In this document: positions 1 through 60,043 of the stretch, in pieces
How the letters are laid out: each line of letters begins with the position of its first letter
Numbering within the stretch: position 1 is the stretch's first letter
Origin: a bacterium
Lineage (GTDB): Bacteria; Vulcanimicrobiota; Xenobia; Xenobiales; Xenobiaceae
DNA: 60,043 nt
Direction of reading: 5' to 3'
Assembly: GCA_017458675.1 (NCBI GenBank)
Contig: JAFTAM010000032.1
Span: 1 to 60,043, forward strand
Translations under genes and position numbers: made by a program
The notes under the pieces: generated by a model
Seen by the model: the letters and a program-made list of their open reading frames with translations, nothing else
Told to the model about the DNA's origin: nothing
The model's database searches: none

Positions 1-43
1 TCGAGAAGCTTTTAAGCAGTTAGAGGAGCCCGGTTCAAATGAA

Positions 44-71
44 AAATCCGCCTGAGAAGGGCGGATTTTTT
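44..71 (+). terminator. Intrinsic terminator of a gene left of the window
   Basis: A 9-bp perfect stem (44-52 with 60-68), a 7-nt loop and a run of six T (66-71) make a classic rho-independent terminator. It would end a rightward gene lying mostly outside the window. All three forward frames close between positions 13 and 55, so the identity and frame of that gene cannot be read here. Confidence 0.8.
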
Positions 72-145
72 GTCGCAAACTGGTTTAAGAATTGTCGCAA
101 ACTGTTTTGCGCGTTTTACTTGTAGCACAATGCATGCGAATCTTA

Positions 146-329
146 CCCTTGTCATTCTGAGCGCAGCGAAGAATCTTTCAAACCTGTTCCGCATGTTTTC
201 GCTATGTCGGTTTTCTTTGTCGCTACCGCTCCGCGCTCGCTTACGCTCGAATCTCCGCGTACGCGTCAAAGAAAAGCTTTATTAAGCATGTATGCAAAAA
301 TTTTGTTTTTGCTTAACTTACCGACAATG
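146..329 (+). repeat. Dispersed repeat, copy A
   Basis: About 184 bp that recur, inverted and with few differences, at 4594-4776 (copy B). The left end carries the motif GTCATTCTGAGCG followed by AGCGAAGAATCT. The centre is an inverted repeat in which TTTTCTTTG (about 212-220) and CAAAGAAAA (about 267-275) bracket a GC-rich core with CGCTCG words. The right end carries GCTTAACTTACCGACAATG. No convincing reading frame is present, so this is most likely a non-coding, possibly mobile, intergenic element. Confidence 0.7.
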
Positions 330-363
330 CTCTTTTTACAGCGTTATTTTTCGCTGTGTGTAT

Positions 364-687
364 TCAGCGTTTATGAGGAGCGGCCAGATATTCTTTCAGG
401 ACTTTGTGCCATGCTTGCTCGTCAAAAGATAAGAAGGCGTCCCGGATTTTTCGGTTGTGCAGCGACTCGATATATTGACAGGCAATTTGATAGCTGCTGC
501 CGACGCTAATTTCCCGGGGGACCTGTTCGCAGAATTCGGCAAATACCGCCGGATCCGCCGAGCCGGAATCCTCAAACAGAAAAGGGTTGGCGCCGCTGAG
601 AAAATCTCCCAATTCTTCGTCTTTGGATTTATCCCAGGCGGCGTCCAATACATAAAAGATCGTTGTAAAAAGTTCAAACTGATTCAT
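364..687 (-). CDS. Conserved-looking hypothetical protein, 107 aa
   Basis: I do not recognise this family with confidence. The start chosen is the ATG at 687. A longer frame to 801 exists, but its extra residues run into the terminator at 771-806 and look non-coding. The protein is acidic and rich in Phe, Asp and Glu near the N-terminus, with no signal peptide or membrane segment, so it is probably a small cytosolic protein. It lies between the copy A repeat and the terminator of the upstream leftward gene, so it is probably its own transcription unit. Small acidic proteins of this kind are sometimes immunity proteins, but nothing here shows a toxin partner. Confidence 0.6.
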   Translation of the reverse strand: MNQFELFTTIFYVLDAAWDKSKDEELGDFLSGANPFLFEDSGSADPAVFAEFCEQVPREISVGSSYQIACQYIESLHNRKIRDAFLSFDEQAWHKVLKEYLAAPHKR

Positions 688-770
688 TTTAGATTTCCGT
701 TTATCAAGGCGGCTGTTTCGCGCGGAATGACAGTGAGCGGTTCTGAAAAACCGGCTGGGCGGCTCAATAT

Positions 771-806
771 AAAAAAACGAGACCCGAAAGGCGGGTCTCA
801 TTTTTT
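771..806 (-). terminator. Bidirectional intrinsic terminator
   Basis: An 8-bp stem (779-786 with 792-799) is flanked by seven A on the left and six T on the right, so it works in either direction. It ends the leftward gene at 834-1226 and separates it from the leftward gene at 364-687. Confidence 0.8.
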
Positions 807-833
807 ATGGCCGGCTTTAGGCAAGTCGGCCCT

Positions 834-1226
834 TTATTCTACTTCAAGACGGATTTTTACGGAATTAGTGCGTTTGTGACCGCTGGCCTGGACGAAGTAC
901 AGATCGCCTGAACCTCTGGCCTTGGCGTTCGAAGTGTCGAAGTAGAAGACTTTGCAGCCGGTTTCGGTGTTATCCTGAGAGGGCTGCTGAAATTTTTCCA
1001 CACCGGCCAGCGGGAAATGCTTGCTGGTGCGGGTCAGTTCGGTTTCAATAGAGTCTTCTCCGCCTGTAGGGAATTCAATGCCGAATAGACCCGTATTGTA
1101 ATCTATTTCCAGGATTCCCGGACGGGCGGGGAATATACGCCCTTTGCGCTTCAGCTCCTTATACAAGGGTGAAGGCGGCCGGTGCAGAGTGGCTGACTGA
1201 TTGTTATTCGGTTCTTGGGACGACAA
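834..1226 (-). CDS. Hypothetical protein, 130 aa, TTG start
   Basis: I do not recognise this protein. The frame contains no ATG. A GGAGG six bases upstream of a TTG at 1226 makes that the likely start, rather than the longer frame to 1271. The N-terminal 40 residues are polar and Ser/Asn/Pro-rich. The rest alternates hydrophobic and polar residues as in a small beta-rich domain and ends in a Lys/Arg/Glu-rich strand. No signal peptide or membrane segment is visible. It lies about 125 bp downstream of the radical SAM gene on the same strand and may be read with it. A terminator follows directly at 771-806. Confidence 0.6.
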   Translation of the reverse strand: MSSQEPNNNQSATLHRPPSPLYKELKRKGRIFPARPGILEIDYNTGLFGIEFPTGGEDSIETELTRTSKHFPLAGVEKFQQPSQDNTETGCKVFYFDTSNAKARGSGDLYFVQASGHKRTNSVKIRLEVE

Positions 1227-1352
1227 GTTTGCCTCCGCAGGGTAGAGTCTCTGCGGCTTAAGCAGCCGCAAATATTTGGGTTTTATGAAGGGCCGTCTTT
1301 ATGTCCGCAGTTTTGGAGGCGTGCGGATGGGAACGGAAGGGGATAAGGACGT

Positions 1353-2738
1353 TTACTGACAGGACGGATCGTTTTGCCGGGGACGGCGCTTGGTGCGCTC
1401 GCTCCACCAGCGCTCGCGGTCGATGTTGGCTTCAGAGCCGGATTCGTGAATTCCTATGTCGTTGGCCAATTCGCCTTTGCCGCAGAAGCAGCCGATCTGT
1501 CTGTCGACGTTTTGAGGGTCGCAGGCGGTGATGTAGCCGATTAAAAGCGGATTGGCGGGCAGATAGTGGAGGTTCCAGCCCAGCTTCAAGCGGATAAAGA
1601 GGCTGAAGAAGTCGGGCAGGAGGCTGAGAGAGCGGAAACTTAACAGAGAGAAGCCCAGGCGCAGGAACCAGAGGGCTTTCTGCCATTTGGTCTGGGCTTT
1701 GGGCAGATCGTCAAGCACGGGCTCGACGCGCTTCCAGTCGACGTATTCGGAAATTCCGTGATAGCGTCCGTCCTTGCGGATTAACAGATTGTGCTGCACG
1801 TACAGGCATTTGCGCACTCCCAGGAAAGAAAGCAGGGCAAAATAGAGCTTGTTGAAGCTGAAGCATTCTTCTCTGGGGCAGAGACCGCTTTCCCGGTAAA
1901 CGAGATCGATCACCTGATCGGGCATCAGAGTGGCTTTGCTGTCGCGGAAATAGCCTAAAGCCCGGGTCCCCAGGAACATGACCTCCTTGATGAAGGCCTT
2001 GTTTTTGGCAAACTCCAGAACTTTGCCGATTTCCTTCTCGTTGCAGTCGGGCATAATAACCATGACCAGACTGGTGGCGACATTGAGCTTTTCCAGATTT
2101 TCCAGAACTCTGAGCTTGGTATTGGTCAGTCTGGCTCCGCGGATGCGCATGTAAGCGTCGTCGTCGAAGCCGTCCATCTGCAGAAAGACCTCGTCGAGGC
2201 CTGCGTCCTTAAGAGTCTGCAGATAATTTATATCGACCAGGCGCAGACCGTTGGTATGCAGAGAAACGATGTGGCCGCGCTTACGGATCTCCCGCATAAA
2301 CTGAGGCAGATCGGGACATAAGGTGGGCTCAGAGGATATTAAATCGATCTTGAGCTGTCGGCCGGGGCGGCTGTCCATGAATTCACAGAGCTTTTTCAGC
2401 TCCAAATCCGGTACAGGAGGCGGGGCTTCGTTTTGGTTGGAGTCGGCGCTGGCTAAGCAGATGGGACACTGCAGATTGCATTTTTCGGTCATGCGGATCA
2501 GATAGTCGCGCTGCCTGAATTCGCCCTGCATGACGGAAAAGAAGTATCTGTCCAAATTGGCATAATAATCGGGACGCTTGGAAAGCAGACACTGAGAATC
2601 GCCGTGCTCCGGACAGATCTTGTGCAGATAGACGCAGCCGTCCTTTTCAATCACCCGGGCGGGAACATCCTTAAGACAGTCGGGACATACCGATACGGTT
2701 TCGCGTATAACTTTTTCTGTAGTACAGACGTTTTCCAT
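1353..2738 (-). CDS. Radical SAM protein with Tes-like N-terminal cysteine motif, 461 aa
   Basis: The radical SAM cluster motif CNLQCPIC lies at residues 87-94 (Cys87, Cys91, Cys94), so the enzyme should bind a 4Fe-4S cluster and cleave S-adenosylmethionine. Ahead of it is a second cysteine region: CPDC at 18-21, then CPEHG at 42-46. That arrangement, with a 'DG-VYL-K-CPEHG' run, is what I associate with the tetraether-lipid-synthase (Tes) group of radical SAM proteins. The C-terminal part has further cysteines (CDP, then CFC) that may bind an auxiliary cluster. Known Tes proteins join lipid tails by carbon-carbon bonds. Whether this bacterial relative does so is inference, and the substrate is unknown. 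It is transcribed divergently from the L,D-transpeptidase, 181 bp away. A peptide-modifying or MoaA-like role is the main alternative. Confidence 0.85.
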   Translation of the reverse strand: MENVCTTEKVIRETVSVCPDCLKDVPARVIEKDGCVYLHKICPEHGDSQCLLSKRPDYYANLDRYFFSVMQGEFRQRDYLIRMTEKCNLQCPICLASADSNQNEAPPPVPDLELKKLCEFMDSRPGRQLKIDLISSEPTLCPDLPQFMREIRKRGHIVSLHTNGLRLVDINYLQTLKDAGLDEVFLQMDGFDDDAYMRIRGARLTNTKLRVLENLEKLNVATSLVMVIMPDCNEKEIGKVLEFAKNKAFIKEVMFLGTRALGYFRDSKATLMPDQVIDLVYRESGLCPREECFSFNKLYFALLSFLGVRKCLYVQHNLLIRKDGRYHGISEYVDWKRVEPVLDDLPKAQTKWQKALWFLRLGFSLLSFRSLSLLPDFFSLFIRLKLGWNLHYLPANPLLIGYITACDPQNVDRQIGCFCGKGELANDIGIHESGSEANIDRERWWSERTKRRPRQNDPSCQ

Positions 2739-2919
2739 AGTATTATTTATTCTTTTCGGAATTTATCCGGGAAGTTTAAAAGCTTTTTAAGAGATTAGAA
2801 GAATCCTTCACCGTTATCGCTTAAATTATGATTATTGAGAGTGGGAATTTCTCTTCTGCGGTAAGAAAGACAGGCTTGCATTTTATGAAGCGCCTGCGCG
2901 TGTATTTCTCTTTCTGAAG

Positions 2920-4578
2920 ATGGGGTTTTGGCAGATGAACATATGTTCTTTCAGAACAGCTTATTCGGTATTGGCAATAGGAGCGGCTTTAGGCTTATTT
3001 TTGTGGGCTGAGCCCTGTTTTGCGCAATGGCGCGGAGTAGTGGGGCGGGACCGCACTCATACTGTGCAGTACGGCGAAGATTTGTATTCTATAGCCCAGA
3101 AATACGGTCTGGCTATTGAGCATCTGGCTTTTGCCAATAAACGCGATCCCAATAATATCAATGTCTCTCCCGGCACTTCGCTGGTAATTCCGGGGCGTCG
3201 GGTGCTGCCTAAAAATCCACCGGCCAACGGCGTAGTGGTTAATTTGCCCGAGCGCGGCTGTTTTTTGTTCAGGAACGGTCAGTTTGAAAAGTTCTACCCG
3301 GTGGCTATAGGCCAGCCCGGCCGCTTTCAGACTCCTATAGGAAGCTTTGTTATTGAATCGCGCTCCGTCGATCCTATCTGGATGCCGCCGGAATGGGCGG
3401 GGATGGAGGTCGACGTGGTGCCGGCCGGTCCCGGCAATCCTCTGGGAGATCGCTGGATCGGTCTTTCCGCTCCCGGCATAGGCATGCACTCCACCAACAG
3501 TCCAATGTCCATAGGGCAGGCGGTTTCGCACGGCTGCATGCGCATGTATCCCAATTCTGTGCGTGAGCTCTTTGATAAGGTACAGGTAGGCTGGCCTGTG
3601 CGCATCGAGTATGAGACCGCCAAGATAGGGCGCGACTTCGGCAGCGATACCTGCTATTTTGTTACTTTCCCCGATGTTTACGGTTTAGCCAGTTTAAAGA
3701 GCTCGGCGGGAAAAACTCTGGACGGCGCGGGACTGAGCGTATCGGACGCCGATTTGAGCTATCTGGCTTCCGGCGACGGCGTGGCTAAGGAACTTTACAT
3801 CAGCAGCGTCAATATCGCCGTAGGACAGGACCGAATAAGCTCCTGGCCTATTGAGCCTTCGATGGTGGACGGAAATATCTGGGGCTCTCCCAAGGTAGCC
3901 GCCGCCGCAGGACTGGACGTGGCCTGGGACAACGAGAATCAGGTGGTGATAGTGAGCCATGGCCGCACTATTCAGTATTATCCCATAAGCTCGGGCTATG
4001 AAATTGATACCTCTGCGCTCCCTGCCGGCTATGAAGCGGAGATTGCCGGTCAGGCCCGCAAAATTGACGGCAAGACCATCATTCCCATGCGTCCTTTGCT
4101 GCAGGGCTTCAGCCTTAAAAATGAATGGGACAGCGAAAGCCGCACTCTGATCGTTTCCAAGGTAGGCAAGAATGCGCCGAAAAAGACTCAGCCCGCGCAG
4201 CCTAAGCCTGAAGCTAAGCCCGAAGTTAACCCCGGTCAAGCGCCTCAGGCAGCTCCTGCCGCCGAAACGCAGGCGCCGCCCGCGCTTCCCGATTCCGAGC
4301 AGGAGGCTCAGCCCGCTCCCGCAGAATCCGAAAACCGCGGCGCGGAATCGGTTCCTTCCTCGCCTGAAAGACCGCAGGGAGAGACTGTCGAGGTCGGCGG
4401 CAGCCGCGTTCAGCTTTTAGATAAATATGCCGAGGTTCAGGACGGTTCAGTTACTACGTATGCGCCTAAGCATTCTAAGAATTCCAAAAAGGACAGCTTA
4501 AAAGACGGCGCTGAAAACGATCCCTCTGACGATGATCTCAGACCGGTCCCTCAGATAGTGAAGCAGATAGAAGAATAA
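2920..4578 (+). CDS. Exported L,D-transpeptidase with LysM and copper-amine-oxidase-N-like domains, 552 aa
   Basis: A hydrophobic N-terminus ending in CFAQ (about residue 35) is a signal peptide. A LysM peptidoglycan-binding domain follows at about 47-91. The YkuD catalytic domain spans about 104-230, with His190 and the signature SHGCMRM holding the nucleophile Cys206. These enzymes make 3-3 peptide cross-links or attach proteins to peptidoglycan. Residues about 290-440 match the copper-amine-oxidase N-terminal type, which is common as a wall-binding stalk, and a Pro/Ala/Glu-rich tail follows. An alternative ATG 15 bases downstream (residue 6) gives a more usual signal peptide and may be the true start. 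The copy B repeat begins 16 bp after the stop. Confidence 0.9.
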   Translation: MGFWQMNICSFRTAYSVLAIGAALGLFLWAEPCFAQWRGVVGRDRTHTVQYGEDLYSIAQKYGLAIEHLAFANKRDPNNINVSPGTSLVIPGRRVLPKNPPANGVVVNLPERGCFLFRNGQFEKFYPVAIGQPGRFQTPIGSFVIESRSVDPIWMPPEWAGMEVDVVPAGPGNPLGDRWIGLSAPGIGMHSTNSPMSIGQAVSHGCMRMYPNSVRELFDKVQVGWPVRIEYETAKIGRDFGSDTCYFVTFPDVYGLASLKSSAGKTLDGAGLSVSDADLSYLASGDGVAKELYISSVNIAVGQDRISSWPIEPSMVDGNIWGSPKVAAAAGLDVAWDNENQVVIVSHGRTIQYYPISSGYEIDTSALPAGYEAEIAGQARKIDGKTIIPMRPLLQGFSLKNEWDSESRTLIVSKVGKNAPKKTQPAQPKPEAKPEVNPGQAPQAAPAAETQAPPALPDSEQEAQPAPAESENRGAESVPSSPERPQGETVEVGGSRVQLLDKYAEVQDGSVTTYAPKHSKNSKKDSLKDGAENDPSDDDLRPVPQIVKQIEE

Positions 4579-4593
4579 AAGCTCGGCGGGAAC

Positions 4594-4776
4594 AATTGTC
4601 GGTAAGTTAAGCAAAAACAAGCTTTCAGCATACATACTTTATAAAGGTTTTCTTTGACGTGTACGCGGAGATTCGAGCGGAGCGAGCGCGGAGCGGTAAC
4701 GGCAAAGAAAACCGACATAGCGAAAACATGCAGAACATGCTTGATAGATTCTTCGCTTCGCTCTCAATGACAAGGG
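4594..4776 (-). repeat. Dispersed repeat, copy B (inverted relative to copy A)
   Basis: The reverse complement of this segment matches 146-329 almost end to end. It shares ATTGTCGGTAAGTTAAGC at one edge, a GGTTTTCTTTG...CAAAGAAAACC inverted pair around a GC-rich core (4647-4715), and the GATTCTTCGC...AATGACAAGG edge. Copies A and B bracket the genes at 364-4578. Confidence 0.7.
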
Positions 4777-4870
4777 AAACATTTCCAAACACCGACAAAA
4801 CAAGATAATGAACCTTTTTTAGCAATATTTTGCCTTAACTTTATGACATTGCAGCGGGAACAGATTTACC

Positions 4871-5383
4871 ATGGATAATAAAAAACTTTTTACAGCCTTT
4901 TTGCTTTGCGCTTCGCTTATTGCCTGCAGCGCATCTCCCGAAGGTCCCAACCCCGGCGCTATCAACCCGGGCATAGGCGTGACCGAGGTTAAGCTCTTTG
5001 ATGCCAAGGAAAAGGTCGAGCAGAATTTGGGCAAGCCGGCCAGCGAAACTGCCAACCCCTTCAACGCCCGGAATATTATCGTTCAGTACCCCGATAAGGG
5101 TTTGGAAATTTCTTACCTTAACGACGCCGTAGGCAGCATTGTCATGTATCCTTCCGGCAAGGACGGCGACGGAGTGGAGTGGCAGGTATATCAGGGCTCG
5201 ACGCCGGAGGGCGTATGGCCGCAGTCAGATGTGAGTACCATAAAGAAAAAACTGGGCGCGCCCTTGAAGGAGCTTCCCAAGGCGGTCGTATATCCCGGCC
5301 TTTGGATACGCTTAGACAGCAAAGGCGGAGTGGAAAGCTTCAGCATCAGCAAGGACGAGGCCGCTCAGCTTCAGGAAAATTGA
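4871..5383 (+). CDS. Hypothetical lipoprotein, 170 aa
   Basis: The N-terminus is a type II signal: two lysines, a hydrophobic stretch and the lipobox LIAC with the lipidated Cys19. The mature part is about 150 residues, with Gly/Asn/Pro just after the cysteine and then a mixed alpha/beta region containing regularly spaced Gly and Val. I do not recognise a family. It may be a small beta-lactamase-inhibitor-like or SmpA/BamE-like fold: the segment with a 'KLFDAKEKVEQNLGKP' run looks like the helix-then-strand opening of such domains. It stands alone between the copy B repeat and a convergent terminator. Confidence 0.75.
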   Translation: MDNKKLFTAFLLCASLIACSASPEGPNPGAINPGIGVTEVKLFDAKEKVEQNLGKPASETANPFNARNIIVQYPDKGLEISYLNDAVGSIVMYPSGKDGDGVEWQVYQGSTPEGVWPQSDVSTIKKKLGAPLKELPKAVVYPGLWIRLDSKGGVESFSISKDEAAQLQEN

Positions 5384-5610
5384 GCCTGACGGGCTGTTCC
5401 TGTTCTGCCGCGCTCTGCCGCGAGGGGAAAGGCCGGCGGGAGATTAGAATCTTCGCCGCCGCTGAGAATGACAGGAGAGAGACGCTCAGAATGACATGAA
5501 GCCGCTCGGAATATTAAGATAAGGACGCTGATAATGAGAAGCCGGCGCCGCTTTGAACTGCAGTTAGAGCGATCTGCGCAACAGTTGTGGGGAGGTCTGA
5601 AAAAAAGAAA
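5384..5610. other. Intergenic stretch with a partial repeat
   Basis: No gene is visible. At about 5447-5483 there is a degenerate copy of the GTCATTCTGAG...GCGAAGAATCT motif found in copies A and B, here on the minus strand, followed by a second short piece (CTCAGAATGACATG). The rest is plain. Confidence 0.4.
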
Positions 5611-5651
5611 AAAATAAGCTGCATGCTCTGAACGGCACGTCAGCTTATTTT
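5611..5651. terminator. Bidirectional intrinsic terminator
   Basis: An 11-base AAAATAAGCTG (5611-5621) pairs with CAGCTTATTTT (5641-5651). A-rich and T-rich flanks on both sides suit both the rightward lipoprotein gene and the leftward TPR gene that converge here. Confidence 0.7.
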
Positions 5652-5677
5652 ATGCAATCTTTTAATAAAAGCGCAGC

Positions 5678-6160
5678 TTATTTATTTATAGCTTCCAAAT
5701 CGTGTTTGGCATACTCGTTGTTGGGATCGAGCTCCAAAGCCTTCTGAAGATCGGCGATGGCTTCTTCGGTCTTGCCCTTCTGAGCGTGGATATTGCCGCG
5801 CAGATAATAAATCATGGTGTTGTTGGGGTCTATGCCCATAGACTGGTTGAGCTGCTCCAAGGCCAGATCCAGATAGCTTCCGCCCTTCTGAGCGTAAAGG
5901 TTGGCCAGCATGATCCAGCTCTTAACGTCCATGTAATTTTCGCGCAGGCTCTTCTGACAGAAATCAACGGCCGGATCGATAAAACCTGCAGTTCCGTATA
6001 TCTCTGCCAGTTTGTACAAAACTTCGGGATCGCGCGGGTCAAATTTATAAGCTTCGGTGAATTCCTCAACCGCTTCTTTAATTTCTCCGGCTTCATAGTG
6101 GCGCTTGCCGCGTTCGCGGTGAAGTTCCGCCATACGGTAATGTTCGTTGTTCATAGTCAT
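5678..6160 (-). CDS. Tetratricopeptide-repeat protein, 160 aa
   Basis: Residues about 5-155 form roughly four TPR units with the usual spacing of Gly, Ala and Tyr and the closing 'A-LDP-N' type turn. Such proteins are scaffolds for protein-protein contacts, and the partner is unknown. The start is uncertain. An ATG at 6160 is used here. A TTG at 6223 would add 21 Lys-rich residues but lacks a good ribosome-binding site. It is the last gene of the leftward run that begins with uvrB, lies close behind the FAD oxidoreductase, and is followed by the terminator at 5611-5651. No signal peptide is seen. Confidence 0.8.
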   Translation of the reverse strand: MTMNNEHYRMAELHRERGKRHYEAGEIKEAVEEFTEAYKFDPRDPEVLYKLAEIYGTAGFIDPAVDFCQKSLRENYMDVKSWIMLANLYAQKGGSYLDLALEQLNQSMGIDPNNTMIYYLRGNIHAQKGKTEEAIADLQKALELDPNNEYAKHDLEAINK

Positions 6161-6247
6161 AGCAGAAATATTTTTCTTTTCGGCGGTCCTTTTACCTGCC
6201 TTGTTTCTCAGCTTTTTTGACAATATGTGTTTTGAAGCGGAGGAAAA

Positions 6248-7933
6248 TTAAAGCGGATAAATGGCCCTGCCCTCCCAGGAGAGCTCTATGCCGAATTCCC
6301 GCAGTTCATTTTGGAAGCTCTGCAGCAGCTCGCGCTCTTTCCAGAGTTTCGCCGGAGCATAGTTGTTTGATAAGCAGTAAGCGGCGCACAGAGCGGCGGC
6401 CTCGCCGACGTTCCATTCGACGGGGTGGAGGCGGTAACAGCCGTTGGTGATGTGGGTGACGGAGAGGTTCTTGCCGCCGGCCAGAAGGTTGTCGGCGTCG
6501 CGGGGAATTAAGGCTCCTAAGGGTATCTGGAAGGGCAGGGCGCTCACGTCGATATAATTGCAGCCTGACGCCGAGGGATGGAGGTCGAGGCGGTAAGCGC
6601 CGATGCCGGCGCTGTCGGCAAATTGGAAGGCTCGGACCTCCTTTTCGGAGAGACCGGTCTCTGCCATTCTGGCCTCCAGGCTGACGTACTGCTCTAATAC
6701 CACGGTATGGCCCTTGATGCGCCGGGCCTCGCGGATGTAGGGGGCGGCGGCCAGACCGTCCGGGGTCTGGGTTATGTCGGGGCGCAGTCCTAAGCCGGGC
6801 CAGCCCTTCTGTCCGTCTTCGCGCGGCGCTTCGGTCTGCATCCAGTAGAGCATGCTCAGGCTCAGCTGACGGGCCCCCTCCAGATGGCGGGCTTTTTCTT
6901 CTTCGCTTACTTCAATTACCTGCCCCAACATGTAGTCTATCTGCGGCCAGTTTACCAGGACTATGTCGGAGGTCCCGCTCGGATATTTGAAATTGGCGGC
7001 GCAGGAGATGCGGCGGAAGGTCCACAGATCCATGGGGCCGCGCTCGGGCTTGGGATGCAGAGGGTTGAAGCTGCGCACGACCGGCTCCAGGGTTATGGGA
7101 TGAGTGGCCTGCCAGGAGAGCAGAGGCGAGCCCCAGGCGGGTTTGAGATCGGGAATATAGCCGCGCCAGAAACCGTACTGCGCCGGCTTCGGTATGACGC
7201 TCTGACGGTCGGGCTGATAGTCGATGACGAAGCACCAGGAGACGGCCTGCTGGTTTAAGGGATCGGCCTTTTCGGGAGCGTGGGGCTCTCCGGTCTGGGC
7301 TTTGGATTCGGCGCCAATGCTGTATTCGAGGCCGGCCAACGGGAGGAGATCGCCGGTTTCGGTGGCGTCAATGAAGAAGGGGGCCTCTATTGTGTAAAGG
7401 CGGAAATCTTTGTCGCCAAGCGGGCGGGGGCCGTAAGCGGGACGGCTGTAGCGTTTTACGGCGACGCTCTTTATGCTGTCTCCCTGACGGCTGACCTGGA
7501 CGGGAACGGTATTGAGCAGCACCTGAAGCTGGCCGCTGCTGATATAGGGGCGCAGCAGCGCTTCGATAACCGCCGAGCTCACCGCCGGCTCGTGGCAGAG
7601 AGCGGAGACGCAGCCTTCGCCTGGATTTAACCTCTCCCAGCGGGCGGCCGCCTCTTCGGTTAAGGGATACCAGTTCCGGTAATATCGGCGCACATATTGA
7701 CGGAACTGCCGGTATGAGGCGGTTCCGCCGCAGCTCTCAATCCAGGGATGCTCGTCGGGCGGAACGGCCTGAGAGGTGAGCTGGCCGCCCAGGCGGTCGT
7801 ACTCTTCGGTGACGGTAACTTTCAGGCCCTTGCGCAGGGCGGCCCAGACGGCGGCAAAGCCTCCGGTTCCGCCGCCGATGACGGCTAACTGACAGGTGAT
7901 TTTTTCCGATTGAGGCTGTGTATTTAAAGACAT
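6248..7933 (-). CDS. FAD-dependent oxidoreductase (FAD_oxidored type), 561 aa
   Basis: A Rossmann dinucleotide-binding motif GGGTGG lies at residues 20-25, followed by an acidic strand end and the RLGGQ element typical of the FAD-dependent family often named 'xanthan lyase-like'. A second conserved block with ATETGD (about 190) matches the same family. The substrate is not known for most members. The start ATG at 7933 has GAGGAAA upstream. It begins 24 bp after the uvrA stop, so it may be read with uvrBA, but nothing links it to DNA repair. No signal peptide is present, so it is cytosolic. Confidence 0.85.
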   Translation of the reverse strand: MSLNTQPQSEKITCQLAVIGGGTGGFAAVWAALRKGLKVTVTEEYDRLGGQLTSQAVPPDEHPWIESCGGTASYRQFRQYVRRYYRNWYPLTEEAAARWERLNPGEGCVSALCHEPAVSSAVIEALLRPYISSGQLQVLLNTVPVQVSRQGDSIKSVAVKRYSRPAYGPRPLGDKDFRLYTIEAPFFIDATETGDLLPLAGLEYSIGAESKAQTGEPHAPEKADPLNQQAVSWCFVIDYQPDRQSVIPKPAQYGFWRGYIPDLKPAWGSPLLSWQATHPITLEPVVRSFNPLHPKPERGPMDLWTFRRISCAANFKYPSGTSDIVLVNWPQIDYMLGQVIEVSEEEKARHLEGARQLSLSMLYWMQTEAPREDGQKGWPGLGLRPDITQTPDGLAAAPYIREARRIKGHTVVLEQYVSLEARMAETGLSEKEVRAFQFADSAGIGAYRLDLHPSASGCNYIDVSALPFQIPLGALIPRDADNLLAGGKNLSVTHITNGCYRLHPVEWNVGEAAALCAAYCLSNNYAPAKLWKERELLQSFQNELREFGIELSWEGRAIYPL

Positions 7934-7957
7934 GGAAGCGTTTCCTCGCAGCTTTTT

Positions 7958-10786
7958 TTATGGCTCTGCCTGACGGCGGCCCAGCGCCTTGCGCAGAAAT
8001 CTGCCCGTCCAGGACTGCGGGCAGGCGGCGACCTCTTCGGGGGTTCCGCAGGTTACGACCCGGCCGCCCCGGTCGCCCCCCTCGGGTCCCAGGTCTATCA
8101 GCCAGTCGCAGCATTTGATTACGTCTAAATTGTGTTCAATTATGATCATGGAATTGCCTGCGTCGGTCAATCTCTGCAGCACCCTCATCAGGCCGGCGAT
8201 ATCCTCGAAGTGCAGACCGGTGGTGGGCTCGTCCAGAATGTAGAGCGTATGGCCCTGAGCCGTCTTGGAAAGCTCAAAGGCCAGCTTGATGCGCTGGGCC
8301 TCGCCTCCCGAGAGGGTTGTGGCCGCCTGTCCAAGCTTTATGTAACCCAGGCCCACGTCGCAGAGGGTCTGCAGCTTAGTTCTGATGCGCCTGTGGTTGG
8401 CAAAGAATTCCAGTCCTTCCTCGGCGGTCATATCCAGAACTTCGGCGATGTTTTTGCCTTTGAAGCGTACTTCCAGAGTCTCCCGGTTGTAGCGCCGCCC
8501 GCCGCATACCTCGCAGGGCACGAAGACGTCGGGCAGAAAGTTCATTTCTATTTTGATGATGCCCTGACCCTGACAGGTTTCGCAGCGTCCGCCTTTGACG
8601 TTGAAGGAGAAGCGTCCCGGCTTGTAGGCGCGGATTTTAGCCTCCGGCGCGGCGGCGAAGAGGGTGCGGATAGGATCGAACATGCCGGTATAGGTGCAGG
8701 CGTTGGAGCGGGGGGTGCGCCCGATGGGGCTTTGGTCGATGACGATGAGCTTGTCGATATGTTCTGCGCCTTCAATTTCCCGGCAGAAGCCGACGTCCTC
8801 GACCTTGAGGCCCAGGCGCGCGGCCAGATTTTTGTAGAGAATTTCGTTAACAAAGGTGCTTTTGCCTGAGCCGGAAACCCCGGTTACGCCGACGATTCTG
8901 CCCAAGGGCACGCTTATGTCGACGTCTTTTAAATTGTTGCAGCGGCAGCCTCTGGCGGTGAGCCGCAGACCGTTTCCCGGTCGTCTGGTTTCGGGGATGG
9001 GAATGGATCTGCGCCCGCTCAGATAGTCGCCGGTCAGCGAGCGGCTGCTGGAGGTAATGTCCTCTAAGCTGCCCTGAGCCACGATCTCCCCTCCGTGGAT
9101 TCCTGCGCCCGGTCCGATATCGACAATATGATCGGCGGCGCGGATAGTATCCTCGTCATGCTCTACGACCACCAGGGTATTGCCCAGGTCGCGCAGATTC
9201 TGCAAAGTCTGCAGCAGGCGCTGATTGTCGCGCTGATGCAGTCCTATGGAAGGTTCGTCCAGAATATAGAGCACGCCCACCAGGCCCGAGCCTATCTGAG
9301 TGGCCAGGCGGATGCGCTGGGCTTCTCCGCCGGAAAGGGTAGCGGCGGTGCGGCTGAGGCTGAGATAATCCAGGCCCACGTTCAGCAAAAACTGCAGGCG
9401 GGCTTTGATCTCCCGGAGGATCATTTTGGCGATCTGGGCCTCGCGTTCGGAAAGCTCCAGCCCGTTGATCCAGTCTGCGGTTTTAAGAATAGAAAGATTG
9501 CAGAGTTCGGTTATGCCCATTTCCTGCACGGTGACGGCCCGGGCCTCGGGCTTGAGGCGGCTGCCTCCGCACTGCGAGCAGACGGAATTGACCCGATATT
9601 TGGACAGTTCCTCCTGCACCCATTCGGAATCGGAATCCTGCCAGCGCTTTTCCAGCATGTTCATAGCTCCGCTGAATTCGGCCAGCCGCTGACTGTCGTC
9701 ATTTCCGTAAAGGAGCAGTTCCCGCTGCTGAGGATCCAGTTTATCCCAGGGAATATCTAGGTCGATTAAATTCAGTTCGGCTAATCTTTCCAGCTTGGCC
9801 CAGAACCAGCTTTCGCTGGCAAAATAGCGGAAGGAGCGCACCGGCTTGCCCCAGGGGGCCAGAGCGCCCTGGCGCAGGCTCAGATTTTGATCGGGTACGA
9901 CTAAATTGAGATCCAGCTTGGATTCATAGCCCAGTCCCGAGCATTGGGGACAGGCGCCGAAGGGCGAATTGAAGGAAAAGAGGCGCGGCTCCAGGGCCTG
10001 AAAGGAAAGTCCGCAGTGGACGCAGGCCAGATTCTGACTGTATAGTTCGTCCCTGCCTTCGGCCGGCTGCAGAATTACGGTCCCGTCGCCCAGCTGCAGA
10101 GCCAGCTCCACCGATTCGGCCAGGCGGTGTTCGGCTTCGGCCTTGACCTGGACGCGGTCCACGACTATTTCAATATTGTGAATGACATAGCGGTCCAGAG
10201 AGGGCAGGTCCTCCTGATCGTCGAGGCGCAGTATCTGGCCGTCTATTCTGACTCTTACGAAGCCTTTATCGAGAATCTCCCTGAAGGTCTGCTGGAACTG
10301 GCCCTTGCGCCCCCTGACCACAGGGGCGAGTACGGTGAATTTTTCTCCGGAATGTTTTTTCAGCATGCCCTCGACGATCTGATCGACGGTCTGGGGCGTA
10401 ATGAGGCGGCCGCAGTCCGGACAGTGAGGCTGGCCGATGCGGGCGTAGAGAAGGCGCAGATAATCGTAAATTTCCGTGACGGTTCCCACGGTAGAGCGGG
10501 GGTTGGCCGAGGTCCCCTTCTGATCGATGGAGATCGCCGGGGAGAGCCCCTCGACGCTGTCAACGTCGGGCTTGTCGATCTTGCCCAGAAACTGGCGGGC
10601 GTAGGATGAGAGCGATTCCATGTAGCGCCGCCGTCCTTCGGCATAGACGGTGTCGAAGACTAAGGAGGACTTTCCCGAGCCGGACAGGCCGGTGACTACA
10701 GTGAGCTTCTGACGGGGCAGCGTTACGTCGATATTTTTGAGATTGTTTTCTCTGGCCCCTTTGACGACGATATTTTCCAATGCCAT
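7958..10786 (-). CDS. uvrA: Excinuclease ABC subunit A, 942 aa
   Basis: UvrA is the damage-sensing ATPase of nucleotide excision repair. Two ABC ATPase modules are visible: Walker A GLSGSGKS at residues 33-40 and GVSGSGKS near 635, each with an LSGGEAQRI signature (about 482 and 823). Zinc-finger cysteine pairs occur near 257-287 (CVHC, CPQC) and near 737-760 (CETC, CEVC). The length fits the family. Its start lies three bases after the uvrB stop, so the two are translated as one operon, uvrB first. Confidence 0.98.
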
Positions 10787-10789
10787 AGC

Positions 10790-12979
10790 TTATGCCTTAT
10801 ACTTTTTCTTTTTGCGCAGATATTCTTTAGCCTTCTGTTTTGCCTGGGCGGGTGGAGCAGCCTTGTCCTCCGCGGCGCTTCGGCGGCGGCGCTTGAACAG
10901 CGGCAGCTCGTCGCTGCTTTCGGCCAGCTCCAGAGCGGCGGCGATGGGCAGTCCCTCGAGAATATCGGTCAGGCGGCGCTTTAATTCGTACATTTTGTCG
11001 CGCAGGGCGGCGGCCAGCTCAAACTCCATATTTCCGGCGGCTTTGAGCATAGCTCCCTCGGTGTCGCAGATGAGCTGCCGCAGCTGAGCGATGTCAAGCT
11101 CGGCGGCGCTCTCCGAGGCGCCGGATGATAACGCCGCGGCGGGAGCATAATCGGAGCCTTCGGCGCCGACGCCGCTGCCGGAGCTTACCATGCCGAGTAT
11201 GTCTTTGACGGCTTTGCTGACGGTCTGAGGAACGATGTTATGCTCTTTGTTGTAGGCGATCTGGATGGCCCGGCGTCGGGAGGTTTCGTCGATGGCCGCC
11301 TGCATTGAGCCGGTCACGCTGTCGGCGTAAAGGATGACCTTGCCGTTGACGTTGCGGGCGGCGCGGCCTATGGTCTGAATCAGGCTGGTATTGGAGCGCA
11401 GGAAGCCCTCCTTGTCGGCGTCGAGAATGGCTACCAGGGAGACCTCGGGAAGGTCCACACCCTCGCGCAGCAGATTGATGCCCACCAGCACGTCAAATCT
11501 GCCCAAGCGCAGATCGCGCAGAATTTCTATGCGCTCTAAGGTATCAATATCGGAATGGAGATAGCGGACCCTTATATCGAGCTGGGTCAGATATTCGGTC
11601 AGGTCCTCGGCCATTTTTTTGGTGAGGGTGGTGACCAGGACGCGCTCCTGCCTTTGGGAACGGAGGCGGATCTCCTCGGCTAAATCGTCGATCTGTCCCT
11701 CGATGGGGCGGACCTCGACCTCGGGATCGACCAGTCCGGTGGGACGGATGATCTGCTCGACGATGAGATCGGAACGTTCCATTTCAAAAGGCCCCGGAGT
11801 AGCGCTCATAAAGACGATCTGTCCGGCCTTGGCAAAGAATTCCTCGGCGGAAAGGGGGCGGTTGTCATAGGCGGAGGGCAGGCGGAAGCCGTATTCGACC
11901 AGAGTCTTTTTGCGGGAGGCGTCGCCGGCCAGCATGGCCCGCAGCTGGGGAACGGCCACATGCGATTCGTCGATAAAAATGACATAATCTTCGGGAAAAT
12001 AATCGAGCAGCGTATAGGGAGGCTCTCCGGGCCTGCGTCCGGTCAGGTGGCGCGAGTAATTTTCAATGCCGCTGCAGTAGCCCAGTTCCTGCAGGACTTC
12101 GAGATCGTAATTGGTGCGCTGCTCGAGGCGCTGAGCTTCCAGGAGCTTGTCTTCCATGCGCAGCTCGCAGAGGCGTTCGGCCAGTTCCTCGCTTATCGAT
12201 TCGAGGGCTCTGGCCATCTTGTCGCCCGGCATCACATAGACCTTGGCCGGAGCTATGACGATGCGCTCGGGAGCGGCAGTGGTCTCCATGGTGACTGGGT
12301 CGAGTTCTTTCATCCTGTCGACCTCGTCGCCGAAAAATTCGATGCGGTAGATCTTGTCTTCGTCGATGGGATAGATGTCCAGAATGTCGCCGGTCATGCG
12401 GAAGCAGCCGTAATTTAAAATTTCGGTGCGCGTGTAGAACATGGCGATGAGGCGGTGGAGGAGTTCCTGGCGGTCCATCTCCTGGCCGGGACGGAAGACC
12501 AGGAGCATGTCTTTGTAATCTTCGGGGTTGCCAAGGCCGTAGATGCAGGAGACCGAGGCCACGCAGAGGACGTCGCGCCGCTGCATGGCGGCCTGAATGG
12601 CGGAATGGCGCAGGCGGTCGATCTCCTCGTTGAGGGCGGAATCCTTTTCGATATAGCTGTCGCTTTGGGGCAGATAAGCCTCAGGACGGTAATAATCGAA
12701 GTAGGAAACGAAATATTCGACCGCGTTGTCGGGGAAGAATTCTTTAAACTCTGAGGTGAGCTGGGCGGCCAGAGTTTTGTTGGGACTTATGACCAGAGCC
12801 GGCCGGTTGAGCCTGGCGATGACCGAAGCCACCGTAAAGGTCTTGCCGGTTCCCGTGGCTCCCAGCAGAGTCGTATATTTGCGCCCCGACTGCAGGCTTT
12901 TAACCAGCGACTCTATAGCCTGGGGCTGATCTCCCCGGGGAGGGAAGGGAGCCTTGAAAATAAATGAATCTGCGCACAT
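10790..12979 (-). CDS. uvrB: Excinuclease ABC subunit B, 729 aa
   Basis: UvrB is the helicase-like subunit that verifies damage after loading by UvrA and positions UvrC. Seen: Walker A GATGTGKT at residues 40-47, the beta-hairpin tyrosines in [13 protein letters not shown] (about 93-105), a DESH helicase box, and a C-terminal UVR domain that pairs with UvrC (about 655-690). The C-terminus is longer than usual, with an Ala/Ser-rich linker and a Lys-rich tail. The ATG at 12979 is preferred over a TTG at 13009, which lacks a ribosome-binding site. uvrC is not in the window. Confidence 0.98.
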
Positions 12980-13095
12980 ATCAATATCGCTCTTTTTACA
13001 GAGAGGCAATTTTTTCTTGCCGGATAAAGGAACTCATATTTTTTTCTTATAAGAGATATCTTCAGGTTTTAATAGGTTATTGATTTTACGGTCAG

Positions 13096-15069
13096 ATGAA
13101 GCTTTTCCATTGGATAATTGCCGGCCTGCTTTATGCCGTTTTGATATGTTATCTGGCGCTGCCGGTTTTCTCCGGGGACGATTCGGCGGTGCTGGGCTTT
13201 TTAAACGACGATTTTTTTGATGAAACGATGCTGACCGGGACTGTTTGCGAGGCTCTGCGCAAGGGAGAATTTCCTCTTTATCTCAAGGCCATGGATTTTC
13301 CGGAGGAGAGAAATCTATTCACCATATATAAATTGTATCTGCACTCTCTGCTGGGAGCTTCTCTGAAGGCGTTTTTCCCCTGGCCCATGTGGTGGAATGC
13401 GGCGGTGATCGGGGCCGTCTGGATGAGCTGTATGGCGGCTTACTGGATGTGTCTGCGCATAAGCGATTCTAAGGTATTTTCCTGGCTGGGCGGTCTGTTT
13501 TTCGCCTTTGGTCAATATACGGTTCTGCAGATCAGCTGGGGACATATTCCTCAGCTTCTGAATATTTTTGCTCTCATTGCCGTCGGCGCCCTGGCTTTGC
13601 TGTTCACCGCCCCCGAAGAGAAGGCGGCCGAAACAGAGGGAGAAAAACGCGAAAATCATGGCGTTCCTTTCTCATGGAAGGTCAATCTGGCGCTGCTGGG
13701 AGTCTGTACGGTTTTGAGTACCTGTACTTATTTAATAACCGGCATGCTCCTTGCCTTTATAGGCTTTATATTGTTGTTGTCGGCTTTTCCTCAGCTGAAC
13801 AGACAGAAGCTTATGCTTCTGTCGTTTTGCGTAATGCTGACGGCTTTAGCTTTGGCGCCTCTGCTTGTTTATACCGTAAATGTCGACCAGGATCTGCAGA
13901 TGTATGTAATGGGGATGGAAGAGGATTATATAGATAATTCTCTGGTAAGCTGCAGCGATTCGGCCTTGTTTCCTCTGAGCGGCCGAAGGGTGCAGCTGCT
14001 TTATCCCGGCGTTATTTTGAACATCTTTCTGGCTTTGGTTCTGATAATTTGGTATATAGGCAATATAAAATATAAAAATGAAGCCTCGGTATGGCTTTTT
14101 ATTGCGGTTGTTCTTGGCATTATAGGCATGGGCCCCTATTGGGCCCTGGGAGAGAGCGTCTTTGTCGATAAGCAGGGCGGTTATGTTTTAGCTCCTTTAG
14201 GATACCTTTTAAAATGTTCTGGACTGATCAGATATTGGCGCGTCCCCTGCAACGTCGTGCCTTTGGCGAAGGCGGCTTCTTTGCTGGCCCTGTCGTTCAG
14301 CTTTAACTATTTGTCGGCGGATATAAAGGGAGTTTTTCAGAAAAAGAATCGGTTTAAAGCTGCTTGTCAGGCTTTAATTTTTGTTTTGGCCCTGACTTTG
14401 CTGTTTGTCTATAGCTCGGCCTGCGCAGCCATAGGCCGGATTTCTGCCGGAAAAACTGCAGGCGTTTCTTATTATCCCTGTTCTGAATTTTATGTTCCCG
14501 AATGGTGCAGATTTTTGGAGCGGCAGCCTGAGGGAGCGATAGTTGATTTCCCCGGCGGATATTGTACTAATACCTGGCAGCTTTACTGTCTGCACGGCCA
14601 TCCTGCCTGCTCAGGCAAGCGCTATGAAAGCAGAAACTTTGACAATAATTATTTCCTGAAAAAGACCAGGCTGCTGAACGAAGTTATGGTTAAGCCCTAT
14701 GCTGCAGGCAGGAAGCCGGACAGTTCCGGTTCTGAGCTGCCTTATGGAGTTTTTGCGCCTCGCTTCGGTTTTGAAGACAACAGGCCTAAAAGGCTCCATC
14801 TCGATATGTCGAAGCGCGAATTTACTTTGGGAGTTGAGCAGGGCTACCGTGCTTTATATTTTGCCGGTCTGCGCTATTTTATTCTGCATAAGGCTAATTC
14901 TTTCTGGCTGTCTCCGGAGCATGGCGAGTATGTTTACAATAACTTTGCTTCCTGGCTGAGACGTTACTGCGGCGAGCCGGTTTTCAGCGATGAAAACGCT
15001 GAAATTTTTAAAGCGCCCCCTCCCGACGAAGCTGAGGGAATGCTTGAATATCTCGATAATTTGAATTAA
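13096..15069 (+). CDS. Multi-pass membrane protein, GT-C glycosyltransferase-like, 657 aa
   Basis: About 11-12 hydrophobic segments fill the first 460 residues. A soluble domain of about 200 residues follows. An acidic NDDFFDE run sits in the first large loop, where GT-C glycosyltransferases (users of polyprenyl-phosphate sugars) carry their catalytic aspartates. On that basis it may move sugars onto wall, lipid or protein acceptors outside the membrane. This is inference from topology, and I see no family-specific motif. It is divergent from uvrB and lies 37 bp upstream of the antiporter gene, so the two are probably co-transcribed. Confidence 0.75.
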   Translation: MKLFHWIIAGLLYAVLICYLALPVFSGDDSAVLGFLNDDFFDETMLTGTVCEALRKGEFPLYLKAMDFPEERNLFTIYKLYLHSLLGASLKAFFPWPMWWNAAVIGAVWMSCMAAYWMCLRISDSKVFSWLGGLFFAFGQYTVLQISWGHIPQLLNIFALIAVGALALLFTAPEEKAAETEGEKRENHGVPFSWKVNLALLGVCTVLSTCTYLITGMLLAFIGFILLLSAFPQLNRQKLMLLSFCVMLTALALAPLLVYTVNVDQDLQMYVMGMEEDYIDNSLVSCSDSALFPLSGRRVQLLYPGVILNIFLALVLIIWYIGNIKYKNEASVWLFIAVVLGIIGMGPYWALGESVFVDKQGGYVLAPLGYLLKCSGLIRYWRVPCNVVPLAKAASLLALSFSFNYLSADIKGVFQKKNRFKAACQALIFVLALTLLFVYSSACAAIGRISAGKTAGVSYYPCSEFYVPEWCRFLERQPEGAIVDFPGGYCTNTWQLYCLHGHPACSGKRYESRNFDNNYFLKKTRLLNEVMVKPYAAGRKPDSSGSELPYGVFAPRFGFEDNRPKRLHLDMSKREFTLGVEQGYRALYFAGLRYFILHKANSFWLSPEHGEYVYNNFASWLRRYCGEPVFSDENAEIFKAPPPDEAEGMLEYLDNLN

Positions 15070-15106
15070 AATTCTGATCTGCTTATTTAGCTGAAAAGGA
15101 GTTCAT

Positions 15107-16828
15107 ATGGGCATAGCCGGTGATATAGTATTGATAGTGGTGGCGGGCTGGTTCTGCGGCCTGATTGCCCAGAAACTGAAGCTTCCCGTAGTTTTGGGTT
15201 ATATTGTGGCGGGAATTCTGGTAAGTCCCAACACCTTCGGGCCGAAAATCGTCAACCTGGAGCAGGTGGAGCTGCTGGCCGATATCGGCGTGGCTCTTCT
15301 GCTGTTTACGGTCGGTCTGGAGTTCCCCCTTGAAAAGCTTTCGCCGGTTAAAAATATAGCTTTAATCGGTACGCCGATTCAGATCATCGCTTCCGTAGCC
15401 GTAGGAGTAGTCATAGGCTTTTTTTATGATTGGAATATGCTCTCGTGTATCTGGTTTGGCTGTATTATCTCCGTTTCCAGTACGATGGTGGTTCTGAAAG
15501 TTTTGGGAGACCGGGGACTTACCGGTACGCTTTCCAGTCAGGTTATGACGGCAATTCTGATCATGCAGGATTTGGCGGTCATTCCCATGTTGATTCTTTT
15601 GCCGGAATTGGAACATCTGAGCAGCGGCCTGGGAGTTCTGGCTCAGGCTATTGTCAAGTCTGTTCTGCTGCTGGTCTTTGTGGCGTCGTTCTTAGCTACC
15701 GCCGTTCCGAAATTTATTGCCCGGATAGCCGAACTTGGCTCCCGCGAGCTCTTTATGGTGACGGTTCTGGCCTTCGGCCTGGGTATGGGACTGATAACCT
15801 ATAAAATCGGTCTTTCCTTTGCCTTCGGCGCCTTTTTGGGAGGTATTGTTCTTTCCCGTTCAGATTTCAACCATCATGCTCTGAGTGAAATAACGCCCCT
15901 CAAGGATCTTTTTTCTCTGCTGTTTTTCGTCAGCGTTGGCATGCTGCTCGATCTGGGCTTTGTATATCATAACATTATGCTGATTCTGCTGACCATCCTG
16001 TTTATTTTTATCGGCAAGGGTCTGGTTTTCGGCTTGGTGACGAGGATGTTCGGCTATGTCAATATTATGCCTCTGGCGGTAGGTCTGTATATGTTTCAGG
16101 TGGGCGAATTCGCTTTCGTTTTGGCCCGGACCGGAATTCACTGCGGCGGCATCAGCAAGGAACTCTATCTGCTGTCGATAACCGTGGCCGCCGTTACCAT
16201 CGCCATAACTCCCTTCTTTGCCAACATGGCCGATCCCATTTACCAGTGGTGGCGCCGGCGCTGCAACAGCAAGGTTAAACATACCATAACCGTTGAAAAA
16301 AGCGAGATGGAAAATCATATCGTCATTATCGGCTATGGCAGAATGGGAAGCTTTATTGCCAAGGCTATGCCGGCAGATAAGAGAGTTTTGGTCATAGAGG
16401 CTCATCCCGCCCGAGTGAGGGCGGCCAAAACGGACGGTTTTGAGGTTATAGGCGGCGACGCTTCTTCGAAAATACTGCTGAAGGCGGCCAATTTGGAAAA
16501 AGCGGCTATCGCCGTTATGACTATTCCCGATCCTTTGGTTTCCACGTTAACTCAGGAAATGATCCACAGCTTAAATCCCAACCTCAGAGTTTTGGCCAGA
16601 GCGACCAGTATTGAGCATATGCAGAAGATGATCGCCAAGGGCTGCAGCGAGGCCATGGTACCTGAATTTGAGGCCAGTCTGTCTATTCTCAGAGATATGT
16701 CCAACATTTTGAGCTTAAAGAACTTATCTATTGAGCAGTATGTCAGCGAGGTGCGCTCCAAGCAGTACGGCCCGCTTTTAAAGGGCACGGCCAGCATCCG
16801 CAGGACAAAGATCATAGAACCTGACTGA
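15107..16828 (+). CDS. CPA2-family cation/proton antiporter with RCK domain, 573 aa
   Basis: Residues about 1-385 form some twelve membrane segments of the KefB/YbaL type, with the characteristic GYIVAGILVSP and LLFTVGLEF elements near the N-terminus. A cytosolic TrkA-N/RCK domain starts near residue 403 with the nucleotide-binding GYGRMG and continues to about 525. Such proteins exchange K+ or Na+ for protons under control of NAD(H) or other ligands. AAGGAG lies before the ATG. Ion specificity cannot be read from sequence. Confidence 0.92.
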   Translation: MGIAGDIVLIVVAGWFCGLIAQKLKLPVVLGYIVAGILVSPNTFGPKIVNLEQVELLADIGVALLLFTVGLEFPLEKLSPVKNIALIGTPIQIIASVAVGVVIGFFYDWNMLSCIWFGCIISVSSTMVVLKVLGDRGLTGTLSSQVMTAILIMQDLAVIPMLILLPELEHLSSGLGVLAQAIVKSVLLLVFVASFLATAVPKFIARIAELGSRELFMVTVLAFGLGMGLITYKIGLSFAFGAFLGGIVLSRSDFNHHALSEITPLKDLFSLLFFVSVGMLLDLGFVYHNIMLILLTILFIFIGKGLVFGLVTRMFGYVNIMPLAVGLYMFQVGEFAFVLARTGIHCGGISKELYLLSITVAAVTIAITPFFANMADPIYQWWRRRCNSKVKHTITVEKSEMENHIVIIGYGRMGSFIAKAMPADKRVLVIEAHPARVRAAKTDGFEVIGGDASSKILLKAANLEKAAIAVMTIPDPLVSTLTQEMIHSLNPNLRVLARATSIEHMQKMIAKGCSEAMVPEFEASLSILRDMSNILSLKNLSIEQYVSEVRSKQYGPLLKGTASIRRTKIIEPD

Positions 16829-16943
16829 TTTTTAACAATTGAAGAACAATCTTTATCGGCGTTTGGGCTTAAAATTAAATCTGGCGGATATATTCCGTGA
16901 AAAATAAGGAAGTCTGCTTAATCTGTTCGGGAGAGGTCAATAA

Positions 16944-17471
16944 ATGCGCTTTATCAATCGGAACATTGTTATTATGCTGGCTTTAGTGCTGGCCTGTCTA
17001 TGGGGCGGGGCGAACAGAGCCTTTGCCGACGAAGAAGGCTACGAGCGGGAAGCGGAGGTCTGCAGAAATTTGGCTGCGGACTTTTTGAGAGATATGAAAG
17101 AGGGGCGTTCGGTTTGGAACTACCTTTCTTCTGCCAGCAAAGAGTCTTTTATTCAGCTGTTCCTGGAAACCATGAAGGAGGACGGCGAGGAAATTCCCCT
17201 GAGCGACAACAGCATCAGGGCCATACTGGAGATTGAGCTGGCCGACGAGAACAGCGAGCTGAGCCAGATAGTATGGAAGGGACTGGCCGAATGTTTTGAA
17301 GGAGTGGAACTGCCGGATGATTCTTCTTTTGAAGTACAGGTTAACGGCAGAGAAGCTTATGTCTTTGTCAATGAGGATGATGTTTTAAAGTTATTTTATG
17401 AGGGCAGGGGCTGGAAGGTCGGTATTTTTGAGAGCTTTTCCGAGTCTGAACAGGAAAATGCCGAGCAGTAG
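16944..17471 (+). CDS. Small exported protein, possibly NTF2-like, 175 aa
   Basis: A signal peptide ends near residue 28 (AFAD). The mature domain has three parts: an N-terminal helical pair, an acidic stretch with 'ADENSELS', and a C-terminal beta region with 'VNGREAYVFVNEDD' and 'GRGWKVG'. That layout is shared with the genes at 17513, 18066 and 18945 and resembles small NTF2-like (DUF4878-type) domains. No catalytic residues are evident. GGGAGAGG precedes the ATG. Function unknown. It is the first of a local cluster of four exported proteins downstream of the antiporter. Confidence 0.75.
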   Translation: MRFINRNIVIMLALVLACLWGGANRAFADEEGYEREAEVCRNLAADFLRDMKEGRSVWNYLSSASKESFIQLFLETMKEDGEEIPLSDNSIRAILEIELADENSELSQIVWKGLAECFEGVELPDDSSFEVQVNGREAYVFVNEDDVLKLFYEGRGWKVGIFESFSESEQENAEQ

Positions 17472-17512
17472 CTGTACAGATATTTTTATAAGTTAATTGG
17501 AGGTTGAATACA

Positions 17513-17983
17513 ATGTTAAACACTAGACGCAATACCGCTTTGGTTCTGGCTTTGGCTTTTCTGCTTCTGTTGGGATTTTCAGCCCCTTCGCGGGCCGACG
17601 ATCCCGGCGCGGTGGCCAAGACCTTTTTCAATAAGCTGGTGGCCGGTCAGTCTGTTTGGAATATGCTGACTAAGCAGAGTCAGGAGATCATGATTCAGAT
17701 GGTTATGGCCCAGGCCAAGCAGGAAAAGAGCTTAGAGGGCGTCGACGCCAAAGAGATTGAAGCTTTTGCCCGCCAGGAGCTGGCCAATGAAAACGGCGAA
17801 CTGTCCAAGTCTATGTGGCAGGAAGTTAAAAAAGAACTGGCCGGCGTCGGGACCATCACCGTAAAGGACGTTAAGGTCAACGGCAATACGGCTGTGGTAA
17901 CGGTAAACGACGGCAGCACTATGAACCTCTATAATGAGGGCGGCGCCTGGAAAGTCGGTTTGATGGAAAGCATTTCTCAGTAA
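17513..17983 (+). CDS. Small exported protein, paralogue of the 18945 gene, 156 aa
   Basis: Signal peptide to about residue 28 (SRADD). The mature part has 'KTFFNKLVAGQSVWNMLTKQ' and ends 'GGAWKVG', closely matching the product of 18945-19424 along its whole length and more distantly those of 16944 and 18066. The ATG at 17513 is preferred because GGAGG sits nine bases upstream. The in-frame TTG at 17504 touches the GGAGG and cannot be used. The fold looks like a small NTF2-like domain, and function is unknown. Its own terminator follows at 18009. Confidence 0.8.
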   Translation: MLNTRRNTALVLALAFLLLLGFSAPSRADDPGAVAKTFFNKLVAGQSVWNMLTKQSQEIMIQMVMAQAKQEKSLEGVDAKEIEAFARQELANENGELSKSMWQEVKKELAGVGTITVKDVKVNGNTAVVTVNDGSTMNLYNEGGAWKVGLMESISQ

Positions 17984-18008
17984 GCTCGTAAGGGCGGTCA
18001 AATTGCAG

Positions 18009-18044
18009 AAGCCGGTTTTATTATGAGTAATAAGACCGGCTTTT
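18009..18044 (+). terminator. Intrinsic terminator after 17513 gene
   Basis: AAGCCGGT (18009-18016) pairs with ACCGGCTT (18035-18042), extended inward by TTATTA/TAATAA and followed by T-rich sequence. A related hairpin stands at the same place after the paralogue (19448-19489). Confidence 0.7.
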
Positions 18045-18065
18045 ATATAATACGGGAGGACCAAA

Positions 18066-18599
18066 ATGACGTCTTTTTACAGAAAAATCAGTTTCGTATT
18101 ACTCTGCGGATTTCTCTTGCTCTTCGCCGGCGCCGCGGCGTTCTCTCAGGAATCGGAAGAGGGCGAAGCAAAAGAAGTCAGAGACGCCCTGACGGTTATA
18201 ATGTTCGATTTAGTCTCCGGTAAGCCGATGTATTATCACATGACCCAAAACAGCCGAGATTACATTTTTAATCTTTTTGTCAATAAGCTGAAGAAGGACG
18301 GGCAATGGGAGCCGTTTATGGCCGAGCTGAAGTCTAAAGGCATAAACGAAAGGCAGGCTATGCCGCTCATCAGAAGGCAGTTCGATCTTGAAATGGCGGA
18401 CCCGGAAAGAGCCAAAAGGGTTGCTCCTTCGCCGGAACTGCTGCGCGGCGTCAAAGCGGAGGAATGTCAGATAAAAGTTGAAGGCAGTCACGCCTTTGTT
18501 CAGTTTCCCAACGCCCCTGAGTGGAGGATGGTTAAAGAAGGCGGTAAATGGAAGCTGGATATGACGGATTGGTTCAGACGGACCGGAGGCGGATTCTAG
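18066..18599 (+). CDS. Small exported protein, 177 aa, distant paralogue
   Basis: A hydrophobic signal peptide ends near residue 27 (AAAFSQ). The mature domain keeps the order seen in its neighbours: helix with 'LVSGKPMYYHMTQNSRDYI', an acidic middle with 'FDLEMADPERA', and a C-terminal beta part ending 'EGGKWKLDM'. It is the most divergent of the four. GGGAGGA precedes the ATG by five bases. Function unknown. A copy of this kind next to close paralogues suggests repeated local duplication. Confidence 0.72.
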   Translation: MTSFYRKISFVLLCGFLLLFAGAAAFSQESEEGEAKEVRDALTVIMFDLVSGKPMYYHMTQNSRDYIFNLFVNKLKKDGQWEPFMAELKSKGINERQAMPLIRRQFDLEMADPERAKRVAPSPELLRGVKAEECQIKVEGSHAFVQFPNAPEWRMVKEGGKWKLDMTDWFRRTGGGF

Positions 18600-18671
18600 A
18601 TTTTCTGTCCTTGGGAGCCTTCCGGGCATGCTACTTTAGCGAGAGGGGAAAAAGGATATTTTCCTGGAGGC

Positions 18672-18845
18672 CTAAGCCGCCAGGCAGAAGATCTTTTCGT
18701 ACTGCTTTGGACTCATACAGTCTAACGACAGTTTGATGCGTTTTTCAATGTACAATATGAGGCCATCTTTAAGAATAGTTATAAATTCCAAAATGCTCAC
18801 GCCGCTCTAATCTTTGTTATAAAACATATCATTTTCTATTTGTAG
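18672..18845 (-). pseudogene. Remnant of an IS3-family transposase (OrfB C-terminus)
   Basis: Reading leftward, a fragment includes 'ENDMFYNKD', an in-frame stop where IS3-group proteins normally have Trp, then 'SGVSILEFI' and 'EKRIKLSLDCMSPKQYEK'. This is the C-terminal end of the IS150-like integrase (rve) domain, whose usual form reads 'MFY-(G/N)-W-GVS--EFI' and 'YN-KRIK-SL-GMSP-EYR'. A few residues before EKRIK are missing. The rest of the element is absent, so this is a dead scar. It lies directly upstream of the paralogue at 18945. Confidence 0.75.
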
Positions 18846-18944
18846 GAAAAGGCGGCATATTTGCACGCTTTTTGTTTCCCTGAACAGGAAAAAACGACCG
18901 CTGGATGTACAAATAACCAGTTTAGTTTTTCGGAGGTTGTAAAA

Positions 18945-19424
18945 TTGTTTAACGCAAAACGCAGTACCGCTTTGATTCTGGCTCTGGCTTTTCTGTTTGT
19001 GCTGGGCTTTTCCGCCCCTTCCCGGGCCGACGATCTCGGTACAGTAGCCAAGACCTTTTTTGCCAAACTGGTAAATGGCCAGTCGGTATGGAGTATGATT
19101 ACCAAGCAAAGTCAGGAAATCCTGATCCAGGAAATTATGAAGGATGCTCAGAGTGAAGCCGGCGAGTCCGGGGCTGATCCCAAGGAGATTGAAGCCTTTG
19201 TGAGACAGGAAATGGCCGATGAAAACAGCGAGATGTCTAAAGAGGCCTGGCTGGAAATGAAAAAGGCGCTGGCAGACGAAGGGATTCCTAACATAAAGGA
19301 CATAAAAGTTGACGGCGATTCTGCTCTTGTGACATTGGACGACGAAAGCGTCTTTAAGTTTTTCAAAGAGGGCGGCGTCTGGAAGGCCGGCTTAATGGAA
19401 ACCGTTGCTGATTATACTGAATAA
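18945..19424 (+). CDS. Small exported protein, 159 aa, TTG start
   Basis: Close paralogue of the 17513 gene: matching signal peptide ('STALILALAFL', ending SRADD) and matching 'QSVWSMITKQSQEI' and 'GGVWKAG' blocks. GGAGG at 18932-18936 lies eight bases before the TTG at 18945, the same position as the ATG of the paralogue, which makes this TTG the likely start. The open frame continues upstream to 18861, but those residues look non-coding. A terminator follows at 19448. Function unknown; NTF2-like fold suspected. Confidence 0.8.
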   Translation: MFNAKRSTALILALAFLFVLGFSAPSRADDLGTVAKTFFAKLVNGQSVWSMITKQSQEILIQEIMKDAQSEAGESGADPKEIEAFVRQEMADENSEMSKEAWLEMKKALADEGIPNIKDIKVDGDSALVTLDDESVFKFFKEGGVWKAGLMETVADYTE

Positions 19425-19447
19425 GCTTTATTGATACTGACAAAGCG

Positions 19448-19489
19448 GCCGGCCTTATTTATTTTTTGAATAATACCGGCTTTTTTTTT
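19448..19489 (+). terminator. Intrinsic terminator after 18945 gene
   Basis: GCCGG (19448-19452) with CCGGC (19476-19480), an A/T-rich inner stem and nine T downstream. Similar in sequence to the terminator at 18009-18044, which supports duplication of the gene together with its terminator. Confidence 0.7.
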
Positions 19490-19536
19490 ATTATTCGGGA
19501 TGATGGCAGAATGCGGCAGTCTGAAATATCCGGGGA

Positions 19537-20526
19537 CTAAAATACTCCGGGCAGAGGACTGCCGCATTTTTTACAGATGCGCTTTTCGGCGTCAAGGCCT
19601 TTGAGTACGCCTTTCCAGCGGCCTCGCTCAATCAGAACTGCGCCGCAGTCCGCACAGTGGGTGCTGCGGTTGTCCGGGTCGTAAATATTGCCGGTATAGA
19701 CGTATTTTAAGCCGCTTTTTCGGGCTGTACGGGCGGCGCTGATGACCGTGTCCGGGGGAGTATGCGGCAGATCGGTCAGCTTGTAGGCGGGATGGAAGGC
19801 GCTGAGGTGGAGGGGGACCTGCTCGCCCAGCTCGGAAGCGATCCACTCGGCCAGCGCGGAGATTTCCTGCTGAGAGTCGTTGAGGCCGGGAATGAGCAGG
19901 GTGGTAATTTCCAGCCAGCAGGCGGTCTCTTTTTTGATGTACTTTAAGGTTTCCAAAACGACATTGATATCGGCCTGACAGTATTTTTTGTAAAAGGCCG
20001 GACTGAAAGCTTTGAGATCGATGTTGGCCCCGTCCATGTGGGCGAAAAATTCCCGTCGGCCTTCGGGATTGACGTAGCCGGCGCTGACGGCGACGCTTTT
20101 TAAGCCGAGCTTATGAGCTTCTTTGGCGCAGTTTATAGCGTAGTCGCTCCAGATTAAGGGCTCGTTGTAGGTAAAGGCTATTCCCTGGCAGTCTTTGCGC
20201 AGGGCCAGTTCGGCTGCCTGGCGGGGGGCCAGCCTGTATCCGGCCTGAGAGAGATCGCGGTTTTTGCTCAGATGAAAATTCTGGCAGAAGAGGCAGCCCA
20301 TGTTGCAGCCCAGAGTTCCGAAGGACAGCACCTCAGAGCCGGGCAGGAAATGGTAGAGAGGCTTTTTCTCGACAGGATCGATGGCTATTCCGGCGGCATG
20401 GCCGTAAAGGCTGTCGACAATTTTTCCGCCGAGATTTTGGCGGGCAAAGCAAAAACCGCGCTGTCCCGGCTTCAGCCGGCAGCCTCGGGGACAGTGGGCG
20501 CATTTAAGGCGTACTTCTTCGGGCAT
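19537..20526 (-). CDS. amrS: AmmeMemoRadiSam-system radical SAM enzyme, 329 aa
   Basis: The radical SAM motif CNMGCLFC holds Cys74, Cys78 and Cys81. Upstream is the cysteine-rich opening (Cys9, Cys12, Cys16, Cys26) and downstream a C-terminal CxxC pair of pairs, together the signature of the AmrS / PFL-activase-like family. In other genomes this enzyme accompanies AMMECR1 (AmrA) and Memo (AmrB), and its reaction is not settled. Neither partner is in the window. GAGG lies eight bases before the ATG. It appears to be a single-gene unit. Confidence 0.88.
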   Translation of the reverse strand: MPEEVRLKCAHCPRGCRLKPGQRGFCFARQNLGGKIVDSLYGHAAGIAIDPVEKKPLYHFLPGSEVLSFGTLGCNMGCLFCQNFHLSKNRDLSQAGYRLAPRQAAELALRKDCQGIAFTYNEPLIWSDYAINCAKEAHKLGLKSVAVSAGYVNPEGRREFFAHMDGANIDLKAFSPAFYKKYCQADINVVLETLKYIKKETACWLEITTLLIPGLNDSQQEISALAEWIASELGEQVPLHLSAFHPAYKLTDLPHTPPDTVISAARTARKSGLKYVYTGNIYDPDNRSTHCADCGAVLIERGRWKGVLKGLDAEKRICKKCGSPLPGVF

Positions 20527-20574
20527 AGCGCAGGCCTCATCTGTTTCTTGTCAGTAGGGTAAAGAATACAAGGT

Positions 20575-20690
20575 TTAAGCATACATGTTAAATATAGGTT
20601 TATCCTTTGCGCGAAAGCGAGCGTCCGAGCTCCGGCTGCGGCGAGCCGCGAGCGGGCGCAAAGGAAAACCGGCATAACGAATGATATGCA
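20575..20690 (-). repeat. Dispersed repeat, degenerate copy C
   Basis: Shares with copy B the flank GCATACAT, a GGTTTATCCTTTGCGC...GCGCAAAGGAAAACC inverted pair around a CGAGCG-rich core, and an outer ATGATATGC-like edge. The core sequence differs but the architecture is kept. It has the same orientation as copy B. Confidence 0.5.
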
Positions 20691-20726
20691 AAGGAGGTCC
20701 CCTTGAGCAGGGAGACCTCCTTTTAT
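20691..20726. terminator. Intrinsic terminator between ygfK and amrS
   Basis: AAGGAGGTC (20691-20699) pairs with GACCTCCTT (20714-20722), followed by TTATTTTA on the + strand. It marks the end of the ssnA-ygfK unit, although the T run is stronger in the + direction. Confidence 0.55.
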
Positions 20727-20749
20727 TTTATGACGTTAAGCTGAGCAGA

Positions 20750-23740
20750 CTATAAGAGCCAGGCGTATTTGGCTTCCAAGGTCCTGAGCAGCTTTTCGAT
20801 GTTGACGTCGATTTCGTCCTTGCCGATGACGGCCGCGGCGATTTCGCCGTTCTCGGTCATGCGGATCAGGAATTTGCCGGGGGATACGCGGTAGAAGCCG
20901 GGCAGCTCGCTGCCTCTGAACTCCGTCTCGGTGGCGAAGAGGCTGAACTTCTCGCGGTAAGGATCGCTGCTGTAGGGGCAGAACATCGTGCAGTTGCCGC
21001 AGTAGTTGCACATCTGATCGATATGCAGAATTACCGGCTTGGCAATGCCCTCGACCTCGATGGCCTGATAGGCGCGGTTGGGGCAGACCTGGACGCAGTT
21101 CTCGCAGACCGTATTGCAGCTCAGGCAGCGCTCTTTCTCGAGATAGGCCTGGCTGTAGGGAGCCAGGACGCCGCGCTTGTGGCTGACTTCCTCAATGGTG
21201 ATTGAGGCTGCGGCGGGAATTTCGTACTTGTAAGGACCGGCGATGTGCTCGGAAACCTTGAGCGCGTCGGCAATGCCCTTGACCACGGTAGCGGGTCCGG
21301 CCTTGGCGTCGCCGACGACATAGACGCCGGGATTGCCGCAGGCTTCGAGGTGCTCGTCGAGGCAGACCGCGCCTTTTTCGTTGAGCTTGAGACCCTGAGC
21401 TTCAAAGAAGCTGCCGTCGACCTTTTCGCCAACGGCGGCAATTAAGGTCTGGCAGGGGATGACGACCGTCTCTTCGGTTTCGACGGGAGCGCGTCGGCCG
21501 GAGGCGTCGGGAGCGCCCAGCACCATGCGGCGGCAGACGAGTTTGCCGTCCTTGAAGGACTTGGGAGCGAGCAGCTCGGCGAACTTGACGCCGTCTTCCA
21601 GAGCCATGACCAGCTCTTCCTCGTCGGCGGGCATGTTGCGGCGGTCGCGGCGGTAAACCAGGGTGACCTCTTTGACGCCTTCCAGGCGCTTGGCGGCGCG
21701 GGCGGCGTCCATGGCGGTGTTGCCGCCGCCGACGATGACGACGCTTTCACCCTCGGCCTTAAAGGTTCCGGCCTTGGCTTCGCGGAGGAAGTCGATTACG
21801 TTGACAGCCTTGCCTTCTTCAAGTCTGAGCGTGCCAGGCTTGTAAGCGCCGACGGCGTAAACGACCTTGGAGAAGCCCTGGGCCTTCAGATCCTTGAGAG
21901 CGGGAGCTTCGGCGTTAAGCTTAATTTCGCAGCCGGTCGCTTCCAGCAGAGCGATGTCGCGCTTAATGAAGCACTCGGGAATTCTGAACTCGGGAATGAC
22001 CCAGCTGACGATGCCGCCCAGACGGGAGGTCTTCTCAAACAGGGTTACGGCGCAGCCCTGGCGGGAGAGCATGAAAGCGGCGGCCATACCGGCGGGACCT
22101 CCGCCGACGACGGCGACCTTTTCGCCTTTGGCGGCCTTTCCGGCGGCTTTTTCTTTAATCTCGGCGGCGATCTCGTCGACAGCCTGCTTGGCGGCGGTCA
22201 GCTTGGCCTGGCGGATATGCACGGCATCCTCATAGAAGTTGCGGGTGCACTTGTTCTGACAGGTGTGCGGGCAGATCGTGCCGGTAATGAAAGGCAGGGG
22301 GTTGCGGGCGGTGATGACGCGCAGAGCCTCGGCATACTTGCCCAGGCCGACCAGGCGCACGTACTCGGGGATGTCCTGCTCAATGGGGCAGCCGTGAGAG
22401 CAGGGCGCGATGAAGCAGTCGAATTTGGGAACCTTGGCCTCAATCTTGCGGGAGGGCAGAGGCTTGATAGCCTTGAGGTGATGGACGTTGGTGCGGGCGC
22501 TGACGGCCAGCTCCTTTACCGCTCCGACCTTGACGCACTTAAAGGGCGTATAGCCGACCTTGGCCAGTTTTTCAGCCATCTGAGTGCAGCGCTGATAGCC
22601 GCCGGGCTTGAGAACGGTGGTGGCGAAGGTGATGGGCCAGATCCCCGCCTCGAAGAGGGGAGCGATATTGAAGAAATCGGCGCCGCCGGAATAAGAGATG
22701 CGCATATTGCCGTCAAAGGTCTCGGAAATGCGCTTGGCCAGCTCGACGGTCAGAGGATAGAGCGAGCGGCCGCTCATGTACATTTCATTGCCGGGCAGCT
22801 CGTTATGGGCGATATCTACCGGGAACGTGTTGGTGAGCTTGAGGCCGAAGCTGACATTGTTCTCCTTGGCCAGCTTTAGCAGGCGGGTGAACATGGGGAC
22901 GGCGTCCTTCCACTGCAGGTCGGTGCGGAAGTGGTTGTCGTCAAACTGAATATAGTCGTAGCCCATGCCGTCCAAAGTGCGGCGGGCGAAATCGTAGCCC
23001 AGCAGAGTGGGATTGCACTTTACGAACGTATTTAATTTCTTGGTATCGATCAGATAGGAGGCGATCTTTTCGATCTCCTGGGGCGGGCAGCCGTGCAGGG
23101 TCGAAAGGGTGATGGAGCGGCAGATGTGAGGATTGACGTTTTTAACGTATTCCTCGTTTAAGCCGGGCAGCAGATCGAGATGATCCAGGGCCCACTGCCT
23201 GCATTCCTTCCAGACGGGATGCTCGGAAGCGTCTTTGAGACCTTCGATGAAGTTGTCGATTTTGGGAGAGGTTATGCCTTTGTAGTCATAGCCGACGCTC
23301 ATATTGAAGACGAAGCCGTCGGGATCGCCCCAGCCGAACTGGGCGCTTAAAAGCTTCAGCGCCCACCAGGCTCTGACGTACTCGGCGAAAGCGTCCTCGA
23401 CGCGCAGCTCGGTGGACCACTCGACGTTGTAGCATTCGTCGGCGGCGTTGATGCAGGGTTTGGCCACGGGCAGGTCTTCGCCGTCCAGAGTCTGGACGGT
23501 CTTGAGTTCGAAGAAGCGGCAGCCTGCATAGTAAGAGGCGATGATATTCTGGCTGAGCTGGGTGTTTGGGCCGGCGGCGGGGCCGAAGGGGGTCTCCAGC
23601 TTCTCTCCGAAAATTTCCAGGGTCTGGCCGTCGGGACGGTAGCGGCGGTCGAGCGAAAAGACCTTGCCGGTCTGCTTGTATTCGCCTAAAATGCGGGTCA
23701 TTAAAGCGCCGAAGGCGATAGGGGTCATTCTGTCGGACAT
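20750..23740 (-). CDS. ygfK: YgfK-type flavin/iron-sulfur oxidoreductase ('putative selenate reductase subunit'), 996 aa
   Basis: A dihydroorotate-dehydrogenase-like barrel covers about residues 1-420. A cysteine-rich linker follows (CSHGCP near 450, CPHTCQNKC near 492). Next comes a GltD-like FAD/NAD(P)H unit with VVGGGPAGMAAA (about 546) and IVGGGNTAMDAA (about 668). C-terminal ferredoxin cysteines lie near 870 (CLSCNTVCENC) and 911 (CNYCGNC). In E. coli and gut anaerobes ygfK sits with ssnA in purine/uric-acid catabolism clusters linked to selenium-dependent molybdenum hydroxylases. 'Selenate reductase' is a historical name. AAGGAG precedes the ATG. It is the second gene of the ssnA-ygfK pair, 108 bp downstream. 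Confidence 0.93.
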   Translation of the reverse strand: MSDRMTPIAFGALMTRILGEYKQTGKVFSLDRRYRPDGQTLEIFGEKLETPFGPAAGPNTQLSQNIIASYYAGCRFFELKTVQTLDGEDLPVAKPCINAADECYNVEWSTELRVEDAFAEYVRAWWALKLLSAQFGWGDPDGFVFNMSVGYDYKGITSPKIDNFIEGLKDASEHPVWKECRQWALDHLDLLPGLNEEYVKNVNPHICRSITLSTLHGCPPQEIEKIASYLIDTKKLNTFVKCNPTLLGYDFARRTLDGMGYDYIQFDDNHFRTDLQWKDAVPMFTRLLKLAKENNVSFGLKLTNTFPVDIAHNELPGNEMYMSGRSLYPLTVELAKRISETFDGNMRISYSGGADFFNIAPLFEAGIWPITFATTVLKPGGYQRCTQMAEKLAKVGYTPFKCVKVGAVKELAVSARTNVHHLKAIKPLPSRKIEAKVPKFDCFIAPCSHGCPIEQDIPEYVRLVGLGKYAEALRVITARNPLPFITGTICPHTCQNKCTRNFYEDAVHIRQAKLTAAKQAVDEIAAEIKEKAAGKAAKGEKVAVVGGGPAGMAAAFMLSRQGCAVTLFEKTSRLGGIVSWVIPEFRIPECFIKRDIALLEATGCEIKLNAEAPALKDLKAQGFSKVVYAVGAYKPGTLRLEEGKAVNVIDFLREAKAGTFKAEGESVVIVGGGNTAMDAARAAKRLEGVKEVTLVYRRDRRNMPADEEELVMALEDGVKFAELLAPKSFKDGKLVCRRMVLGAPDASGRRAPVETEETVVIPCQTLIAAVGEKVDGSFFEAQGLKLNEKGAVCLDEHLEACGNPGVYVVGDAKAGPATVVKGIADALKVSEHIAGPYKYEIPAAASITIEEVSHKRGVLAPYSQAYLEKERCLSCNTVCENCVQVCPNRAYQAIEVEGIAKPVILHIDQMCNYCGNCTMFCPYSSDPYREKFSLFATETEFRGSELPGFYRVSPGKFLIRMTENGEIAAAVIGKDEIDVNIEKLLRTLEAKYAWLL

Positions 23741-23848
23741 AGATGCTCCTTGAAAAACTGAATTTTTGCGGAAAAGCGGAATCCCGAAAACTGTTTCTGA
23801 GATTCCGCCGCGGAATTATGTTGGCTTAATTCTTTCTCTGCCGGACGC

Positions 23849-25177
23849 TTAAGCGTTGACGGATTCCCAGAGCTTGGCGGCGCTCTGACGGCAGCGCTTC
23901 ATCAGATCGGCTTCGTCGATAACCAGGATTTTGCGATCCTTCATCAGGACTTTGCCGTTGCAGACGGTGTGGGTGACGCAGCGGCCGTTCATGCCGAAGA
24001 GGATGTGGCCGTTGCAGTTGTTTCCGTCCATGGGGGTTAAAGGATCGTAGTCGGTGACGATGATATCGGCGTAAGCGCCTTCTTTCAGGACGCCCAGAGG
24101 CTTTCTGAAGAAGCGGTTGGCGATCTTGGCGTTGTTCTCAAAGAGCATGGCGGGAATCTCGCCCCAGGCTACGGTGGGATCGCAGAGGTGATGCTTGTGG
24201 ATGATGTTGCCCACTTTGTAGCTTTCCAGCATGTCGTTGGTGTAGCCGTCGGTGCCCAGGCCCAGCATGACGCCTTTCTTGAAGAGCTGGATAACCGGAC
24301 CGCAGCCTACGGCGTTGCCCATGTTGGACTCGGGATTGTGGACGACCATGGAATCGGTCTCTTTGAGGAGATCCATTTCCGCCGGATTGACGTGGACGCA
24401 GTGGACTGCCAGAGTCTTGGGGCCTAAAATGCCCTGCTCGTAGAGGCGGTTGACGATCCGCTTGCCGTATTTCTTCAGCGAGTCGGCTACGTCGGCGGGA
24501 CCTTCGGCCACATGGACGTGGAAGCCGGCTTCGGTTCCCTTATGCTCGGCGCAGAAGGCCAGAGTCTCGTTGCTCAGGGTGAAGGCGGCGTGGAGGCCCA
24601 TCATGGCGTGGAGCATGTCGCTGTCGTCCTTGGCGGCTCTGTCGATCATGCGCTCGTTTTCCAGGACGGCTTCTTCCATCTTCTTCTGACCGTCGCGGTC
24701 GGAGACCTCATAGCATACGCAGGCGCGCACGCCCATCTCTTTGGCGGGATCGGCGATTTTGTCAAGACTGCCGGGGATCTCGAAGTAGCTGGCATGGTGG
24801 TCAAAGCAGGTGGTGACGCCGTTTTTGATGCAGTCGGCAAAGACCGCATAGGCGGAAAGTTCGTCGTTTTCAAGGGTGAGCTTGCGGTCGAGCCGCCACC
24901 AGAGGCCCTCGAGAATGTCGGAGAAGTTTTTGGGATTGTAGCCCTTTAAAGCCATGCCGCGGGCAAAGGCGCTGTAAATGTGGTTGTGGGTATTGATGAG
25001 GCCGGGCATTATGACGCCGCCGTGAGCGTCGATAAATTCGGCTTCCGGATATTTGGCCTTCAAATCCTCGTAATTGCCGACTTCTTTAATTAAATTTCCT
25101 TCAGTAACGACGGCGCCGTTCTCAAAGAACTTGCTTCCGTCGCGGGTAATCAGTCTTCCGTTGCCTATAAGCAGCAT
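23849..25177 (-). CDS. ssnA: SsnA-type amidohydrolase, 442 aa
   Basis: A metal-dependent amidohydrolase of the chlorohydrolase/guanine-deaminase kind. Seen: metal-binding HNH at residues 64-66, further metal or substrate residues in HVHVAEG (about 220) and VHCVHVN, and LGTDGYTND near 310. The ATG at 25177 has GGAGG six bases upstream and is chosen over an upstream frame extension. SsnA partners with YgfK in anaerobic purine breakdown. The exact substrate is unproven. A hairpin (23776-23783 with 23801-23808) lies between the two genes. Confidence 0.93.
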   Translation of the reverse strand: MLLIGNGRLITRDGSKFFENGAVVTEGNLIKEVGNYEDLKAKYPEAEFIDAHGGVIMPGLINTHNHIYSAFARGMALKGYNPKNFSDILEGLWWRLDRKLTLENDELSAYAVFADCIKNGVTTCFDHHASYFEIPGSLDKIADPAKEMGVRACVCYEVSDRDGQKKMEEAVLENERMIDRAAKDDSDMLHAMMGLHAAFTLSNETLAFCAEHKGTEAGFHVHVAEGPADVADSLKKYGKRIVNRLYEQGILGPKTLAVHCVHVNPAEMDLLKETDSMVVHNPESNMGNAVGCGPVIQLFKKGVMLGLGTDGYTNDMLESYKVGNIIHKHHLCDPTVAWGEIPAMLFENNAKIANRFFRKPLGVLKEGAYADIIVTDYDPLTPMDGNNCNGHILFGMNGRCVTHTVCNGKVLMKDRKILVIDEADLMKRCRQSAAKLWESVNA

Positions 25178-25669
25178 TTCTCGACCTCCGGTCTGCAAAA
25201 TTTTAGCTTTAAAAATTTAACAAACTGCAGGTTTATCCTTTTTATTCAGGCAGAAACCGACGCTCGCTTCGCAAAAAAATAACGGACGGCGGCGCTTCGT
25301 ATCTTTGCGGCCGTCTCGCCGAATCATGCGCTCTTTGTCCTGCGTGGGGCGTTTCGTTTGCGGCGCTTTTGCCCGACTTGAGCAAAGCCTGTTATGTCCG
25401 TTCGGGCGGTGCGGGAACGCTGACCCCAGCCGAGGAATTCGTCTCTCCTCCCGACGTTCTCCGGCAGGTTCGGCGCGCCCTCGGCGGACCTGAAAAGATT
25501 TAAGGAATGTCGGCATGTTATTTTCTTAATGTGTAAAAATTAGAGACGGGCCTGCGCGATCCTGAGGCAAAGGCATCCTGAGGCAGAAAAGGCCAGCCTT
25601 CAGGATTAGGTGTTTACATATTTTTATAGCGGCGTTTCAGACGGTTGGCTATAATTTAAGGAGGTCGGA
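25178..25669. other. 492-bp intergenic region between divergent genes
   Basis: No gene is visible. 25262-25500 is GC-rich with many CGC/GCG words. 25219-25262 shares GTTTATCCTTT and ACCGACGCTCGCTTCGC with the dispersed repeat and may be a worn copy. 25580-25669 is A/T-rich and should hold the start signals of the 25670 gene. Confidence 0.4.
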
Positions 25670-28390
25670 ATGGAAGGCGATTTACCAAAACGCAAAAAGC
25701 TGCAGCCTGTTCTTGCCGTTCGTTCCGGAGCGGAGCCTCCTTCAGAAGACGGGCCGGAGAAAAACGGCGGCGTAGCTTCGGGAATACGTTCCCGTTCCAA
25801 ATATCTGTCGCGCAAAAAGGGAGATGATACGGAAGAACCCGGGCGGGTTCGGAAAAGACAGAGCTTTTTCAGTAAAAACGGCGATCGCTTTACCGGAAAT
25901 AAACTGTTCGGCTTTACTCTTTTGGCCCCGGGACTGGAAAATGCCGATCCTAAGGGCGTAGAGCAGCTGAATAAGGCTATGCAGGACATTCTGGAAACAG
26001 AAGGCGAGGTCGGCGCGGAGCTTTTAAGGGAGGCTGCGCTTCCCTCGGAAGATCAGAATGAAAATTTAGAGTTCTCCTCAATGTCGGACTCTTTTGAATC
26101 GGTAATTATTCCGGTCAGCAGCAAGGACGTGACGGCCGAAAAACGGACCTTCGCTTCCGAAGCTGATAAGTCCGCGGAAGCGGAAAAGCAGAAAAAGGCG
26201 GCCGAGGCGGACGATCCGAAGGAGGCTGCGGCAGGAAGATCTGAGACTGAGCAAAAGGAGGCGCCTTCCGAAGCGGAGGCTCCTATGCCGCCTGCGGCGG
26301 AAGAAGCGGAGGCGGAGCAGAAAGAAGCCGCGTCCGAAGGCGGCGTTCCGAAGAAAGCTTCGGCAGAAAAGGCGGAGGCGGAGCAGAAAGAGGCTGCGTC
26401 CGAAGGCGGCGATCCGAAGAAAGCCTCGGCAGATAAGGCGGCAGAACCTGAAAAGCTGCCGTCCGAGGCTGCCGCAGCTTCAGAACCGAAAGCTGCAAAA
26501 GAAGCTAATCTTTCCTTGAAAACTAATGTTCTGCCGGGCGGTGAAAATGAAAGATTATCATCTCAGTTAGAGAAAGTACCCAAGGCTAAGGTTAAGAAAA
26601 ATAAAAAAAATCGCAGAACCGGCGGAAGCCGAATTCATTCAGCCGAGGGTAGGTCGGAACGGAATTCAGAATCAAAAGTTGTCAAAGAGAGTAAAATCGG
26701 TGAAAACGGCAAAAATAAGGATCCTGATTTTGCCGGAGATTTAAAGGACGAAACCTGCGGAAAAGAAGAAATCTCGCCGCAAACGCCTGAACAGGAGGCG
26801 GACGGCGCAGAAGAAAATGGGGTCAGGAAAGGCGGTTCAGATATGTTGCCTCGCGACGGAGAAGATTACGAAATTGCCGGTACTCACAAAATGAGCAGTT
26901 CAGCGCCTGTCGACAGGGAAGCCGGAACCAGAATGGTCCGCGGCTCCAAAGTTATGGGCATGACCCGTGAGAGGGCCAAGAAGCTGGAACTGCAGTTTCA
27001 GCAGGGCGTCAGCGGCAATGATATTCATAGGGCTCGTACGGCGGTAAACAGACGCACAGGCGTCAATCCTCCGCCCCGAGGCGGAACGAGAACCGGGACC
27101 CGTCAGAATCCTCCCGGCTTTGGTTCGCGCACCGGCATGAACCAAAATCCTCCAGGTTTCGGCTCGCGCACCGGCACGCACCAGAATCCTCCCGGCTTCG
27201 GTTCGCGCACCGGCATGAACCAGAATCCTCCCGGTTTCGGCTCGCGCACCGGCACGCACCAGAATCCGCCCGGTTTCGGTTCGCGCACCGGCATGAATCA
27301 AATGCCGCCCGGCTACGGTTCGCGCACCGGCATGAATCAAATGCCGCCCGGTTACGGTTCGCGCACCGGTATGAATCAAATGCCGCCCGGCTACGGCTCG
27401 CGCACCGGCATGAATCAAATGCCGCCCGGCTACGGATCGCGTACCGGCATGAATCAAATGCCGCCCGGCTACGGCTCGCGTACCGGCATGAATCAGGCGC
27501 CTCCCGGATACGGTTCGCGTCCGGTTTTAAACCAGACGCCTGTTTTTGGACGCTCAACGGGTTTAAATCAGTACAATAACAGCGGTTACGGAAACAATCG
27601 CTACTATCAGGAACAGCGATACCGCGAGCAGCCTTATCCTCCTGCCAATAACGGCTACGGAGGCTACGGCTATGGCAATAACGGCTTTAACGGTTCTATG
27701 TCTGCCAGCTACAACCAGTATCCCGGCGGCAATTATGACATTAATAACGGATATACCGGAGTTATTCCCAGGAATATGCCCTTCCGCAATAATCCACAGG
27801 AAAGCTTCGGCGGCAATCAGAGCGAAGCCCAGGACATGGGAATGGGACGCGAGCATCTGACCCCTGCCGAAACTTATGCCAAAGCGGTGGAGGAATCTCA
27901 GCGCGAAGGAGGGCGCGGCGCGGCTTTTCTCAATTGGCTGAAGAACGGCGGAGCTGTCCTGCTGACTTGTTTGTTTCTGATTATTGCCGCAATTTGCGGT
28001 TTTGTCATGTTTGTAATGTCCAGAACCTCGCCCGGCGACAGCGACCTTCTGCTTCCGCCTAAGAGGCCTCAGTATTCTCAGCCTGCCGGCCGGGATTACG
28101 GTTCCGGCAGTTCCGGTTCTTCTTCGATTGATACCATGAAAAGCAGCAGGCCTTCGGCGAGCGCTCCGCCCGCCAAGTCTGAGTCCGCTTCGGGAACGAA
28201 GAGCAGCGGCGCTTCGGCAAGAGGCAACGCCACCGTGATACCGGGCAGCAGCGCTAAGCCCGCATCTCCATCTAAACCCGCTCAGCCGGCGAAGCCCTCC
28301 GTGACCGTAAAAAAGACAGAGACGCGCAATTCTGACTTTGAAAATAACGATTTCAAATTCGACGGCGGCGAATTCGGCGATATGGATTAA
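25670..28390 (+). CDS. Large low-complexity membrane protein with tandem repeats, 906 aa
   Basis: I recognise no enzyme domain. In order: a basic opening (1-90); a Glu/Ala/Lys-rich region (150-290) with repeated 'AEQKEAASEGG'-type units; a basic, charged part; a tandem array of 13-residue units GFGSRTGMNQNPP / GYGSRTGMNQMPP (about 480-617); a Tyr/Asn/Gly-rich part (620-700); a single membrane segment near 759-782; and a Ser/Pro/Ala-rich tail. By the positive-inside rule the long N-terminal part is probably cytosolic. Gly/Tyr/Arg/Asn-rich disorder suggests a scaffold or condensate-forming protein; that is inference. AAGGAGG precedes the ATG. The kinase gene follows after 117 bp. Confidence 0.8.
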   Translation: MEGDLPKRKKLQPVLAVRSGAEPPSEDGPEKNGGVASGIRSRSKYLSRKKGDDTEEPGRVRKRQSFFSKNGDRFTGNKLFGFTLLAPGLENADPKGVEQLNKAMQDILETEGEVGAELLREAALPSEDQNENLEFSSMSDSFESVIIPVSSKDVTAEKRTFASEADKSAEAEKQKKAAEADDPKEAAAGRSETEQKEAPSEAEAPMPPAAEEAEAEQKEAASEGGVPKKASAEKAEAEQKEAASEGGDPKKASADKAAEPEKLPSEAAAASEPKAAKEANLSLKTNVLPGGENERLSSQLEKVPKAKVKKNKKNRRTGGSRIHSAEGRSERNSESKVVKESKIGENGKNKDPDFAGDLKDETCGKEEISPQTPEQEADGAEENGVRKGGSDMLPRDGEDYEIAGTHKMSSSAPVDREAGTRMVRGSKVMGMTRERAKKLELQFQQGVSGNDIHRARTAVNRRTGVNPPPRGGTRTGTRQNPPGFGSRTGMNQNPPGFGSRTGTHQNPPGFGSRTGMNQNPPGFGSRTGTHQNPPGFGSRTGMNQMPPGYGSRTGMNQMPPGYGSRTGMNQMPPGYGSRTGMNQMPPGYGSRTGMNQMPPGYGSRTGMNQAPPGYGSRPVLNQTPVFGRSTGLNQYNNSGYGNNRYYQEQRYREQPYPPANNGYGGYGYGNNGFNGSMSASYNQYPGGNYDINNGYTGVIPRNMPFRNNPQESFGGNQSEAQDMGMGREHLTPAETYAKAVEESQREGGRGAAFLNWLKNGGAVLLTCLFLIIAAICGFVMFVMSRTSPGDSDLLLPPKRPQYSQPAGRDYGSGSSGSSSIDTMKSSRPSASAPPAKSESASGTKSSGASARGNATVIPGSSAKPASPSKPAQPAKPSVTVKKTETRNSDFENNDFKFDGGEFGDMD
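27107..27521 (+). repeat. 39-bp coding tandem repeat
   Basis: Ten full 39-bp units plus degenerate edge units, all in frame with the protein. The first five encode GFGSRTG(M/T)(N/H)Q(N/M)PP and the next five GYGSRTGMNQ(M/A)PP. In the first block MN and TH alternate, so the array grew partly by copying 78-bp pairs. Confidence 0.9.
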
Positions 28391-28507
28391 ATAATAAAAT
28401 TTGTGGTTTCTTTTGAGGGACTTTTGAGCAGGCGAAGAATAAGGCTTTTCTGCTGAATAAATTTTTCAGGCAGCGTTTTGCTGTTTTATGGGTGAGGTTC
28501 CGTAAAT

Positions 28508-29485
28508 ATGATGACAGGTGTAAATAAATCCAATGGCGCAGGGCGGGTTTTGGTGGCCGGATCGTTAGCGTTTGATTTTATTATGCGCTATGCGGGTCGT
28601 TTTCAGGATCATATCCTTCCCGACAGACTGGATTCGATAAATCTGTCTTTTCTTACGGAGAAAGCCCGCAAGGAGCGCGGCGGCTGCGCCGGCAATATCG
28701 CCAACGCTTTGGCCCTTTTGGGTGAAACTCCCCGTATCGTAGCTGCGGTAGGCGGAGATTTTGAAAAATATAATTTTTATCTCAAAAATAAAGGCGTCGA
28801 TACCGAATATATAAGAGTATATGAGGAAGAGCTGACGGCGACCTGTACGGTTTGCGCCGATAATCTGAATAATCAGCTTACCTTCGTCTGCGTGGGCGCC
28901 ATGGCCAGAGCCCGAGAGCTGAATCTGGCCGAATGCGCCGATGAAAATACCAGAATTGCCATTATTTCACCTGATGATCCTGCGGCTATGAATCAGCACT
29001 GTCAGGAGGCTCGGGAGGCCAAAATACCTTTTATTTACGATCCTTCTTTTCAGGTTATCGCTTTTGACGGCAGCCAGCTGCTTAAAGATGTTGAAGGGGC
29101 GATGGGTTTGGTCGTCAACGATTATGAATTCTCTTTATTCTTAAAAAAGACTGGTTTAACTCAAGAAGAGCTGCTGAATAAGGTTGAGTTTGTCATTGTT
29201 ACAAAGGGAGAGCACGGCAGCACGGTATGCAGAAAAGGCGGATCTGTCGGTATCAGCAGCGTTGAAGTCGCTGAAGCTGCCGATCCCACGGGCGCGGGAG
29301 ACGCTTTCCGGGGCGGTCTGCTTTACGGTTTAATTCACGGCCTGGATGTGGTAAACGCGGCCAAAATCGGCAGCGTCTGCGGCGCTTATGCCGTGGAGCA
29401 TTACGGCACGCAGAATTTCCACTTTACTCCCGAGCAGTTTAAAGCCCGCTACAAGGCTGCTTTTGGAGAGGAACTGAATATTTGA
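28508..29485 (+). CDS. PfkB-family carbohydrate/nucleoside kinase, 325 aa
   Basis: Ribokinase fold. The N-terminal glycine pair GGCAGNIANALA (about 58-69) and the C-terminal ATP/catalytic signature DPTGAGDAFRGG (about 259-270, with the catalytic Asp in GAGD) are both present. Family members phosphorylate adenosine, ribose, fructose and similar substrates. The overall pattern, with 'GSLAFDFIMRY' at the start and no clear sugar-specific loop, is close to the adenosine-kinase-like bacterial group, so adenosine or a similar nucleoside is a reasonable guess only. GGTGAGG precedes the ATG. It is followed by a strong terminator. Confidence 0.88.
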   Translation: MMTGVNKSNGAGRVLVAGSLAFDFIMRYAGRFQDHILPDRLDSINLSFLTEKARKERGGCAGNIANALALLGETPRIVAAVGGDFEKYNFYLKNKGVDTEYIRVYEEELTATCTVCADNLNNQLTFVCVGAMARARELNLAECADENTRIAIISPDDPAAMNQHCQEAREAKIPFIYDPSFQVIAFDGSQLLKDVEGAMGLVVNDYEFSLFLKKTGLTQEELLNKVEFVIVTKGEHGSTVCRKGGSVGISSVEVAEAADPTGAGDAFRGGLLYGLIHGLDVVNAAKIGSVCGAYAVEHYGTQNFHFTPEQFKARYKAAFGEELNI

Positions 29486-29504
29486 GAAAAACTTATTTAT
29501 AAAT

Positions 29505-29537
29505 AAAAAAGCCGTCTCAGACGAGGCGGCTTTTTTT
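29505..29537. terminator. Bidirectional intrinsic terminator
   Basis: GCCG-CTC (29511-29518) pairs with GAG-CGGC (29523-29530) around a 4-nt loop, with six A before and seven T after. It serves the kinase gene and the convergent beta-propeller gene. Confidence 0.85.
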
Positions 29538-29557
29538 ATGATGCTATGCGCAAACGC

Positions 29558-31150
29558 TTAGGGACAGACGGCTACGCCCCAGGGAGTTGACTGAGGAATA
29601 GGCGAGGTGGTGTTCAGAACGCCGCCGCTTTGGCCGTCCAGAATGGTGACGGTGCTGCTGCCGGTGCAGGCCACAAAGACTTTCTTGCCGTCTGAAGTGC
29701 AGGCGATGCCGACGGGGTTTTTGCCGACCGGCACGGTGGCCATGGGAGCTTGGTTCTGTCCGTTGAGAACGGTCACGTTGTCAGAGCCCTTGTTGGTAAT
29801 GAATACCTTGTTTCCGTCGGGAGTAATGGCTATGCGCTGGGGGCTGACGCCTACGCGCACGCGGCCCATCTCCTGGAAGGTCCAGGCGTCGATGATAGAG
29901 ACGTCGCCGGAGCTGGAATTGGCTACGTATAAGAAGCGTCCGTCGGGAGAGAGAGCCATGCCGCAGGGATTGGCGCCAACGGGAATGGCCTTTTCGGGAA
30001 TGCCGGTGTACATATCGATGCAGAGGATTTCGCCGGAGCTGACCGTGCCCATGACTACATACAGCTTAGTGCCCTCACGGTTAATGGTAGCGGCTCGGGG
30101 CTGGCCGGCCTCGTTGGTGCGCATCCGGGGAAGGGTGATAGAGCGCTGGGGAGAGTTGCTGACCGGGTCGATGAGCATGATGCAGGGTGAGGCGCTCATG
30201 ACGGGAGCGATGATGTAGTTGCCGTTTTTGGCTAAAGAAAGGTCGGTGGCGATGCCTCCGGTGGGGATGGAGGTCAGCAGCGCGTTGTCGTTGGCCGTAT
30301 CGTAAATCTGGATGAGCTTGTCGGAAGTGCTGACGTAGAGGCGGGTTCCGGAAGCGTTGAAGGTGGCCCAGAAAGGACTGGAATTGATGGCCTTATACTG
30401 GGGAGAACCGGGAGTGTCGCCGTTGAGGATCATCAGAGAGGTGGGGTTGACGCTGAAATTTGAGCCGGTGTTTAAGGACTGGTTCATCATGTCAACCGCG
30501 CCGCCGCCGGTCGTGCCGAGGTTGGCGGGCAGGGCCGTGGAAGCGTTGGTGTTGGCGATGCCGAAGGGGTTGCCCTGACCCAGCAGAAGCATCTGCGTGT
30601 AGGTCTGGGTAGTCGTCACCGGAGCGTTATAGGCGCTGCTGCTGTTGGCGGGAGCTCCCTGTCCGGCCTTGGCGGCCAGGCAGATGTAGGCGGTGCCGGG
30701 ATTCATGGGGGTGCGGATGCCGGATACTCCGTTGGGAGAGGTGGTGTTGGCCGGGGTCATGCCGGGGTTCAGAATTACCGTCACCATGCTGCGCTCCGGC
30801 GGTTTGGGAACGTTGACGGTTTTGGTAACCATGCCGTATCCGGCTTTCTGGACGATGAGCGTATACTGGCCGGGCTTGAGCTTAAAGGAAAATACTCCGT
30901 GGCTGTCGGTGACGACCTTCTGCTTGGTCTCCTGGACGGTGACTTCGCAGGAGTCCAGAATTTCGTAGGGCAGCTCGATTGAACTGCTGGTTGCTTTATT
31001 GGTCATTACGGTTCCGTAAAGGTTCGGCTCCGTATATTTTGCGTATTTCTCGTAGTCTTCCTTGGATATGGCGGGAACCGTTACGGCGAGAAGCGCCAGA
31101 AACCCCAAAAACAAGGTCATAACTAACTTCGGAGCGGCTTTTTTTATCAT
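29558..31150 (-). CDS. Exported YVTN-type beta-propeller protein, 530 aa
   Basis: A signal peptide opens the protein. Residues about 40-130 look like a carboxypeptidase-regulatory/PEGA-type beta sandwich ('LKPGQYTLIVQKAGYG'). From about 250 to the end are six or seven propeller blades with the recurring 'SPDG-FLYVAN-SSGDVSIID' form of YVTN repeats. Such surface proteins bind ligands or other proteins. The second ATG (31150) is chosen because GGGAG lies nine bases upstream of it and only three from the first ATG at 31156. It is the last gene of a leftward run; the terminator at 29505 follows. Confidence 0.85.
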   Translation of the reverse strand: MIKKAAPKLVMTLFLGFLALLAVTVPAISKEDYEKYAKYTEPNLYGTVMTNKATSSSIELPYEILDSCEVTVQETKQKVVTDSHGVFSFKLKPGQYTLIVQKAGYGMVTKTVNVPKPPERSMVTVILNPGMTPANTTSPNGVSGIRTPMNPGTAYICLAAKAGQGAPANSSSAYNAPVTTTQTYTQMLLLGQGNPFGIANTNASTALPANLGTTGGGAVDMMNQSLNTGSNFSVNPTSLMILNGDTPGSPQYKAINSSPFWATFNASGTRLYVSTSDKLIQIYDTANDNALLTSIPTGGIATDLSLAKNGNYIIAPVMSASPCIMLIDPVSNSPQRSITLPRMRTNEAGQPRAATINREGTKLYVVMGTVSSGEILCIDMYTGIPEKAIPVGANPCGMALSPDGRFLYVANSSSGDVSIIDAWTFQEMGRVRVGVSPQRIAITPDGNKVFITNKGSDNVTVLNGQNQAPMATVPVGKNPVGIACTSDGKKVFVACTGSSTVTILDGQSGGVLNTTSPIPQSTPWGVAVCP

Positions 31151-31250
31151 AAGCATAGTCTCCCTCGTTTATAGCATATTATTAGTAATTAAAGTACAAA
31201 GACTTTATTTTGATTTGTCTGTAATGAAATTTATAATATGAGCGCGGCAA

Positions 31251-31991
31251 TCAGCGCGGGTATTTGGTATAAGGAATATTGTTATGCCTGCGGTTGTTTT
31301 TAAGCTTGTATAAGGTCAGTTTCCAGAGGTGGACGAGATAATTTTTAATCTCTCCGCCGTTGAACTTGCTCTGTCCGGCCAGGCGGTCTCTGAATATGAA
31401 AGGCACTTCGGTCAGGTTGGTGTAATTGCCCTTTACCATTACTTCCAGGTTGATCTTGAAGCCTATGGGATCCAGCGGAACTCCGTCTATGACTTCTTTT
31501 TTCATCAGCATATAGCCGCTGGTGACGTCTTTGGCCGGGCAAATGGGACGTCCCATCATAATGGCGGTAAAGGAGGTTATGCGCCTGAACCAGGGCCAGT
31601 TTTCAACGCCTCCGCCGGGAGCGTAGCGGCTGCCCAGAGCGATGTCCGCCCCTCCGTTGGTAATGGAATATACCATGTCGGGGAGGATGCCCGGATCGTG
31701 AGAGAGATCGGCGTCGATTACGCCCAGAATGCTGCCTTCCGAGGCCTGCCAGCCGGCAATTACCGCCGAAGAAAGTCCCAGTTTTCCCGAGCGTCTCACC
31801 ACTTTAATATTGTACTGTGAAGAAAGAGCTTCGGCGGTATCGGCGGTTCCGTCCGGTGAATTGTCGTCTACCACGACCAGCTCGGCTTCGATATCGGTCC
31901 CTTTGAGCGCCGCAAACACTTTTTCGGCCAATACGGTAATAGTTTCCTTTTCGTTATAGGTAGGTACGGTTAGGGACAACGTTAACGCCAT
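31251..31991 (-). CDS. Polyprenyl-phosphate mannose synthase-like glycosyltransferase (GT2), 246 aa
   Basis: GT-A fold of family GT2: opening 'LTVPTYNEKETI', the nucleotide-sugar-binding VVDDNSPDGTAD (about 40-51), a DADLSHDP metal-binding element (about 95-102), and 'GSRYAPGGG'. This combination is typical of dolichol/polyprenol-phosphate-mannose synthases (DPM1-like), which load a sugar on a lipid carrier for GT-C enzymes. It has no C-terminal membrane segments. It starts four bases after the stop of the upstream 31996-32475 gene, so the two are translationally coupled. The GT-C-like protein at 13096 would be a plausible user of its product. Confidence 0.88.
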   Translation of the reverse strand: MALTLSLTVPTYNEKETITVLAEKVFAALKGTDIEAELVVVDDNSPDGTADTAEALSSQYNIKVVRRSGKLGLSSAVIAGWQASEGSILGVIDADLSHDPGILPDMVYSITNGGADIALGSRYAPGGGVENWPWFRRITSFTAIMMGRPICPAKDVTSGYMLMKKEVIDGVPLDPIGFKINLEVMVKGNYTNLTEVPFIFRDRLAGQSKFNGGEIKNYLVHLWKLTLYKLKNNRRHNNIPYTKYPR

Positions 31992-31995
31992 TTTT

Positions 31996-32475
31996 TTAAA
32001 ACCTTATTGCTTTCTTGGAATTCAGACAGATGTTGAGAATCTCGGCGGCAGAGGCCAGGGCGGCGATATGAATTTTGTCCTGCAGCTCAAAATGCCGGGC
32101 CGAATGCTCGCAGACCCTGATGCTGCAGCCGCGGTCTTTCAGCTTCTGCAGCTGGGGAAGCAGCTCGGAAGAATCTGCGCACAGTTCCGCCGCCTCATGG
32201 ATGAAAACTACATAATGCGGAATTCTTTCCAGACTATGCGCTTCGGTAATAAAGAGCTTCAGCAGCTCATAGCCCAATTCGTCGGGGCTGCCTATATATT
32301 TATGGCTGAAAATCAGCGCGCAGTCAATTTTTGAATCGTCAAACAGAACCGTCTGCAGATCTTCTTTGGGCAGGCAGTCATTGATTATGTCCAGGTAGTA
32401 GTGCAGATTTTTTTCGACAAAGCTCAGCTTCGGCGGAGTCAGAATAGGAGGGCTGCAGCTATTTTCTTCGTTCAC
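31996..32475 (-). CDS. DsrE/YedF-like domain protein, 159 aa, GTG start
   Basis: Residues about 45-155 line up with the C-terminal DsrE-like domain of YedF proteins of selenium metabolism: 'PDELGYELLKLFI', 'PHYVVFIHEAAEL', 'SSELLPQLQKLKDRGCSI' and 'LQDKIHIAALASAAEI'. YedF normally also has an N-terminal TusA-like domain. Here that half is missing, replaced by about 40 unrelated residues. Of the two cysteines usual in the 'CGTC' position, the first remains (RVCEHS) and the second does not. GTG start at 32475 with GGAAA upstream. Role unknown. Confidence 0.65.
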   Translation of the reverse strand: MNEENSCSPPILTPPKLSFVEKNLHYYLDIINDCLPKEDLQTVLFDDSKIDCALIFSHKYIGSPDELGYELLKLFITEAHSLERIPHYVVFIHEAAELCADSSELLPQLQKLKDRGCSIRVCEHSARHFELQDKIHIAALASAAEILNICLNSKKAIRF

Positions 32476-32541
32476 CGGTGAAAATCGTTTCCTTTGCAGT
32501 TTAATAATCTGTTTCTGTAATTGCGGAAAAGTCCAGAGGCT

Positions 32542-33246
32542 TTATTTTTTTGCGGGCAGATTTTTTACCTTAATGGTCTTTTTGGCCTTTTGTCCGGTCT
32601 TCTGGGAAGAAGGTTTCTGGGCTGCCACTGAATTTTTCTGTTCCGGAGCGGCTACGGTAGGCTGATTGGGTACGCCTACCTTAGGCTGATTCGATTTTCC
32701 TATACTGGGTTGGTTAGGAACTCCGGCTGTAGGCTGATTGGGAATTCCTGCCGCGGGCTGGTTGGGAATCCCGGCGGCGGGCTGATTGGGAATCCCGGCG
32801 GCGGGCTGATTGGGAATTCCTGCCGCGGGCTGGTTGGGAATTCCTGCCGCTGGCTGACTGGGAATCCCCACGGCGGGCTGTTCGGGAATTCCGGCGGCGG
32901 GCTGCTGAGGGGTCCCCTTTTGAGCCAGCTGCATCTGGGGCTCGGGGCTTTGCGCGTTTTCAGCGCCTGCCTGCTGCGGGGCAAATTCAGTGCCCGGAGG
33001 GCCCTTGCGCGTCATTTCCGGGTTACGGTTCTCGGCGGGAGAGGGAGCTTGCGCGTCTGCCTGAGCGGGAGGCTGCGCTTCTGTCTGCGGCAGCGAACCG
33101 ACGCTGTTTTCTGCCGGCGCCGACGACGGAGAAGCCGAGGGCAAGGCGTTTTCCTGTTCTGCCGGCGGCTGGGGACCGGTGCAGGCCGCAGTAAACAGGC
33201 AGAGCGAACCTAAAAGACATATTGTTTTGGATGAAAATAATTTCAT
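32542..33246 (-). CDS. Pro-rich lipoprotein with 8-residue repeats, 234 aa
   Basis: A signal peptide ends in FTAAC, making Cys22 the likely lipidation site; Thr at -3 is slightly unusual. The mature protein is disordered in appearance: Pro/Ala/Gln-rich to residue 113, then eleven 8-residue units based on NQPAAGIP (114-201), then a Lys-rich tail. Such spacers commonly reach through the periplasm or wall, and the basic tail could bind an anionic polymer. No enzyme domain. It lies 66 bp upstream of the DsrE-like gene on the same strand. Confidence 0.82.
   Translation of the reverse strand: MKLFSSKTICLLGSLCLFTAACTGPQPPAEQENALPSASPSSAPAENSVGSLPQTEAQPPAQADAQAPSPAENRNPEMTRKGPPGTEFAPQQAGAENAQSPEPQMQLAQKGTPQQPAAGIPEQPAVGIPSQPAAGIPNQPAAGIPNQPAAGIPNQPAAGIPNQPAAGIPNQPTAGVPNQPSIGKSNQPKVGVPNQPTVAAPEQKNSVAAQKPSSQKTGQKAKKTIKVKNLPAKK
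32644..32907 (-). repeat. 24-bp coding tandem repeat (11 units)
   Basis: Eleven in-frame 24-bp units in the lipoprotein gene. The central ones are nearly identical (NQPAAGIP); both ends drift (EQPAVGIP, NQPSIGKS, NQPKVGVP, NQPTVAAP). The unit number is likely to vary between strains. Confidence 0.9.
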
Positions 33247-33367
33247 AACAACCTGTAATTAAAAAGATTTCAGTTCAGCGGTTTGTGTATTTAAAGCGGC
33301 AGAGCCCACGCCGGTATCTGAGCTGACAGCGGCGTGAGCCTGACGCTGTTTAGGTTAATACCCGGTT

Positions 33368-35071
33368 TTAATGGAGGAAGAGGTCGGCAAAGGCCTTGGG
33401 ACTGAGCTTTTCGCCGGTGCAGAGCTTGGTCAGATCCTGCCAGCCGTAACGGCCGCCGCGGAAGAATATCTCTTGATTCAGATATTCTCCTGCCTCCGGA
33501 TGGCCGTAAAGCGAGGTGTTCAGAGGCCTGTCTTCGCCCATAACATTTTTAGTTAAATAAGTATAGAACTGAGCGCCGAAGAGATCGCCCAGCATATAGT
33601 TGTGATAGTAAACGGGAGCGCCGACTATGTGCATTTTTGCGCCGTAATCCTGCCCGCTTAAATCCTCGGGCGGGGCCTGAAGCTGATATTTGGCTTTGAG
33701 ATCCCACCACAGTTTGTTCAAATCCTGTTCGGGATTAGCGTACATCTCTTTTTCAAAATGGAGCATGGTCTGAACCCAGCGGCTGAAGATCAGACGCTCT
33801 GCGCGCAGAAGCTGCCAGGAGGCCTGACTGTATTTCTCCAGATCCTTGCCCTGCAGTCCCAATACCTTGCTGAGGAAGTCCGGGGTGCGGGTCATTTCGC
33901 CGGTAAACATGGCCAGGCCTTCGGTGGTCAGAATGTGAGAGGGAGTTCTGAGCAAATAGGGCAGATTGGGATCGATTCCCTGATCGTAGAGACCGTGGCC
34001 GAGCTCGTGATTGACGGTGTCCATCCAGGCGCCGTTGGGTTTGACGTTGCAGAGCACGCGTATATCCTGCTTGCGGTCGATGCAGGTGGCGAAGGCATGA
34101 GGGCTCTTGCCGGGCTTTTCGTATAAATCGCTGCGGGCGATGATGGCGTCGGGATTGAGCCCCATGCTGTGATAATACTTCTGAGACAGCTTGACGGGAT
34201 CTTTGCCTTTATAGATATCATTTAAATTGAGCTCGGCAGCGTCGGTCAGCTCGGGCGCTTCCTGGAAGAAGAGATCTCCCAGATGCCAGGGACGCACCGG
34301 ATCGCTGTCTTTGAGGCCGAAGCGCCTGCGCTCAAAGGCGTCGATGGTCTGCTTCAGTTCTTTGAAGGGAGCGATGGTGAGCTTGTCCAGCTCGTCGAAC
34401 ATGGCGAAAAGCTCGGCTTCATCAAACTCCTGACAGTCGATCTGCATGGCGAAGTAATCGCGGTAGCCCAGCTGACGGGCCATTTTGTTGCGCAGAACGA
34501 CGAGCTTCCTGAGCGGCTCAGCCACCTTGCCGCCTACGGCCATATAGCCGCTCCAGGCGGCTTTGGCTTCCTTGTCGCTTTTAGTCTTTATCAGTACGTC
34601 TCTGACGTCGTTTTCCGTAAGCTCTTTGGAACCGACTTTGCTGCGGTGAGTGTTGAAGATTTTATCTACTTCGGCTTCCAGGGAGATTATCTGCTTGGTG
34701 GTTTCCGGATCGGCCTGATAGGGAAGGAACTCAAAATACATGATGTCGAGCTGGCGCTTCTCGATGGGATCGGAGATGGCTTTGCTGTCTCTCAGCCGTT
34801 TGAGCTGCTGAAATATTTCTTTGTTTTGGTGGAGCTTGGCCATGGCGTTGTCGGCCTTTTCGCGGCGGGCGTAAGCTGAATCCGCGCCGGTAGTGGCCGA
34901 TTCCCACCAGGCTTCGTTCGCCTCGCGCTGCAGGGGCTGCACCGCCGAAACATATTTATCGCGCAGAGCGCCGAACTGCTCCTGAGGAGTCTGAGCGGCC
35001 CAGGCCGCGGAAGATAACAGAGACGCGCCCAGTACAAAGGCCGCCAGACTTAGATGAAATTTTCCCAACAT
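33368..35071 (-). CDS. M2-family (ACE-like) exported metallopeptidase, 567 aa
   Basis: A signal peptide (about 1-26, AWAAQ) is followed by a helical protein of the usual length for bacterial M2 peptidyl-dipeptidases. The zinc motif HELGH lies at residues 355-359 and the third ligand Glu384 is 25 residues later (TTEGLAMF), the gluzincin arrangement. These enzymes take dipeptides off the C-terminus of peptides, here probably in the periplasm. GGAGGG precedes the ATG. The M3 family is an alternative, but the wording around the motif fits M2 better. Confidence 0.88.
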   Translation of the reverse strand: MLGKFHLSLAAFVLGASLLSSAAWAAQTPQEQFGALRDKYVSAVQPLQREANEAWWESATTGADSAYARREKADNAMAKLHQNKEIFQQLKRLRDSKAISDPIEKRQLDIMYFEFLPYQADPETTKQIISLEAEVDKIFNTHRSKVGSKELTENDVRDVLIKTKSDKEAKAAWSGYMAVGGKVAEPLRKLVVLRNKMARQLGYRDYFAMQIDCQEFDEAELFAMFDELDKLTIAPFKELKQTIDAFERRRFGLKDSDPVRPWHLGDLFFQEAPELTDAAELNLNDIYKGKDPVKLSQKYYHSMGLNPDAIIARSDLYEKPGKSPHAFATCIDRKQDIRVLCNVKPNGAWMDTVNHELGHGLYDQGIDPNLPYLLRTPSHILTTEGLAMFTGEMTRTPDFLSKVLGLQGKDLEKYSQASWQLLRAERLIFSRWVQTMLHFEKEMYANPEQDLNKLWWDLKAKYQLQAPPEDLSGQDYGAKMHIVGAPVYYHNYMLGDLFGAQFYTYLTKNVMGEDRPLNTSLYGHPEAGEYLNQEIFFRGGRYGWQDLTKLCTGEKLSPKAFADLFLH

Positions 35072-35661
35072 GTTTTCCCTCCGGAAGAATAAGGCGCCGA
35101 AGTTTTGCGCCCTCGCTTCCGCCTTTGAAGGCGGCTGCAGATTTACCTTGTATTATACAAAAATATCCGCTTAAAATACAGAGATATCCCGCAGGAAACT
35201 CATATATCGCCGCCCGGCTGTGCGCTTCCGGCTTTAATTGGTTGAAAAAATTTTTTTATCCCCTCTGAGCGGCCGAAGCTCCGCTCTGTCTGCCGCCAGG
35301 CAGACTGAGCGTCTCCGCCGGGAACGAAAGCATGAAAAGCGGAAGCGGCCGGAGGAGATTATCGAAGCGAGCTGCGCCGGTTCGCAAAACTGTGCGCTGA
35401 AGAAAAAAGTCTGAGCGAAGCCCAGCCGTACCGCTGCGTGAAAAACCAAGATTACAGGATAAGTTCTGCCGCATATTTGGCGGTCAAACTGCAGATTATA
35501 TTGTATAGCAGACAGACTGAAACAAATAGTTTACATATTAGCGAGAAATTCATAAATTACTATGATAAAATATATGCGGTGGAAATTTTATTACCGTTGT
35601 ATATTTAATTACGGCTATTGTGTATGCTCAATGCTCAGGCGAGGAGGTGAAAAACTCTCGA
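35072..35661. other. 590-bp intergenic region upstream of the RelA/SpoT triad
   Basis: No gene recognised. GC-rich part 35260-35410 contains a small perfect hairpin (GTCTGCC 35288-35294 with GGCAGAC 35299-35305). From 35500 it turns A/T-rich, with TATGATAAAAT at 35562-35572 as a possible -10 region but no clear -35. Promoters of both divergent neighbours must lie here. Confidence 0.4.
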
Positions 35662-37587
35662 ATGCTGGATGGATTTCGTTACGGCAGTCCGCTGCCCTAT
35701 GAATATTACTGCAATGTTTCAAAATTTCCTGATCTTGAGGCTCGTGTGCGCTGGCTGTCACGGTATCTCCCTCCTATTGAACGCCGTTTTCTCTGCGAAA
35801 AGGCCTACCCCTTTGCCAATAAATGGCACGAGGGCCAGACAAGGCAGTCCGGCGAGCCTTATATAGAGCATCCCGTCGCGGTTGCAGAGATACTGAGCAA
35901 GTATAATGTTCCGGTGTGGGTGCTGGCGGCGGCGCTGCTCCATGATACTTATGAGGACAGCGAAGGCAGGCTTAGCCTCGAGGTTATAGGCGACTTCTTC
36001 GGTCCTTATATGCGTTCGGCCATCGACGGCTTGACCAAGATCGGCAAGGCCAGTTCAAGACACCGCGCTTTTCTGGCTGAAAACCCGAATTTTAATGAAG
36101 CCTTGAATTCTTTGACTGCCAAGCGCCGCCGGGATATTCAGACCGAAATAAGGCTCAGCGCCAAGTGGGCCAAAATTAAGGACCAGATGGCTTCTCTGGC
36201 CAAGCTGCTGCTGGGCATGGCTGAAGAACCCACGGTTATGCTCATAAAAATCGCGGACAGGCTCCACAATATGCGCACGATGGCAAATATGCGCAAGGAT
36301 AAGCAAAAGCGGATTTCCCGCGATACCCTTAAGGTATATATTCCCATAGCCTGGCGCTTCGGCATCTGGGAAATGAAGACCGAACTGGAAAACCTTTGCT
36401 TCAGGTACTGTTATCCGGAGGTCTATAAGCGCTTTCAGGAAGAGGCGGTCCGGGTCCGGGAGCATCTCCGTCCCTATTGGACTAACCTCAGGGATAAGAT
36501 TGCCGAAGCTCTGGAGAAGGATTATATTGCCGCTGAAGTTTCTGTCGCCGCCAATTCCGATTATTCGGTTCTTTATCGCATGAAGAGCGGGAATTTGGTT
36601 CACAGCAAATTTCACGGCCTCAATTTTATCAGGATTTTAACAGATGATCCCGACCTTTGCCATCCGGCGATGGAGTGTCTGAAGAAGCTCTTCCGCTACG
36701 CGGACTGCCGGGATTATATCAGGCAGCCCAAGCTCAACGGCTATAAAGCTATACACATGAGCTTTGAAGACGCTGATTTCCCGGAAACAGAGTATCAGCT
36801 CATCGGCAGAAAGAAGATTCCCGCTTCCCGTTATGTGGACGTCCAGATCTGCAGCCGCGAGGATTATGAACGCAACAAAATCGGAGTCTTTTCCGTCTTT
36901 AAAGACAAACGCTGGCGCTGCGCCGACCAGCAGACGGTTCGGGGAAAGATTCGCGAGGACTGCGCTCCCTGGCTCAATTCCCTGCACAGCCTGCGTGAGA
37001 GCGCCGACAGCGACAGAGACTTCCTGGATTTGGTAATGAAAGAGAATTTAAACGAAAAAATCACCTGCTTCACTCCTAAGGGCGATGCGATAGCTCTGCC
37101 GATAGGTTCTACGCCTCTGGACTTTGCCTATATGGTCCACAGCGCTTTGGTTACCAGATGCAGCGGCTGTCTGGTCAATAACATGTCCGTATCGATCCTG
37201 GATTATAAGCTGAAGGACAACGATTTTGTAGAGATCCTTACCTCAGATGATGCCAGGCCGGACCGGATTTGGTATGACACGTGCTTTACAAAGAAGGTAA
37301 AACGGGTTCTGAGCAAATGGTTTCTTCAGAATTACAGCTCTGAAGCCAACATCAAGTACGGCAGCTTAATTATGGAGACTGTATTTGAAAGCGAAAGAGT
37401 CAGCGATCGGCTGCAGGACGAAGTTTTTAAGAGAGAACTGGCGCGCTTGTGCGGCTGTCAGGATACGAACAGCTTGCTGGTGCGGCTGGGCGCCCGGGAC
37501 CTGAGCGGCTCCCTGTTGGGCGAGAAGCTCAGAGAGCTGATCGCAGCCAGAGCTGAAACTCTGGTATCCGAAATTAACCCTCTTTGA
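35662..37587 (+). CDS. RelA/SpoT homologue 1: hydrolase intact, synthetase degenerate, 641 aa
   Basis: Long RSH protein. Its HD hydrolase domain (about 40-240) keeps the catalytic set: His70, HDxxED at 94-99, and Asp199/Asn203 in ADRLHN. The synthetase domain (about 290-415) is badly altered. The usual 'YDL-A-RII' Asp is His318, the 'EIQIRT' Glu is Asp393, 'HTT' is HMS, and the 'AAHW' block is gone. Tyr361 of the 'NGY' loop remains. A TGS domain follows (about 464-530), but there are no zinc-finger or ACT domains at the C-terminus. Expected role: (p)ppGpp breakdown only. The ATG at 35662 lies 14 bases after GAGGAGG; an upstream GTG at 35620 has no ribosome-binding site. First of three tandem RSH genes. 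Confidence 0.9.
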   Translation: MLDGFRYGSPLPYEYYCNVSKFPDLEARVRWLSRYLPPIERRFLCEKAYPFANKWHEGQTRQSGEPYIEHPVAVAEILSKYNVPVWVLAAALLHDTYEDSEGRLSLEVIGDFFGPYMRSAIDGLTKIGKASSRHRAFLAENPNFNEALNSLTAKRRRDIQTEIRLSAKWAKIKDQMASLAKLLLGMAEEPTVMLIKIADRLHNMRTMANMRKDKQKRISRDTLKVYIPIAWRFGIWEMKTELENLCFRYCYPEVYKRFQEEAVRVREHLRPYWTNLRDKIAEALEKDYIAAEVSVAANSDYSVLYRMKSGNLVHSKFHGLNFIRILTDDPDLCHPAMECLKKLFRYADCRDYIRQPKLNGYKAIHMSFEDADFPETEYQLIGRKKIPASRYVDVQICSREDYERNKIGVFSVFKDKRWRCADQQTVRGKIREDCAPWLNSLHSLRESADSDRDFLDLVMKENLNEKITCFTPKGDAIALPIGSTPLDFAYMVHSALVTRCSGCLVNNMSVSILDYKLKDNDFVEILTSDDARPDRIWYDTCFTKKVKRVLSKWFLQNYSSEANIKYGSLIMETVFESERVSDRLQDEVFKRELARLCGCQDTNSLLVRLGARDLSGSLLGEKLRELIAARAETLVSEINPL

Positions 37588-37900
37588 GCCGTCTTATTCG
37601 TGAAAGGTTCCGCCGCCGGCCGCGGCCCGGCTGAGGACGCTTATCAATTATATGCGGGCCGGAGACGCCGGCTCGGCGTCTCGCGTCTCCGCATGCCGGC
37701 CTCGTCATTTTATGGCTGCCGACGCCGACGGAACGGTTCAGCCCGCATAAAGTCCGGAGGAGGCGGACCTAGTTGGCCTCCTGTAAAAAAAACGGCCTGC
37801 GGAGAGGAAATAATTCGCAGGCCTTTGTATTCTTCTCTCGGTTGTTTTGAGTGATTAAGTATTATTTCAGCGCGCCGGAAGTTATGGAGGGAAATCTGAG
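37588..37900. other. Palindrome-rich spacer between RSH 1 and RSH 2
   Basis: 313 bp without a gene. 37604-37745 is very GC-rich with nested inverted repeats, for example GACGCC (37664-37669) with GGCGTC (37675-37680), enclosed by GGAGACG (37661-37667) with CGTCTCC (37684-37690), and GTTCCG with CGGAAC further out. A terminator-like hairpin follows at 37794. Confidence 0.55.
37794..37827 (+). terminator. Terminator or attenuator hairpin between RSH 1 and RSH 2
   Basis: GGCCTGCG (37794-37801) pairs perfectly with CGCAGGCC (37816-37823), followed by TTTG. The short T run suggests partial termination, so RSH 2 may be read at a lower level than RSH 1. Confidence 0.55.
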
Positions 37901-40300
37901 ATGACATATATTCCCAAGGGTGCGGATCCTGATTTCTTATTTGAAGAAAAGGGTCCGGAGTATCCGGAATTCGAAGAGATGGTCGCCAGATGTACGGTTC
38001 ATCTGCCGGAGGACCAGAGAAATTTTATTATAAATAAAGTATATCCCTATGCCAACTATTGGCATCAGAACCAGAAGCCCCGCAACAACGGCTTGCCTTA
38101 TATTTCCCATCCTGTTGAGGTGGCTGCGATTCTGGCGCCCTACAGGCTGGATGTTTCCAGTATGAGCGCCGCGCTTCTTCACGACGTGCATGAGGATAAC
38201 GAGGATCTGGTCAGCCTGGACGACATAGAGCGCGGCTTCGGTACCGATATCCGCAATTTGGTGGACGGTCTTACCAAGATAGGCAAAGCTACGGCCAGAA
38301 ACCGTCATGAAGCCGAAGCTCAGGCTGTTTTATCGGAGGTCTCCTCAGATCTGTCCGCCGCCATGTACGCCTCGCTGGGGCTCTTTGCTGGCTCGGCCGT
38401 GGACGTTGTCAAGCCGATATCGGCGGAGGAGCTTAAAGAGCGGGCCCGGCAGGCTAAGATTGACGATAAGGCGGCCAGCCTGACCAAGCTTGTCAACGAA
38501 ATGACCCGCGATTTACGGGTGATTATCGTGAAGCTGGCCGATAGAATCCACAATATGAGGACTTTGGGAGATATGCGCCTGGACAAGCGCATCCGCATTT
38601 CCCAGGAAACTTTGAGCTTTTTCGCGCCTTTGGCTACGCGTCTGGGAATATGGTCCTTCAAGACCGAGCTGGAGGATTTATGCTTTAAGTATATCGACGG
38701 CAAAAACTATGAGCGTCTGGGCATAGAGCTGGATGAAATCCGCAGCAGGAGAGCCGACAGTCTGAACGCCACCATGGATATTCTTGAGGAGGCTCTGGCC
38801 AGAGAAAACATCGAGGCGGAGATTTCGCTGCAGGCCAAGCACCGCTATTCGGTTCTGAATAAGATGCGCAGCCAGCATAAAACCTTAGATCAAATCTTTG
38901 ACTTGGATCCTATTATGGTGGTGGTGCGCGATAAAGACGTCTGCTATCAGGCTCTCAGGGTAATCCATCAGCGCTTCGGATTTCTGCAGGGACGCTTCCG
39001 CGATTATATCGCCAATCCCAAGGGCAATAACTATCAGGCTCTGCATACCACCATCAACGGCGTCAATAAGCAGCCTCTGGAGGTGCAGATCTGCACTCGG
39101 GAGGAGGAGGCGGAAAACCTCTACGGACTGCTGAACGTCTTTGTCAGCGGGAGATACCTGGATTCGGATATCCCGGACAATTTCAACAGCTCCTTCCGAC
39201 CCTTTATGCCCTGGCTGGCCTCCCTGAACCATGTTAAGGAGGAATCGGAGGGCGATCAGGACTTTATTGACGTTCTGTGTCAGGAGGAGCTCGCCGCCGA
39301 TATCGTCTGCTATACGCCCGAAGGCAGGCGGATAGAGCTTCCCGTTGGTTCCAAGCCTCTGGATTTTGCCTTTAAGATTCACAGTGAGCTGGGCCTGAAA
39401 TGCTGCGGCGCTATCGTCAATGACAGAGAGGTCTCTCTTACCGACTATGAGCTGGGACGGGACGATATCGTTCAGTTAATCACCGACGACGACTGCCGCC
39501 CTTCCCGCAGCTGGTATGCCAAGTGCCGCACCCGCTACGCCAAAAACCGCATCAGCCGCTGGTTTCTGAAGCATGAATCTCCGGAGCCCAATCAGTCGAT
39601 AGGCTTTAAGCTGGTCTGCGCCGAGCTCATCCGTCAGGGGGCGGCCGGAACTCAGAACAACTCAGAAATCATGCTGACCCTGTCCCGTTCTCTGGGCTGC
39701 AAGAGCGTTGAAGAACTCTACCGGGCAGTGGGCAGCTATAAGGTTTCTGCCGCCAATTTCGGCAAGGTTCTGAAGAAGTACAGAGAGAGCAATCCGCAGA
39801 AGTTTGCCATGCTCAATGCGGCGCCCACGCGTCTGGACGAGGTTTCGCTTTCTGTGCGCATCGACAATATCCCTGACGCTCATGTTTTTGTCTGCCGCAG
39901 CTGCAATCCGGTTTTCGGCGATATGATTAAGGCTGTAAAAGGCGGCAAGGACAAGGGCTATTTTATCCACCGCCGCGGCTGCAAGCGTCTGCAGGAGGCC
40001 GAGGAGACGGGAGGGGATATTTATGCTTCAGAGTGGATCGCCGGGGTGGATCCCAAACTGTTCATGCTTAAAGCCTGTCTGTCGATCAAGGCGCTGGTGC
40101 GCTACGGGCTTTCGCACGATATTATCGCTACCTTTGACAACCGCAACATATTGATATACAATTACCGCTTTGAGAACGACTATGTGCGCAACGTAACGGC
40201 TATAAAGATAGAGGTGGGAGCAGAATCTTTGGATACGCTCGACGGCCTCATGGAGCATCTTAAAACCGTTGACGGCGTAGTGACGGTCGAACGCGTGTAG
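37901..40300 (+). CDS. RelA/SpoT homologue 2: hydrolase intact, synthetase partly altered, 799 aa
   Basis: HD domain complete: His70, HDxxED at 94-99, Asp214 and Asn218. It carries an insert of some 45 residues (about 135-185) absent from usual RSH proteins. In the synthetase domain several key residues remain (Asp334, Tyr378, His382, Glu394, 'GRFRDYIANPK'). But the Arg of 'YSIYRKM' is Asn320 (YSVLNKM), the 'RII' Arg is Met, and the 'MH--AE-GIAAHW' block is replaced by an unrelated 'EEEAENLYGLL' stretch. TGS about 464-530. Cysteine pair CRSC (665-668) and 'HRRGC' form the conserved-cysteine domain; an ACT-like end follows. Probably a hydrolase with weak or no synthesis. GGAGGG precedes the ATG. 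Confidence 0.9.
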   Translation: MTYIPKGADPDFLFEEKGPEYPEFEEMVARCTVHLPEDQRNFIINKVYPYANYWHQNQKPRNNGLPYISHPVEVAAILAPYRLDVSSMSAALLHDVHEDNEDLVSLDDIERGFGTDIRNLVDGLTKIGKATARNRHEAEAQAVLSEVSSDLSAAMYASLGLFAGSAVDVVKPISAEELKERARQAKIDDKAASLTKLVNEMTRDLRVIIVKLADRIHNMRTLGDMRLDKRIRISQETLSFFAPLATRLGIWSFKTELEDLCFKYIDGKNYERLGIELDEIRSRRADSLNATMDILEEALARENIEAEISLQAKHRYSVLNKMRSQHKTLDQIFDLDPIMVVVRDKDVCYQALRVIHQRFGFLQGRFRDYIANPKGNNYQALHTTINGVNKQPLEVQICTREEEAENLYGLLNVFVSGRYLDSDIPDNFNSSFRPFMPWLASLNHVKEESEGDQDFIDVLCQEELAADIVCYTPEGRRIELPVGSKPLDFAFKIHSELGLKCCGAIVNDREVSLTDYELGRDDIVQLITDDDCRPSRSWYAKCRTRYAKNRISRWFLKHESPEPNQSIGFKLVCAELIRQGAAGTQNNSEIMLTLSRSLGCKSVEELYRAVGSYKVSAANFGKVLKKYRESNPQKFAMLNAAPTRLDEVSLSVRIDNIPDAHVFVCRSCNPVFGDMIKAVKGGKDKGYFIHRRGCKRLQEAEETGGDIYASEWIAGVDPKLFMLKACLSIKALVRYGLSHDIIATFDNRNILIYNYRFENDYVRNVTAIKIEVGAESLDTLDGLMEHLKTVDGVVTVERV

Positions 40301-40545
40301 CCTTTGACCGGATTAACGTGAACGGCCGCTTTGAGCGGCCTTGCCCGCCCCGGGCCCGCTTCGCTGGTCCGGGGCGTTTATGCGCGCCGTCTTGAATCCG
40401 CTTGCGTCCTTGCCGCGCGGGATGGGCCGCTCGGAACCGAACCGGGTCTGCATGGAATCCGCAGGTTTTTCAAGCGGCGCGGCATTCGGCCGGGCCGCCT
40501 CTTTCGGCTCGCCGGCCGTTAAGATTTTTTTGTAAGTAAAGTATT
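40301..40545. other. Palindrome-rich spacer between RSH 2 and RSH 3
   Basis: 245 bp without a gene, very GC-rich. Two clear hairpins: GGCCGCT (40324-40330) with AGCGGCC (40334-40340), and CGCCCCGG (40346-40353) with CCGGGGCG (40369-40376). Neither is followed by a real T run, so transcript protection or pausing is as likely as termination. Confidence 0.55.
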
Positions 40546-42861
40546 ATGGATAAAGCTGCTGCAGAAGAAAAAAAAGCCGCTGCCGCTTCTTTTGCTATTA
40601 AGGAAGATTTCGCTCTGACCGATTATGAACAGAGAGCGCGCGGGGAAATTTTGAAAAGCGTCGATTATCTGGACGCTGAAGGTTTGAATTTGGTAAAAAG
40701 GGCTATGGACTGCGCCATTCAGGCGCATCGGGGTAGTCTGCGTCTGTCCGGCGAGCCTTATATAAGCCATGTATTTGAGGTCGTCAAAATTCTGACAGCC
40801 TATAAGCTCGACGCTTATACGCTGGCAACCGGCTTTCTGCACGACGTTCTTGAAGAAAAGACTCCGGTAACTTCCGAGTTTATCCGGATGACCTTCGGAA
40901 AAGAGCTGTCTTCTCTGGTGGACGACGTCACCCGGCTCACCGGCCTTTTTTCCCGGCAGGAACATGAAGTCCGCCGTTTCAGCGAAAATGTGCATATCGG
41001 CCGCGCCGCCTCTACAGAAAATCTGCGGCGCATCTTTCTGGCCATGGTTCGCGATCTCCGGGTCATCCTGGTCAAATTTGCCGACAGGCTGCACAATCTG
41101 AGAACTCTGGAATACTGCGAGCCTTCGGTGCAGAAGACGATCGCTCTGGAAAGTCTGGACATTTTTGCTCCCATCGCTTCGCGTTTAGGCATTTGGGAAT
41201 TTAAGGCGGAAATTGAAAATTTGGCCTTTCGGTATGCCTATCCGGAAGAATTTGCGCGTCTGAACCGCGATTTGGATCAGGTTCGGCCCATGTTTGTTAA
41301 GGTTCTGGAGAAGGTCGTTACGGCGGTGCGCGGCCGCCTGGACTCGATGCATATCAATAATAAGGTGGAGTACCGCTTTAAGAACCTTTACAGCATATAC
41401 CGCAAGATGGCGCGCACCGGCAAGCGGCTTTCCGAGGTCTATGATCTGGCGGCTCTGCGCATTATTGTGCCCACGGTGGAAGACTGCTATATGATTTTCG
41501 GAGTCATTCATTCGCTGTGGTCGCCCATGAACGGGCGCATCAAGGACTATATAGCCCGTCCCAAGAGCAACAATTACCGCTGCCTGCATACTACGGTGTT
41601 CGGCCCCGACGATGTGCCTCTGGAAATTCAGATCCGCACCTTCGATATGCACAAGGTCAACGAAATAGGCGTGGCCGCCCACTGGGCCTACAAGGAAGGC
41701 AAATCCGCGGCCGGACAAAAGAACAAGAGCATTTTCGCTCAGCTTTACCCCTGGATTCGCGGTCTCTTCGACGCTCAGGGCGACAGCGGCGATTCCGATG
41801 TCAGCGAGCATGTTAAGGTGGAGCTGATGAAGCGCGAGGTGTTTGTCTTTACGCCTCAGGGAGACGTCATAGACCTGCCGGCCGGCTCGACGCCCATCGA
41901 CTTTGCTTACCGGATTCACACCGACGTCGGTTCCAAATGCGTAGGCGCTACCGTAAACGGGCGCATGGTTCCTCTTACTTATAAGCTGGTCAACGCCGAC
42001 GTAGTGAGCATACAGACCTCTAAAAACGGCAAACCCTCCCGCGATTGGCTGCGCGTGTGCGCCAGCCATCAGGCCCTGAGCAAGATCAGAGCCTGGTTTA
42101 AAAAGGAATGCCGCGAGGAAAATCTGCAGCGAGGCCGCGAGGCCTTGAAGGCGGAGCTGAAAAGGCTCCATGCCGAAGAGCTTTTCAATAACGAAGAGGC
42201 GATGCTTAAAGCGGCCAATCAGCTGAGTTTTGTTACCGTTGACGATATGCTGGCCGGCATCGGCTACGGCGAATATTCGGCGGTGCAGATCGCGGGCAGG
42301 CTGCAGGGACTGGCAGCCAAGCCTCAGGCCGCTCCCAGAGTCTCGGAGCTCTTCCCCAGCTCGGAGCCGGAACCGGCTGCGCCTGCCGTCAGGAAATCCA
42401 AGCCCGGCCGGGAAATTGCCGTTGAAGGCATGGATACCATTCTGACAAAGCTGGCTCATTGCTGCACTCCCGTTCCCGGCGACAGCATTATCGGCTATAT
42501 AACCATAGGCAGCGGCGTTTCTGTACACCGCTCCGACTGCAGCAATCTTCTGAATCTGAAGGCCAAAAATCCCGGACGGATAGTCAACTGCAGCTGGAAT
42601 AAGCAGGAGTCTTCCGAAGGCCGCTATACCGTACAGGCTGCTGTCGAAGCCTGGGACAGAAGCGGACTGATGGCCGATCTTCTCTCCTGTCTGGGAGATT
42701 TGAGGATTAAAGTTAAGTCCTGTCAGGGCTTCAGCAGCGGAAACAGGGCGCAGGTAAAAATAACCATAGAGGTAACCGGCAGCGAAGAAATGGAGACAGC
42801 TTTAAAGGCTCTGCGGGGAGTTCGCTCCGTAATTTTCGCCCGGCGTGTAAAATCCAAATAA
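40546..42861 (+). CDS. RelA/SpoT homologue 3: synthetase intact, hydrolase motif altered, 771 aa
   Basis: The classic Rel layout: HD domain (about 40-220), synthetase (about 270-390), TGS (about 427-490), conserved-cysteine domain with HCCTPVPGD (about 634-642), and ACT (about 690-768). The synthetase site is complete: Arg286, Asp300, Tyr344, His348, Glu360 and the AAHW block. In the HD domain His75, His99-Asp100, Asp180 and Asn184 remain, but HDxxED reads HDVLEE, i.e. Asp104 is Glu, and the Pro after His75 is Val. It should make (p)ppGpp; hydrolysis may be weakened. The ribosome-binding site is poor. Last of the three tandem genes. Confidence 0.93.
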   Translation: MDKAAAEEKKAAAASFAIKEDFALTDYEQRARGEILKSVDYLDAEGLNLVKRAMDCAIQAHRGSLRLSGEPYISHVFEVVKILTAYKLDAYTLATGFLHDVLEEKTPVTSEFIRMTFGKELSSLVDDVTRLTGLFSRQEHEVRRFSENVHIGRAASTENLRRIFLAMVRDLRVILVKFADRLHNLRTLEYCEPSVQKTIALESLDIFAPIASRLGIWEFKAEIENLAFRYAYPEEFARLNRDLDQVRPMFVKVLEKVVTAVRGRLDSMHINNKVEYRFKNLYSIYRKMARTGKRLSEVYDLAALRIIVPTVEDCYMIFGVIHSLWSPMNGRIKDYIARPKSNNYRCLHTTVFGPDDVPLEIQIRTFDMHKVNEIGVAAHWAYKEGKSAAGQKNKSIFAQLYPWIRGLFDAQGDSGDSDVSEHVKVELMKREVFVFTPQGDVIDLPAGSTPIDFAYRIHTDVGSKCVGATVNGRMVPLTYKLVNADVVSIQTSKNGKPSRDWLRVCASHQALSKIRAWFKKECREENLQRGREALKAELKRLHAEELFNNEEAMLKAANQLSFVTVDDMLAGIGYGEYSAVQIAGRLQGLAAKPQAAPRVSELFPSSEPEPAAPAVRKSKPGREIAVEGMDTILTKLAHCCTPVPGDSIIGYITIGSGVSVHRSDCSNLLNLKAKNPGRIVNCSWNKQESSEGRYTVQAAVEAWDRSGLMADLLSCLGDLRIKVKSCQGFSSGNRAQVKITIEVTGSEEMETALKALRGVRSVIFARRVKSK

Positions 42862-42862
42862 T

Positions 42863-42900
42863 AAAACTGCCGTTCCCCGATATCGGCGGGACGGCAGTTC
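42863..42900. terminator. Terminator between RSH 3 and the MarR gene
   Basis: AACTGCCGT (42865-42873) pairs with ACGGCAGTT (42891-42899), with an inner CCGATATCGG. On the minus strand it is followed by TTTATTATTT, so it mainly ends the leftward MarR gene. Confidence 0.7.
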
Positions 42901-42921
42901 GGCTGAAGCGTCAGATGCGTA

Positions 42922-43464
42922 TTATTTGCTCAGCTTCAGGGCTTGTTTTATTTTATTCAGCGATTCTTTCAGAGCTTCTAATTTTTCTTCGTAATCGCGC
43001 TGCATTTCAGGAGTAATATTGCTGACCATGTCTGCCATAGCTTTTTGAGCTTTTTGCAGAACCTGACGGCCGGTATCGTTTATCGATAGCAGCTTAAGGC
43101 GGCCGGTGTAGTTTATTTCCTGAGCCCAACGGTTTTCTTCAATCAATACCTTCATATTGCGGCACATGGTGGCGGTATCGACATTTAAATGATTGGCCAG
43201 CTCAATCTGAGAAACTCCTTCGGGCTTGCGTCCCTTTTTAGCTTCTTCGCACCAGCTGAGATCGTTGAGGGCTTCCAGTACGGCAATCTGTGTAGCCCTT
43301 ATTTTCATAATCAATTCATGCTTAGCATTGCCCGTGTATTTCTCGATGGTAATTTTGGGCATGTTCTGATTGTAAATTCTGGTCAGGTCTCTGGAAAGCT
43401 TGCGCAGTTCTGCTGTATAGTCGTACTGCAGCTGATTGTTTGCAGTGCGTTCGTCGTCGTTCAT
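42922..43464 (-). CDS. MarR-family transcriptional regulator, 180 aa
   Basis: A winged helix-turn-helix with the MarR pattern 'QIELANHLNVDTATMCRNMKVL' split over recognition helix and wing, flanked by long helices for dimerisation. A C-terminal helical extension of about 40 residues is Lys/Glu-rich. MarR proteins are usually repressors released by small ligands and often control the neighbouring divergent gene, here dtd and the response regulator, 187 bp away. It converges on the RSH triad. AAGGAG precedes the ATG. Confidence 0.87.
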   Translation of the reverse strand: MNDDERTANNQLQYDYTAELRKLSRDLTRIYNQNMPKITIEKYTGNAKHELIMKIRATQIAVLEALNDLSWCEEAKKGRKPEGVSQIELANHLNVDTATMCRNMKVLIEENRWAQEINYTGRLKLLSINDTGRQVLQKAQKAMADMVSNITPEMQRDYEEKLEALKESLNKIKQALKLSK

Positions 43465-43651
43465 AATCTTTTCTCCTTGCCGAAAGGCGGGGTAAAACGA
43501 GTACGGCGCGTGATTTTATCTTTTGTTTGTTTCCCCCTGCAATTTCTAAGCAAAAATTCGTGATTTTGTATGCTTTTTTTTTCTGATATGCCCTCGAGCG
43601 CGCTTTTCTGCTAAGCAGGTGTATGAAGGGTTTTTGCAAAAAATATAAATT

Positions 43652-44110
43652 ATGCGTGCAGTAATTCAAAGAGTAGCTTCTGCCAGCGTTGAGGTTGACG
43701 GAAAAATCATAGGCAGTATAGGCCCCGGTCTTTTAGTTCTGGCGGCGGTTCATAAGTCGGATGCGGAGCCTGCGGCGGAATGGCTGGCTCAAAAAATTGT
43801 CGGTCTGCGTCTGTTTAAGGATGACGAAGACAAGATGAATCTGAGCGTTCAGGATATCGGGGGAGAAATACTGATTGTTTCTCAGTTTACTTTATATGCC
43901 GACTGCAGGCGCGGCCGCCGCCCCAGCTACGGAGAATCCGCCGACCCGGATAAAGCCAAAGCTCTTTACGATTATTTTGTGAAATGCGTGCGTTCCTGCG
44001 GTATAAATACTCAGGAAGGTCAGTTCCAGGCTCACATGAAAGTGCAGCTTCTCAATGACGGTCCGGTTACGGTTATTGTCGATTCTCCCGAAGCGAAGGC
44101 GGAGGCTTAA
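43652..44110 (+). CDS. dtd: D-aminoacyl-tRNA deacylase, 152 aa
   Basis: Both DTD active-site motifs are present: SQFTLYAD (about 75-82) and the NDGPVT loop (about 134-139). The length is that of the family. The enzyme removes D-amino acids (and glycine mischarged on tRNA-Ala) from tRNA. Its stop codon is followed at once by the ATG of the response regulator, so the two are translated together. Confidence 0.96.
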   Translation: MRAVIQRVASASVEVDGKIIGSIGPGLLVLAAVHKSDAEPAAEWLAQKIVGLRLFKDDEDKMNLSVQDIGGEILIVSQFTLYADCRRGRRPSYGESADPDKAKALYDYFVKCVRSCGINTQEGQFQAHMKVQLLNDGPVTVIVDSPEAKAEA

Positions 44111-44515
44111 ATGGCTTATACTGTTTTAGTTGTCAACGATTCCCGCTATCTGCGCGAAAATCTGCGCGAGCTTTTGGAAAAGGCGGGCTGCGAAGTCGTC
44201 GATACCGACAACGGTATTTCTGCGGTTACTCTGTATTCAAGAATTAAACCCGATTTGGTCATGCTCGACGTTCTCATGCCGGATCAGGACGGCATAGAAA
44301 CTCTCAAGCAGATACTGAATGTCGATAAGAATGCCAATGTGGTTATGGTAACGGATTTCGGACTGGAAAATTATCTCCTGGAGGCCCGTGAACTGGGCGC
44401 CAGCGGCTGCATTATCAAGCCCTTCAAACTCAAGCATCTTAAAAAGGTCCTGGCCGGAGTATTGGACGAAGAATATTTCTATGAGGACGAAAACAGCGAT
44501 TATTACCGCTATTAG
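44111..44515 (+). CDS. Single-domain response regulator (CheY-like), 134 aa
   Basis: A receiver domain only: Asp53 as phosphate acceptor in MLDVLMPDQDG, Thr81, and Lys103 in IIKPF. The usual N-terminal acidic pair is Asn9-Asp10. No output domain; a short acidic, Tyr-rich tail follows. Such proteins act by binding partners, as CheY and Spo0F do. No histidine kinase is in the window. The ATG abuts the dtd stop codon, and GGAGG lies inside the end of dtd. The stop codon overlaps that of the convergent thiN. Confidence 0.92.
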   Translation: MAYTVLVVNDSRYLRENLRELLEKAGCEVVDTDNGISAVTLYSRIKPDLVMLDVLMPDQDGIETLKQILNVDKNANVVMVTDFGLENYLLEARELGASGCIIKPFKLKHLKKVLAGVLDEEYFYEDENSDYYRY

Positions 44516-45180
44516 CCGGTAATAATTAAGACGGCCCGTCCCTGGGAAACTCTTACCGAAGCTTCCTCTTCGGTAATTAAGTTGGACAGAGTTCTGGTGG
44601 AGCTTCGGCAGATTATCTCATCCTGCAGAGGCCATTTCACACCTTTAATGTCGGCTGTTATCTGTTCGTCCAGGGCGATTAGAGAGAGCAGGCTGCCGCT
44701 GCGGCCGCAGATGAGGCGGCTTTTATTTTTCAGCTGCATTATTTCGCAGCTTTCTTCTCTCAGACAGGCGTCTATGCCCATTTCCTCGGCTTTTTGCAAA
44801 ATGGCTATAATATTGAACAGGCTATGATCCCAGCGCCCTCCCAGTCCGCCCAAAATGAGCGCCTGAGCGATTCCCCGCTTCCGGCAGACGTCTAAGGACG
44901 CTTCCAGGTCGCTGAAGTCCTTGTCCCGGCTGAAGGCAATACTCTCCCGGCATTGAGAGGCCGCTTTATTCAGCGCTTCCGAACTTATAGAATCGAAGTC
45001 GCCTAAAAGAACGTGAATGGGAATTTGGGCGTTCAGGGCCGACTCGGCGCCGCTGTCAGCGGCTATTACCAGATCGCCGGGACGGTAGGCGGATTTAATA
45101 AAAAAATTCCCCGGCTTCCGGCCGCCGGCTAAAATAAGAGCTCGTGAATATTTGGCGCTGTTTGAACCGGAAAAGGACAC
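44512..45180 (-). CDS. thiN: Thiamine pyrophosphokinase, 222 aa, GTG start
   Basis: Family motifs: AADSGAESAL (about 41-50), LLGDFDSI (about 58-65), the acidic DKDFSDLEASL (about 85-95) and GGLGGRWDH (about 111-119). The enzyme converts thiamine to thiamine diphosphate. The GTG at 45180 has AAGGAG eight to nine bases upstream, so it is accepted as the start. The thiamine transporter ThiT is the next gene upstream, giving an uptake-and-activation pair. Confidence 0.93.
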   Translation of the reverse strand: MSFSGSNSAKYSRALILAGGRKPGNFFIKSAYRPGDLVIAADSGAESALNAQIPIHVLLGDFDSISSEALNKAASQCRESIAFSRDKDFSDLEASLDVCRKRGIAQALILGGLGGRWDHSLFNIIAILQKAEEMGIDACLREESCEIMQLKNKSRLICGRSGSLLSLIALDEQITADIKGVKWPLQDEIICRSSTRTLSNLITEEEASVRVSQGRAVLIITG

Positions 45181-45333
45181 GGAAATATCTCCTTGTCTTG
45201 CAGGGGAGTATCTTTCCCCGCATTTTTATTCTCAGCGAAGCAGGAGCGTCTGAGCTTTTTGTTTCTCGGCCGTTTTTACTGACAATAATTGCGAAAAAAG
45301 TTTTGGCGGGTCAAAATTATGCTCAGGCAAAAA

Positions 45334-45879
45334 TTATTTGCGGAAACGCTGCTTCAAGCTGTCGGCAGCAATAGGAACCAGAATCAGAGCTATGACTGAG
45401 GGCAGAGCTAAAAAGGAAGCGTTATAGCTGAGAGAGACTAGCCAGACGGAGCCGCTCTGCGGCTGCGCGTTCAGAAAAACGTCGGCAAAAATTACGCCTG
45501 ACAGAGTGTGCATAAAGAGTCTGCCCAGTATGCCGGCCGCAATGCCAAGATGCGGAAGGCTCTTAAACGCCTGCAGCCCGCTCAGCGCTAAAATTCCGTA
45601 AGCCAGAGGATAGTCGAGCAGCATCTGGAGCAGATTGAAAACTACAGGTTCCTGCATAATATGCAGAAATCCGAACAGGACGCCTGCGTAAAAACCTGCT
45701 TTGAAGCCGCGTTTTCGGGCCAGAAGCAGAAGCGGCAGCATTTCCAGAGAGATCTGGCCGCCAAAGGGAAGGGGCGAAAAGCAAAAAAGGGCCAGCAATA
45801 ATGAAAGGGCGATGACTATGCCTGTTTCGGCAATAGCTCGCCCTGAAGCTTTGGTATGATCTGGCATATCGGCAGCCAT
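45334..45879 (-). CDS. thiT: ECF thiamine transporter S-component ThiT, 181 aa
   Basis: Six membrane segments with the ThiT elements 'GGQISLEMLPLLL' and 'LDYPLAYGILAL', the latter part of the thiamine-binding site and a marker of the family. It needs the general ECF energising module (EcfA, EcfA', EcfT), which is not in the window. It follows rpmB by 22 bp on the same strand, so it may share that promoter. I looked for a TPP riboswitch upstream and saw none. Confidence 0.9.
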   Translation of the reverse strand: MAADMPDHTKASGRAIAETGIVIALSLLLALFCFSPLPFGGQISLEMLPLLLLARKRGFKAGFYAGVLFGFLHIMQEPVVFNLLQMLLDYPLAYGILALSGLQAFKSLPHLGIAAGILGRLFMHTLSGVIFADVFLNAQPQSGSVWLVSLSYNASFLALPSVIALILVPIAADSLKQRFRK

Positions 45880-45901
45880 ATCGCCATAGAAAATCTGTAG
45901 C

Positions 45902-46096
45902 TTATTCGGCGCTCATAGAACGTTTTAAAGAACGCATGCAGCGGGTGCAGACCTTCACGGATTTGGGGGCGCCTTTTACCATGAAGCTGACTTTCATCAG
46001 ATTAGGAAGCCAGCGGCGGCGGGTGTGGCGATTGGAGTGGCTCACTAAGTTGCCGGTGGTAGGGCCTTTGCCGCATAACTCGCAAACTTTAGACAT
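45902..46096 (-). CDS. rpmB: 50S ribosomal protein L28, 64 aa
   Basis: Starts MSKVCELCGKGPTTGN with the ATG at 46096, preceded by AGGAGG; the longer frame to 46138 is not needed. Two cysteine pairs (Cys5/Cys8 and Cys50/Cys53) make this the zinc-binding form. The basic middle 'SNRHTRRRWLPNL' is typical. Confidence 0.97.
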   Translation of the reverse strand: MSKVCELCGKGPTTGNLVSHSNRHTRRRWLPNLMKVSFMVKGAPKSVKVCTRCMRSLKRSMSAE

Positions 46097-46542
46097 TACT
46101 TTTGTTCCTCCTGTATGTCCGTGCTCTTCTGTGCGCACGGTTCCGGGGAGCCGGACGAACGAGAAAAACTAAAAAAAGCTGTTCATCATAATATATATGC
46201 ACGATAACAGCCCGAATATTTTAGCATATTGCTTCTCCAATGTCCAGGACTGTCAAAAAAGTTTACAGTTTTTTTTAGGCGGCCGTTTTAAAAAGCCGCA
46301 CTCGGCTTTGCCGCGCCTCCGGGGGGCGCTTGACTGCCGCCGTCCTGAACCTTGGAAGTATAAGCCGCCCGGCGCTCGGAACGGCGGCGCGGCTATCCGA
46401 AGCGGCGGATCCGGAAGCGAGCGGACCCGCGACGCAGATTATTTCGGCTTTTATAGGCTGAAATTGAGCTGCGGCTGTCCTTTATCGGCAAACTTATGAT
46501 AAAATGCCATTAAGATTATATATTGTTAGCGAGGCAGAGTTT
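46097..46542. other. 446-bp intergenic region
   Basis: No gene is visible. 46280-46440 is GC-rich with many CGGC/GCCG words, like the RSH spacers. TATGATAAAAT at 46495-46505 precedes the next gene and matches the same string at 35562; it may be a -10 region, but no -35 is clear. The rpmB promoter must also lie here. Confidence 0.4.
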
Positions 46543-47505
46543 ATGCAGTTTTCCCGCGATATTAAATGGCCGCGTCAAAATTCCGATAAAATTAAAAAGT
46601 ACAGCGACCGCGTCGTTATTTCCATCCTGACAATCTGCGCTCCCATCGGCTATCTCAGCGGCCTGGCCAGAGATGCCGCCCGTTTGGGACCTGAACGTTT
46701 GAATTTGGACCAATCGTCTCTTACGGAAAGGTTTTCCGATATCTGGGTTAAGGGCTTCTGGTACTGGCTGATGTATGCGCCGGTTTTTTTAATCGGTTTG
46801 GCGCCGCTGTTCTTATTGTTTATGGGAGTCAATCCGGATGATAATATTTCCATCCAGCTTCTTTACAAGTTTATCAATCTGATAATTTCCGTTATAGGAT
46901 TTATATGGATGCCTTTAGTCTACCTGCGGGAAATTACCAAGCAGGAGACGGATAGCCGGTATGATTACGCAGCCGTATGGGATCTGTTCAGGAAGAATAT
47001 AAAGACGGTTTTAATGCTGGCGCTTATTAACGTCGGCTACAATGCTATTCTGGCTTTGGCTGTTTTTATCGCTTTTGCGATATTGTGCCTGTTGGGTTTG
47101 GCTATCGCCGTCTGCACTAAAATCTCTGGTGTTATCTGCCTTTGTGTTGGGCTCTTTACTGTGATCGTCAGCTTGATAATGCTTTACTACGGCCTTATTT
47201 TATCCGGCTATCTGCAGATCGCCTTTGCCTGCGCTGTTGGCTTCCATGTTTACGAAAACGGCTTGGGAGACAGCTTTGTCAGGACCGACGCCGGCTTCGA
47301 TTACGACAGCGGCAGCAAAATTAACGGCGCTGTTCCGGCTGCTTCCAATTATTCCGGAAATCTGTACGGCGGCGAAACCGGCGCTTTGAACGGCGGCGTC
47401 AACGCTTCGCCTGTTAACAGCTTTACGCCGGTGGGCATAGGAATTGCCGGCAATTCGGAGGAAAACAGCGAAATAAGCATCGGAGACGGCACGGACAGAT
47501 ATTAA
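46543..47505 (+). CDS. DUF4013-like membrane protein, 320 aa
   Basis: About six membrane segments between residues 25 and 245, separated by short loops, then a Gly/Asn/Ser-rich soluble tail of about 70 residues. The spacing and the 'YWLMYAPVFLIGLAPL' and 'YYGLILSGYLQIAF' segments resemble DUF4013 proteins. Function unknown. The ATG at 46543 (GAGGCAGAG upstream) is preferred over a frame extension to 46504. The next gene is a shorter relative, 53 bp away. Confidence 0.72.
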   Translation: MQFSRDIKWPRQNSDKIKKYSDRVVISILTICAPIGYLSGLARDAARLGPERLNLDQSSLTERFSDIWVKGFWYWLMYAPVFLIGLAPLFLLFMGVNPDDNISIQLLYKFINLIISVIGFIWMPLVYLREITKQETDSRYDYAAVWDLFRKNIKTVLMLALINVGYNAILALAVFIAFAILCLLGLAIAVCTKISGVICLCVGLFTVIVSLIMLYYGLILSGYLQIAFACAVGFHVYENGLGDSFVRTDAGFDYDSGSKINGAVPAASNYSGNLYGGETGALNGGVNASPVNSFTPVGIGIAGNSEENSEISIGDGTDRY

Positions 47506-47558
47506 CCGGATTCGAGAATCCTATTTTGAAATTTACGGGAACGGAGATGTTTTGATAT

Positions 47559-48224
47559 ATGGAATATTTTAAACCGATAGACGCTTTTTTTAAGGATCGC
47601 AATTGGATCGTCAATCTGCTCTGGCTGGCTCTTTATACGCTGACTGTTATCGGCGGCCTGGCCGTAACCGGTTATGTGATCAGAATAGTCAAGCGCGTCC
47701 GGGAGGGAGTCGAGGAACTGCCCGACGCCTTCGGCAGTTTTGATAATTTTTGCGATTTATGGATGGACGGTCTGAGATTTTTCATCTCTACGCTGATTTA
47801 TACCGTACCGATATTCGCAGTCGGCTGTTTTTCCGGAGCATTATTTACGGCCTGGGCCGTGAAATCAAGCTCGGGAAGCGCTGATGATGCCTTGGGCGTA
47901 GGCGTGCTTGCCGGAATAATGATTGCCTTAGGCGTAATGTTTTTGCTGAGCCTTTTATTGTCGACAATATCGCCGGCTCTCTTTATTATGGCTTCCGAGG
48001 ATGAAGGCTGGGGCTTTGCTTTTAACTTTCCCCGTCTTAAGGATTTGATATGCGCCGATATTGCTACATATGCGCTGCTCTGTTTAGCGGTTTTCGGCTA
48101 TCTCTTTATCTTTGGAATGTGCGGAAACTTTATTCCTTTTGTCGGCAGTCTGCTCTTTACGCCCTTAGCTCAGATATGCATGGGCCATTTATGCGGACAG
48201 TATGCCCGCACCATGGCCGGCTGA
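47559..48224 (+). CDS. DUF4013-like membrane protein, 221 aa
   Basis: Four to five membrane segments. The N-terminal 'GYVIRIVKRVREGVEELPD' followed by a segment with 'DLWMDGLRFFISTLIYTVP' is the DUF4013 pattern. Possibly a partner of the larger protein encoded just upstream. ACGGAG precedes the ATG. A strong terminator follows, so 46543-48268 is a two-gene unit. Function unknown. Confidence 0.78.
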   Translation: MEYFKPIDAFFKDRNWIVNLLWLALYTLTVIGGLAVTGYVIRIVKRVREGVEELPDAFGSFDNFCDLWMDGLRFFISTLIYTVPIFAVGCFSGALFTAWAVKSSSGSADDALGVGVLAGIMIALGVMFLLSLLLSTISPALFIMASEDEGWGFAFNFPRLKDLICADIATYALLCLAVFGYLFIFGMCGNFIPFVGSLLFTPLAQICMGHLCGQYARTMAG

Positions 48225-48238
48225 CGTACTCCCGACAG

Positions 48239-48268
48239 ACGGAGCTTTTTACAGAGCTCCGTTTTTTT
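48239..48268 (+). terminator. Intrinsic terminator
   Basis: ACGGAGCT (48239-48246) pairs with AGCTCCGT (48255-48262), followed by six or more T. It separates the membrane-protein pair from the TolC-like gene. Confidence 0.85.
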
Positions 48269-48297
48269 AGGCTTTCGGTTATATCGCACAGGGGATT

Positions 48298-49770
48298 ATG
48301 AACAAACACATTCTTATTTGGAGCTGCGCCGGAATTATGGCGGCAGGTTTGGTTTTACCGCTGCAGGGCGGCGAAGCGGCGGCCGAAAATGCGGGTTCTG
48401 ACAAGGCGGCTGCGGCGGAAGAGGCGGCAGAGCCTTTAGGGGCGTCCTATTCTTCCGAAGTAGAAATCAAAGCCGAAGACGGCGTCGGCGATCTTGACGC
48501 TATAAGTGAAATCTATACGCTGGAAAACAGCGTCGACGCCGCCCTGCGCCAAAATTCACAGGTCCGCATCGCCGATGAAAACGTCGTGCAGGCCCGCTCC
48601 CGCTATGCTCAGAACAAGACTCTTAAAAATCTGCATTTTAATGTCGGCAACATAACTACCTGGCAGAATCGGAACGCTATGGAAAATGTAGTGGTTTTAG
48701 ATTCTCTGAGCGATCAGCTGACCGCTTCCCTGGAGGTTCTGCTTACGACCTTCGGTTCTTTGGAAAAGCAAATCGCGGCTTCTTATCTGCAGATAGGAGT
48801 GGCCGCCTGGGATGCGGTTACCGTCAAGCGCAGTATCGCTTATGAAGCTAAAAAGAGATTTTTTGCCTGTCTGCGGGCCGAAGCGCTGGCCGAAGCGGCT
48901 GAAAAGCACAGAGAGTATTGCCTGGCGAGCTTGGAGGACACTAAAAGCGTTTATTCCGGCGATAAACTGCAGCTCTCCCAGGCTGAACTTCTGGCCGAGG
49001 AGGCCCAGGCGCAGAGCCAGAGCCGCATAGCCGAAAAGAAGCTCTGCAATTCCGATTTTTTAAATATACTGGAGGACAGAAATACCATAAGCTTCGCCGA
49101 GCTGCGCTTTATGAAACCTGAGCCGGTGCAGATCGATCCGCTTTTCGATTTTGAGGACCTTCAGGAACTGGCCTTAAAGCGCCGTTCGGAAATTTTAAGC
49201 ATCGATCGCAGCCTTAAGGTGGCCGAAGAGCTGAAAGAATCGGAAAAATGCGCCCGCAATCCCGAGGTGAAGCTGTCGGCTGATTATATCTTTTCTCCGG
49301 GTTATCACAGCCATCCCATGAGCATGTATATGCTGAATCTGCGCATCAACTGGCAGGCCTGGGACGGAGGAATGCGTGAAAAGAAGCTGGTAGAGCTGGA
49401 TTCGCAGATCCGCACCCTGGAGGCCTGCCGGGACCGCGTGGTCTGTTCTGTCTGTCTGGACGCCCAGAAGGCCTGGATAAACTTCAATTTAGCCTCTGAG
49501 CTGGAAGAGACGGCTCGTAAGCGCCTGGATGCGGCCTGGATCTACCGTCAGGCCGTGAGGAAAAAGTTTTTGGAGAAAAAGGCCGATTTCCTTGAGGTCA
49601 GAGAGAGTCTGTGCCGGCTGAATAAGGCGCATACAGAATATATTAAAGCTTATTACGAAAAGGATATTGCTTTTGCCGGATTGGAATACAGCTCAGGCTG
49701 CGAATTCCCCAACCGCCGCCTGGAAGTATCGAAGGAACTTTTAGAGGCGGATCAGCCGGAAGTTCCTTAA
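48298..49770 (+). CDS. TolC-family outer-membrane channel protein, 490 aa
   Basis: A signal peptide is followed by an acidic Ala/Glu-rich stretch and then two long coiled-coil halves ('SVDAALRQNSQVRIADENVVQARSR', later 'LKRRSEILSIDRSLKVAEEL'). This is the duplicated helical-barrel arrangement of TolC/OEP proteins, with beta segments between. They form the outer-membrane exit duct for RND, MFS or ABC efflux systems and type I secretion. No inner-membrane pump or adaptor is adjacent. It is the best evidence here for an outer membrane. AGGGG precedes the ATG. Confidence 0.87.
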   Translation: MNKHILIWSCAGIMAAGLVLPLQGGEAAAENAGSDKAAAAEEAAEPLGASYSSEVEIKAEDGVGDLDAISEIYTLENSVDAALRQNSQVRIADENVVQARSRYAQNKTLKNLHFNVGNITTWQNRNAMENVVVLDSLSDQLTASLEVLLTTFGSLEKQIAASYLQIGVAAWDAVTVKRSIAYEAKKRFFACLRAEALAEAAEKHREYCLASLEDTKSVYSGDKLQLSQAELLAEEAQAQSQSRIAEKKLCNSDFLNILEDRNTISFAELRFMKPEPVQIDPLFDFEDLQELALKRRSEILSIDRSLKVAEELKESEKCARNPEVKLSADYIFSPGYHSHPMSMYMLNLRINWQAWDGGMREKKLVELDSQIRTLEACRDRVVCSVCLDAQKAWINFNLASELEETARKRLDAAWIYRQAVRKKFLEKKADFLEVRESLCRLNKAHTEYIKAYYEKDIAFAGLEYSSGCEFPNRRLEVSKELLEADQPEVP

Positions 49771-49888
49771 GATTCAGCGGCCGCGGGGGGGAAGCGTCTG
49801 TCTTTATTGAGTCTGTTGAGCGGTTTTCGCCTGCGCTTTTAAGACGCAGTCCGAATATTATTACACTTCAGTCAGGGAACGGTTAATA

Positions 49889-51322
49889 ATGGATAAAGAA
49901 AAAAAATCTTCCGCATTATCGGTTATAGTTTTTTTACTGATAGCTGTTGGTATAGGTTTGTTGATTGCTTTCGGGGTAAGCAGGTTAGGCGGTAATTTAG
50001 ACAATGACAATAATATAGCCGGTTCGAAGCCTGCCGACGTAGAAAGCGTTGCGACGGTTGATCTTACCAAAGACGATCCTGCAGTTTCTAAGCCCGACGG
50101 AAATAATCCGTCAGCAGCAGAGCCTGGCGGCGATAATACGGCAGGAGATGAAAGAGAAGATGGCAACGGCCATACAGATATCGTTTCAGATAGTTTCGGA
50201 CAAGGCTCTATAAACAATGCTATCGATCTAAGAGGCGGCGGCAGATTTGAGGATCATCTCAGGAGCCGTTTCAATAATATAGAAAGTGAAACAGACAAAA
50301 TGGGGGACTTTCTAAACAGGGCCGAAGCGGGCGAGCTGAAGGATAAGGACTTATCTGAGGATTTTTGTGAGTTATGGCCGGAAATGAGAGCTGTTATGGT
50401 TCTGGATAATTTAATCCGTCAAAATAAGGGCAAAGAGATTAAATTCAAAAACGATCACCAAAGAAATATTTACAATTATCTTTTTGGCAGCGGAGAGGAA
50501 AAGCGAAAGATCAGTTACTGGCAATTAAAATTAGCTCTGTGCTTTGAACGCTTAATGCGTATTGGAAGCGTATATTTTAACAATCCAAGCTCTTTTAACT
50601 CTAAATATATGCACTGTCCTAATACCAAATTGAGTTACTTTGAACCGGAATCTCAGATGCTGCGCTGTCCGAAGAGCGGCATGGTATATAGTAATTATGA
50701 ACATTTCATGATCGGCGCTCCCCGAGAGCTGTTCCGTCAGCTGTCCATGGGCTATTACGACGAAAAGCGTTCTCACGGTCTGGATGCGTTTATTTTAGGC
50801 TCAGGCGTTTCGGCGGTGCGTTCCGGCGAAACGGTGGCGGAGGTCGGCTGCGGCGTGGGCTGCTATACGGACTCTTTGGCCAAGGGAGCGGGGCCCGACG
50901 GCAAGGTCGTCGCTATGGACGTCGACGAAAGCGTTTTAAAATTTGTCGAATATAATGCTGGGCAGAACAAGAAAAGCAATATTAAAACTTTGCTGGTTGA
51001 ACGCAGCGATCCCCGTTTGGCGGCTGATTCCGTCGATAGGATTTATATGATCGACGTCCTCAATGTCATGACGGGCATAAATATCAAGAATAATGAGCCG
51101 TTAAATCCTGATTGCATCGAATATCTTAAGAAGCTGTATGCAGCTTTGAAAAAAGGCGGCTATTTGGTGTTGGTTGACTTTTATCCCTTTGAAGACTGTC
51201 CTCATATATCGCCTGACAAAGCAACAGAAATTATGAGTGAATTTAAGCTGAAAAAGGTTGATGCAGCCGACGTCAATTCCGGAATGAGAAATATGTATAT
51301 TCTGACCTTTAAGAAAGATTAG
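49889..51322 (+). CDS. Membrane-anchored methyltransferase-like protein, 477 aa
   Basis: N-terminal Lys-rich tip, one membrane segment (about 11-32), a disordered Asp/Asn/Pro-rich linker to about 110, and a helical part. Next is a short cysteine block 'CPNTKLSYFEPESQMLRCP' (about 243-261), resembling the paired-Cys loop of pseudopilin-like proteins. A class I SAM-methyltransferase fold follows, with motif I VAEVGCGVG (about 316) and AMDVDE after it. The charge pattern predicts that the enzyme domain faces outward, which would be odd because SAM is cytosolic. It may be an inactive or re-purposed fold. A decayed copy follows. Confidence 0.8.
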   Translation: MDKEKKSSALSVIVFLLIAVGIGLLIAFGVSRLGGNLDNDNNIAGSKPADVESVATVDLTKDDPAVSKPDGNNPSAAEPGGDNTAGDEREDGNGHTDIVSDSFGQGSINNAIDLRGGGRFEDHLRSRFNNIESETDKMGDFLNRAEAGELKDKDLSEDFCELWPEMRAVMVLDNLIRQNKGKEIKFKNDHQRNIYNYLFGSGEEKRKISYWQLKLALCFERLMRIGSVYFNNPSSFNSKYMHCPNTKLSYFEPESQMLRCPKSGMVYSNYEHFMIGAPRELFRQLSMGYYDEKRSHGLDAFILGSGVSAVRSGETVAEVGCGVGCYTDSLAKGAGPDGKVVAMDVDESVLKFVEYNAGQNKKSNIKTLLVERSDPRLAADSVDRIYMIDVLNVMTGINIKNNEPLNPDCIEYLKKLYAALKKGGYLVLVDFYPFEDCPHISPDKATEIMSEFKLKKVDAADVNSGMRNMYILTFKKD

Positions 51323-51346
51323 CTGCGCAATGATAATCTGTCCTAA

Positions 51347-52003
51347 TTGAGGGTTAAACTGGCGGTGAAATTAAGTTTCAGGGTTTTGAGCTGGGCTTTG
51401 GCAACGGTATTGTTCGCTGCCGGCGGTTATGACGTTTTGTATAAAAGCAAACTGGCAGATAATCCTGCAGCTCGGCCTGAAGCTAAGCCTGAAAGGACTG
51501 CAGGTCTCCCCGAGGCAGAGACGGCGCCGAGCAGCTACTTCCGAGCTGGGCAAATTTCTGCGGCGCGCCGCCGAAGGCGAACTTAAGGACAGTGATAATA
51601 CAGACAAATATTTGTATATGTGGAGCTGATGAAACTGGAAAATTATTGCCGCAGGCTCAAATATTCGATTCTTTGTTCAATAAGGATCAGGAAACGATCA
51701 GAGAGCATTACCGTTTGTTGGCTAAGACGCTCTGCTCGGAACGTCTTTCCCGTCAAGGAGCGGCTCTGTTCTTCGGCGGCATTGAGCTGCCGCCTTCGGC
51801 CTGCTGTCCGATCAGCAGAGTTCCTTATGAAATCAGTTCTTTGGGGCTGTCATGTTGGGATCATCATATGACCTTCCTGCGCAGCGATCTGCATGTGGGA
51901 AACGATCCTCCCGAGCTTTATGCATAAAGAGGATTTGAGCGATGCGCCTACTACTGATAAAATGTATGTTTTAACCTTTGGAAAGTCGGAAAGTTATGAT
52001 TAG
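51347..52003 (+). pseudogene. Decayed copy of the upstream methyltransferase-like gene
   Basis: Pieces matching the product of 49889-51322 occur in order but in different frames: a signal/anchor segment; 'LGKFLRRAAEGELKDSD' (parent 'MGDFLNRAEAGELKDKD'); 'FDSLFNKDQETIREHYRLLAKTLCSERL' (parent 'YNYLFGSGEEKRKISYWQLKLALCFERL'); 'HHMTFLRSDLHVGNDPPELYA'; and at the very end 'DKMYVLTFGK' (parent 'RNMYILTFKK'). At least two frameshifts and a deletion of the whole methyltransferase core are needed, so it is a pseudogene. Its last codons overlap the start of the MscS gene. Confidence 0.8.
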
Positions 52004-53864
52004 AAGTCAGGATATAGAGCTGCTGCGCGGCGTAGGACTCTCGATAGTCGAACTGTTTATCGCTTACTATTTTATCCGCTGGTTCTGCGGCTTAAAGATA
52101 GAAAACAACCTTTTCAAGCTGCTGCAGAAGCGCTGGAAGCCGTTTCTTATAGTAATCGGCTTATTTATTCCGGTTTTGAATTTAACTCACTGGATAAGCC
52201 GGCTCAATCAGTTTTTTACCGACGTATACGTCTCTCTAATGCTGGCTGCGGTGCTGATGCTTTTGGAGGTCTTTTTATGTCTTCTGGAAAGCTTGAATTT
52301 CAAGAACAGAATACCCAAGCTGCAATGGAGCATAGCTTTCAGTATTCTGCGGGCCGTTTTGTATATAGGCCTGGTATATCACACCTACAGCAACTTTCTT
52401 CAGAAGGAAGTGATGGAAGGCGGTTTTCTGGCGGCAATCTGCTGTACGGCGGCTGTATATATGTGTCTGAAATTCATACACGGTTTCTTCTTTGAGGATA
52501 CCTCTTACCGCTATGAGCTGATGCAGTCGTTTATGTCCAAAAAATCGGCCCTGGGCTACGGAGTCGTCCTGGTGCTGACGGCTATGTATGCCTGGACCTG
52601 GGTCCCCTCAGCCGTCAGAACACGCTTGGCATTAGGCAAATATCTGCTGGCCATTCTGGCGGCCCTGGCGCTTATTTTTGTTGCGGAGGCCTTCTTTGTA
52701 CTGCTGTTCGATTACTATTTCAGTCAGAAAAAGAAAAAGACGGTTTCAAAATTGATTCAGGATATTACCCGGCTGGCGGTTTATCTGCTGCTGGCGACAA
52801 TAATTCTGACCACGGCTTTCAATATCAATTTATCCTCTCTGCTGGTCGGTTCCACCGCTCTGTCGGTCATCTTAGGCTTCGCCCTGCAGGATACCATGGG
52901 CAATCTGGTGGCCGGCGTGCTGATCAACTTCGCCAAGCCTTACAAAATCGGCGATTATATCGATATCGGCGGTCTGGCGGGCACGGTGGAAAAGCTGGAC
53001 TGGCGTTCTACGGTTTTAAAGCCGATCAGCGGCGAGCGCAACATTCTGCCCAATTCGACGGTGGCAAAATCGAATATCAAAAACTTTTCCTTCCCGACGG
53101 CCCGTCAGGCCAGAAGCGTGGAGGTCGGCGCCGGCTACGAGCATTCGCCGGACTTGGTGCGCCGCGTCATCATGCAGGCTCTGCGTTCGGTGAAGGAGGT
53201 CATGTTTGAGCCCGCTCCCAAAATTCTGCTGACCGAATTCGCCGATTCCTCCATAAATTACAAGGTTGTATTCTGGGTTGACGATTTCAGCACCGGCGTA
53301 GTGGCGGAATCGAAGGTCCGCGAATCTATCTGGTACAATTTCTCCCGCGAGAAGATAAACATTCCTTTCCCCATCACTACAGTTATTAAAGATGAAGGCA
53401 AAGACGACGGCGGTTTCTCTGTTTCCGAATTCGTCTCCGATCTCAAGTTCTCCGACAAGCTCTCCGCTGAGTTTAAGGAAAAATTCGTCAAGTCGCTCTC
53501 TTTAAAGATGTTCGGTCCCTCGGAGAGCGTCTGTCCCTGCGAATGTATCGGAGAAAAGCCGGTATTGTATCTGCTTAAATCCGGTCTGCTCTCCTTCGCC
53601 TTTGAGAATGCAGGCGAGGAGGCCAAAACTCAGTCCGAAGTTCAATTCCGCCGCGGCGATCTTTTTGTCGCCGGCGCCGCAGGAGAAATTCCTGACAATT
53701 CCGTCGTCAGGGCTGTAGAGGAAACGGAAATCCTGATTCTGACGGTTTCGCAGGCCGCTTACTTTATGGAGCGTTTCCATGAGGATTGGCAGGTAATCCT
53801 GAGCGAGGCCAAATGTCTGAGCGTGTTGGAACCGCCCTCTCTGCAGAAGGACAAAGCCCAATAA
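51996..53864 (+). CDS. MscS-type mechanosensitive channel with C-terminal cNMP-binding-like domain, 622 aa
   Basis: Five or six membrane segments to about residue 300. The MscS core follows: pore-lining helix and 'VILGFALQDTMGNLVAGVLI' (about 290-310), then the beta domain with 'YKIGDYIDIGG' and 'ERNILPNSTV'. After the cytosolic vestibule a domain of about 120 residues (500-620) has the beta-roll pattern of cyclic-nucleotide-binding proteins but lacks the FGE phosphate cassette, so ligand binding is doubtful. The ATG at 51996 has GGAAAG upstream. It protects against osmotic downshock or acts as a gated channel. A terminator follows. Confidence 0.9.
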   Translation: MIRSQDIELLRGVGLSIVELFIAYYFIRWFCGLKIENNLFKLLQKRWKPFLIVIGLFIPVLNLTHWISRLNQFFTDVYVSLMLAAVLMLLEVFLCLLESLNFKNRIPKLQWSIAFSILRAVLYIGLVYHTYSNFLQKEVMEGGFLAAICCTAAVYMCLKFIHGFFFEDTSYRYELMQSFMSKKSALGYGVVLVLTAMYAWTWVPSAVRTRLALGKYLLAILAALALIFVAEAFFVLLFDYYFSQKKKKTVSKLIQDITRLAVYLLLATIILTTAFNINLSSLLVGSTALSVILGFALQDTMGNLVAGVLINFAKPYKIGDYIDIGGLAGTVEKLDWRSTVLKPISGERNILPNSTVAKSNIKNFSFPTARQARSVEVGAGYEHSPDLVRRVIMQALRSVKEVMFEPAPKILLTEFADSSINYKVVFWVDDFSTGVVAESKVRESIWYNFSREKINIPFPITTVIKDEGKDDGGFSVSEFVSDLKFSDKLSAEFKEKFVKSLSLKMFGPSESVCPCECIGEKPVLYLLKSGLLSFAFENAGEEAKTQSEVQFRRGDLFVAGAAGEIPDNSVVRAVEETEILILTVSQAAYFMERFHEDWQVILSEAKCLSVLEPPSLQKDKAQ

Positions 53865-53893
53865 AGCCGTCGGAGGAAATCACTCCCGTACAA

Positions 53894-53930
53894 TAAAAAA
53901 ACTGCCGCTCTGGAAACGGCAGTTTTTTTT
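53894..53930. terminator. Bidirectional intrinsic terminator
   Basis: ACTGCCG (53901-53907) pairs with CGGCAGT (53917-53923), with six A before and seven or more T after; serves both converging genes. Confidence 0.88.
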
Positions 53931-53940
53931 ACAGTCTGTT

Positions 53941-54594
53941 TTACGCTTTTGCGTTCTGCAGGCGGAAATTATCCAGAGCCTGCAGTAGATGTTCGGCAAA
54001 TTTGTGGTGATGTTCGCACTGCATATAGATGCACTGCTGCTCCGATAAGCTGATTTTTAAGCCCGGGTTGTAATTGATTTCGCAGAATTTTACGTTTGTG
54101 ATCTGAGCCAGGCTGAGGCTGAAGCTGTAGGACATGGGCAGAAAGGCGGTTACCACGTCCATTATGCTGGAGCCGGTAAAGAGACGCTCGTAAAAGATTA
54201 TGCGCTTATTGGTGATCTCCGCTTTGGCGTTCTGCATATAGGAGGTGTCGCCCCCATAAACGGCGGCGTCCTCATAGAGGGCGGTCTCGCCCGCCAGTTT
54301 GGCGACACTCATGGTGCTGTTCAGCTTGCGCAGGGCCTCGCGGATGGGAAGCGATTGGGCGGCGGCGGTATTGACGATATTTTTCACCGAAAGCGCGCCG
54401 ATTAAATCCTGGGCGGCTTCGCCGGTTTTGTGGCTGAACTCTTCCAGGGTTTTCGCGGTCAGAGGAGACGATTGGGCGACTATATCGCCGAAAATCTCCG
54501 CGCTTTCGCTGTCGTTCGCTTTAATTAAGCTTCCGCAGAACGGGCATGTCAAAGCGTCGTTGTCAATCTGCTGACGGCAGCTGCTGCAAATCAT
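53941..54594 (-). CDS. Zinc-ribbon protein with GRAM/PH-like domain, 217 aa
   Basis: N-terminal zinc ribbon with Cys3, Cys6, Cys17 and Cys20 (CSSC...CPFC). A helical middle (about 45-105) follows. The C-terminal part (about 115-205) contains 'ITNKRIIFYERL', 'LPMSYSFSLSLAQITNVKF' and 'LKISLSEQQCIYMQC', the strand order of GRAM/PH-like domains that bind membranes or proteins. No signal peptide. GAGGAGG precedes the ATG. It follows the amidotransferase gene by 17 bp, so the two form an operon. Function unknown. Confidence 0.75.
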   Translation of the reverse strand: MICSSCRQQIDNDALTCPFCGSLIKANDSESAEIFGDIVAQSSPLTAKTLEEFSHKTGEAAQDLIGALSVKNIVNTAAAQSLPIREALRKLNSTMSVAKLAGETALYEDAAVYGGDTSYMQNAKAEITNKRIIFYERLFTGSSIMDVVTAFLPMSYSFSLSLAQITNVKFCEINYNPGLKISLSEQQCIYMQCEHHHKFAEHLLQALDNFRLQNAKA

Positions 54595-54611
54595 GATTGC
54601 CTCCTCTCTAT

Positions 54612-55352
54612 CTATGACCAGCGGGGAATAACTATCTTCTCAATATAATTTCTGGCTATTGCTTCAGTGTAGGTCCTTTTGATAATCCGATTAAAGCGCT
54701 CCATGGCTCCGGGTTCGGAGGCATAGACGTGAGCGTAGGCGTGCATTCTGGCCAGAAGGTCCTCGCGGGTCAGCTCGGGATGGAACTGGAATCCGTAAAT
54801 CGGTTTGGAAATATGGCGCATCGCCTGGTATCGGCAGTTCTCGCTCTGAGCCAGATGTATAAAATCCGGCGGCATAACCGTTACGGCGTCGTGGTGGCCC
54901 TCCTGGGCTGTGAATGAAGAGGCAATACTGTCAAATACGGGGTCCTTGCGCCCTTCTTCGGTCAAGGTCATTAAGAAGGTGCCGGTTTCGCTCTTTTCGT
55001 GAGGCAGTTCCTCGACCTTTCCGCCTAAAGCCTGAGCCAGGATCTGGTGGCCGTAACAAAGGCCCAGAATGGGGAAGCCGATATCGGTAAGATATTTTAC
55101 AAAATCAAGCAGCGGCTGAAAGAAGGCGGGACGGTTGTGAACGACCGAATAATCTCCGGTGCCTCCGATAATTACCGCCTGGAATCCCTCTTCGCAGCCC
55201 CGGGGCAGAGGCTTTTCCAAAATATTGTACATTTCGAGCTGCTCGGGAAGCAGCTCGCCCGATCTCAGCAGGCAATCCCGTTCATTCTCTGCCATAGCCC
55301 AGTCCAAACGGGCCTCAAGTACTAAAAAACGCAGCTTATCTTTTTTAATCAT
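54612..55352 (-). CDS. Class I glutamine amidotransferase-like protein, 246 aa
   Basis: The triad is visible: nucleophile Cys99 in GLCYGHQ, His191 and Glu193 in FQFHPE. The protein is a stand-alone GATase domain of the GMP-synthase-like group. Free-standing members hydrolyse glutamine or gamma-glutamyl amides, but some act on other substrates, so no precise role can be given. No clear ribosome-binding site lies before the ATG at 55352, so the start is slightly uncertain. Confidence 0.85.
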   Translation of the reverse strand: MIKKDKLRFLVLEARLDWAMAENERDCLLRSGELLPEQLEMYNILEKPLPRGCEEGFQAVIIGGTGDYSVVHNRPAFFQPLLDFVKYLTDIGFPILGLCYGHQILAQALGGKVEELPHEKSETGTFLMTLTEEGRKDPVFDSIASSFTAQEGHHDAVTVMPPDFIHLAQSENCRYQAMRHISKPIYGFQFHPELTREDLLARMHAYAHVYASEPGAMERFNRIIKRTYTEAIARNYIEKIVIPRWS

Positions 55353-55493
55353 AAGGGAATTTTAGCACTAATAGGAACAAATAAAAAGGGGAAGGCGCGC
55401 CCTTATCAAGGTTCTATTTTTGAAATGATAAAGGGAGAAAAAATCCGTTTACAGAAAAATTAAAAAAATGTTTTTTCGGGTGGTTTTCCGGTT

Positions 55494-56153
55494 ATGAAAT
55501 GTCCTCGCTGCAAACAAGAAAATATAGTAGGCTCCGTATATTGCGACAACTGCGGCGCTAACCTCAAGGAAGCGCAGTTCTCTGCGCCTGTGTACGGAAG
55601 CGCCGATCTGCTCAGGCCCACTCCGGCGGCGCCGCCTGCGCCTGTCTTCAGCAGCGCGCCCGCTCCGGCTCCGGTCTATGCGCCTCCGGCTCCGCCTCCT
55701 GCTTATGCTCCGCCGGTCCCTTCTCCCGCGCCGACCTATGCGCCTCCGGCTCCGCCGCCCGCTCCTGCGCCTGCTTATGCTCCGCCTGCGCCCGCTCCTG
55801 CGCCGCCTGCTGACCCGGCTAAAAATGCTTTTGCAGTTTTTAAGGCTGAGCGCAGCCAAGACAAGTTTTATGTCCGCGCCGAGAAGACTCTGCTGGGCCG
55901 AGGACCCGGGGAACCCGGCAAGGGCGCCAAGGTCGATTTCGGAAGCGTTCCCGAAGGCGGCACGGTTTCTAAAAAGCACGCAGTTTTAATTCGCGATTCT
56001 ATGGGCGTCTATATCGAAGACGTCGGCAGCGGCAACGGCACCTTTATCAATGAGGAGAAGATACCTCAGGGGCTGCAGCGGGTTCTGCATGACGGCGATA
56101 AGGTCCGGCTGGGTGGAGTGAGCTTCATTTTCAGCCTCATTCAAAACGGTTAA
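55494..56153 (+). CDS. Zinc-ribbon and FHA-domain protein, 219 aa
   Basis: A zinc ribbon (CPRC...CDNC, residues 3-20) is followed by a Pro/Ala/Tyr linker with repeats of the 'YAPPAPPPA' kind (about 48-112). A C-terminal FHA domain (about 120-215) holds the family residues: 'LLGRGPG', 'VSKKHAVL' and 'DVGSGNGTFIN'. FHA domains bind phosphothreonine, so a Ser/Thr kinase probably exists elsewhere in the genome. No kinase is in the window. Divergent from the amidotransferase. Confidence 0.88.
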   Translation: MKCPRCKQENIVGSVYCDNCGANLKEAQFSAPVYGSADLLRPTPAAPPAPVFSSAPAPAPVYAPPAPPPAYAPPVPSPAPTYAPPAPPPAPAPAYAPPAPAPAPPADPAKNAFAVFKAERSQDKFYVRAEKTLLGRGPGEPGKGAKVDFGSVPEGGTVSKKHAVLIRDSMGVYIEDVGSGNGTFINEEKIPQGLQRVLHDGDKVRLGGVSFIFSLIQNG

Positions 56154-56175
56154 TGCTTTGAATCGCTGAAGTGGC

Positions 56176-56204
56176 TGTATTTTCGGACTCTGTTCCTGTA
56201 TAAT
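56176..56204 (+). promoter_or_regulatory. Possible promoter of the acyl-CoA synthetase gene
   Basis: A perfect TATAAT (56199-56204) with TG immediately before it, and a weak -35 (TGTATT, 56176-56181) at 17 bp. The gene starts 82 bases downstream. Confidence 0.45.
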
Positions 56205-56286
56205 ATAAGGACGGGCCTTCGGGCTGCGTATGTTCTCTGACTGAATAAGCAACGATAACTGACATTTTTATGAGGCGCGTGGATTC

Positions 56287-58155
56287 ATGTCTGCATTTAC
56301 CGATTATCCCGTATCTTCTGCTTTGCTTGAATGGGCGGAAAAAGCTGAAATAACAACCTTGACCGGCGTTTTTAAAAACTCGCTGGAAAAGTTTGGAGAG
56401 CGTCCCTATTTAGGCGACTGCGACGGCAAGAGCTTCAGGTTTAAGACCTATAATGAGGTCTACGCGGAGATTAAAAATTTTGCCTGCGCTCTTCTGGCTT
56501 TGGGATTGCGCCGCAGTGAGAGAGTCGCCAATTTCTCCGTCAACGGTCTGGCTTGGCCGGTAGTAGATTTCGGAACCATGTTTGCTGGCGGCATTCACGT
56601 GCCCATGTATCCGACCTTAAGCGCCGAAGAAATGGCCTATATCGTCGAGGACAGCGAAGCCCAGGTGCTGGTCGCCTCCCATAAGGAGCAGATTCTCAAG
56701 GTATTGGAGTGTCTGCGCAAGGGGCGCATTTCCAAGGTCAAGCATATTATTGCCATTGAGAACTTTGCCTTTGACGGCGAATATTTTGAAAACCGTGTGC
56801 GCCTCTGGAACTGGCAGAAGTTCCTCGATTTCGGCGCTGACAGTCTCAAGGACCATGAAGCGTCTATGGAAGAGATCTGCGCTTCAACTAAAGCTGAGGA
56901 TCTCTGCAGCTTTGTCTATACTTCGGGAACGACCGGCAATCCTAAGGGCGCTATGCTCATGCACGGCAATTTCGTTTCCCAGGTTGTCTCGCTGGTCGAT
57001 TTGGTTTCACTCGGCAAGGAGGACGTGGAAATGTCCTTCCTGCCCCTTTCTCACGTCTTTGAACGCATCTGCTACTATGCTCTGACCTATAAGGGCTCGT
57101 CCATAGGCTATACCCGGGGCATCCGTTTCCTGACGGCGGATTTAAAGCTGCTGAAACCCACCATGGTCCCCAGCGTGCCCCGTCTCTTTGAAAAGATTTT
57201 CGCCAAATTGGTGGCTCAGTCAGGAGGCGGTCTGAAGGACCGTCTGTTTAATCACGCCATCAACATGGGCCGCCGCTACCGTGAGGAGAAGAAAAAGGGC
57301 AAAGTCTCTTTGATTATGAATTGGGAGCACTCTTTGTGCGACGCTTTGATTTATTCAAAGATTCGCGAGGCCGTAGGCGGCCGGGTGCGCCATTTTATTT
57401 CCGGCGGCGCTCCTTCGCGGGTAGATGTTCTGAATTTCTTCCTGGATGCGGGACTGAGCATTTTGGAGGGCTACGGCCTGACTGAGACCAGTCCGGTGCT
57501 GTGCCTGAACCGTCCCGACAATATAAATCCCGGTACGGTCGGGGAGGCTACTCCCGGAGTTGACATTAAGATCGCCGAAGACGGAGAAATCTGCGCTAAG
57601 GGCCCCAATATTATGCGCGGCTATTTTAAGCTTCCGCAGGCCACCGCCGAGGTCTTTGACGAGGACGGTTATTTTCACACCGGCGATATCGGAGAATACG
57701 ATCCGGAAACGAAATGCTATACCATAACGGATCGCAAAAAAGAAATTTTGGTCCTCTCCAATGGCAAAAATGTCGCTCCCGCTCCGTTGGAAAACGCTAT
57801 TAAAGCGAGCTTCTGGATTGAACAAGTGGTGGTCGTGGGCAACAACCGCAGTTTTGTGGGCGCTTTGATAGTACCTAACTTTGACAAACTTGAGGAATGG
57901 GCTAAAAAGGAGGGATTGAAGGGGGATCGGGAAGTCCTGGTTAAAGATGTCAAAGTAGAGCAGCTGCTTTTAAAAGAGATAAAGAAGTGCTGCGAAGATT
58001 TCTCCGATTACGAAAAGGTGCGCCGCATCGTTGTCCTGCCCAGAGCGCTGTCAGCGGAGGAGGGAGAAGTAACGCCTACTCTGAAAATTAAGAGGCGCGT
58101 CGTCAATTCCCATTTTAATGAGCTCATCGAGGAATTGTACAAACGAGATAACTGA
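56287..58155 (+). CDS. Long-chain fatty acyl-CoA synthetase-like AMP-binding protein, 622 aa
   Basis: ANL superfamily. The P-loop YTSGTTGNPKGAML is at about 211-224, GYGLTETSP near 397, YFHTGDIGEYDP near 461, and the hinge ITDRKKEILVLSNGKNVAP (about 478-496) with the Lys-rich C-terminal domain. The enzyme activates a fatty acid with ATP and CoA. Length and C-terminal 'TPTLKIKRR' fit the FadD15-like long-chain group. Chain length is not readable. No fatty-acid degradation genes adjoin. GAGG lies before the ATG. Confidence 0.93.
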   Translation: MSAFTDYPVSSALLEWAEKAEITTLTGVFKNSLEKFGERPYLGDCDGKSFRFKTYNEVYAEIKNFACALLALGLRRSERVANFSVNGLAWPVVDFGTMFAGGIHVPMYPTLSAEEMAYIVEDSEAQVLVASHKEQILKVLECLRKGRISKVKHIIAIENFAFDGEYFENRVRLWNWQKFLDFGADSLKDHEASMEEICASTKAEDLCSFVYTSGTTGNPKGAMLMHGNFVSQVVSLVDLVSLGKEDVEMSFLPLSHVFERICYYALTYKGSSIGYTRGIRFLTADLKLLKPTMVPSVPRLFEKIFAKLVAQSGGGLKDRLFNHAINMGRRYREEKKKGKVSLIMNWEHSLCDALIYSKIREAVGGRVRHFISGGAPSRVDVLNFFLDAGLSILEGYGLTETSPVLCLNRPDNINPGTVGEATPGVDIKIAEDGEICAKGPNIMRGYFKLPQATAEVFDEDGYFHTGDIGEYDPETKCYTITDRKKEILVLSNGKNVAPAPLENAIKASFWIEQVVVVGNNRSFVGALIVPNFDKLEEWAKKEGLKGDREVLVKDVKVEQLLLKEIKKCCEDFSDYEKVRRIVVLPRALSAEEGEVTPTLKIKRRVVNSHFNELIEELYKRDN

Positions 58156-58206
58156 GCTTTCTGAAAATGATTAGTAAAATAAAAATGAAATAGAGGAGTA
58201 AAAAAT

Positions 58207-58572
58207 ATGACTTTATTGATGGACGATCAGGCCATGTTGGCCGGTCAGGGTTTAGTAGGCGAGCAGGGCGGCTCCGGCGGCGGTCAGAATCTGGGCGGCG
58301 GTCAGGCCGATCTGAAGAATAAGAAATTGGACGGCGGCTTAAAGGCTATTGTGGCCCGCGGCGGCACGCAGCCTCTCAATGTAATTGTTCAGACCAAGGA
58401 CGGTCTCAAAGACGAGGATCGCAAGCTGGTGGCCAGCGTAGGCGGCAAGATCAAAGACGATCTTTACATTATTAAAGCTTTTTCTGCCGATCTGACGCCT
58501 AAAGCCATAGAGATGCTGATCCTCTCCGATCGCATCGTCCGCATCTTCCCCGACGCCGAGGTTCACAACTAG
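58207..58572 (+). CDS. Orphan I9 inhibitor/propeptide-like protein, 121 aa
   Basis: A Gly/Gln-rich opening (about 15-36), then about 60 residues that follow the pattern of subtilisin propeptides and I9 inhibitors: 'PLNVIVQTKDG', 'VASVGGKI', 'YIIKAFSADLTPKAIEML' and 'DRIVRIFPDAEV'. Such domains fold proteases or block them. No protease is fused or adjacent. No signal peptide is visible. GAGGAG precedes the ATG. It may inhibit a distant subtilase, or the fold may be used otherwise. Confidence 0.72.
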   Translation: MTLLMDDQAMLAGQGLVGEQGGSGGGQNLGGGQADLKNKKLDGGLKAIVARGGTQPLNVIVQTKDGLKDEDRKLVASVGGKIKDDLYIIKAFSADLTPKAIEMLILSDRIVRIFPDAEVHN

Positions 58573-58629
58573 CCTTAAGGGAAATCGGTATATTATTTGA
58601 GTTTTTGTATTCTTTAGGGAATATGAAAC

Positions 58630-58690
58630 GCTCCCGTAAGAGTCTTTTTGAGGAAGGACCGGTTATGGGAGCTTCTTCTTTTTGTTTTTA
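58630..58690 (+). terminator. Intrinsic terminator before glyQS-type synthetase gene
   Basis: GCTCCCGTAA (58630-58639) pairs with TTATGGGAGC (58663-58672, one G-T pair), followed by a T-rich run. It ends the I9-like gene. No T-box consensus was found around it. Confidence 0.75.
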
Positions 58691-58716
58691 TTGATAACAG
58701 AGTAATGGGAGTTAAT

Positions 58717-60043
58717 ATGAAAGAGAATAAAGCTCAGGAAGAGCTTTTCGATAAGATTGTGTCTTTGTGCAAGCGCCGCGGTTTTGTATATCCGGGCTCG
58801 GATATTTACGGCGGCCTGGCTAACTGCTGGGACTACGGCCCATTAGGCTCTCAGCTTAAGAAGAACGTCAAGGATCTGTGGTGGCGCAGCGTGGTTCAGG
58901 AGCGCGACGATATCGTCGGTCTCGACGCCGCTATCTTCATGCATCCCCGCACCTGGGAGGCTTCCGGCCATGTGCAGAACTTCTCCGATCCTCTGGTGGA
59001 CTGCCGCAAGTGCAAGCAGCGCTTCCGCGCCGACGAGCTCACTCCCGACGCCGTCTGCCCCGAGGGCGGTCAGCACGACCTCACCGAGGTGCGCAATTTC
59101 AATCTGATGTTTGAAACTCAGATGGGCGTGGTTCAGGATGAAAAATCCCGCGTCTTCCTGCGTCCGGAAACCGCTCAGGGCATCTTCGTCAACTTCCTGA
59201 ACGTCCAGACCTCGACGCGCCGCAAGCTGCCTTTCGGCATTGCTCAGATCGGCAAGTCTTTCCGCAACGAGATCACTCCCCGCCGCTTCACTTTCAGAAC
59301 CCGCGAATTCGAGCAGATGGAGATCGAGTATTTCGTAAAGCCCGAGCAGGCTGACGAAGCCTTTAAGAGCTGGGTCGATACCCGCTTTAATTGGTATAAG
59401 AAGCTCGGCCTTAAGGAAGCCAACCTGCGCCTGCGCGAGCATGAAAAGGACGAGCTGGCTCACTATGCCAAGGGCTGCTTTGATGTGGAATATATGTTCC
59501 CCTGGGGCTGGGGCGAGCTCGAAGGCATTGCCAACCGCAGCGACTTCGACCTTAAGCGCCATTCCGAGTATTCCGGCAAGAATCTCAGCTTTTTCGATCC
59601 CGATACCAACGAGCACGTCATGCCCTGGGTCATCGAGCCTTCCGGCGGCGTTGACCGCGCCACTTTCGCTTTCCTGGTCGACGCCTACGACGAAGACAAG
59701 GCTATGTCGGCTAAAGGCAAAGAGGAGACCCGCGTCGTGCTGCGCCTCCATCCCAGACTGGCTCCCGTGCAGGTCGCGGTTCTGCCCCTGCTCAAGAATA
59801 AGCCCGAGCTGATTGCCAAGGCCAAGGAGCTGGAGTTCAAGCTGCGCAAGCATTTCCTGGTCGAATACGACGAGCGCGGTCAGATCGGCAAGCGCTACCG
59901 CCGCTTCGACGAGATCGGCGCCCCCTGCTGTCTGACGGTCGATTTCGATACTCTGGAGGACAATACCGTCACCGTCCGCGACCGCGACACCATGGAGCAG
60001 GAGCGCGTCAAAATTGAAGATCTGCGCGCTTACTTAAACAAGA
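58717..60043 (+). CDS. glyS: Glycyl-tRNA synthetase (single-chain dimer type), N-terminal 442 residues
   Basis: Runs off the window end with no stop. Class II motifs are clear: opening 'FVYPGSDIYGGLANCWDYGP', motif 2 region 'RPETAQGIFVNF' and 'FRNEITPRRF', motif 3 'PSGGVDRATFAF', and an anticodon-binding domain starting near 'LHPRLAPVQVAVLP'. This is the single-chain alpha2 enzyme found in Firmicutes, eukaryotes and others, not the alpha/beta enzyme of most Proteobacteria. Only some 10-25 residues are likely missing at the C-terminus. Confidence 0.96.
   Translation, partial: MKENKAQEELFDKIVSLCKRRGFVYPGSDIYGGLANCWDYGPLGSQLKKNVKDLWWRSVVQERDDIVGLDAAIFMHPRTWEASGHVQNFSDPLVDCRKCKQRFRADELTPDAVCPEGGQHDLTEVRNFNLMFETQMGVVQDEKSRVFLRPETAQGIFVNFLNVQTSTRRKLPFGIAQIGKSFRNEITPRRFTFRTREFEQMEIEYFVKPEQADEAFKSWVDTRFNWYKKLGLKEANLRLREHEKDELAHYAKGCFDVEYMFPWGWGELEGIANRSDFDLKRHSEYSGKNLSFFDPDTNEHVMPWVIEPSGGVDRATFAFLVDAYDEDKAMSAKGKEETRVVLRLHPRLAPVQVAVLPLLKNKPELIAKAKELEFKLRKHFLVEYDERGQIGKRYRRFDEIGAPCCLTVDFDTLEDNTVTVRDRDTMEQERVKIEDLRAYLNK

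Follow-up and report, generated by a model that had tools for sequence, protein, structure and literature searches.

What does a bacterium do with an enzyme built like the one that makes archaeal tetraether lipids? The window analysed here, a 60,043-nucleotide stretch of contig JAFTAM010000032.1 from a member of the Xenobiaceae, carries on its minus strand a gene (1353-2738, ATG start) for a protein of 461 aa. A sequence-only reading of this DNA had noted a CPDC...CPEHG block ahead of a radical SAM domain and compared the product with tetraether synthase (Tes), which couples lipid tails in archaea. The arrangement is real, and the ORF call returns the same length. Residues 10-53 (2580-2711, minus strand) match the rubredoxin/zinc-ribbon family Zn_ribbon_HMPTM (Pfam PF23545; 59.1 bits, cut-off 27) and residues 82-244 (2007-2495, minus strand) match the radical SAM core (PF04055; 69.8 bits, cut-off 29.5); family alignments (A1 and A2) and fold matches to 7tol/7tom support the gene as a whole. 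In the first domain, C18/C21 of CPDC and C42/H45 of CPEH form a C-X2-C-X20-C-X2-H motif, a spacing identical to that of the Tes rubredoxin site, C9X2C12X20C33X2H36, in the part of the Tes study that describes it (PMC9433317). In the second, C87/C91/C94 make up the CX3CX2C motif (2457-2480, minus strand) of the SAM-binding [4Fe-4S] cluster. The chain is short partly because the segment that holds the N-terminal auxiliary cluster of Tes is missing.

Is this likeness confined to shared domains, or does it extend to the whole fold? By sequence, Tes is the best match among solved structures (1.4e-37, over residues 12-68 and 81-256). A model predicted by AlphaFold2 from 10 sequences (mean pLDDT 83.9, pTM 0.87; worst in the radical SAM cluster loop, with pLDDT <50 at residues 86-90 and 95-105) finds Tes again: Foldseek ranks 7tom first (1.2e-27), ahead of MoaA (6.4e-9), and VIA-align places 7tol at Z 33.9 (rmsd 3.7, 423 residues aligned, model residues 8-448, cap included), with MoaA as runner-up at Z 19.1 and 261 residues aligned. 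Kinship with Tes therefore stands by all three comparisons; calling the gene a Tes does not. When the profile search suggested with the sequence-only reading was run, the best NCBIfam score was that of TrsS (NF045646; 169 bits, cut-off 490), with Tes (NF045702) at 126.6 bits against a cut-off of 450. The protein falls far short of both curated cut-offs, and on that ground neither name, Tes or TrsS, was given to it outright. Selenocysteine, hinted at by the name of TrsS, was also dropped: the in-frame stops of some matches sit at or beyond the C-terminal end, so no recoding is inferred.

The C-terminal half holds the cysteines that the sequence-only reading had credited to the protein as its own. 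They are present, and three are invariant in all 33 aligned rows, as are H316, the CX3CX2C motif, ITACDP and CGK; they belong, however, to a modified version of the Tes [Fe4S4]C domain and not to anything unrelated. C311 (1806-1808, minus strand) aligns with Tes Cys338 and C419 (1482-1484, minus strand), in a CGKG motif, with Tes Cys455; C406 (1521-1523, minus strand), in GxITACDP, lies three residues past the position of Tes Met439 (Tes numbers are structure chain numbers minus 20, which fits Met439 and Tyr459). From this alignment, C311, C406 and C419 may carry a surviving C-terminal cluster. The last cysteine, C460, falls outside the conserved part, and the sole cysteine that stands between the rubredoxin domain and the CX3CX2C motif, C50, is not a conserved family feature. 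Ahead of C406, residues 353-400 (1539-1682, minus strand) form helices in the model at the position of the Tes lipid-pocket helices. This cap is hydrophobic, with a mean hydropathy of +0.53 over the 33 rows; hand-cut caps give +0.13 for Tes and -0.07 and -0.29 for two further proteins used for comparison, L016 and L077.

Nine relatives from the same phylum align over their full length at 48-70% identity. In four pairs of close UBP9 relatives, NG86 dN/dS values of 0.08, 0.12, 0.17 and 0.18 reveal purifying selection on the family; the window gene gives 0.23 against L022 and 0.21 against L023, values made unreliable by a dS of 1.2-1.4. With full-length relatives and low dN/dS, the gene is more than a chance ORF. 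In a quick tree of 45 rows, which carries long-branch warnings and includes a single archaeal sequence, the 33 family rows fall on one side of a branch with support of 100, and Tes (7tol) pairs outside them with the bacterial protein L077 (support 99). By alignment and tree, then, the window protein is not a Tes orthologue but a member of a separate bacterial clade. Neither includes L053: its gene is broken into three reading frames (L053:9788-11331; frameshifts or assembly errors in this MAG), yet partner genes surround it. L051 and L035 each lack one end.

The same phylum holds other relatives. L077 (G020:C214) is much closer to archaeal Tes, with N-cluster cysteines, an MHFMD motif and the tyrosine of IIHY, and by these sequence features outranks the window gene as a candidate bacterial tetraether synthase. 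L014, L015, L017 and L018, of ~500 aa, have a longer zinc-ribbon insert (CRRGHGE) without N-cluster cysteines and make up a further Tes/TrsS-like group. By eye, L074 (G005:C125; 832 aa) looks like a fusion of three parts: a nucleotidyltransferase, an HD-type domain and a TrsS/Tes-like radical SAM region.

How widespread is the clade? Ten of 149 genomes of the window's phylum carry the gene at E up to 1e-60. A contig scan with the 10-sequence alignment yielded 32 named loci in records labelled UBP9, Eremiobacterota, Chloroflexi, Myxococcota/Deltaproteobacteria, Verrucomicrobia, Lentisphaerae, Kiritimatiellia, Holophagae and Candidatus Proruminimicrobium; the titles of 30 of these records start with MAG, and a cultured strain is named in no title. 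Since the scan relied on two short peptide patterns, one of them ITACDP, it favours members that keep those motifs. Larger genome searches were samples in which at most four or five first-look candidates were scored per genome; they place the gene in at least 2 of 387 genomes sampled from the phylum of G149 (a Kiritimatiellia record), in at least 25 of 377 from that of G150 (a Myxococcota record; two matches are weak, 1e-76 and 1e-70) and, at E up to 1e-40, in at least 2 of 294 from the phylum of G152 (Elusimicrobiota) and at least 11 of 347 from that of G156 (Acidobacteriota), G156 itself being the only full-length match among these. The gene is thus present in at least the window's phylum and these four. 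Eight locus-bearing genomes searched whole have one copy each (E up to 1e-20).

Can the company that the gene keeps narrow down its role? Partner genes lie near all nine loci outside the Myxococcota-type and UBP9 groups: an FAD oxidoreductase, a UbiU-like and, tentatively, a UbiV-like protein, a DegT aminotransferase and further radical SAM enzymes. Across the 32 loci, a UbiU-like gene (Pfam U32) sits directly downstream in seven (L028, L029, L031, L045, where it is cut by the contig end, L047, L050 and L052), the FAD oxidoreductase is found in seven (L031, L045, L047, L049, L050, L052 and L053), B12 radical SAM genes with strong scores in six (L028, L029, L049, L050, L052 and L053), and an HpnH/PTO1314-like radical SAM gene in seven (L028, L029, L037, L039, L049, L050 and L053). 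These gene calls are homology-based, longest-ORF calls having produced antisense artefacts (cluster 1). At the 17 Myxococcota-type loci, the HpnH-like gene appears in L037 and L039 only and L051 has a partial DegT match; their available flanks have no FAD or UbiU-like match, and those of the five UBP9 loci and L027 have no partner. Many contigs end near the gene, so these absences are soft. Five fresh loci were examined after the partners had been defined, and three carry them. L118 (G033, of the window's phylum) reads FAD-DegT-Tes-like gene-UbiU-like-UbiV-like-B12rSAM-rSAM-B12rSAM; L119 (G1000) has UbiU- and UbiV-like genes ~8 kb upstream and B12rSAM directly downstream; at L102 an FAD gene directly follows the Tes-like gene. 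L103 and L104 have no partner within ~1.5 kb. The UbiV-like identity is tentative: Pfam (one protein scanned) and NCBIfam (five) return no match, hhalign links the UbiV-like and UbiU-like profiles weakly (probability 24, E 8e-4), neither the UbiV-like profile (at better than E 0.17) nor the UbiU-like profile finds a match in the PDB, and the predicted UbiV-like model is poor (pLDDT 52).

The window copy has no partner gene beside it. Its neighbours, a YkuD/LysM gene (2920-4578), an ORF at 4871 and a TPR gene (5678-6223), also lie next to it in L023 and L025, and the YkuD gene does so in L026 as well; the gene's place in this lineage is therefore old. Two 145-aa ORFs follow the gene on the minus strand (364-801 and 834-1271), without a Pfam match at E up to 0.1 or a tblastn match in the 32 loci. 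The partners are elsewhere in the same genome: contig C118 carries FAD-DegT-rSAM-B12rSAM-rSAM-B12rSAM (L128:8111-16919; G000:C118), flanked by housekeeping genes (MraW methylase and a Sua5-type gene), and its four radical SAM enzymes are two SPASM/MoaA-like and two B12-binding proteins. The six-gene order is identical in G002 and G005, and in G003 a portion of it sits where a contig ends. Among the contigs of G001, a genome of the same genus that lacks the Tes-like gene, the two inspected contain none of the block. The FAD gene occurs in nine of the ten genomes of the phylum that carry the Tes-like gene, a count over carriers only; it is a fragment in G003 and was not found in G016 (61% complete). 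The UbiV-like gene occurs in three of these ten and is absent from seven, the window's genome included. The C118 DegT protein (201 bits) is nearest to sugar aminotransferases; its ORF, of 587 aa, has a proline-rich tail of ~180 aa beyond the part matched by relatives. Among the partners generally, the FAD protein lies closest to PRK07208 models and matches UDP-galactopyranose mutase as well. One B12 radical SAM protein of the window's genome is nearest to HpnJ (175 bits, cut-off 577.6) and scores 127.9 against a cut-off of 360 with a ladderane-associated model; with these cut-offs missed, none of the partners counts as a confirmed lipid-family enzyme. The arrangement is most sensibly read as one in which the Tes-like gene either broke away from the operon in the UBP9 lineage or was never part of it, with the remainder staying together, and we infer that the distant C118 block serves the same pathway as the Tes-like gene.

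The Myxococcota-type clade adds a feature of its own, an N-terminal hemerythrin HHE extension, which passes the Pfam cut-off in 10 of 10 scanned proteins. The fusion is found at 13 of the 17 loci (L030, L032, L033, L035-L040, L042, L043, L046 and L048), 12 by an in-frame tblastn match and L032, whose best tblastn match is out of frame, by Pfam; L034, L041, L044 and L051 are unfused, and tblastn detects the fusion at none of the 15 other loci. Among eight further non-identical loci, L098-L100 are fused and L096 and L097 begin at a contig end; the distant L102-L104, with 48, 31 and 29% identity to the nearest member, are unfused. L030, L033 and L035 have longer extensions with apparent extra repeats (two Pfam stretches in L033). 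In the GC-rich UBP9 genomes, long open frames also precede the gene; they were set aside as probable noise, being Arg/Pro-rich and unlike the Myxococcota fusion. Hemerythrin/RIC proteins guard or repair clusters; by analogy, the fused domain may guard or repair the Fe-S clusters of the enzyme that carries it. If it shields them, a radical SAM enzyme would have its own built-in oxygen guard.

What reaction would such an enzyme catalyze? The reading that we prefer, at a probability of about one half, is that a Tes-fold enzyme of a bacterial clade performs C-H activation on a long, hydrophobic molecule and supplies one step in a pathway of several enzymes, probably anaerobic. A reduced [4Fe-4S] cluster at C87/C91/C94 would split SAM, and the 5'-deoxyadenosyl radical would abstract a hydrogen from a carbon accessible via the gap that separates the barrel from the hydrophobic cap. 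The resulting substrate radical could be held at a C-terminal [4Fe-4S] cluster on C311, C406 and C419, whose fourth iron would be open or bound by another residue, e.g., the invariant H316, and would then be coupled to a second carbon or another partner; the iron of the N-terminal rubredoxin domain might supply electrons. For the window copy, the enzymes likely to act in the same pathway are encoded on C118: the FAD oxidoreductase, DegT, two SPASM/MoaA-like and two B12-binding radical SAM proteins. Against this reading, neither the hydrophobic cap nor the Tes fold shows a function by itself.

A true counterpart of Tes would go further, joining the ends of two lipid tails and giving the bacterium membrane-spanning lipids. 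The match of the whole chain, cap included, and the retention of the rubredoxin site and the auxiliary cluster domain speak for it, and bacterial Tes homologs have been proposed to make brGDGTs, without proof in the passages of those papers that deal with them (PMC8941075, PMC11868695). Loss of Met439 and Tyr459 would be no obstacle either: changes at both left Tes activity, as reported in the mutagenesis part of PMC9433317, so both are dispensable in Tes and their absence here does not exclude a Tes-type function. However, the protein sits in a separate clade far below the Tes cut-off, it lacks the N cluster and a counterpart of Cys470, L077 in the same phylum is much closer, and hydroxylase-like, aminotransferase and B12 radical SAM partners exceed what tail coupling by itself would need. 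Coupling of lipid tails by the window enzyme is possible; a full counterpart of Tes is unlikely.

Nor does the partner set prove a lipid; a glycan or another natural product would be compatible with it too. On the way to a non-lipid product or a surface sugar, DegT, FAD and B12 radical SAM enzymes could build a modified sugar or ring compound that the Tes-like protein modifies, as the sugar-aminotransferase affinity of DegT and the PRK07208 and UDP-galactopyranose mutase matches of the FAD protein would fit. Genes found once each point the same way: PMT_2 glycosyltransferase-like proteins and GNAT near L119 and LPG_synthase_TM near L118; PEMT/ICMT and GNAT occur, also once each, near L050. Yet PMT_2, LPG_synthase_TM and PEMT/ICMT proteins are themselves usually lipid-linked, and the window protein combines a strongly hydrophobic cap with the fold of a lipid enzyme, which leaves a non-lipid product rather unlikely. 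Far less credible is a SPASM-type peptide (RiPP) maturase, despite the radical SAM core and the SPASM-like enzymes among the partners: a Pfam search of the window protein with E allowed as high as 1 detects no SPASM domain, and peptide-modifying enzymes, which the sequence-only reading had named as the best matches that would tell against Tes, rank far below it in VIA-align (SuiB at Z 16.1 against 33.9; SkfB and others likewise). The preferred reading of C-H activation on a hydrophobic substrate can also be extended. Uncultured lineages might run a pathway to coupled or membrane-spanning lipids in which a Tes-like enzyme that has lost a cluster works with four radical SAM enzymes, an FAD enzyme, an aminotransferase and, in some phyla, U32 hydroxylases, and in which a di-iron hemerythrin of its own protects or repairs the clusters where oxygen may be met; such a scheme is unlikely.

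How much of this is new? Bacterial homologs of Tes are in print: one search, in the part of PMC8941075 that reports it, lists 456 at E under 1e-50, and their function is unproven in the relevant passages of PMC11868695. The proven bacterial tail-coupling enzyme named in the part of PMC13274423 on this subject is Mss. In the open literature, which places most subscription journals outside the scope of this statement, we found no description of the clade, the operon or the hemerythrin fusion; no title there names a hemerythrin-radical SAM or hemerythrin-tetraether synthase fusion, and the four partner-gene terms combined return nothing. Bacterial coupling of inert lipid tails bears on brGDGT palaeothermometry and on the lipid divide.

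The systems already characterized set off what is particular to this family. UbiU and UbiV, each with one [4Fe-4S] cluster on four cysteines, hydroxylate a ubiquinone precursor without O2 on an isoprenoid-linked substrate and work with the lipid-binding UbiT, according to the passages of PMC10470549 that describe them. The UbiU-like partner is a distant relative, at 77-88 bits against a UbiU cut-off of 440, which it misses; the UbiV-like partner has four invariant cysteines in six of six proteins. MoaA and SPASM enzymes (PDB 1TV7, 5V1S) share the radical SAM barrel with the window protein but not its rubredoxin domain or a Tes-type cap. The likeness to TrsS lies mostly in the radical SAM core, and other relatives from the same phylum outscore the window protein against TrsS (e.g., L016, at 331 bits). 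With Tes (GDGT-MAS; M. jannaschii MJ0619, PDB 7TOL/7TOM), by contrast, the family has in common the fold, the rubredoxin site, the radical SAM core, the cap helices and the C-terminal auxiliary domain. It differs in that the three cysteines of the Tes N-terminal auxiliary cluster (C73/C77/C80 plus His) are missing; Met439 is replaced by I403, Tyr459 by E423 and Cys470 by a non-cysteine; C406 is new; the SAM-binding GGEPT reads SSEPT, SAEPT or similar; and the gene partners are different, as is the clade. Being a well-bounded clade of the Tes fold with fewer clusters and a defined gene context, the family can show which parts of Tes serve which chemistry.

Follow-up and report, generated by a model that had tools for sequence, protein, structure and literature searches.

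A tandem array of three long RelA/SpoT homologues points to a probable independent division of a bifunctional Rel

Complementary loss of activity between long RelA/SpoT homologues (RSHs) has already been described in Moraxellaceae, as the pair RelA[hS] and SpoT[Hs] (PMC9974481, PMC3153485). Synthesis and hydrolysis are fully split between the two proteins, and the hydrolase retains a folded, inactive pseudo-synthetase; the SpoT of A. baumannii is an experimentally proven hydrolase-only long RSH whose pseudo-synthetase is regulatory (PMC9974481). E. coli RelA and SpoT are likewise synthetase-dominant and hydrolase-dominant long RSHs from Rel, with SpoT retaining an intact synthetase site and weak synthesis. 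In Bacteroidetes, an independent lineage-specific duplication produced Rel and RshB (P. gingivalis; PMC6994654), with hydrolase residues missing from one copy and RshB remaining bifunctional.

The locus described here resembles these systems in principle and differs from them in several respects. It holds three genes, in contrast to the pairs of Moraxellaceae and Bacteroidetes. The synthetase sites of its RSH1 and RSH2 are both broken, unlike that of E. coli SpoT, and the hydrolase motif of its RSH3 reads HDxxEE, whereas the HD domain of RelA is fully degraded (FPLADA in E. coli). A search limited to open-licence literature found no paper on a tandem array of long RSHs. The original prediction that such an array had not been described therefore held within that search, although the principle of complementary loss was known; the three-gene array with two pseudo-synthetase paralogues appears to be new.

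The three genes lie side by side on the forward strand of a window of 60,043 nucleotides, the whole stretch of DNA that was analysed (Table 1). Open reading frames and RSH domain matches both bear out the number, lengths and common strand originally proposed. A hairpin and T-rich sequence, recognized by eye, follow RSH1, making it possible that RSH1 and RSH2 are separate transcripts in this genome. This hairpin was not called by a promoter and terminator scan, which gave no useful signal, and an Rfam search of 33000-46500 returned no family. Further upstream, we noted a putative lipoprotein in which near-identical PNQPAAGI units follow one another (32542-33246, reverse strand), a protein that looks secreted and carries YVTN beta-propeller repeats (TIGR02276; 29558-31156, reverse strand) and a 906-residue open reading frame with no Pfam match (25670-28387, forward strand).

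Table 1 Positions of the RSH genes, the gaps between them and their neighbours in the window
Feature	Position	Strand	Remarks
M3-family peptidase	33368..35071	-	Divergent from RSH1; also adjoins RSH1 in G001 (74% identity)
RSH1	35662..37587	+	641 aa from ATG; frame opens at GTG, 35620
RSH1-RSH2 intergenic gap	37588..37900	.	313 bp, 57% GC; hairpin then T-rich sequence, by eye
RSH2	37901..40300	+	799 aa
RSH2-RSH3 intergenic gap	40301..40545	.	245 bp, 63% GC; 7-pair GC hairpin directly 3' of the RSH2 stop
RSH3	40546..42861	+	771 aa
dtd, D-aminoacyl-tRNA deacylase	43652..44110	+	Ancestral rel neighbour across the phylum
Response regulator receiver protein (RR)	44111..44515	+	Part of the rel-dtd-RR-thiN-thiT neighbourhood
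Thiamine diphosphokinase (thiN)	44512..45180	-	Conserved neighbour
ThiT-like thiamine transporter component	45334..45879	-	Conserved neighbour

All three proteins exceed the Pfam cut-offs for HD_4, RelA_SpoT and TGS, in the order of long RSHs, and thus belong to that superfamily; only RSH3 exceeds the TIGR00691 cut-off. An ACT domain is present in RSH2 and RSH3. The proposal of three full-length homologues is not exact as regards RSH1, in which the HD domain, a degenerate pseudo-synthetase, TGS and a helical domain are followed by the end of the protein, with neither zinc finger nor ACT/RRM; in another genus the orthologous frame is 888 residues long and includes an ACT domain. RSH2 consists of HD, pseudo-synthetase, TGS, an altered zinc finger and ACT. 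None of the three has the residue pattern of a bifunctional Rel [HS], since RSH1 and RSH2 depart from it at the synthetase site and RSH3 at HDxxED, L154 and K158.

The genome from which the window derives (3.28 Mb in 196 contigs, 90% complete) encodes RelA_SpoT domains in these three proteins only, and a search with this domain found no single-domain synthetase in the assembly. RSH3 is therefore the only candidate synthetase. In the same genome, a 166-residue open reading frame (G000:C182:2510-2716) has a weak HD_4 match and may be a small alarmone hydrolase.

The host family comprises uncultured, mostly rumen bacteria. A second species and a second genus of this family share the array, and in a third genus RSH3 is accompanied by at least one, degenerate, RSH. 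In G001, from the genus of the window, RSH1-RSH2 run off one contig end and RSH3 begins near the end of another contig; in G004, from another genus, RSH1 and the N-terminal part of RSH2 lie at one contig end and the C-terminal part of RSH2 with RSH3 at another. The contig breaks in both genomes fall where the array order predicts. A contig search with two short RSH2 peptide patterns recovered only these two genomes, at 58-61% identity, with generic Rels at about 30%. In G003, from the third genus, the contig starts inside the HD motif (DVYED) of the degenerate RSH directly upstream of RSH3. We observed that the HD part of this gene and its remainder (L037:1-2110) are in two frames split near base 150, through either misassembly or a genuine frameshift, and that most of the checked positions of its synthetase site are broken. 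An annotation or frame artefact was rejected for the array, as unbroken reading frames recur in independent genomes, and its presence in other species argues against a chance arrangement.

We found no RSH1 or RSH2 orthologues in four genomes of a fourth, sister genus (g2), one of which, G006 (72% complete), also lacked a full-length Rel match. Side observations in g2 were a 425-residue open reading frame whose single RelA_SpoT domain is divergent and a separate HD_4 frame of about 285 residues, neither seen in the array genomes (g2 positions G002:C74:12904-13257, G006:C267:17422-17775 and G007:C343:5576-5929). The array was likewise absent from the other relatives inspected, where the single Rel, when seen, occupies the same rel-dtd locus with no second RSH; in G005 of g2 the gene upstream of Rel encodes a polysaccharide-synthesis protein. 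Such Rels share the locus and domain order of RSH3 and differ in having canonical HDxxED and no RSH1 or RSH2 beside them. Every locus at family, order or class level that offers enough flank has dtd downstream of rel, and in several, those of g2 and more distant classes among them, dtd is in turn followed by RR-thiN-thiT. Because RSH3 occupies this ancestral neighbourhood, we take it to be the ancestral Rel, with RSH1 and RSH2 as upstream additions.

The trees agree with this assignment in grouping RSH3 with its family's Rels and in uniting RSH1 and RSH2 in one clade. Given the long branches, an in-family or array-only position of this clade was not rejected (p-AU 0.49) and grouping with E. 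coli or cyanobacterial rows was weakly disfavoured (p-AU 0.075). RSH1 and RSH2 may have arisen by tandem duplication, not transfer; the grouping of RSH1 with RSH2 and the ancestral status of RSH3 by position and tree speak against three independent transfers.

We compared active-site residues in an alignment with E. coli SpoT and RelA and with relatives, and mapped them onto A. baumannii SpoT positions with published mutants (PMC9974481; this numbering is used for hydrolase residues below). The synthetase of RSH3 is complete, being intact at all 22 of 22 checked positions, and the predicted HDxxEE is present as HDVLEE (D83E). Two further changes that the prediction had missed, L154C and K158V (Cys191 and Val195 in the RSH3 of the window), accompany D83E in the RSH3 of four of four array genomes; all three are absent from G005 and G007 of g2, which have the canonical set. 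We rejected HDxxEE as an ordinary variant of the phylum: of 55 RSH rows, most of them from the phylum, only the RSH3s of the four array genomes carry it. The remaining sampled phylum Rels keep HDxxED except for G016, a class-level relative (61% complete), whose Rel (G016:C4:7775-9562, locus L047) has HGVAEP for HDxxED, K158T and an intact synthetase, and reads as a separate, independent hydrolase loss. A change at R161 of RSH3 was dropped as evidence of hydrolase loss, as many single Rels of the phylum have Ala, Ser or Thr there.

On the ribosome side, RSH3 has RIKD, the TGS His, an intact CC-H-C zinc finger and ACT, and its identity to orthologues does not drop between the HD and synthetase domains. 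The combination of full synthetase site, ribosome-binding zinc finger and altered hydrolase site is that of RelA[hS], and on these residues RSH3 is a predicted RelA-like synthetase. It is not an orthologue of beta/gamma-proteobacterial RelA, since it groups with its own family's Rels and has RIKD, not the acidic ExDD.

RSH3 may retain some hydrolysis, because D83E is conservative, the metal ligands H54, H78, D79 and D143 are intact, as is E82, and ordinary Rels of the phylum also vary at R161. The intact ligands and the conservative D83E could support a stronger claim, that RSH3 is still a bifunctional Rel in which HDxxEE hydrolyses, with RSH1 and RSH2 adding hydrolase capacity or serving other conditions; the partial splits of Bacteroidetes Rel/RshB (PMC6994654) offer a precedent. 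Yet the three changes occur together in every array genome and not in the sister genus, and in A. baumannii SpoT Ala at Y51, E82, D83 or N147 abolishes hydrolysis and Ala at R45 abrogates it (PMC9974481). We regard a bifunctional RSH3 as possible, if on balance unlikely. The likelihoods we attach to the different readings are not exclusive, and this one gives RSH1 and RSH2 roles that overlap with those in the reading we prefer.

RSH1 shows the opposite pattern. The alignment agrees with the prediction that its hydrolase set is intact: R45, Y51, H54, H78, D79, E82 and D83, together with K140, D143, R144, N147, T150, K158 and R161, are invariant in three genomes. Loss of the synthetase Asp was also correctly predicted, while the residue was not, as the aligned one is Gly319 and His318 precedes it. 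The window protein further has Asp393 for Glu, no AAHW block (both as predicted), no Arg/Lys of GRPKH and Cys for the Arg of QIRT. In Rel_Seq numbering, which like that of T. thermophilus was carried over from motif positions and PMC9974481, not from structure superposition, three of three genomes have lost R241, K243, E323, R327 and the AAHW block, and two of three D264. Orthologues of RSH1 score under the RelA_SpoT Pfam cut-off, and their identity is 51–55% in the HD domain vs 29–31% in the synthetase (95/174 vs 50/163 identities, Fisher p=1e-5; p about 1e-5 to 3e-5 over the range). This drop, confined to the synthetase domain, makes it look like a drifting scaffold. In an AlphaFold2 model (pLDDT 82) the Rel catalytic fold is kept, and the N-terminal domains resemble S. 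aureus Rel 7oiw (TMt 0.88). RSH1 thus clearly has the SpoT[Hs] pattern, HD catalytic residues kept and synthetase residues lost, in three genomes, and is a predicted hydrolase.

It could be argued that RSH1 and RSH2 are decaying, pseudogene-like copies without function, given the fast evolution of RSH1, the loss of its C-terminus in the genus of the window and the apparent frameshift in the G003 partner of RSH3. This we find scarcely credible in view of reading frames that stay open over 640-888 codons in the three genomes that carry the two genes and of HD catalytic residues that are all unchanged where covered.

RSH2 keeps the same 14 HD residues unchanged wherever the sequence covers them. 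As predicted, its synthetase in the window lacks the Arg of YSIYRKM (Asn320) and the AAHW block; Met339 also replaces R277 (T. thermophilus numbering, by motif position) and QIRT is QICT, while the catalytic Asp334, Glu394 and Gln396 are kept. Across genomes, R277, R327 and AAHW are lost in all and R241 in two of three, and D264, E323, Q325, K304, N306, Y308 and H312 (Rel_Seq numbering, likewise by motif position) are retained. The hydrolase side of the SpoT[Hs] pattern is therefore complete in RSH2 and the synthetase side partial, as Asp, Glu and Gln remain. With these retained, RSH2 may carry out weak (p)ppGpp synthesis. A. baumannii SpoT, in contrast, has lost both the catalytic Asp and the guanine-stacking Tyr that RSH2 keeps. 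Orthologues share 62% identity in the HD domain and 66% in the synthetase, and the lack of a drop relative to HD indicates that the pseudo-synthetase is constrained. The AlphaFold2 model (pLDDT 83) keeps the Rel catalytic fold, with N-terminal domains resembling pppGpp-bound Rel 7oiw (TMt 0.92). Retention of guanine-side and catalytic residues (K304, N306, Y308, H312, E323 and D264) and loss of the adenosine side (R277 and the AAHW block) suggest a nucleotide sensor, so that RSH2 would be a hydrolase with possible nucleotide sensing.

The HD domains of RSH1 and RSH2 also carry a very long alpha6-alpha7 loop, of 50–76 residues vs 21–42 in the other aligned proteins; between anchors it measures 57 and 72 residues in the window RSH1 and RSH2, vs 21 in E. 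coli SpoT. SpoT[Hs] proteins, in contrast, have a short loop. Extra loops near the HD site might accompany a shifted substrate, such as (p)ppApp, NADPH or another 3'-phosphate nucleotide, in which case the array would not be a ppGpp on/off pair. HD-domain relatives, the MESH1-type enzymes, act on several nucleotides. Both proteins nevertheless retain R45, which stacks on guanine, and K140, R144, K158 and R161, which bind phosphate, and we consider a changed substrate highly improbable.

Neither such loops nor the presence of two hydrolase-type copies would be expected of a simple copy of SpoT, and for this reason a regulatory or hetero-oligomeric role is a live alternative. RSH1 and RSH2 might act mainly as regulators of synthesis by RSH3, which they would tune as decoys or in hetero-oligomers by binding to RSH3 itself or to ribosomes/tRNA; their HD activity would then be secondary. 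The alpha6-alpha7 region is known to control RelA synthesis (PMC8012599), the tandem order is kept even with different flanking genes, the RSH2 pseudo-synthetase is conserved, and neither zinc finger nor ACT is present in RSH1 of the window genus. Full invariance of the RSH1 catalytic residues while its synthetase drifts instead fits selection for hydrolysis, and the cell needs some hydrolase if the HD domain of RSH3 is dead; a mainly regulatory role thus seems unlikely to us. We think it decidedly unlikely that RSH1, RSH2 and RSH3 assemble into a hetero-oligomer that works as a dedicated alarmone machine, in which the RSH2 guanine half-site senses GTP/ppGpp and RSH1 and RSH2 both hydrolyse ppGpp and gate RSH3 on the ribosome. 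Synthesis and hydrolysis would then be coupled across three separate polypeptides.

We propose that the array is probably an independent, three-gene tandem subfunctionalisation of a bifunctional Rel, similar to that of RelA and SpoT. RSH3, in the ancestral rel-dtd locus, would be a synthetase of (p)ppGpp linked to the ribosome, with its own hydrolase site weakened or lost as in RelA[hS]. RSH1 and RSH2, the extra copies inserted upstream, would have kept Mn-dependent (p)ppGpp hydrolysis and lost synthesis, as in SpoT[Hs]. The RSH2 synthetase fold would serve as a regulatory pseudo-domain that could sense G-nucleotides and tune hydrolysis, that of RSH1 merely as a drifting scaffold, and the steady ppGpp level would be set by RSH3 synthesis against RSH1 and RSH2 hydrolysis. 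The original proposal of one dedicated synthetase and two hydrolases is supported as a prediction from residue conservation in three or four genomes. Its complementary loss is also seen, in that RSH3 HD changes occur only in genomes carrying the partners, and RSH1 and RSH2 pair invariant HD residues with broken, not intact, synthetase sites. The losses fall on a single stem branch, so their correlation counts as one evolutionary event.

In another phylum, the array apparently repeats the RelA/SpoT split independently, and close relatives with an unsplit Rel at the same locus provide a before-and-after series for the division of a bifunctional enzyme. It raises the question of why two hydrolase-type copies stand beside one synthetase, and the HDxxEE of RSH3 asks whether Glu can stand in for the catalytic Asp. 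RSH2, as a natural half-site that keeps the guanine side and has lost the adenosine side, may offer a test of pseudo-synthetase domains as nucleotide sensors.
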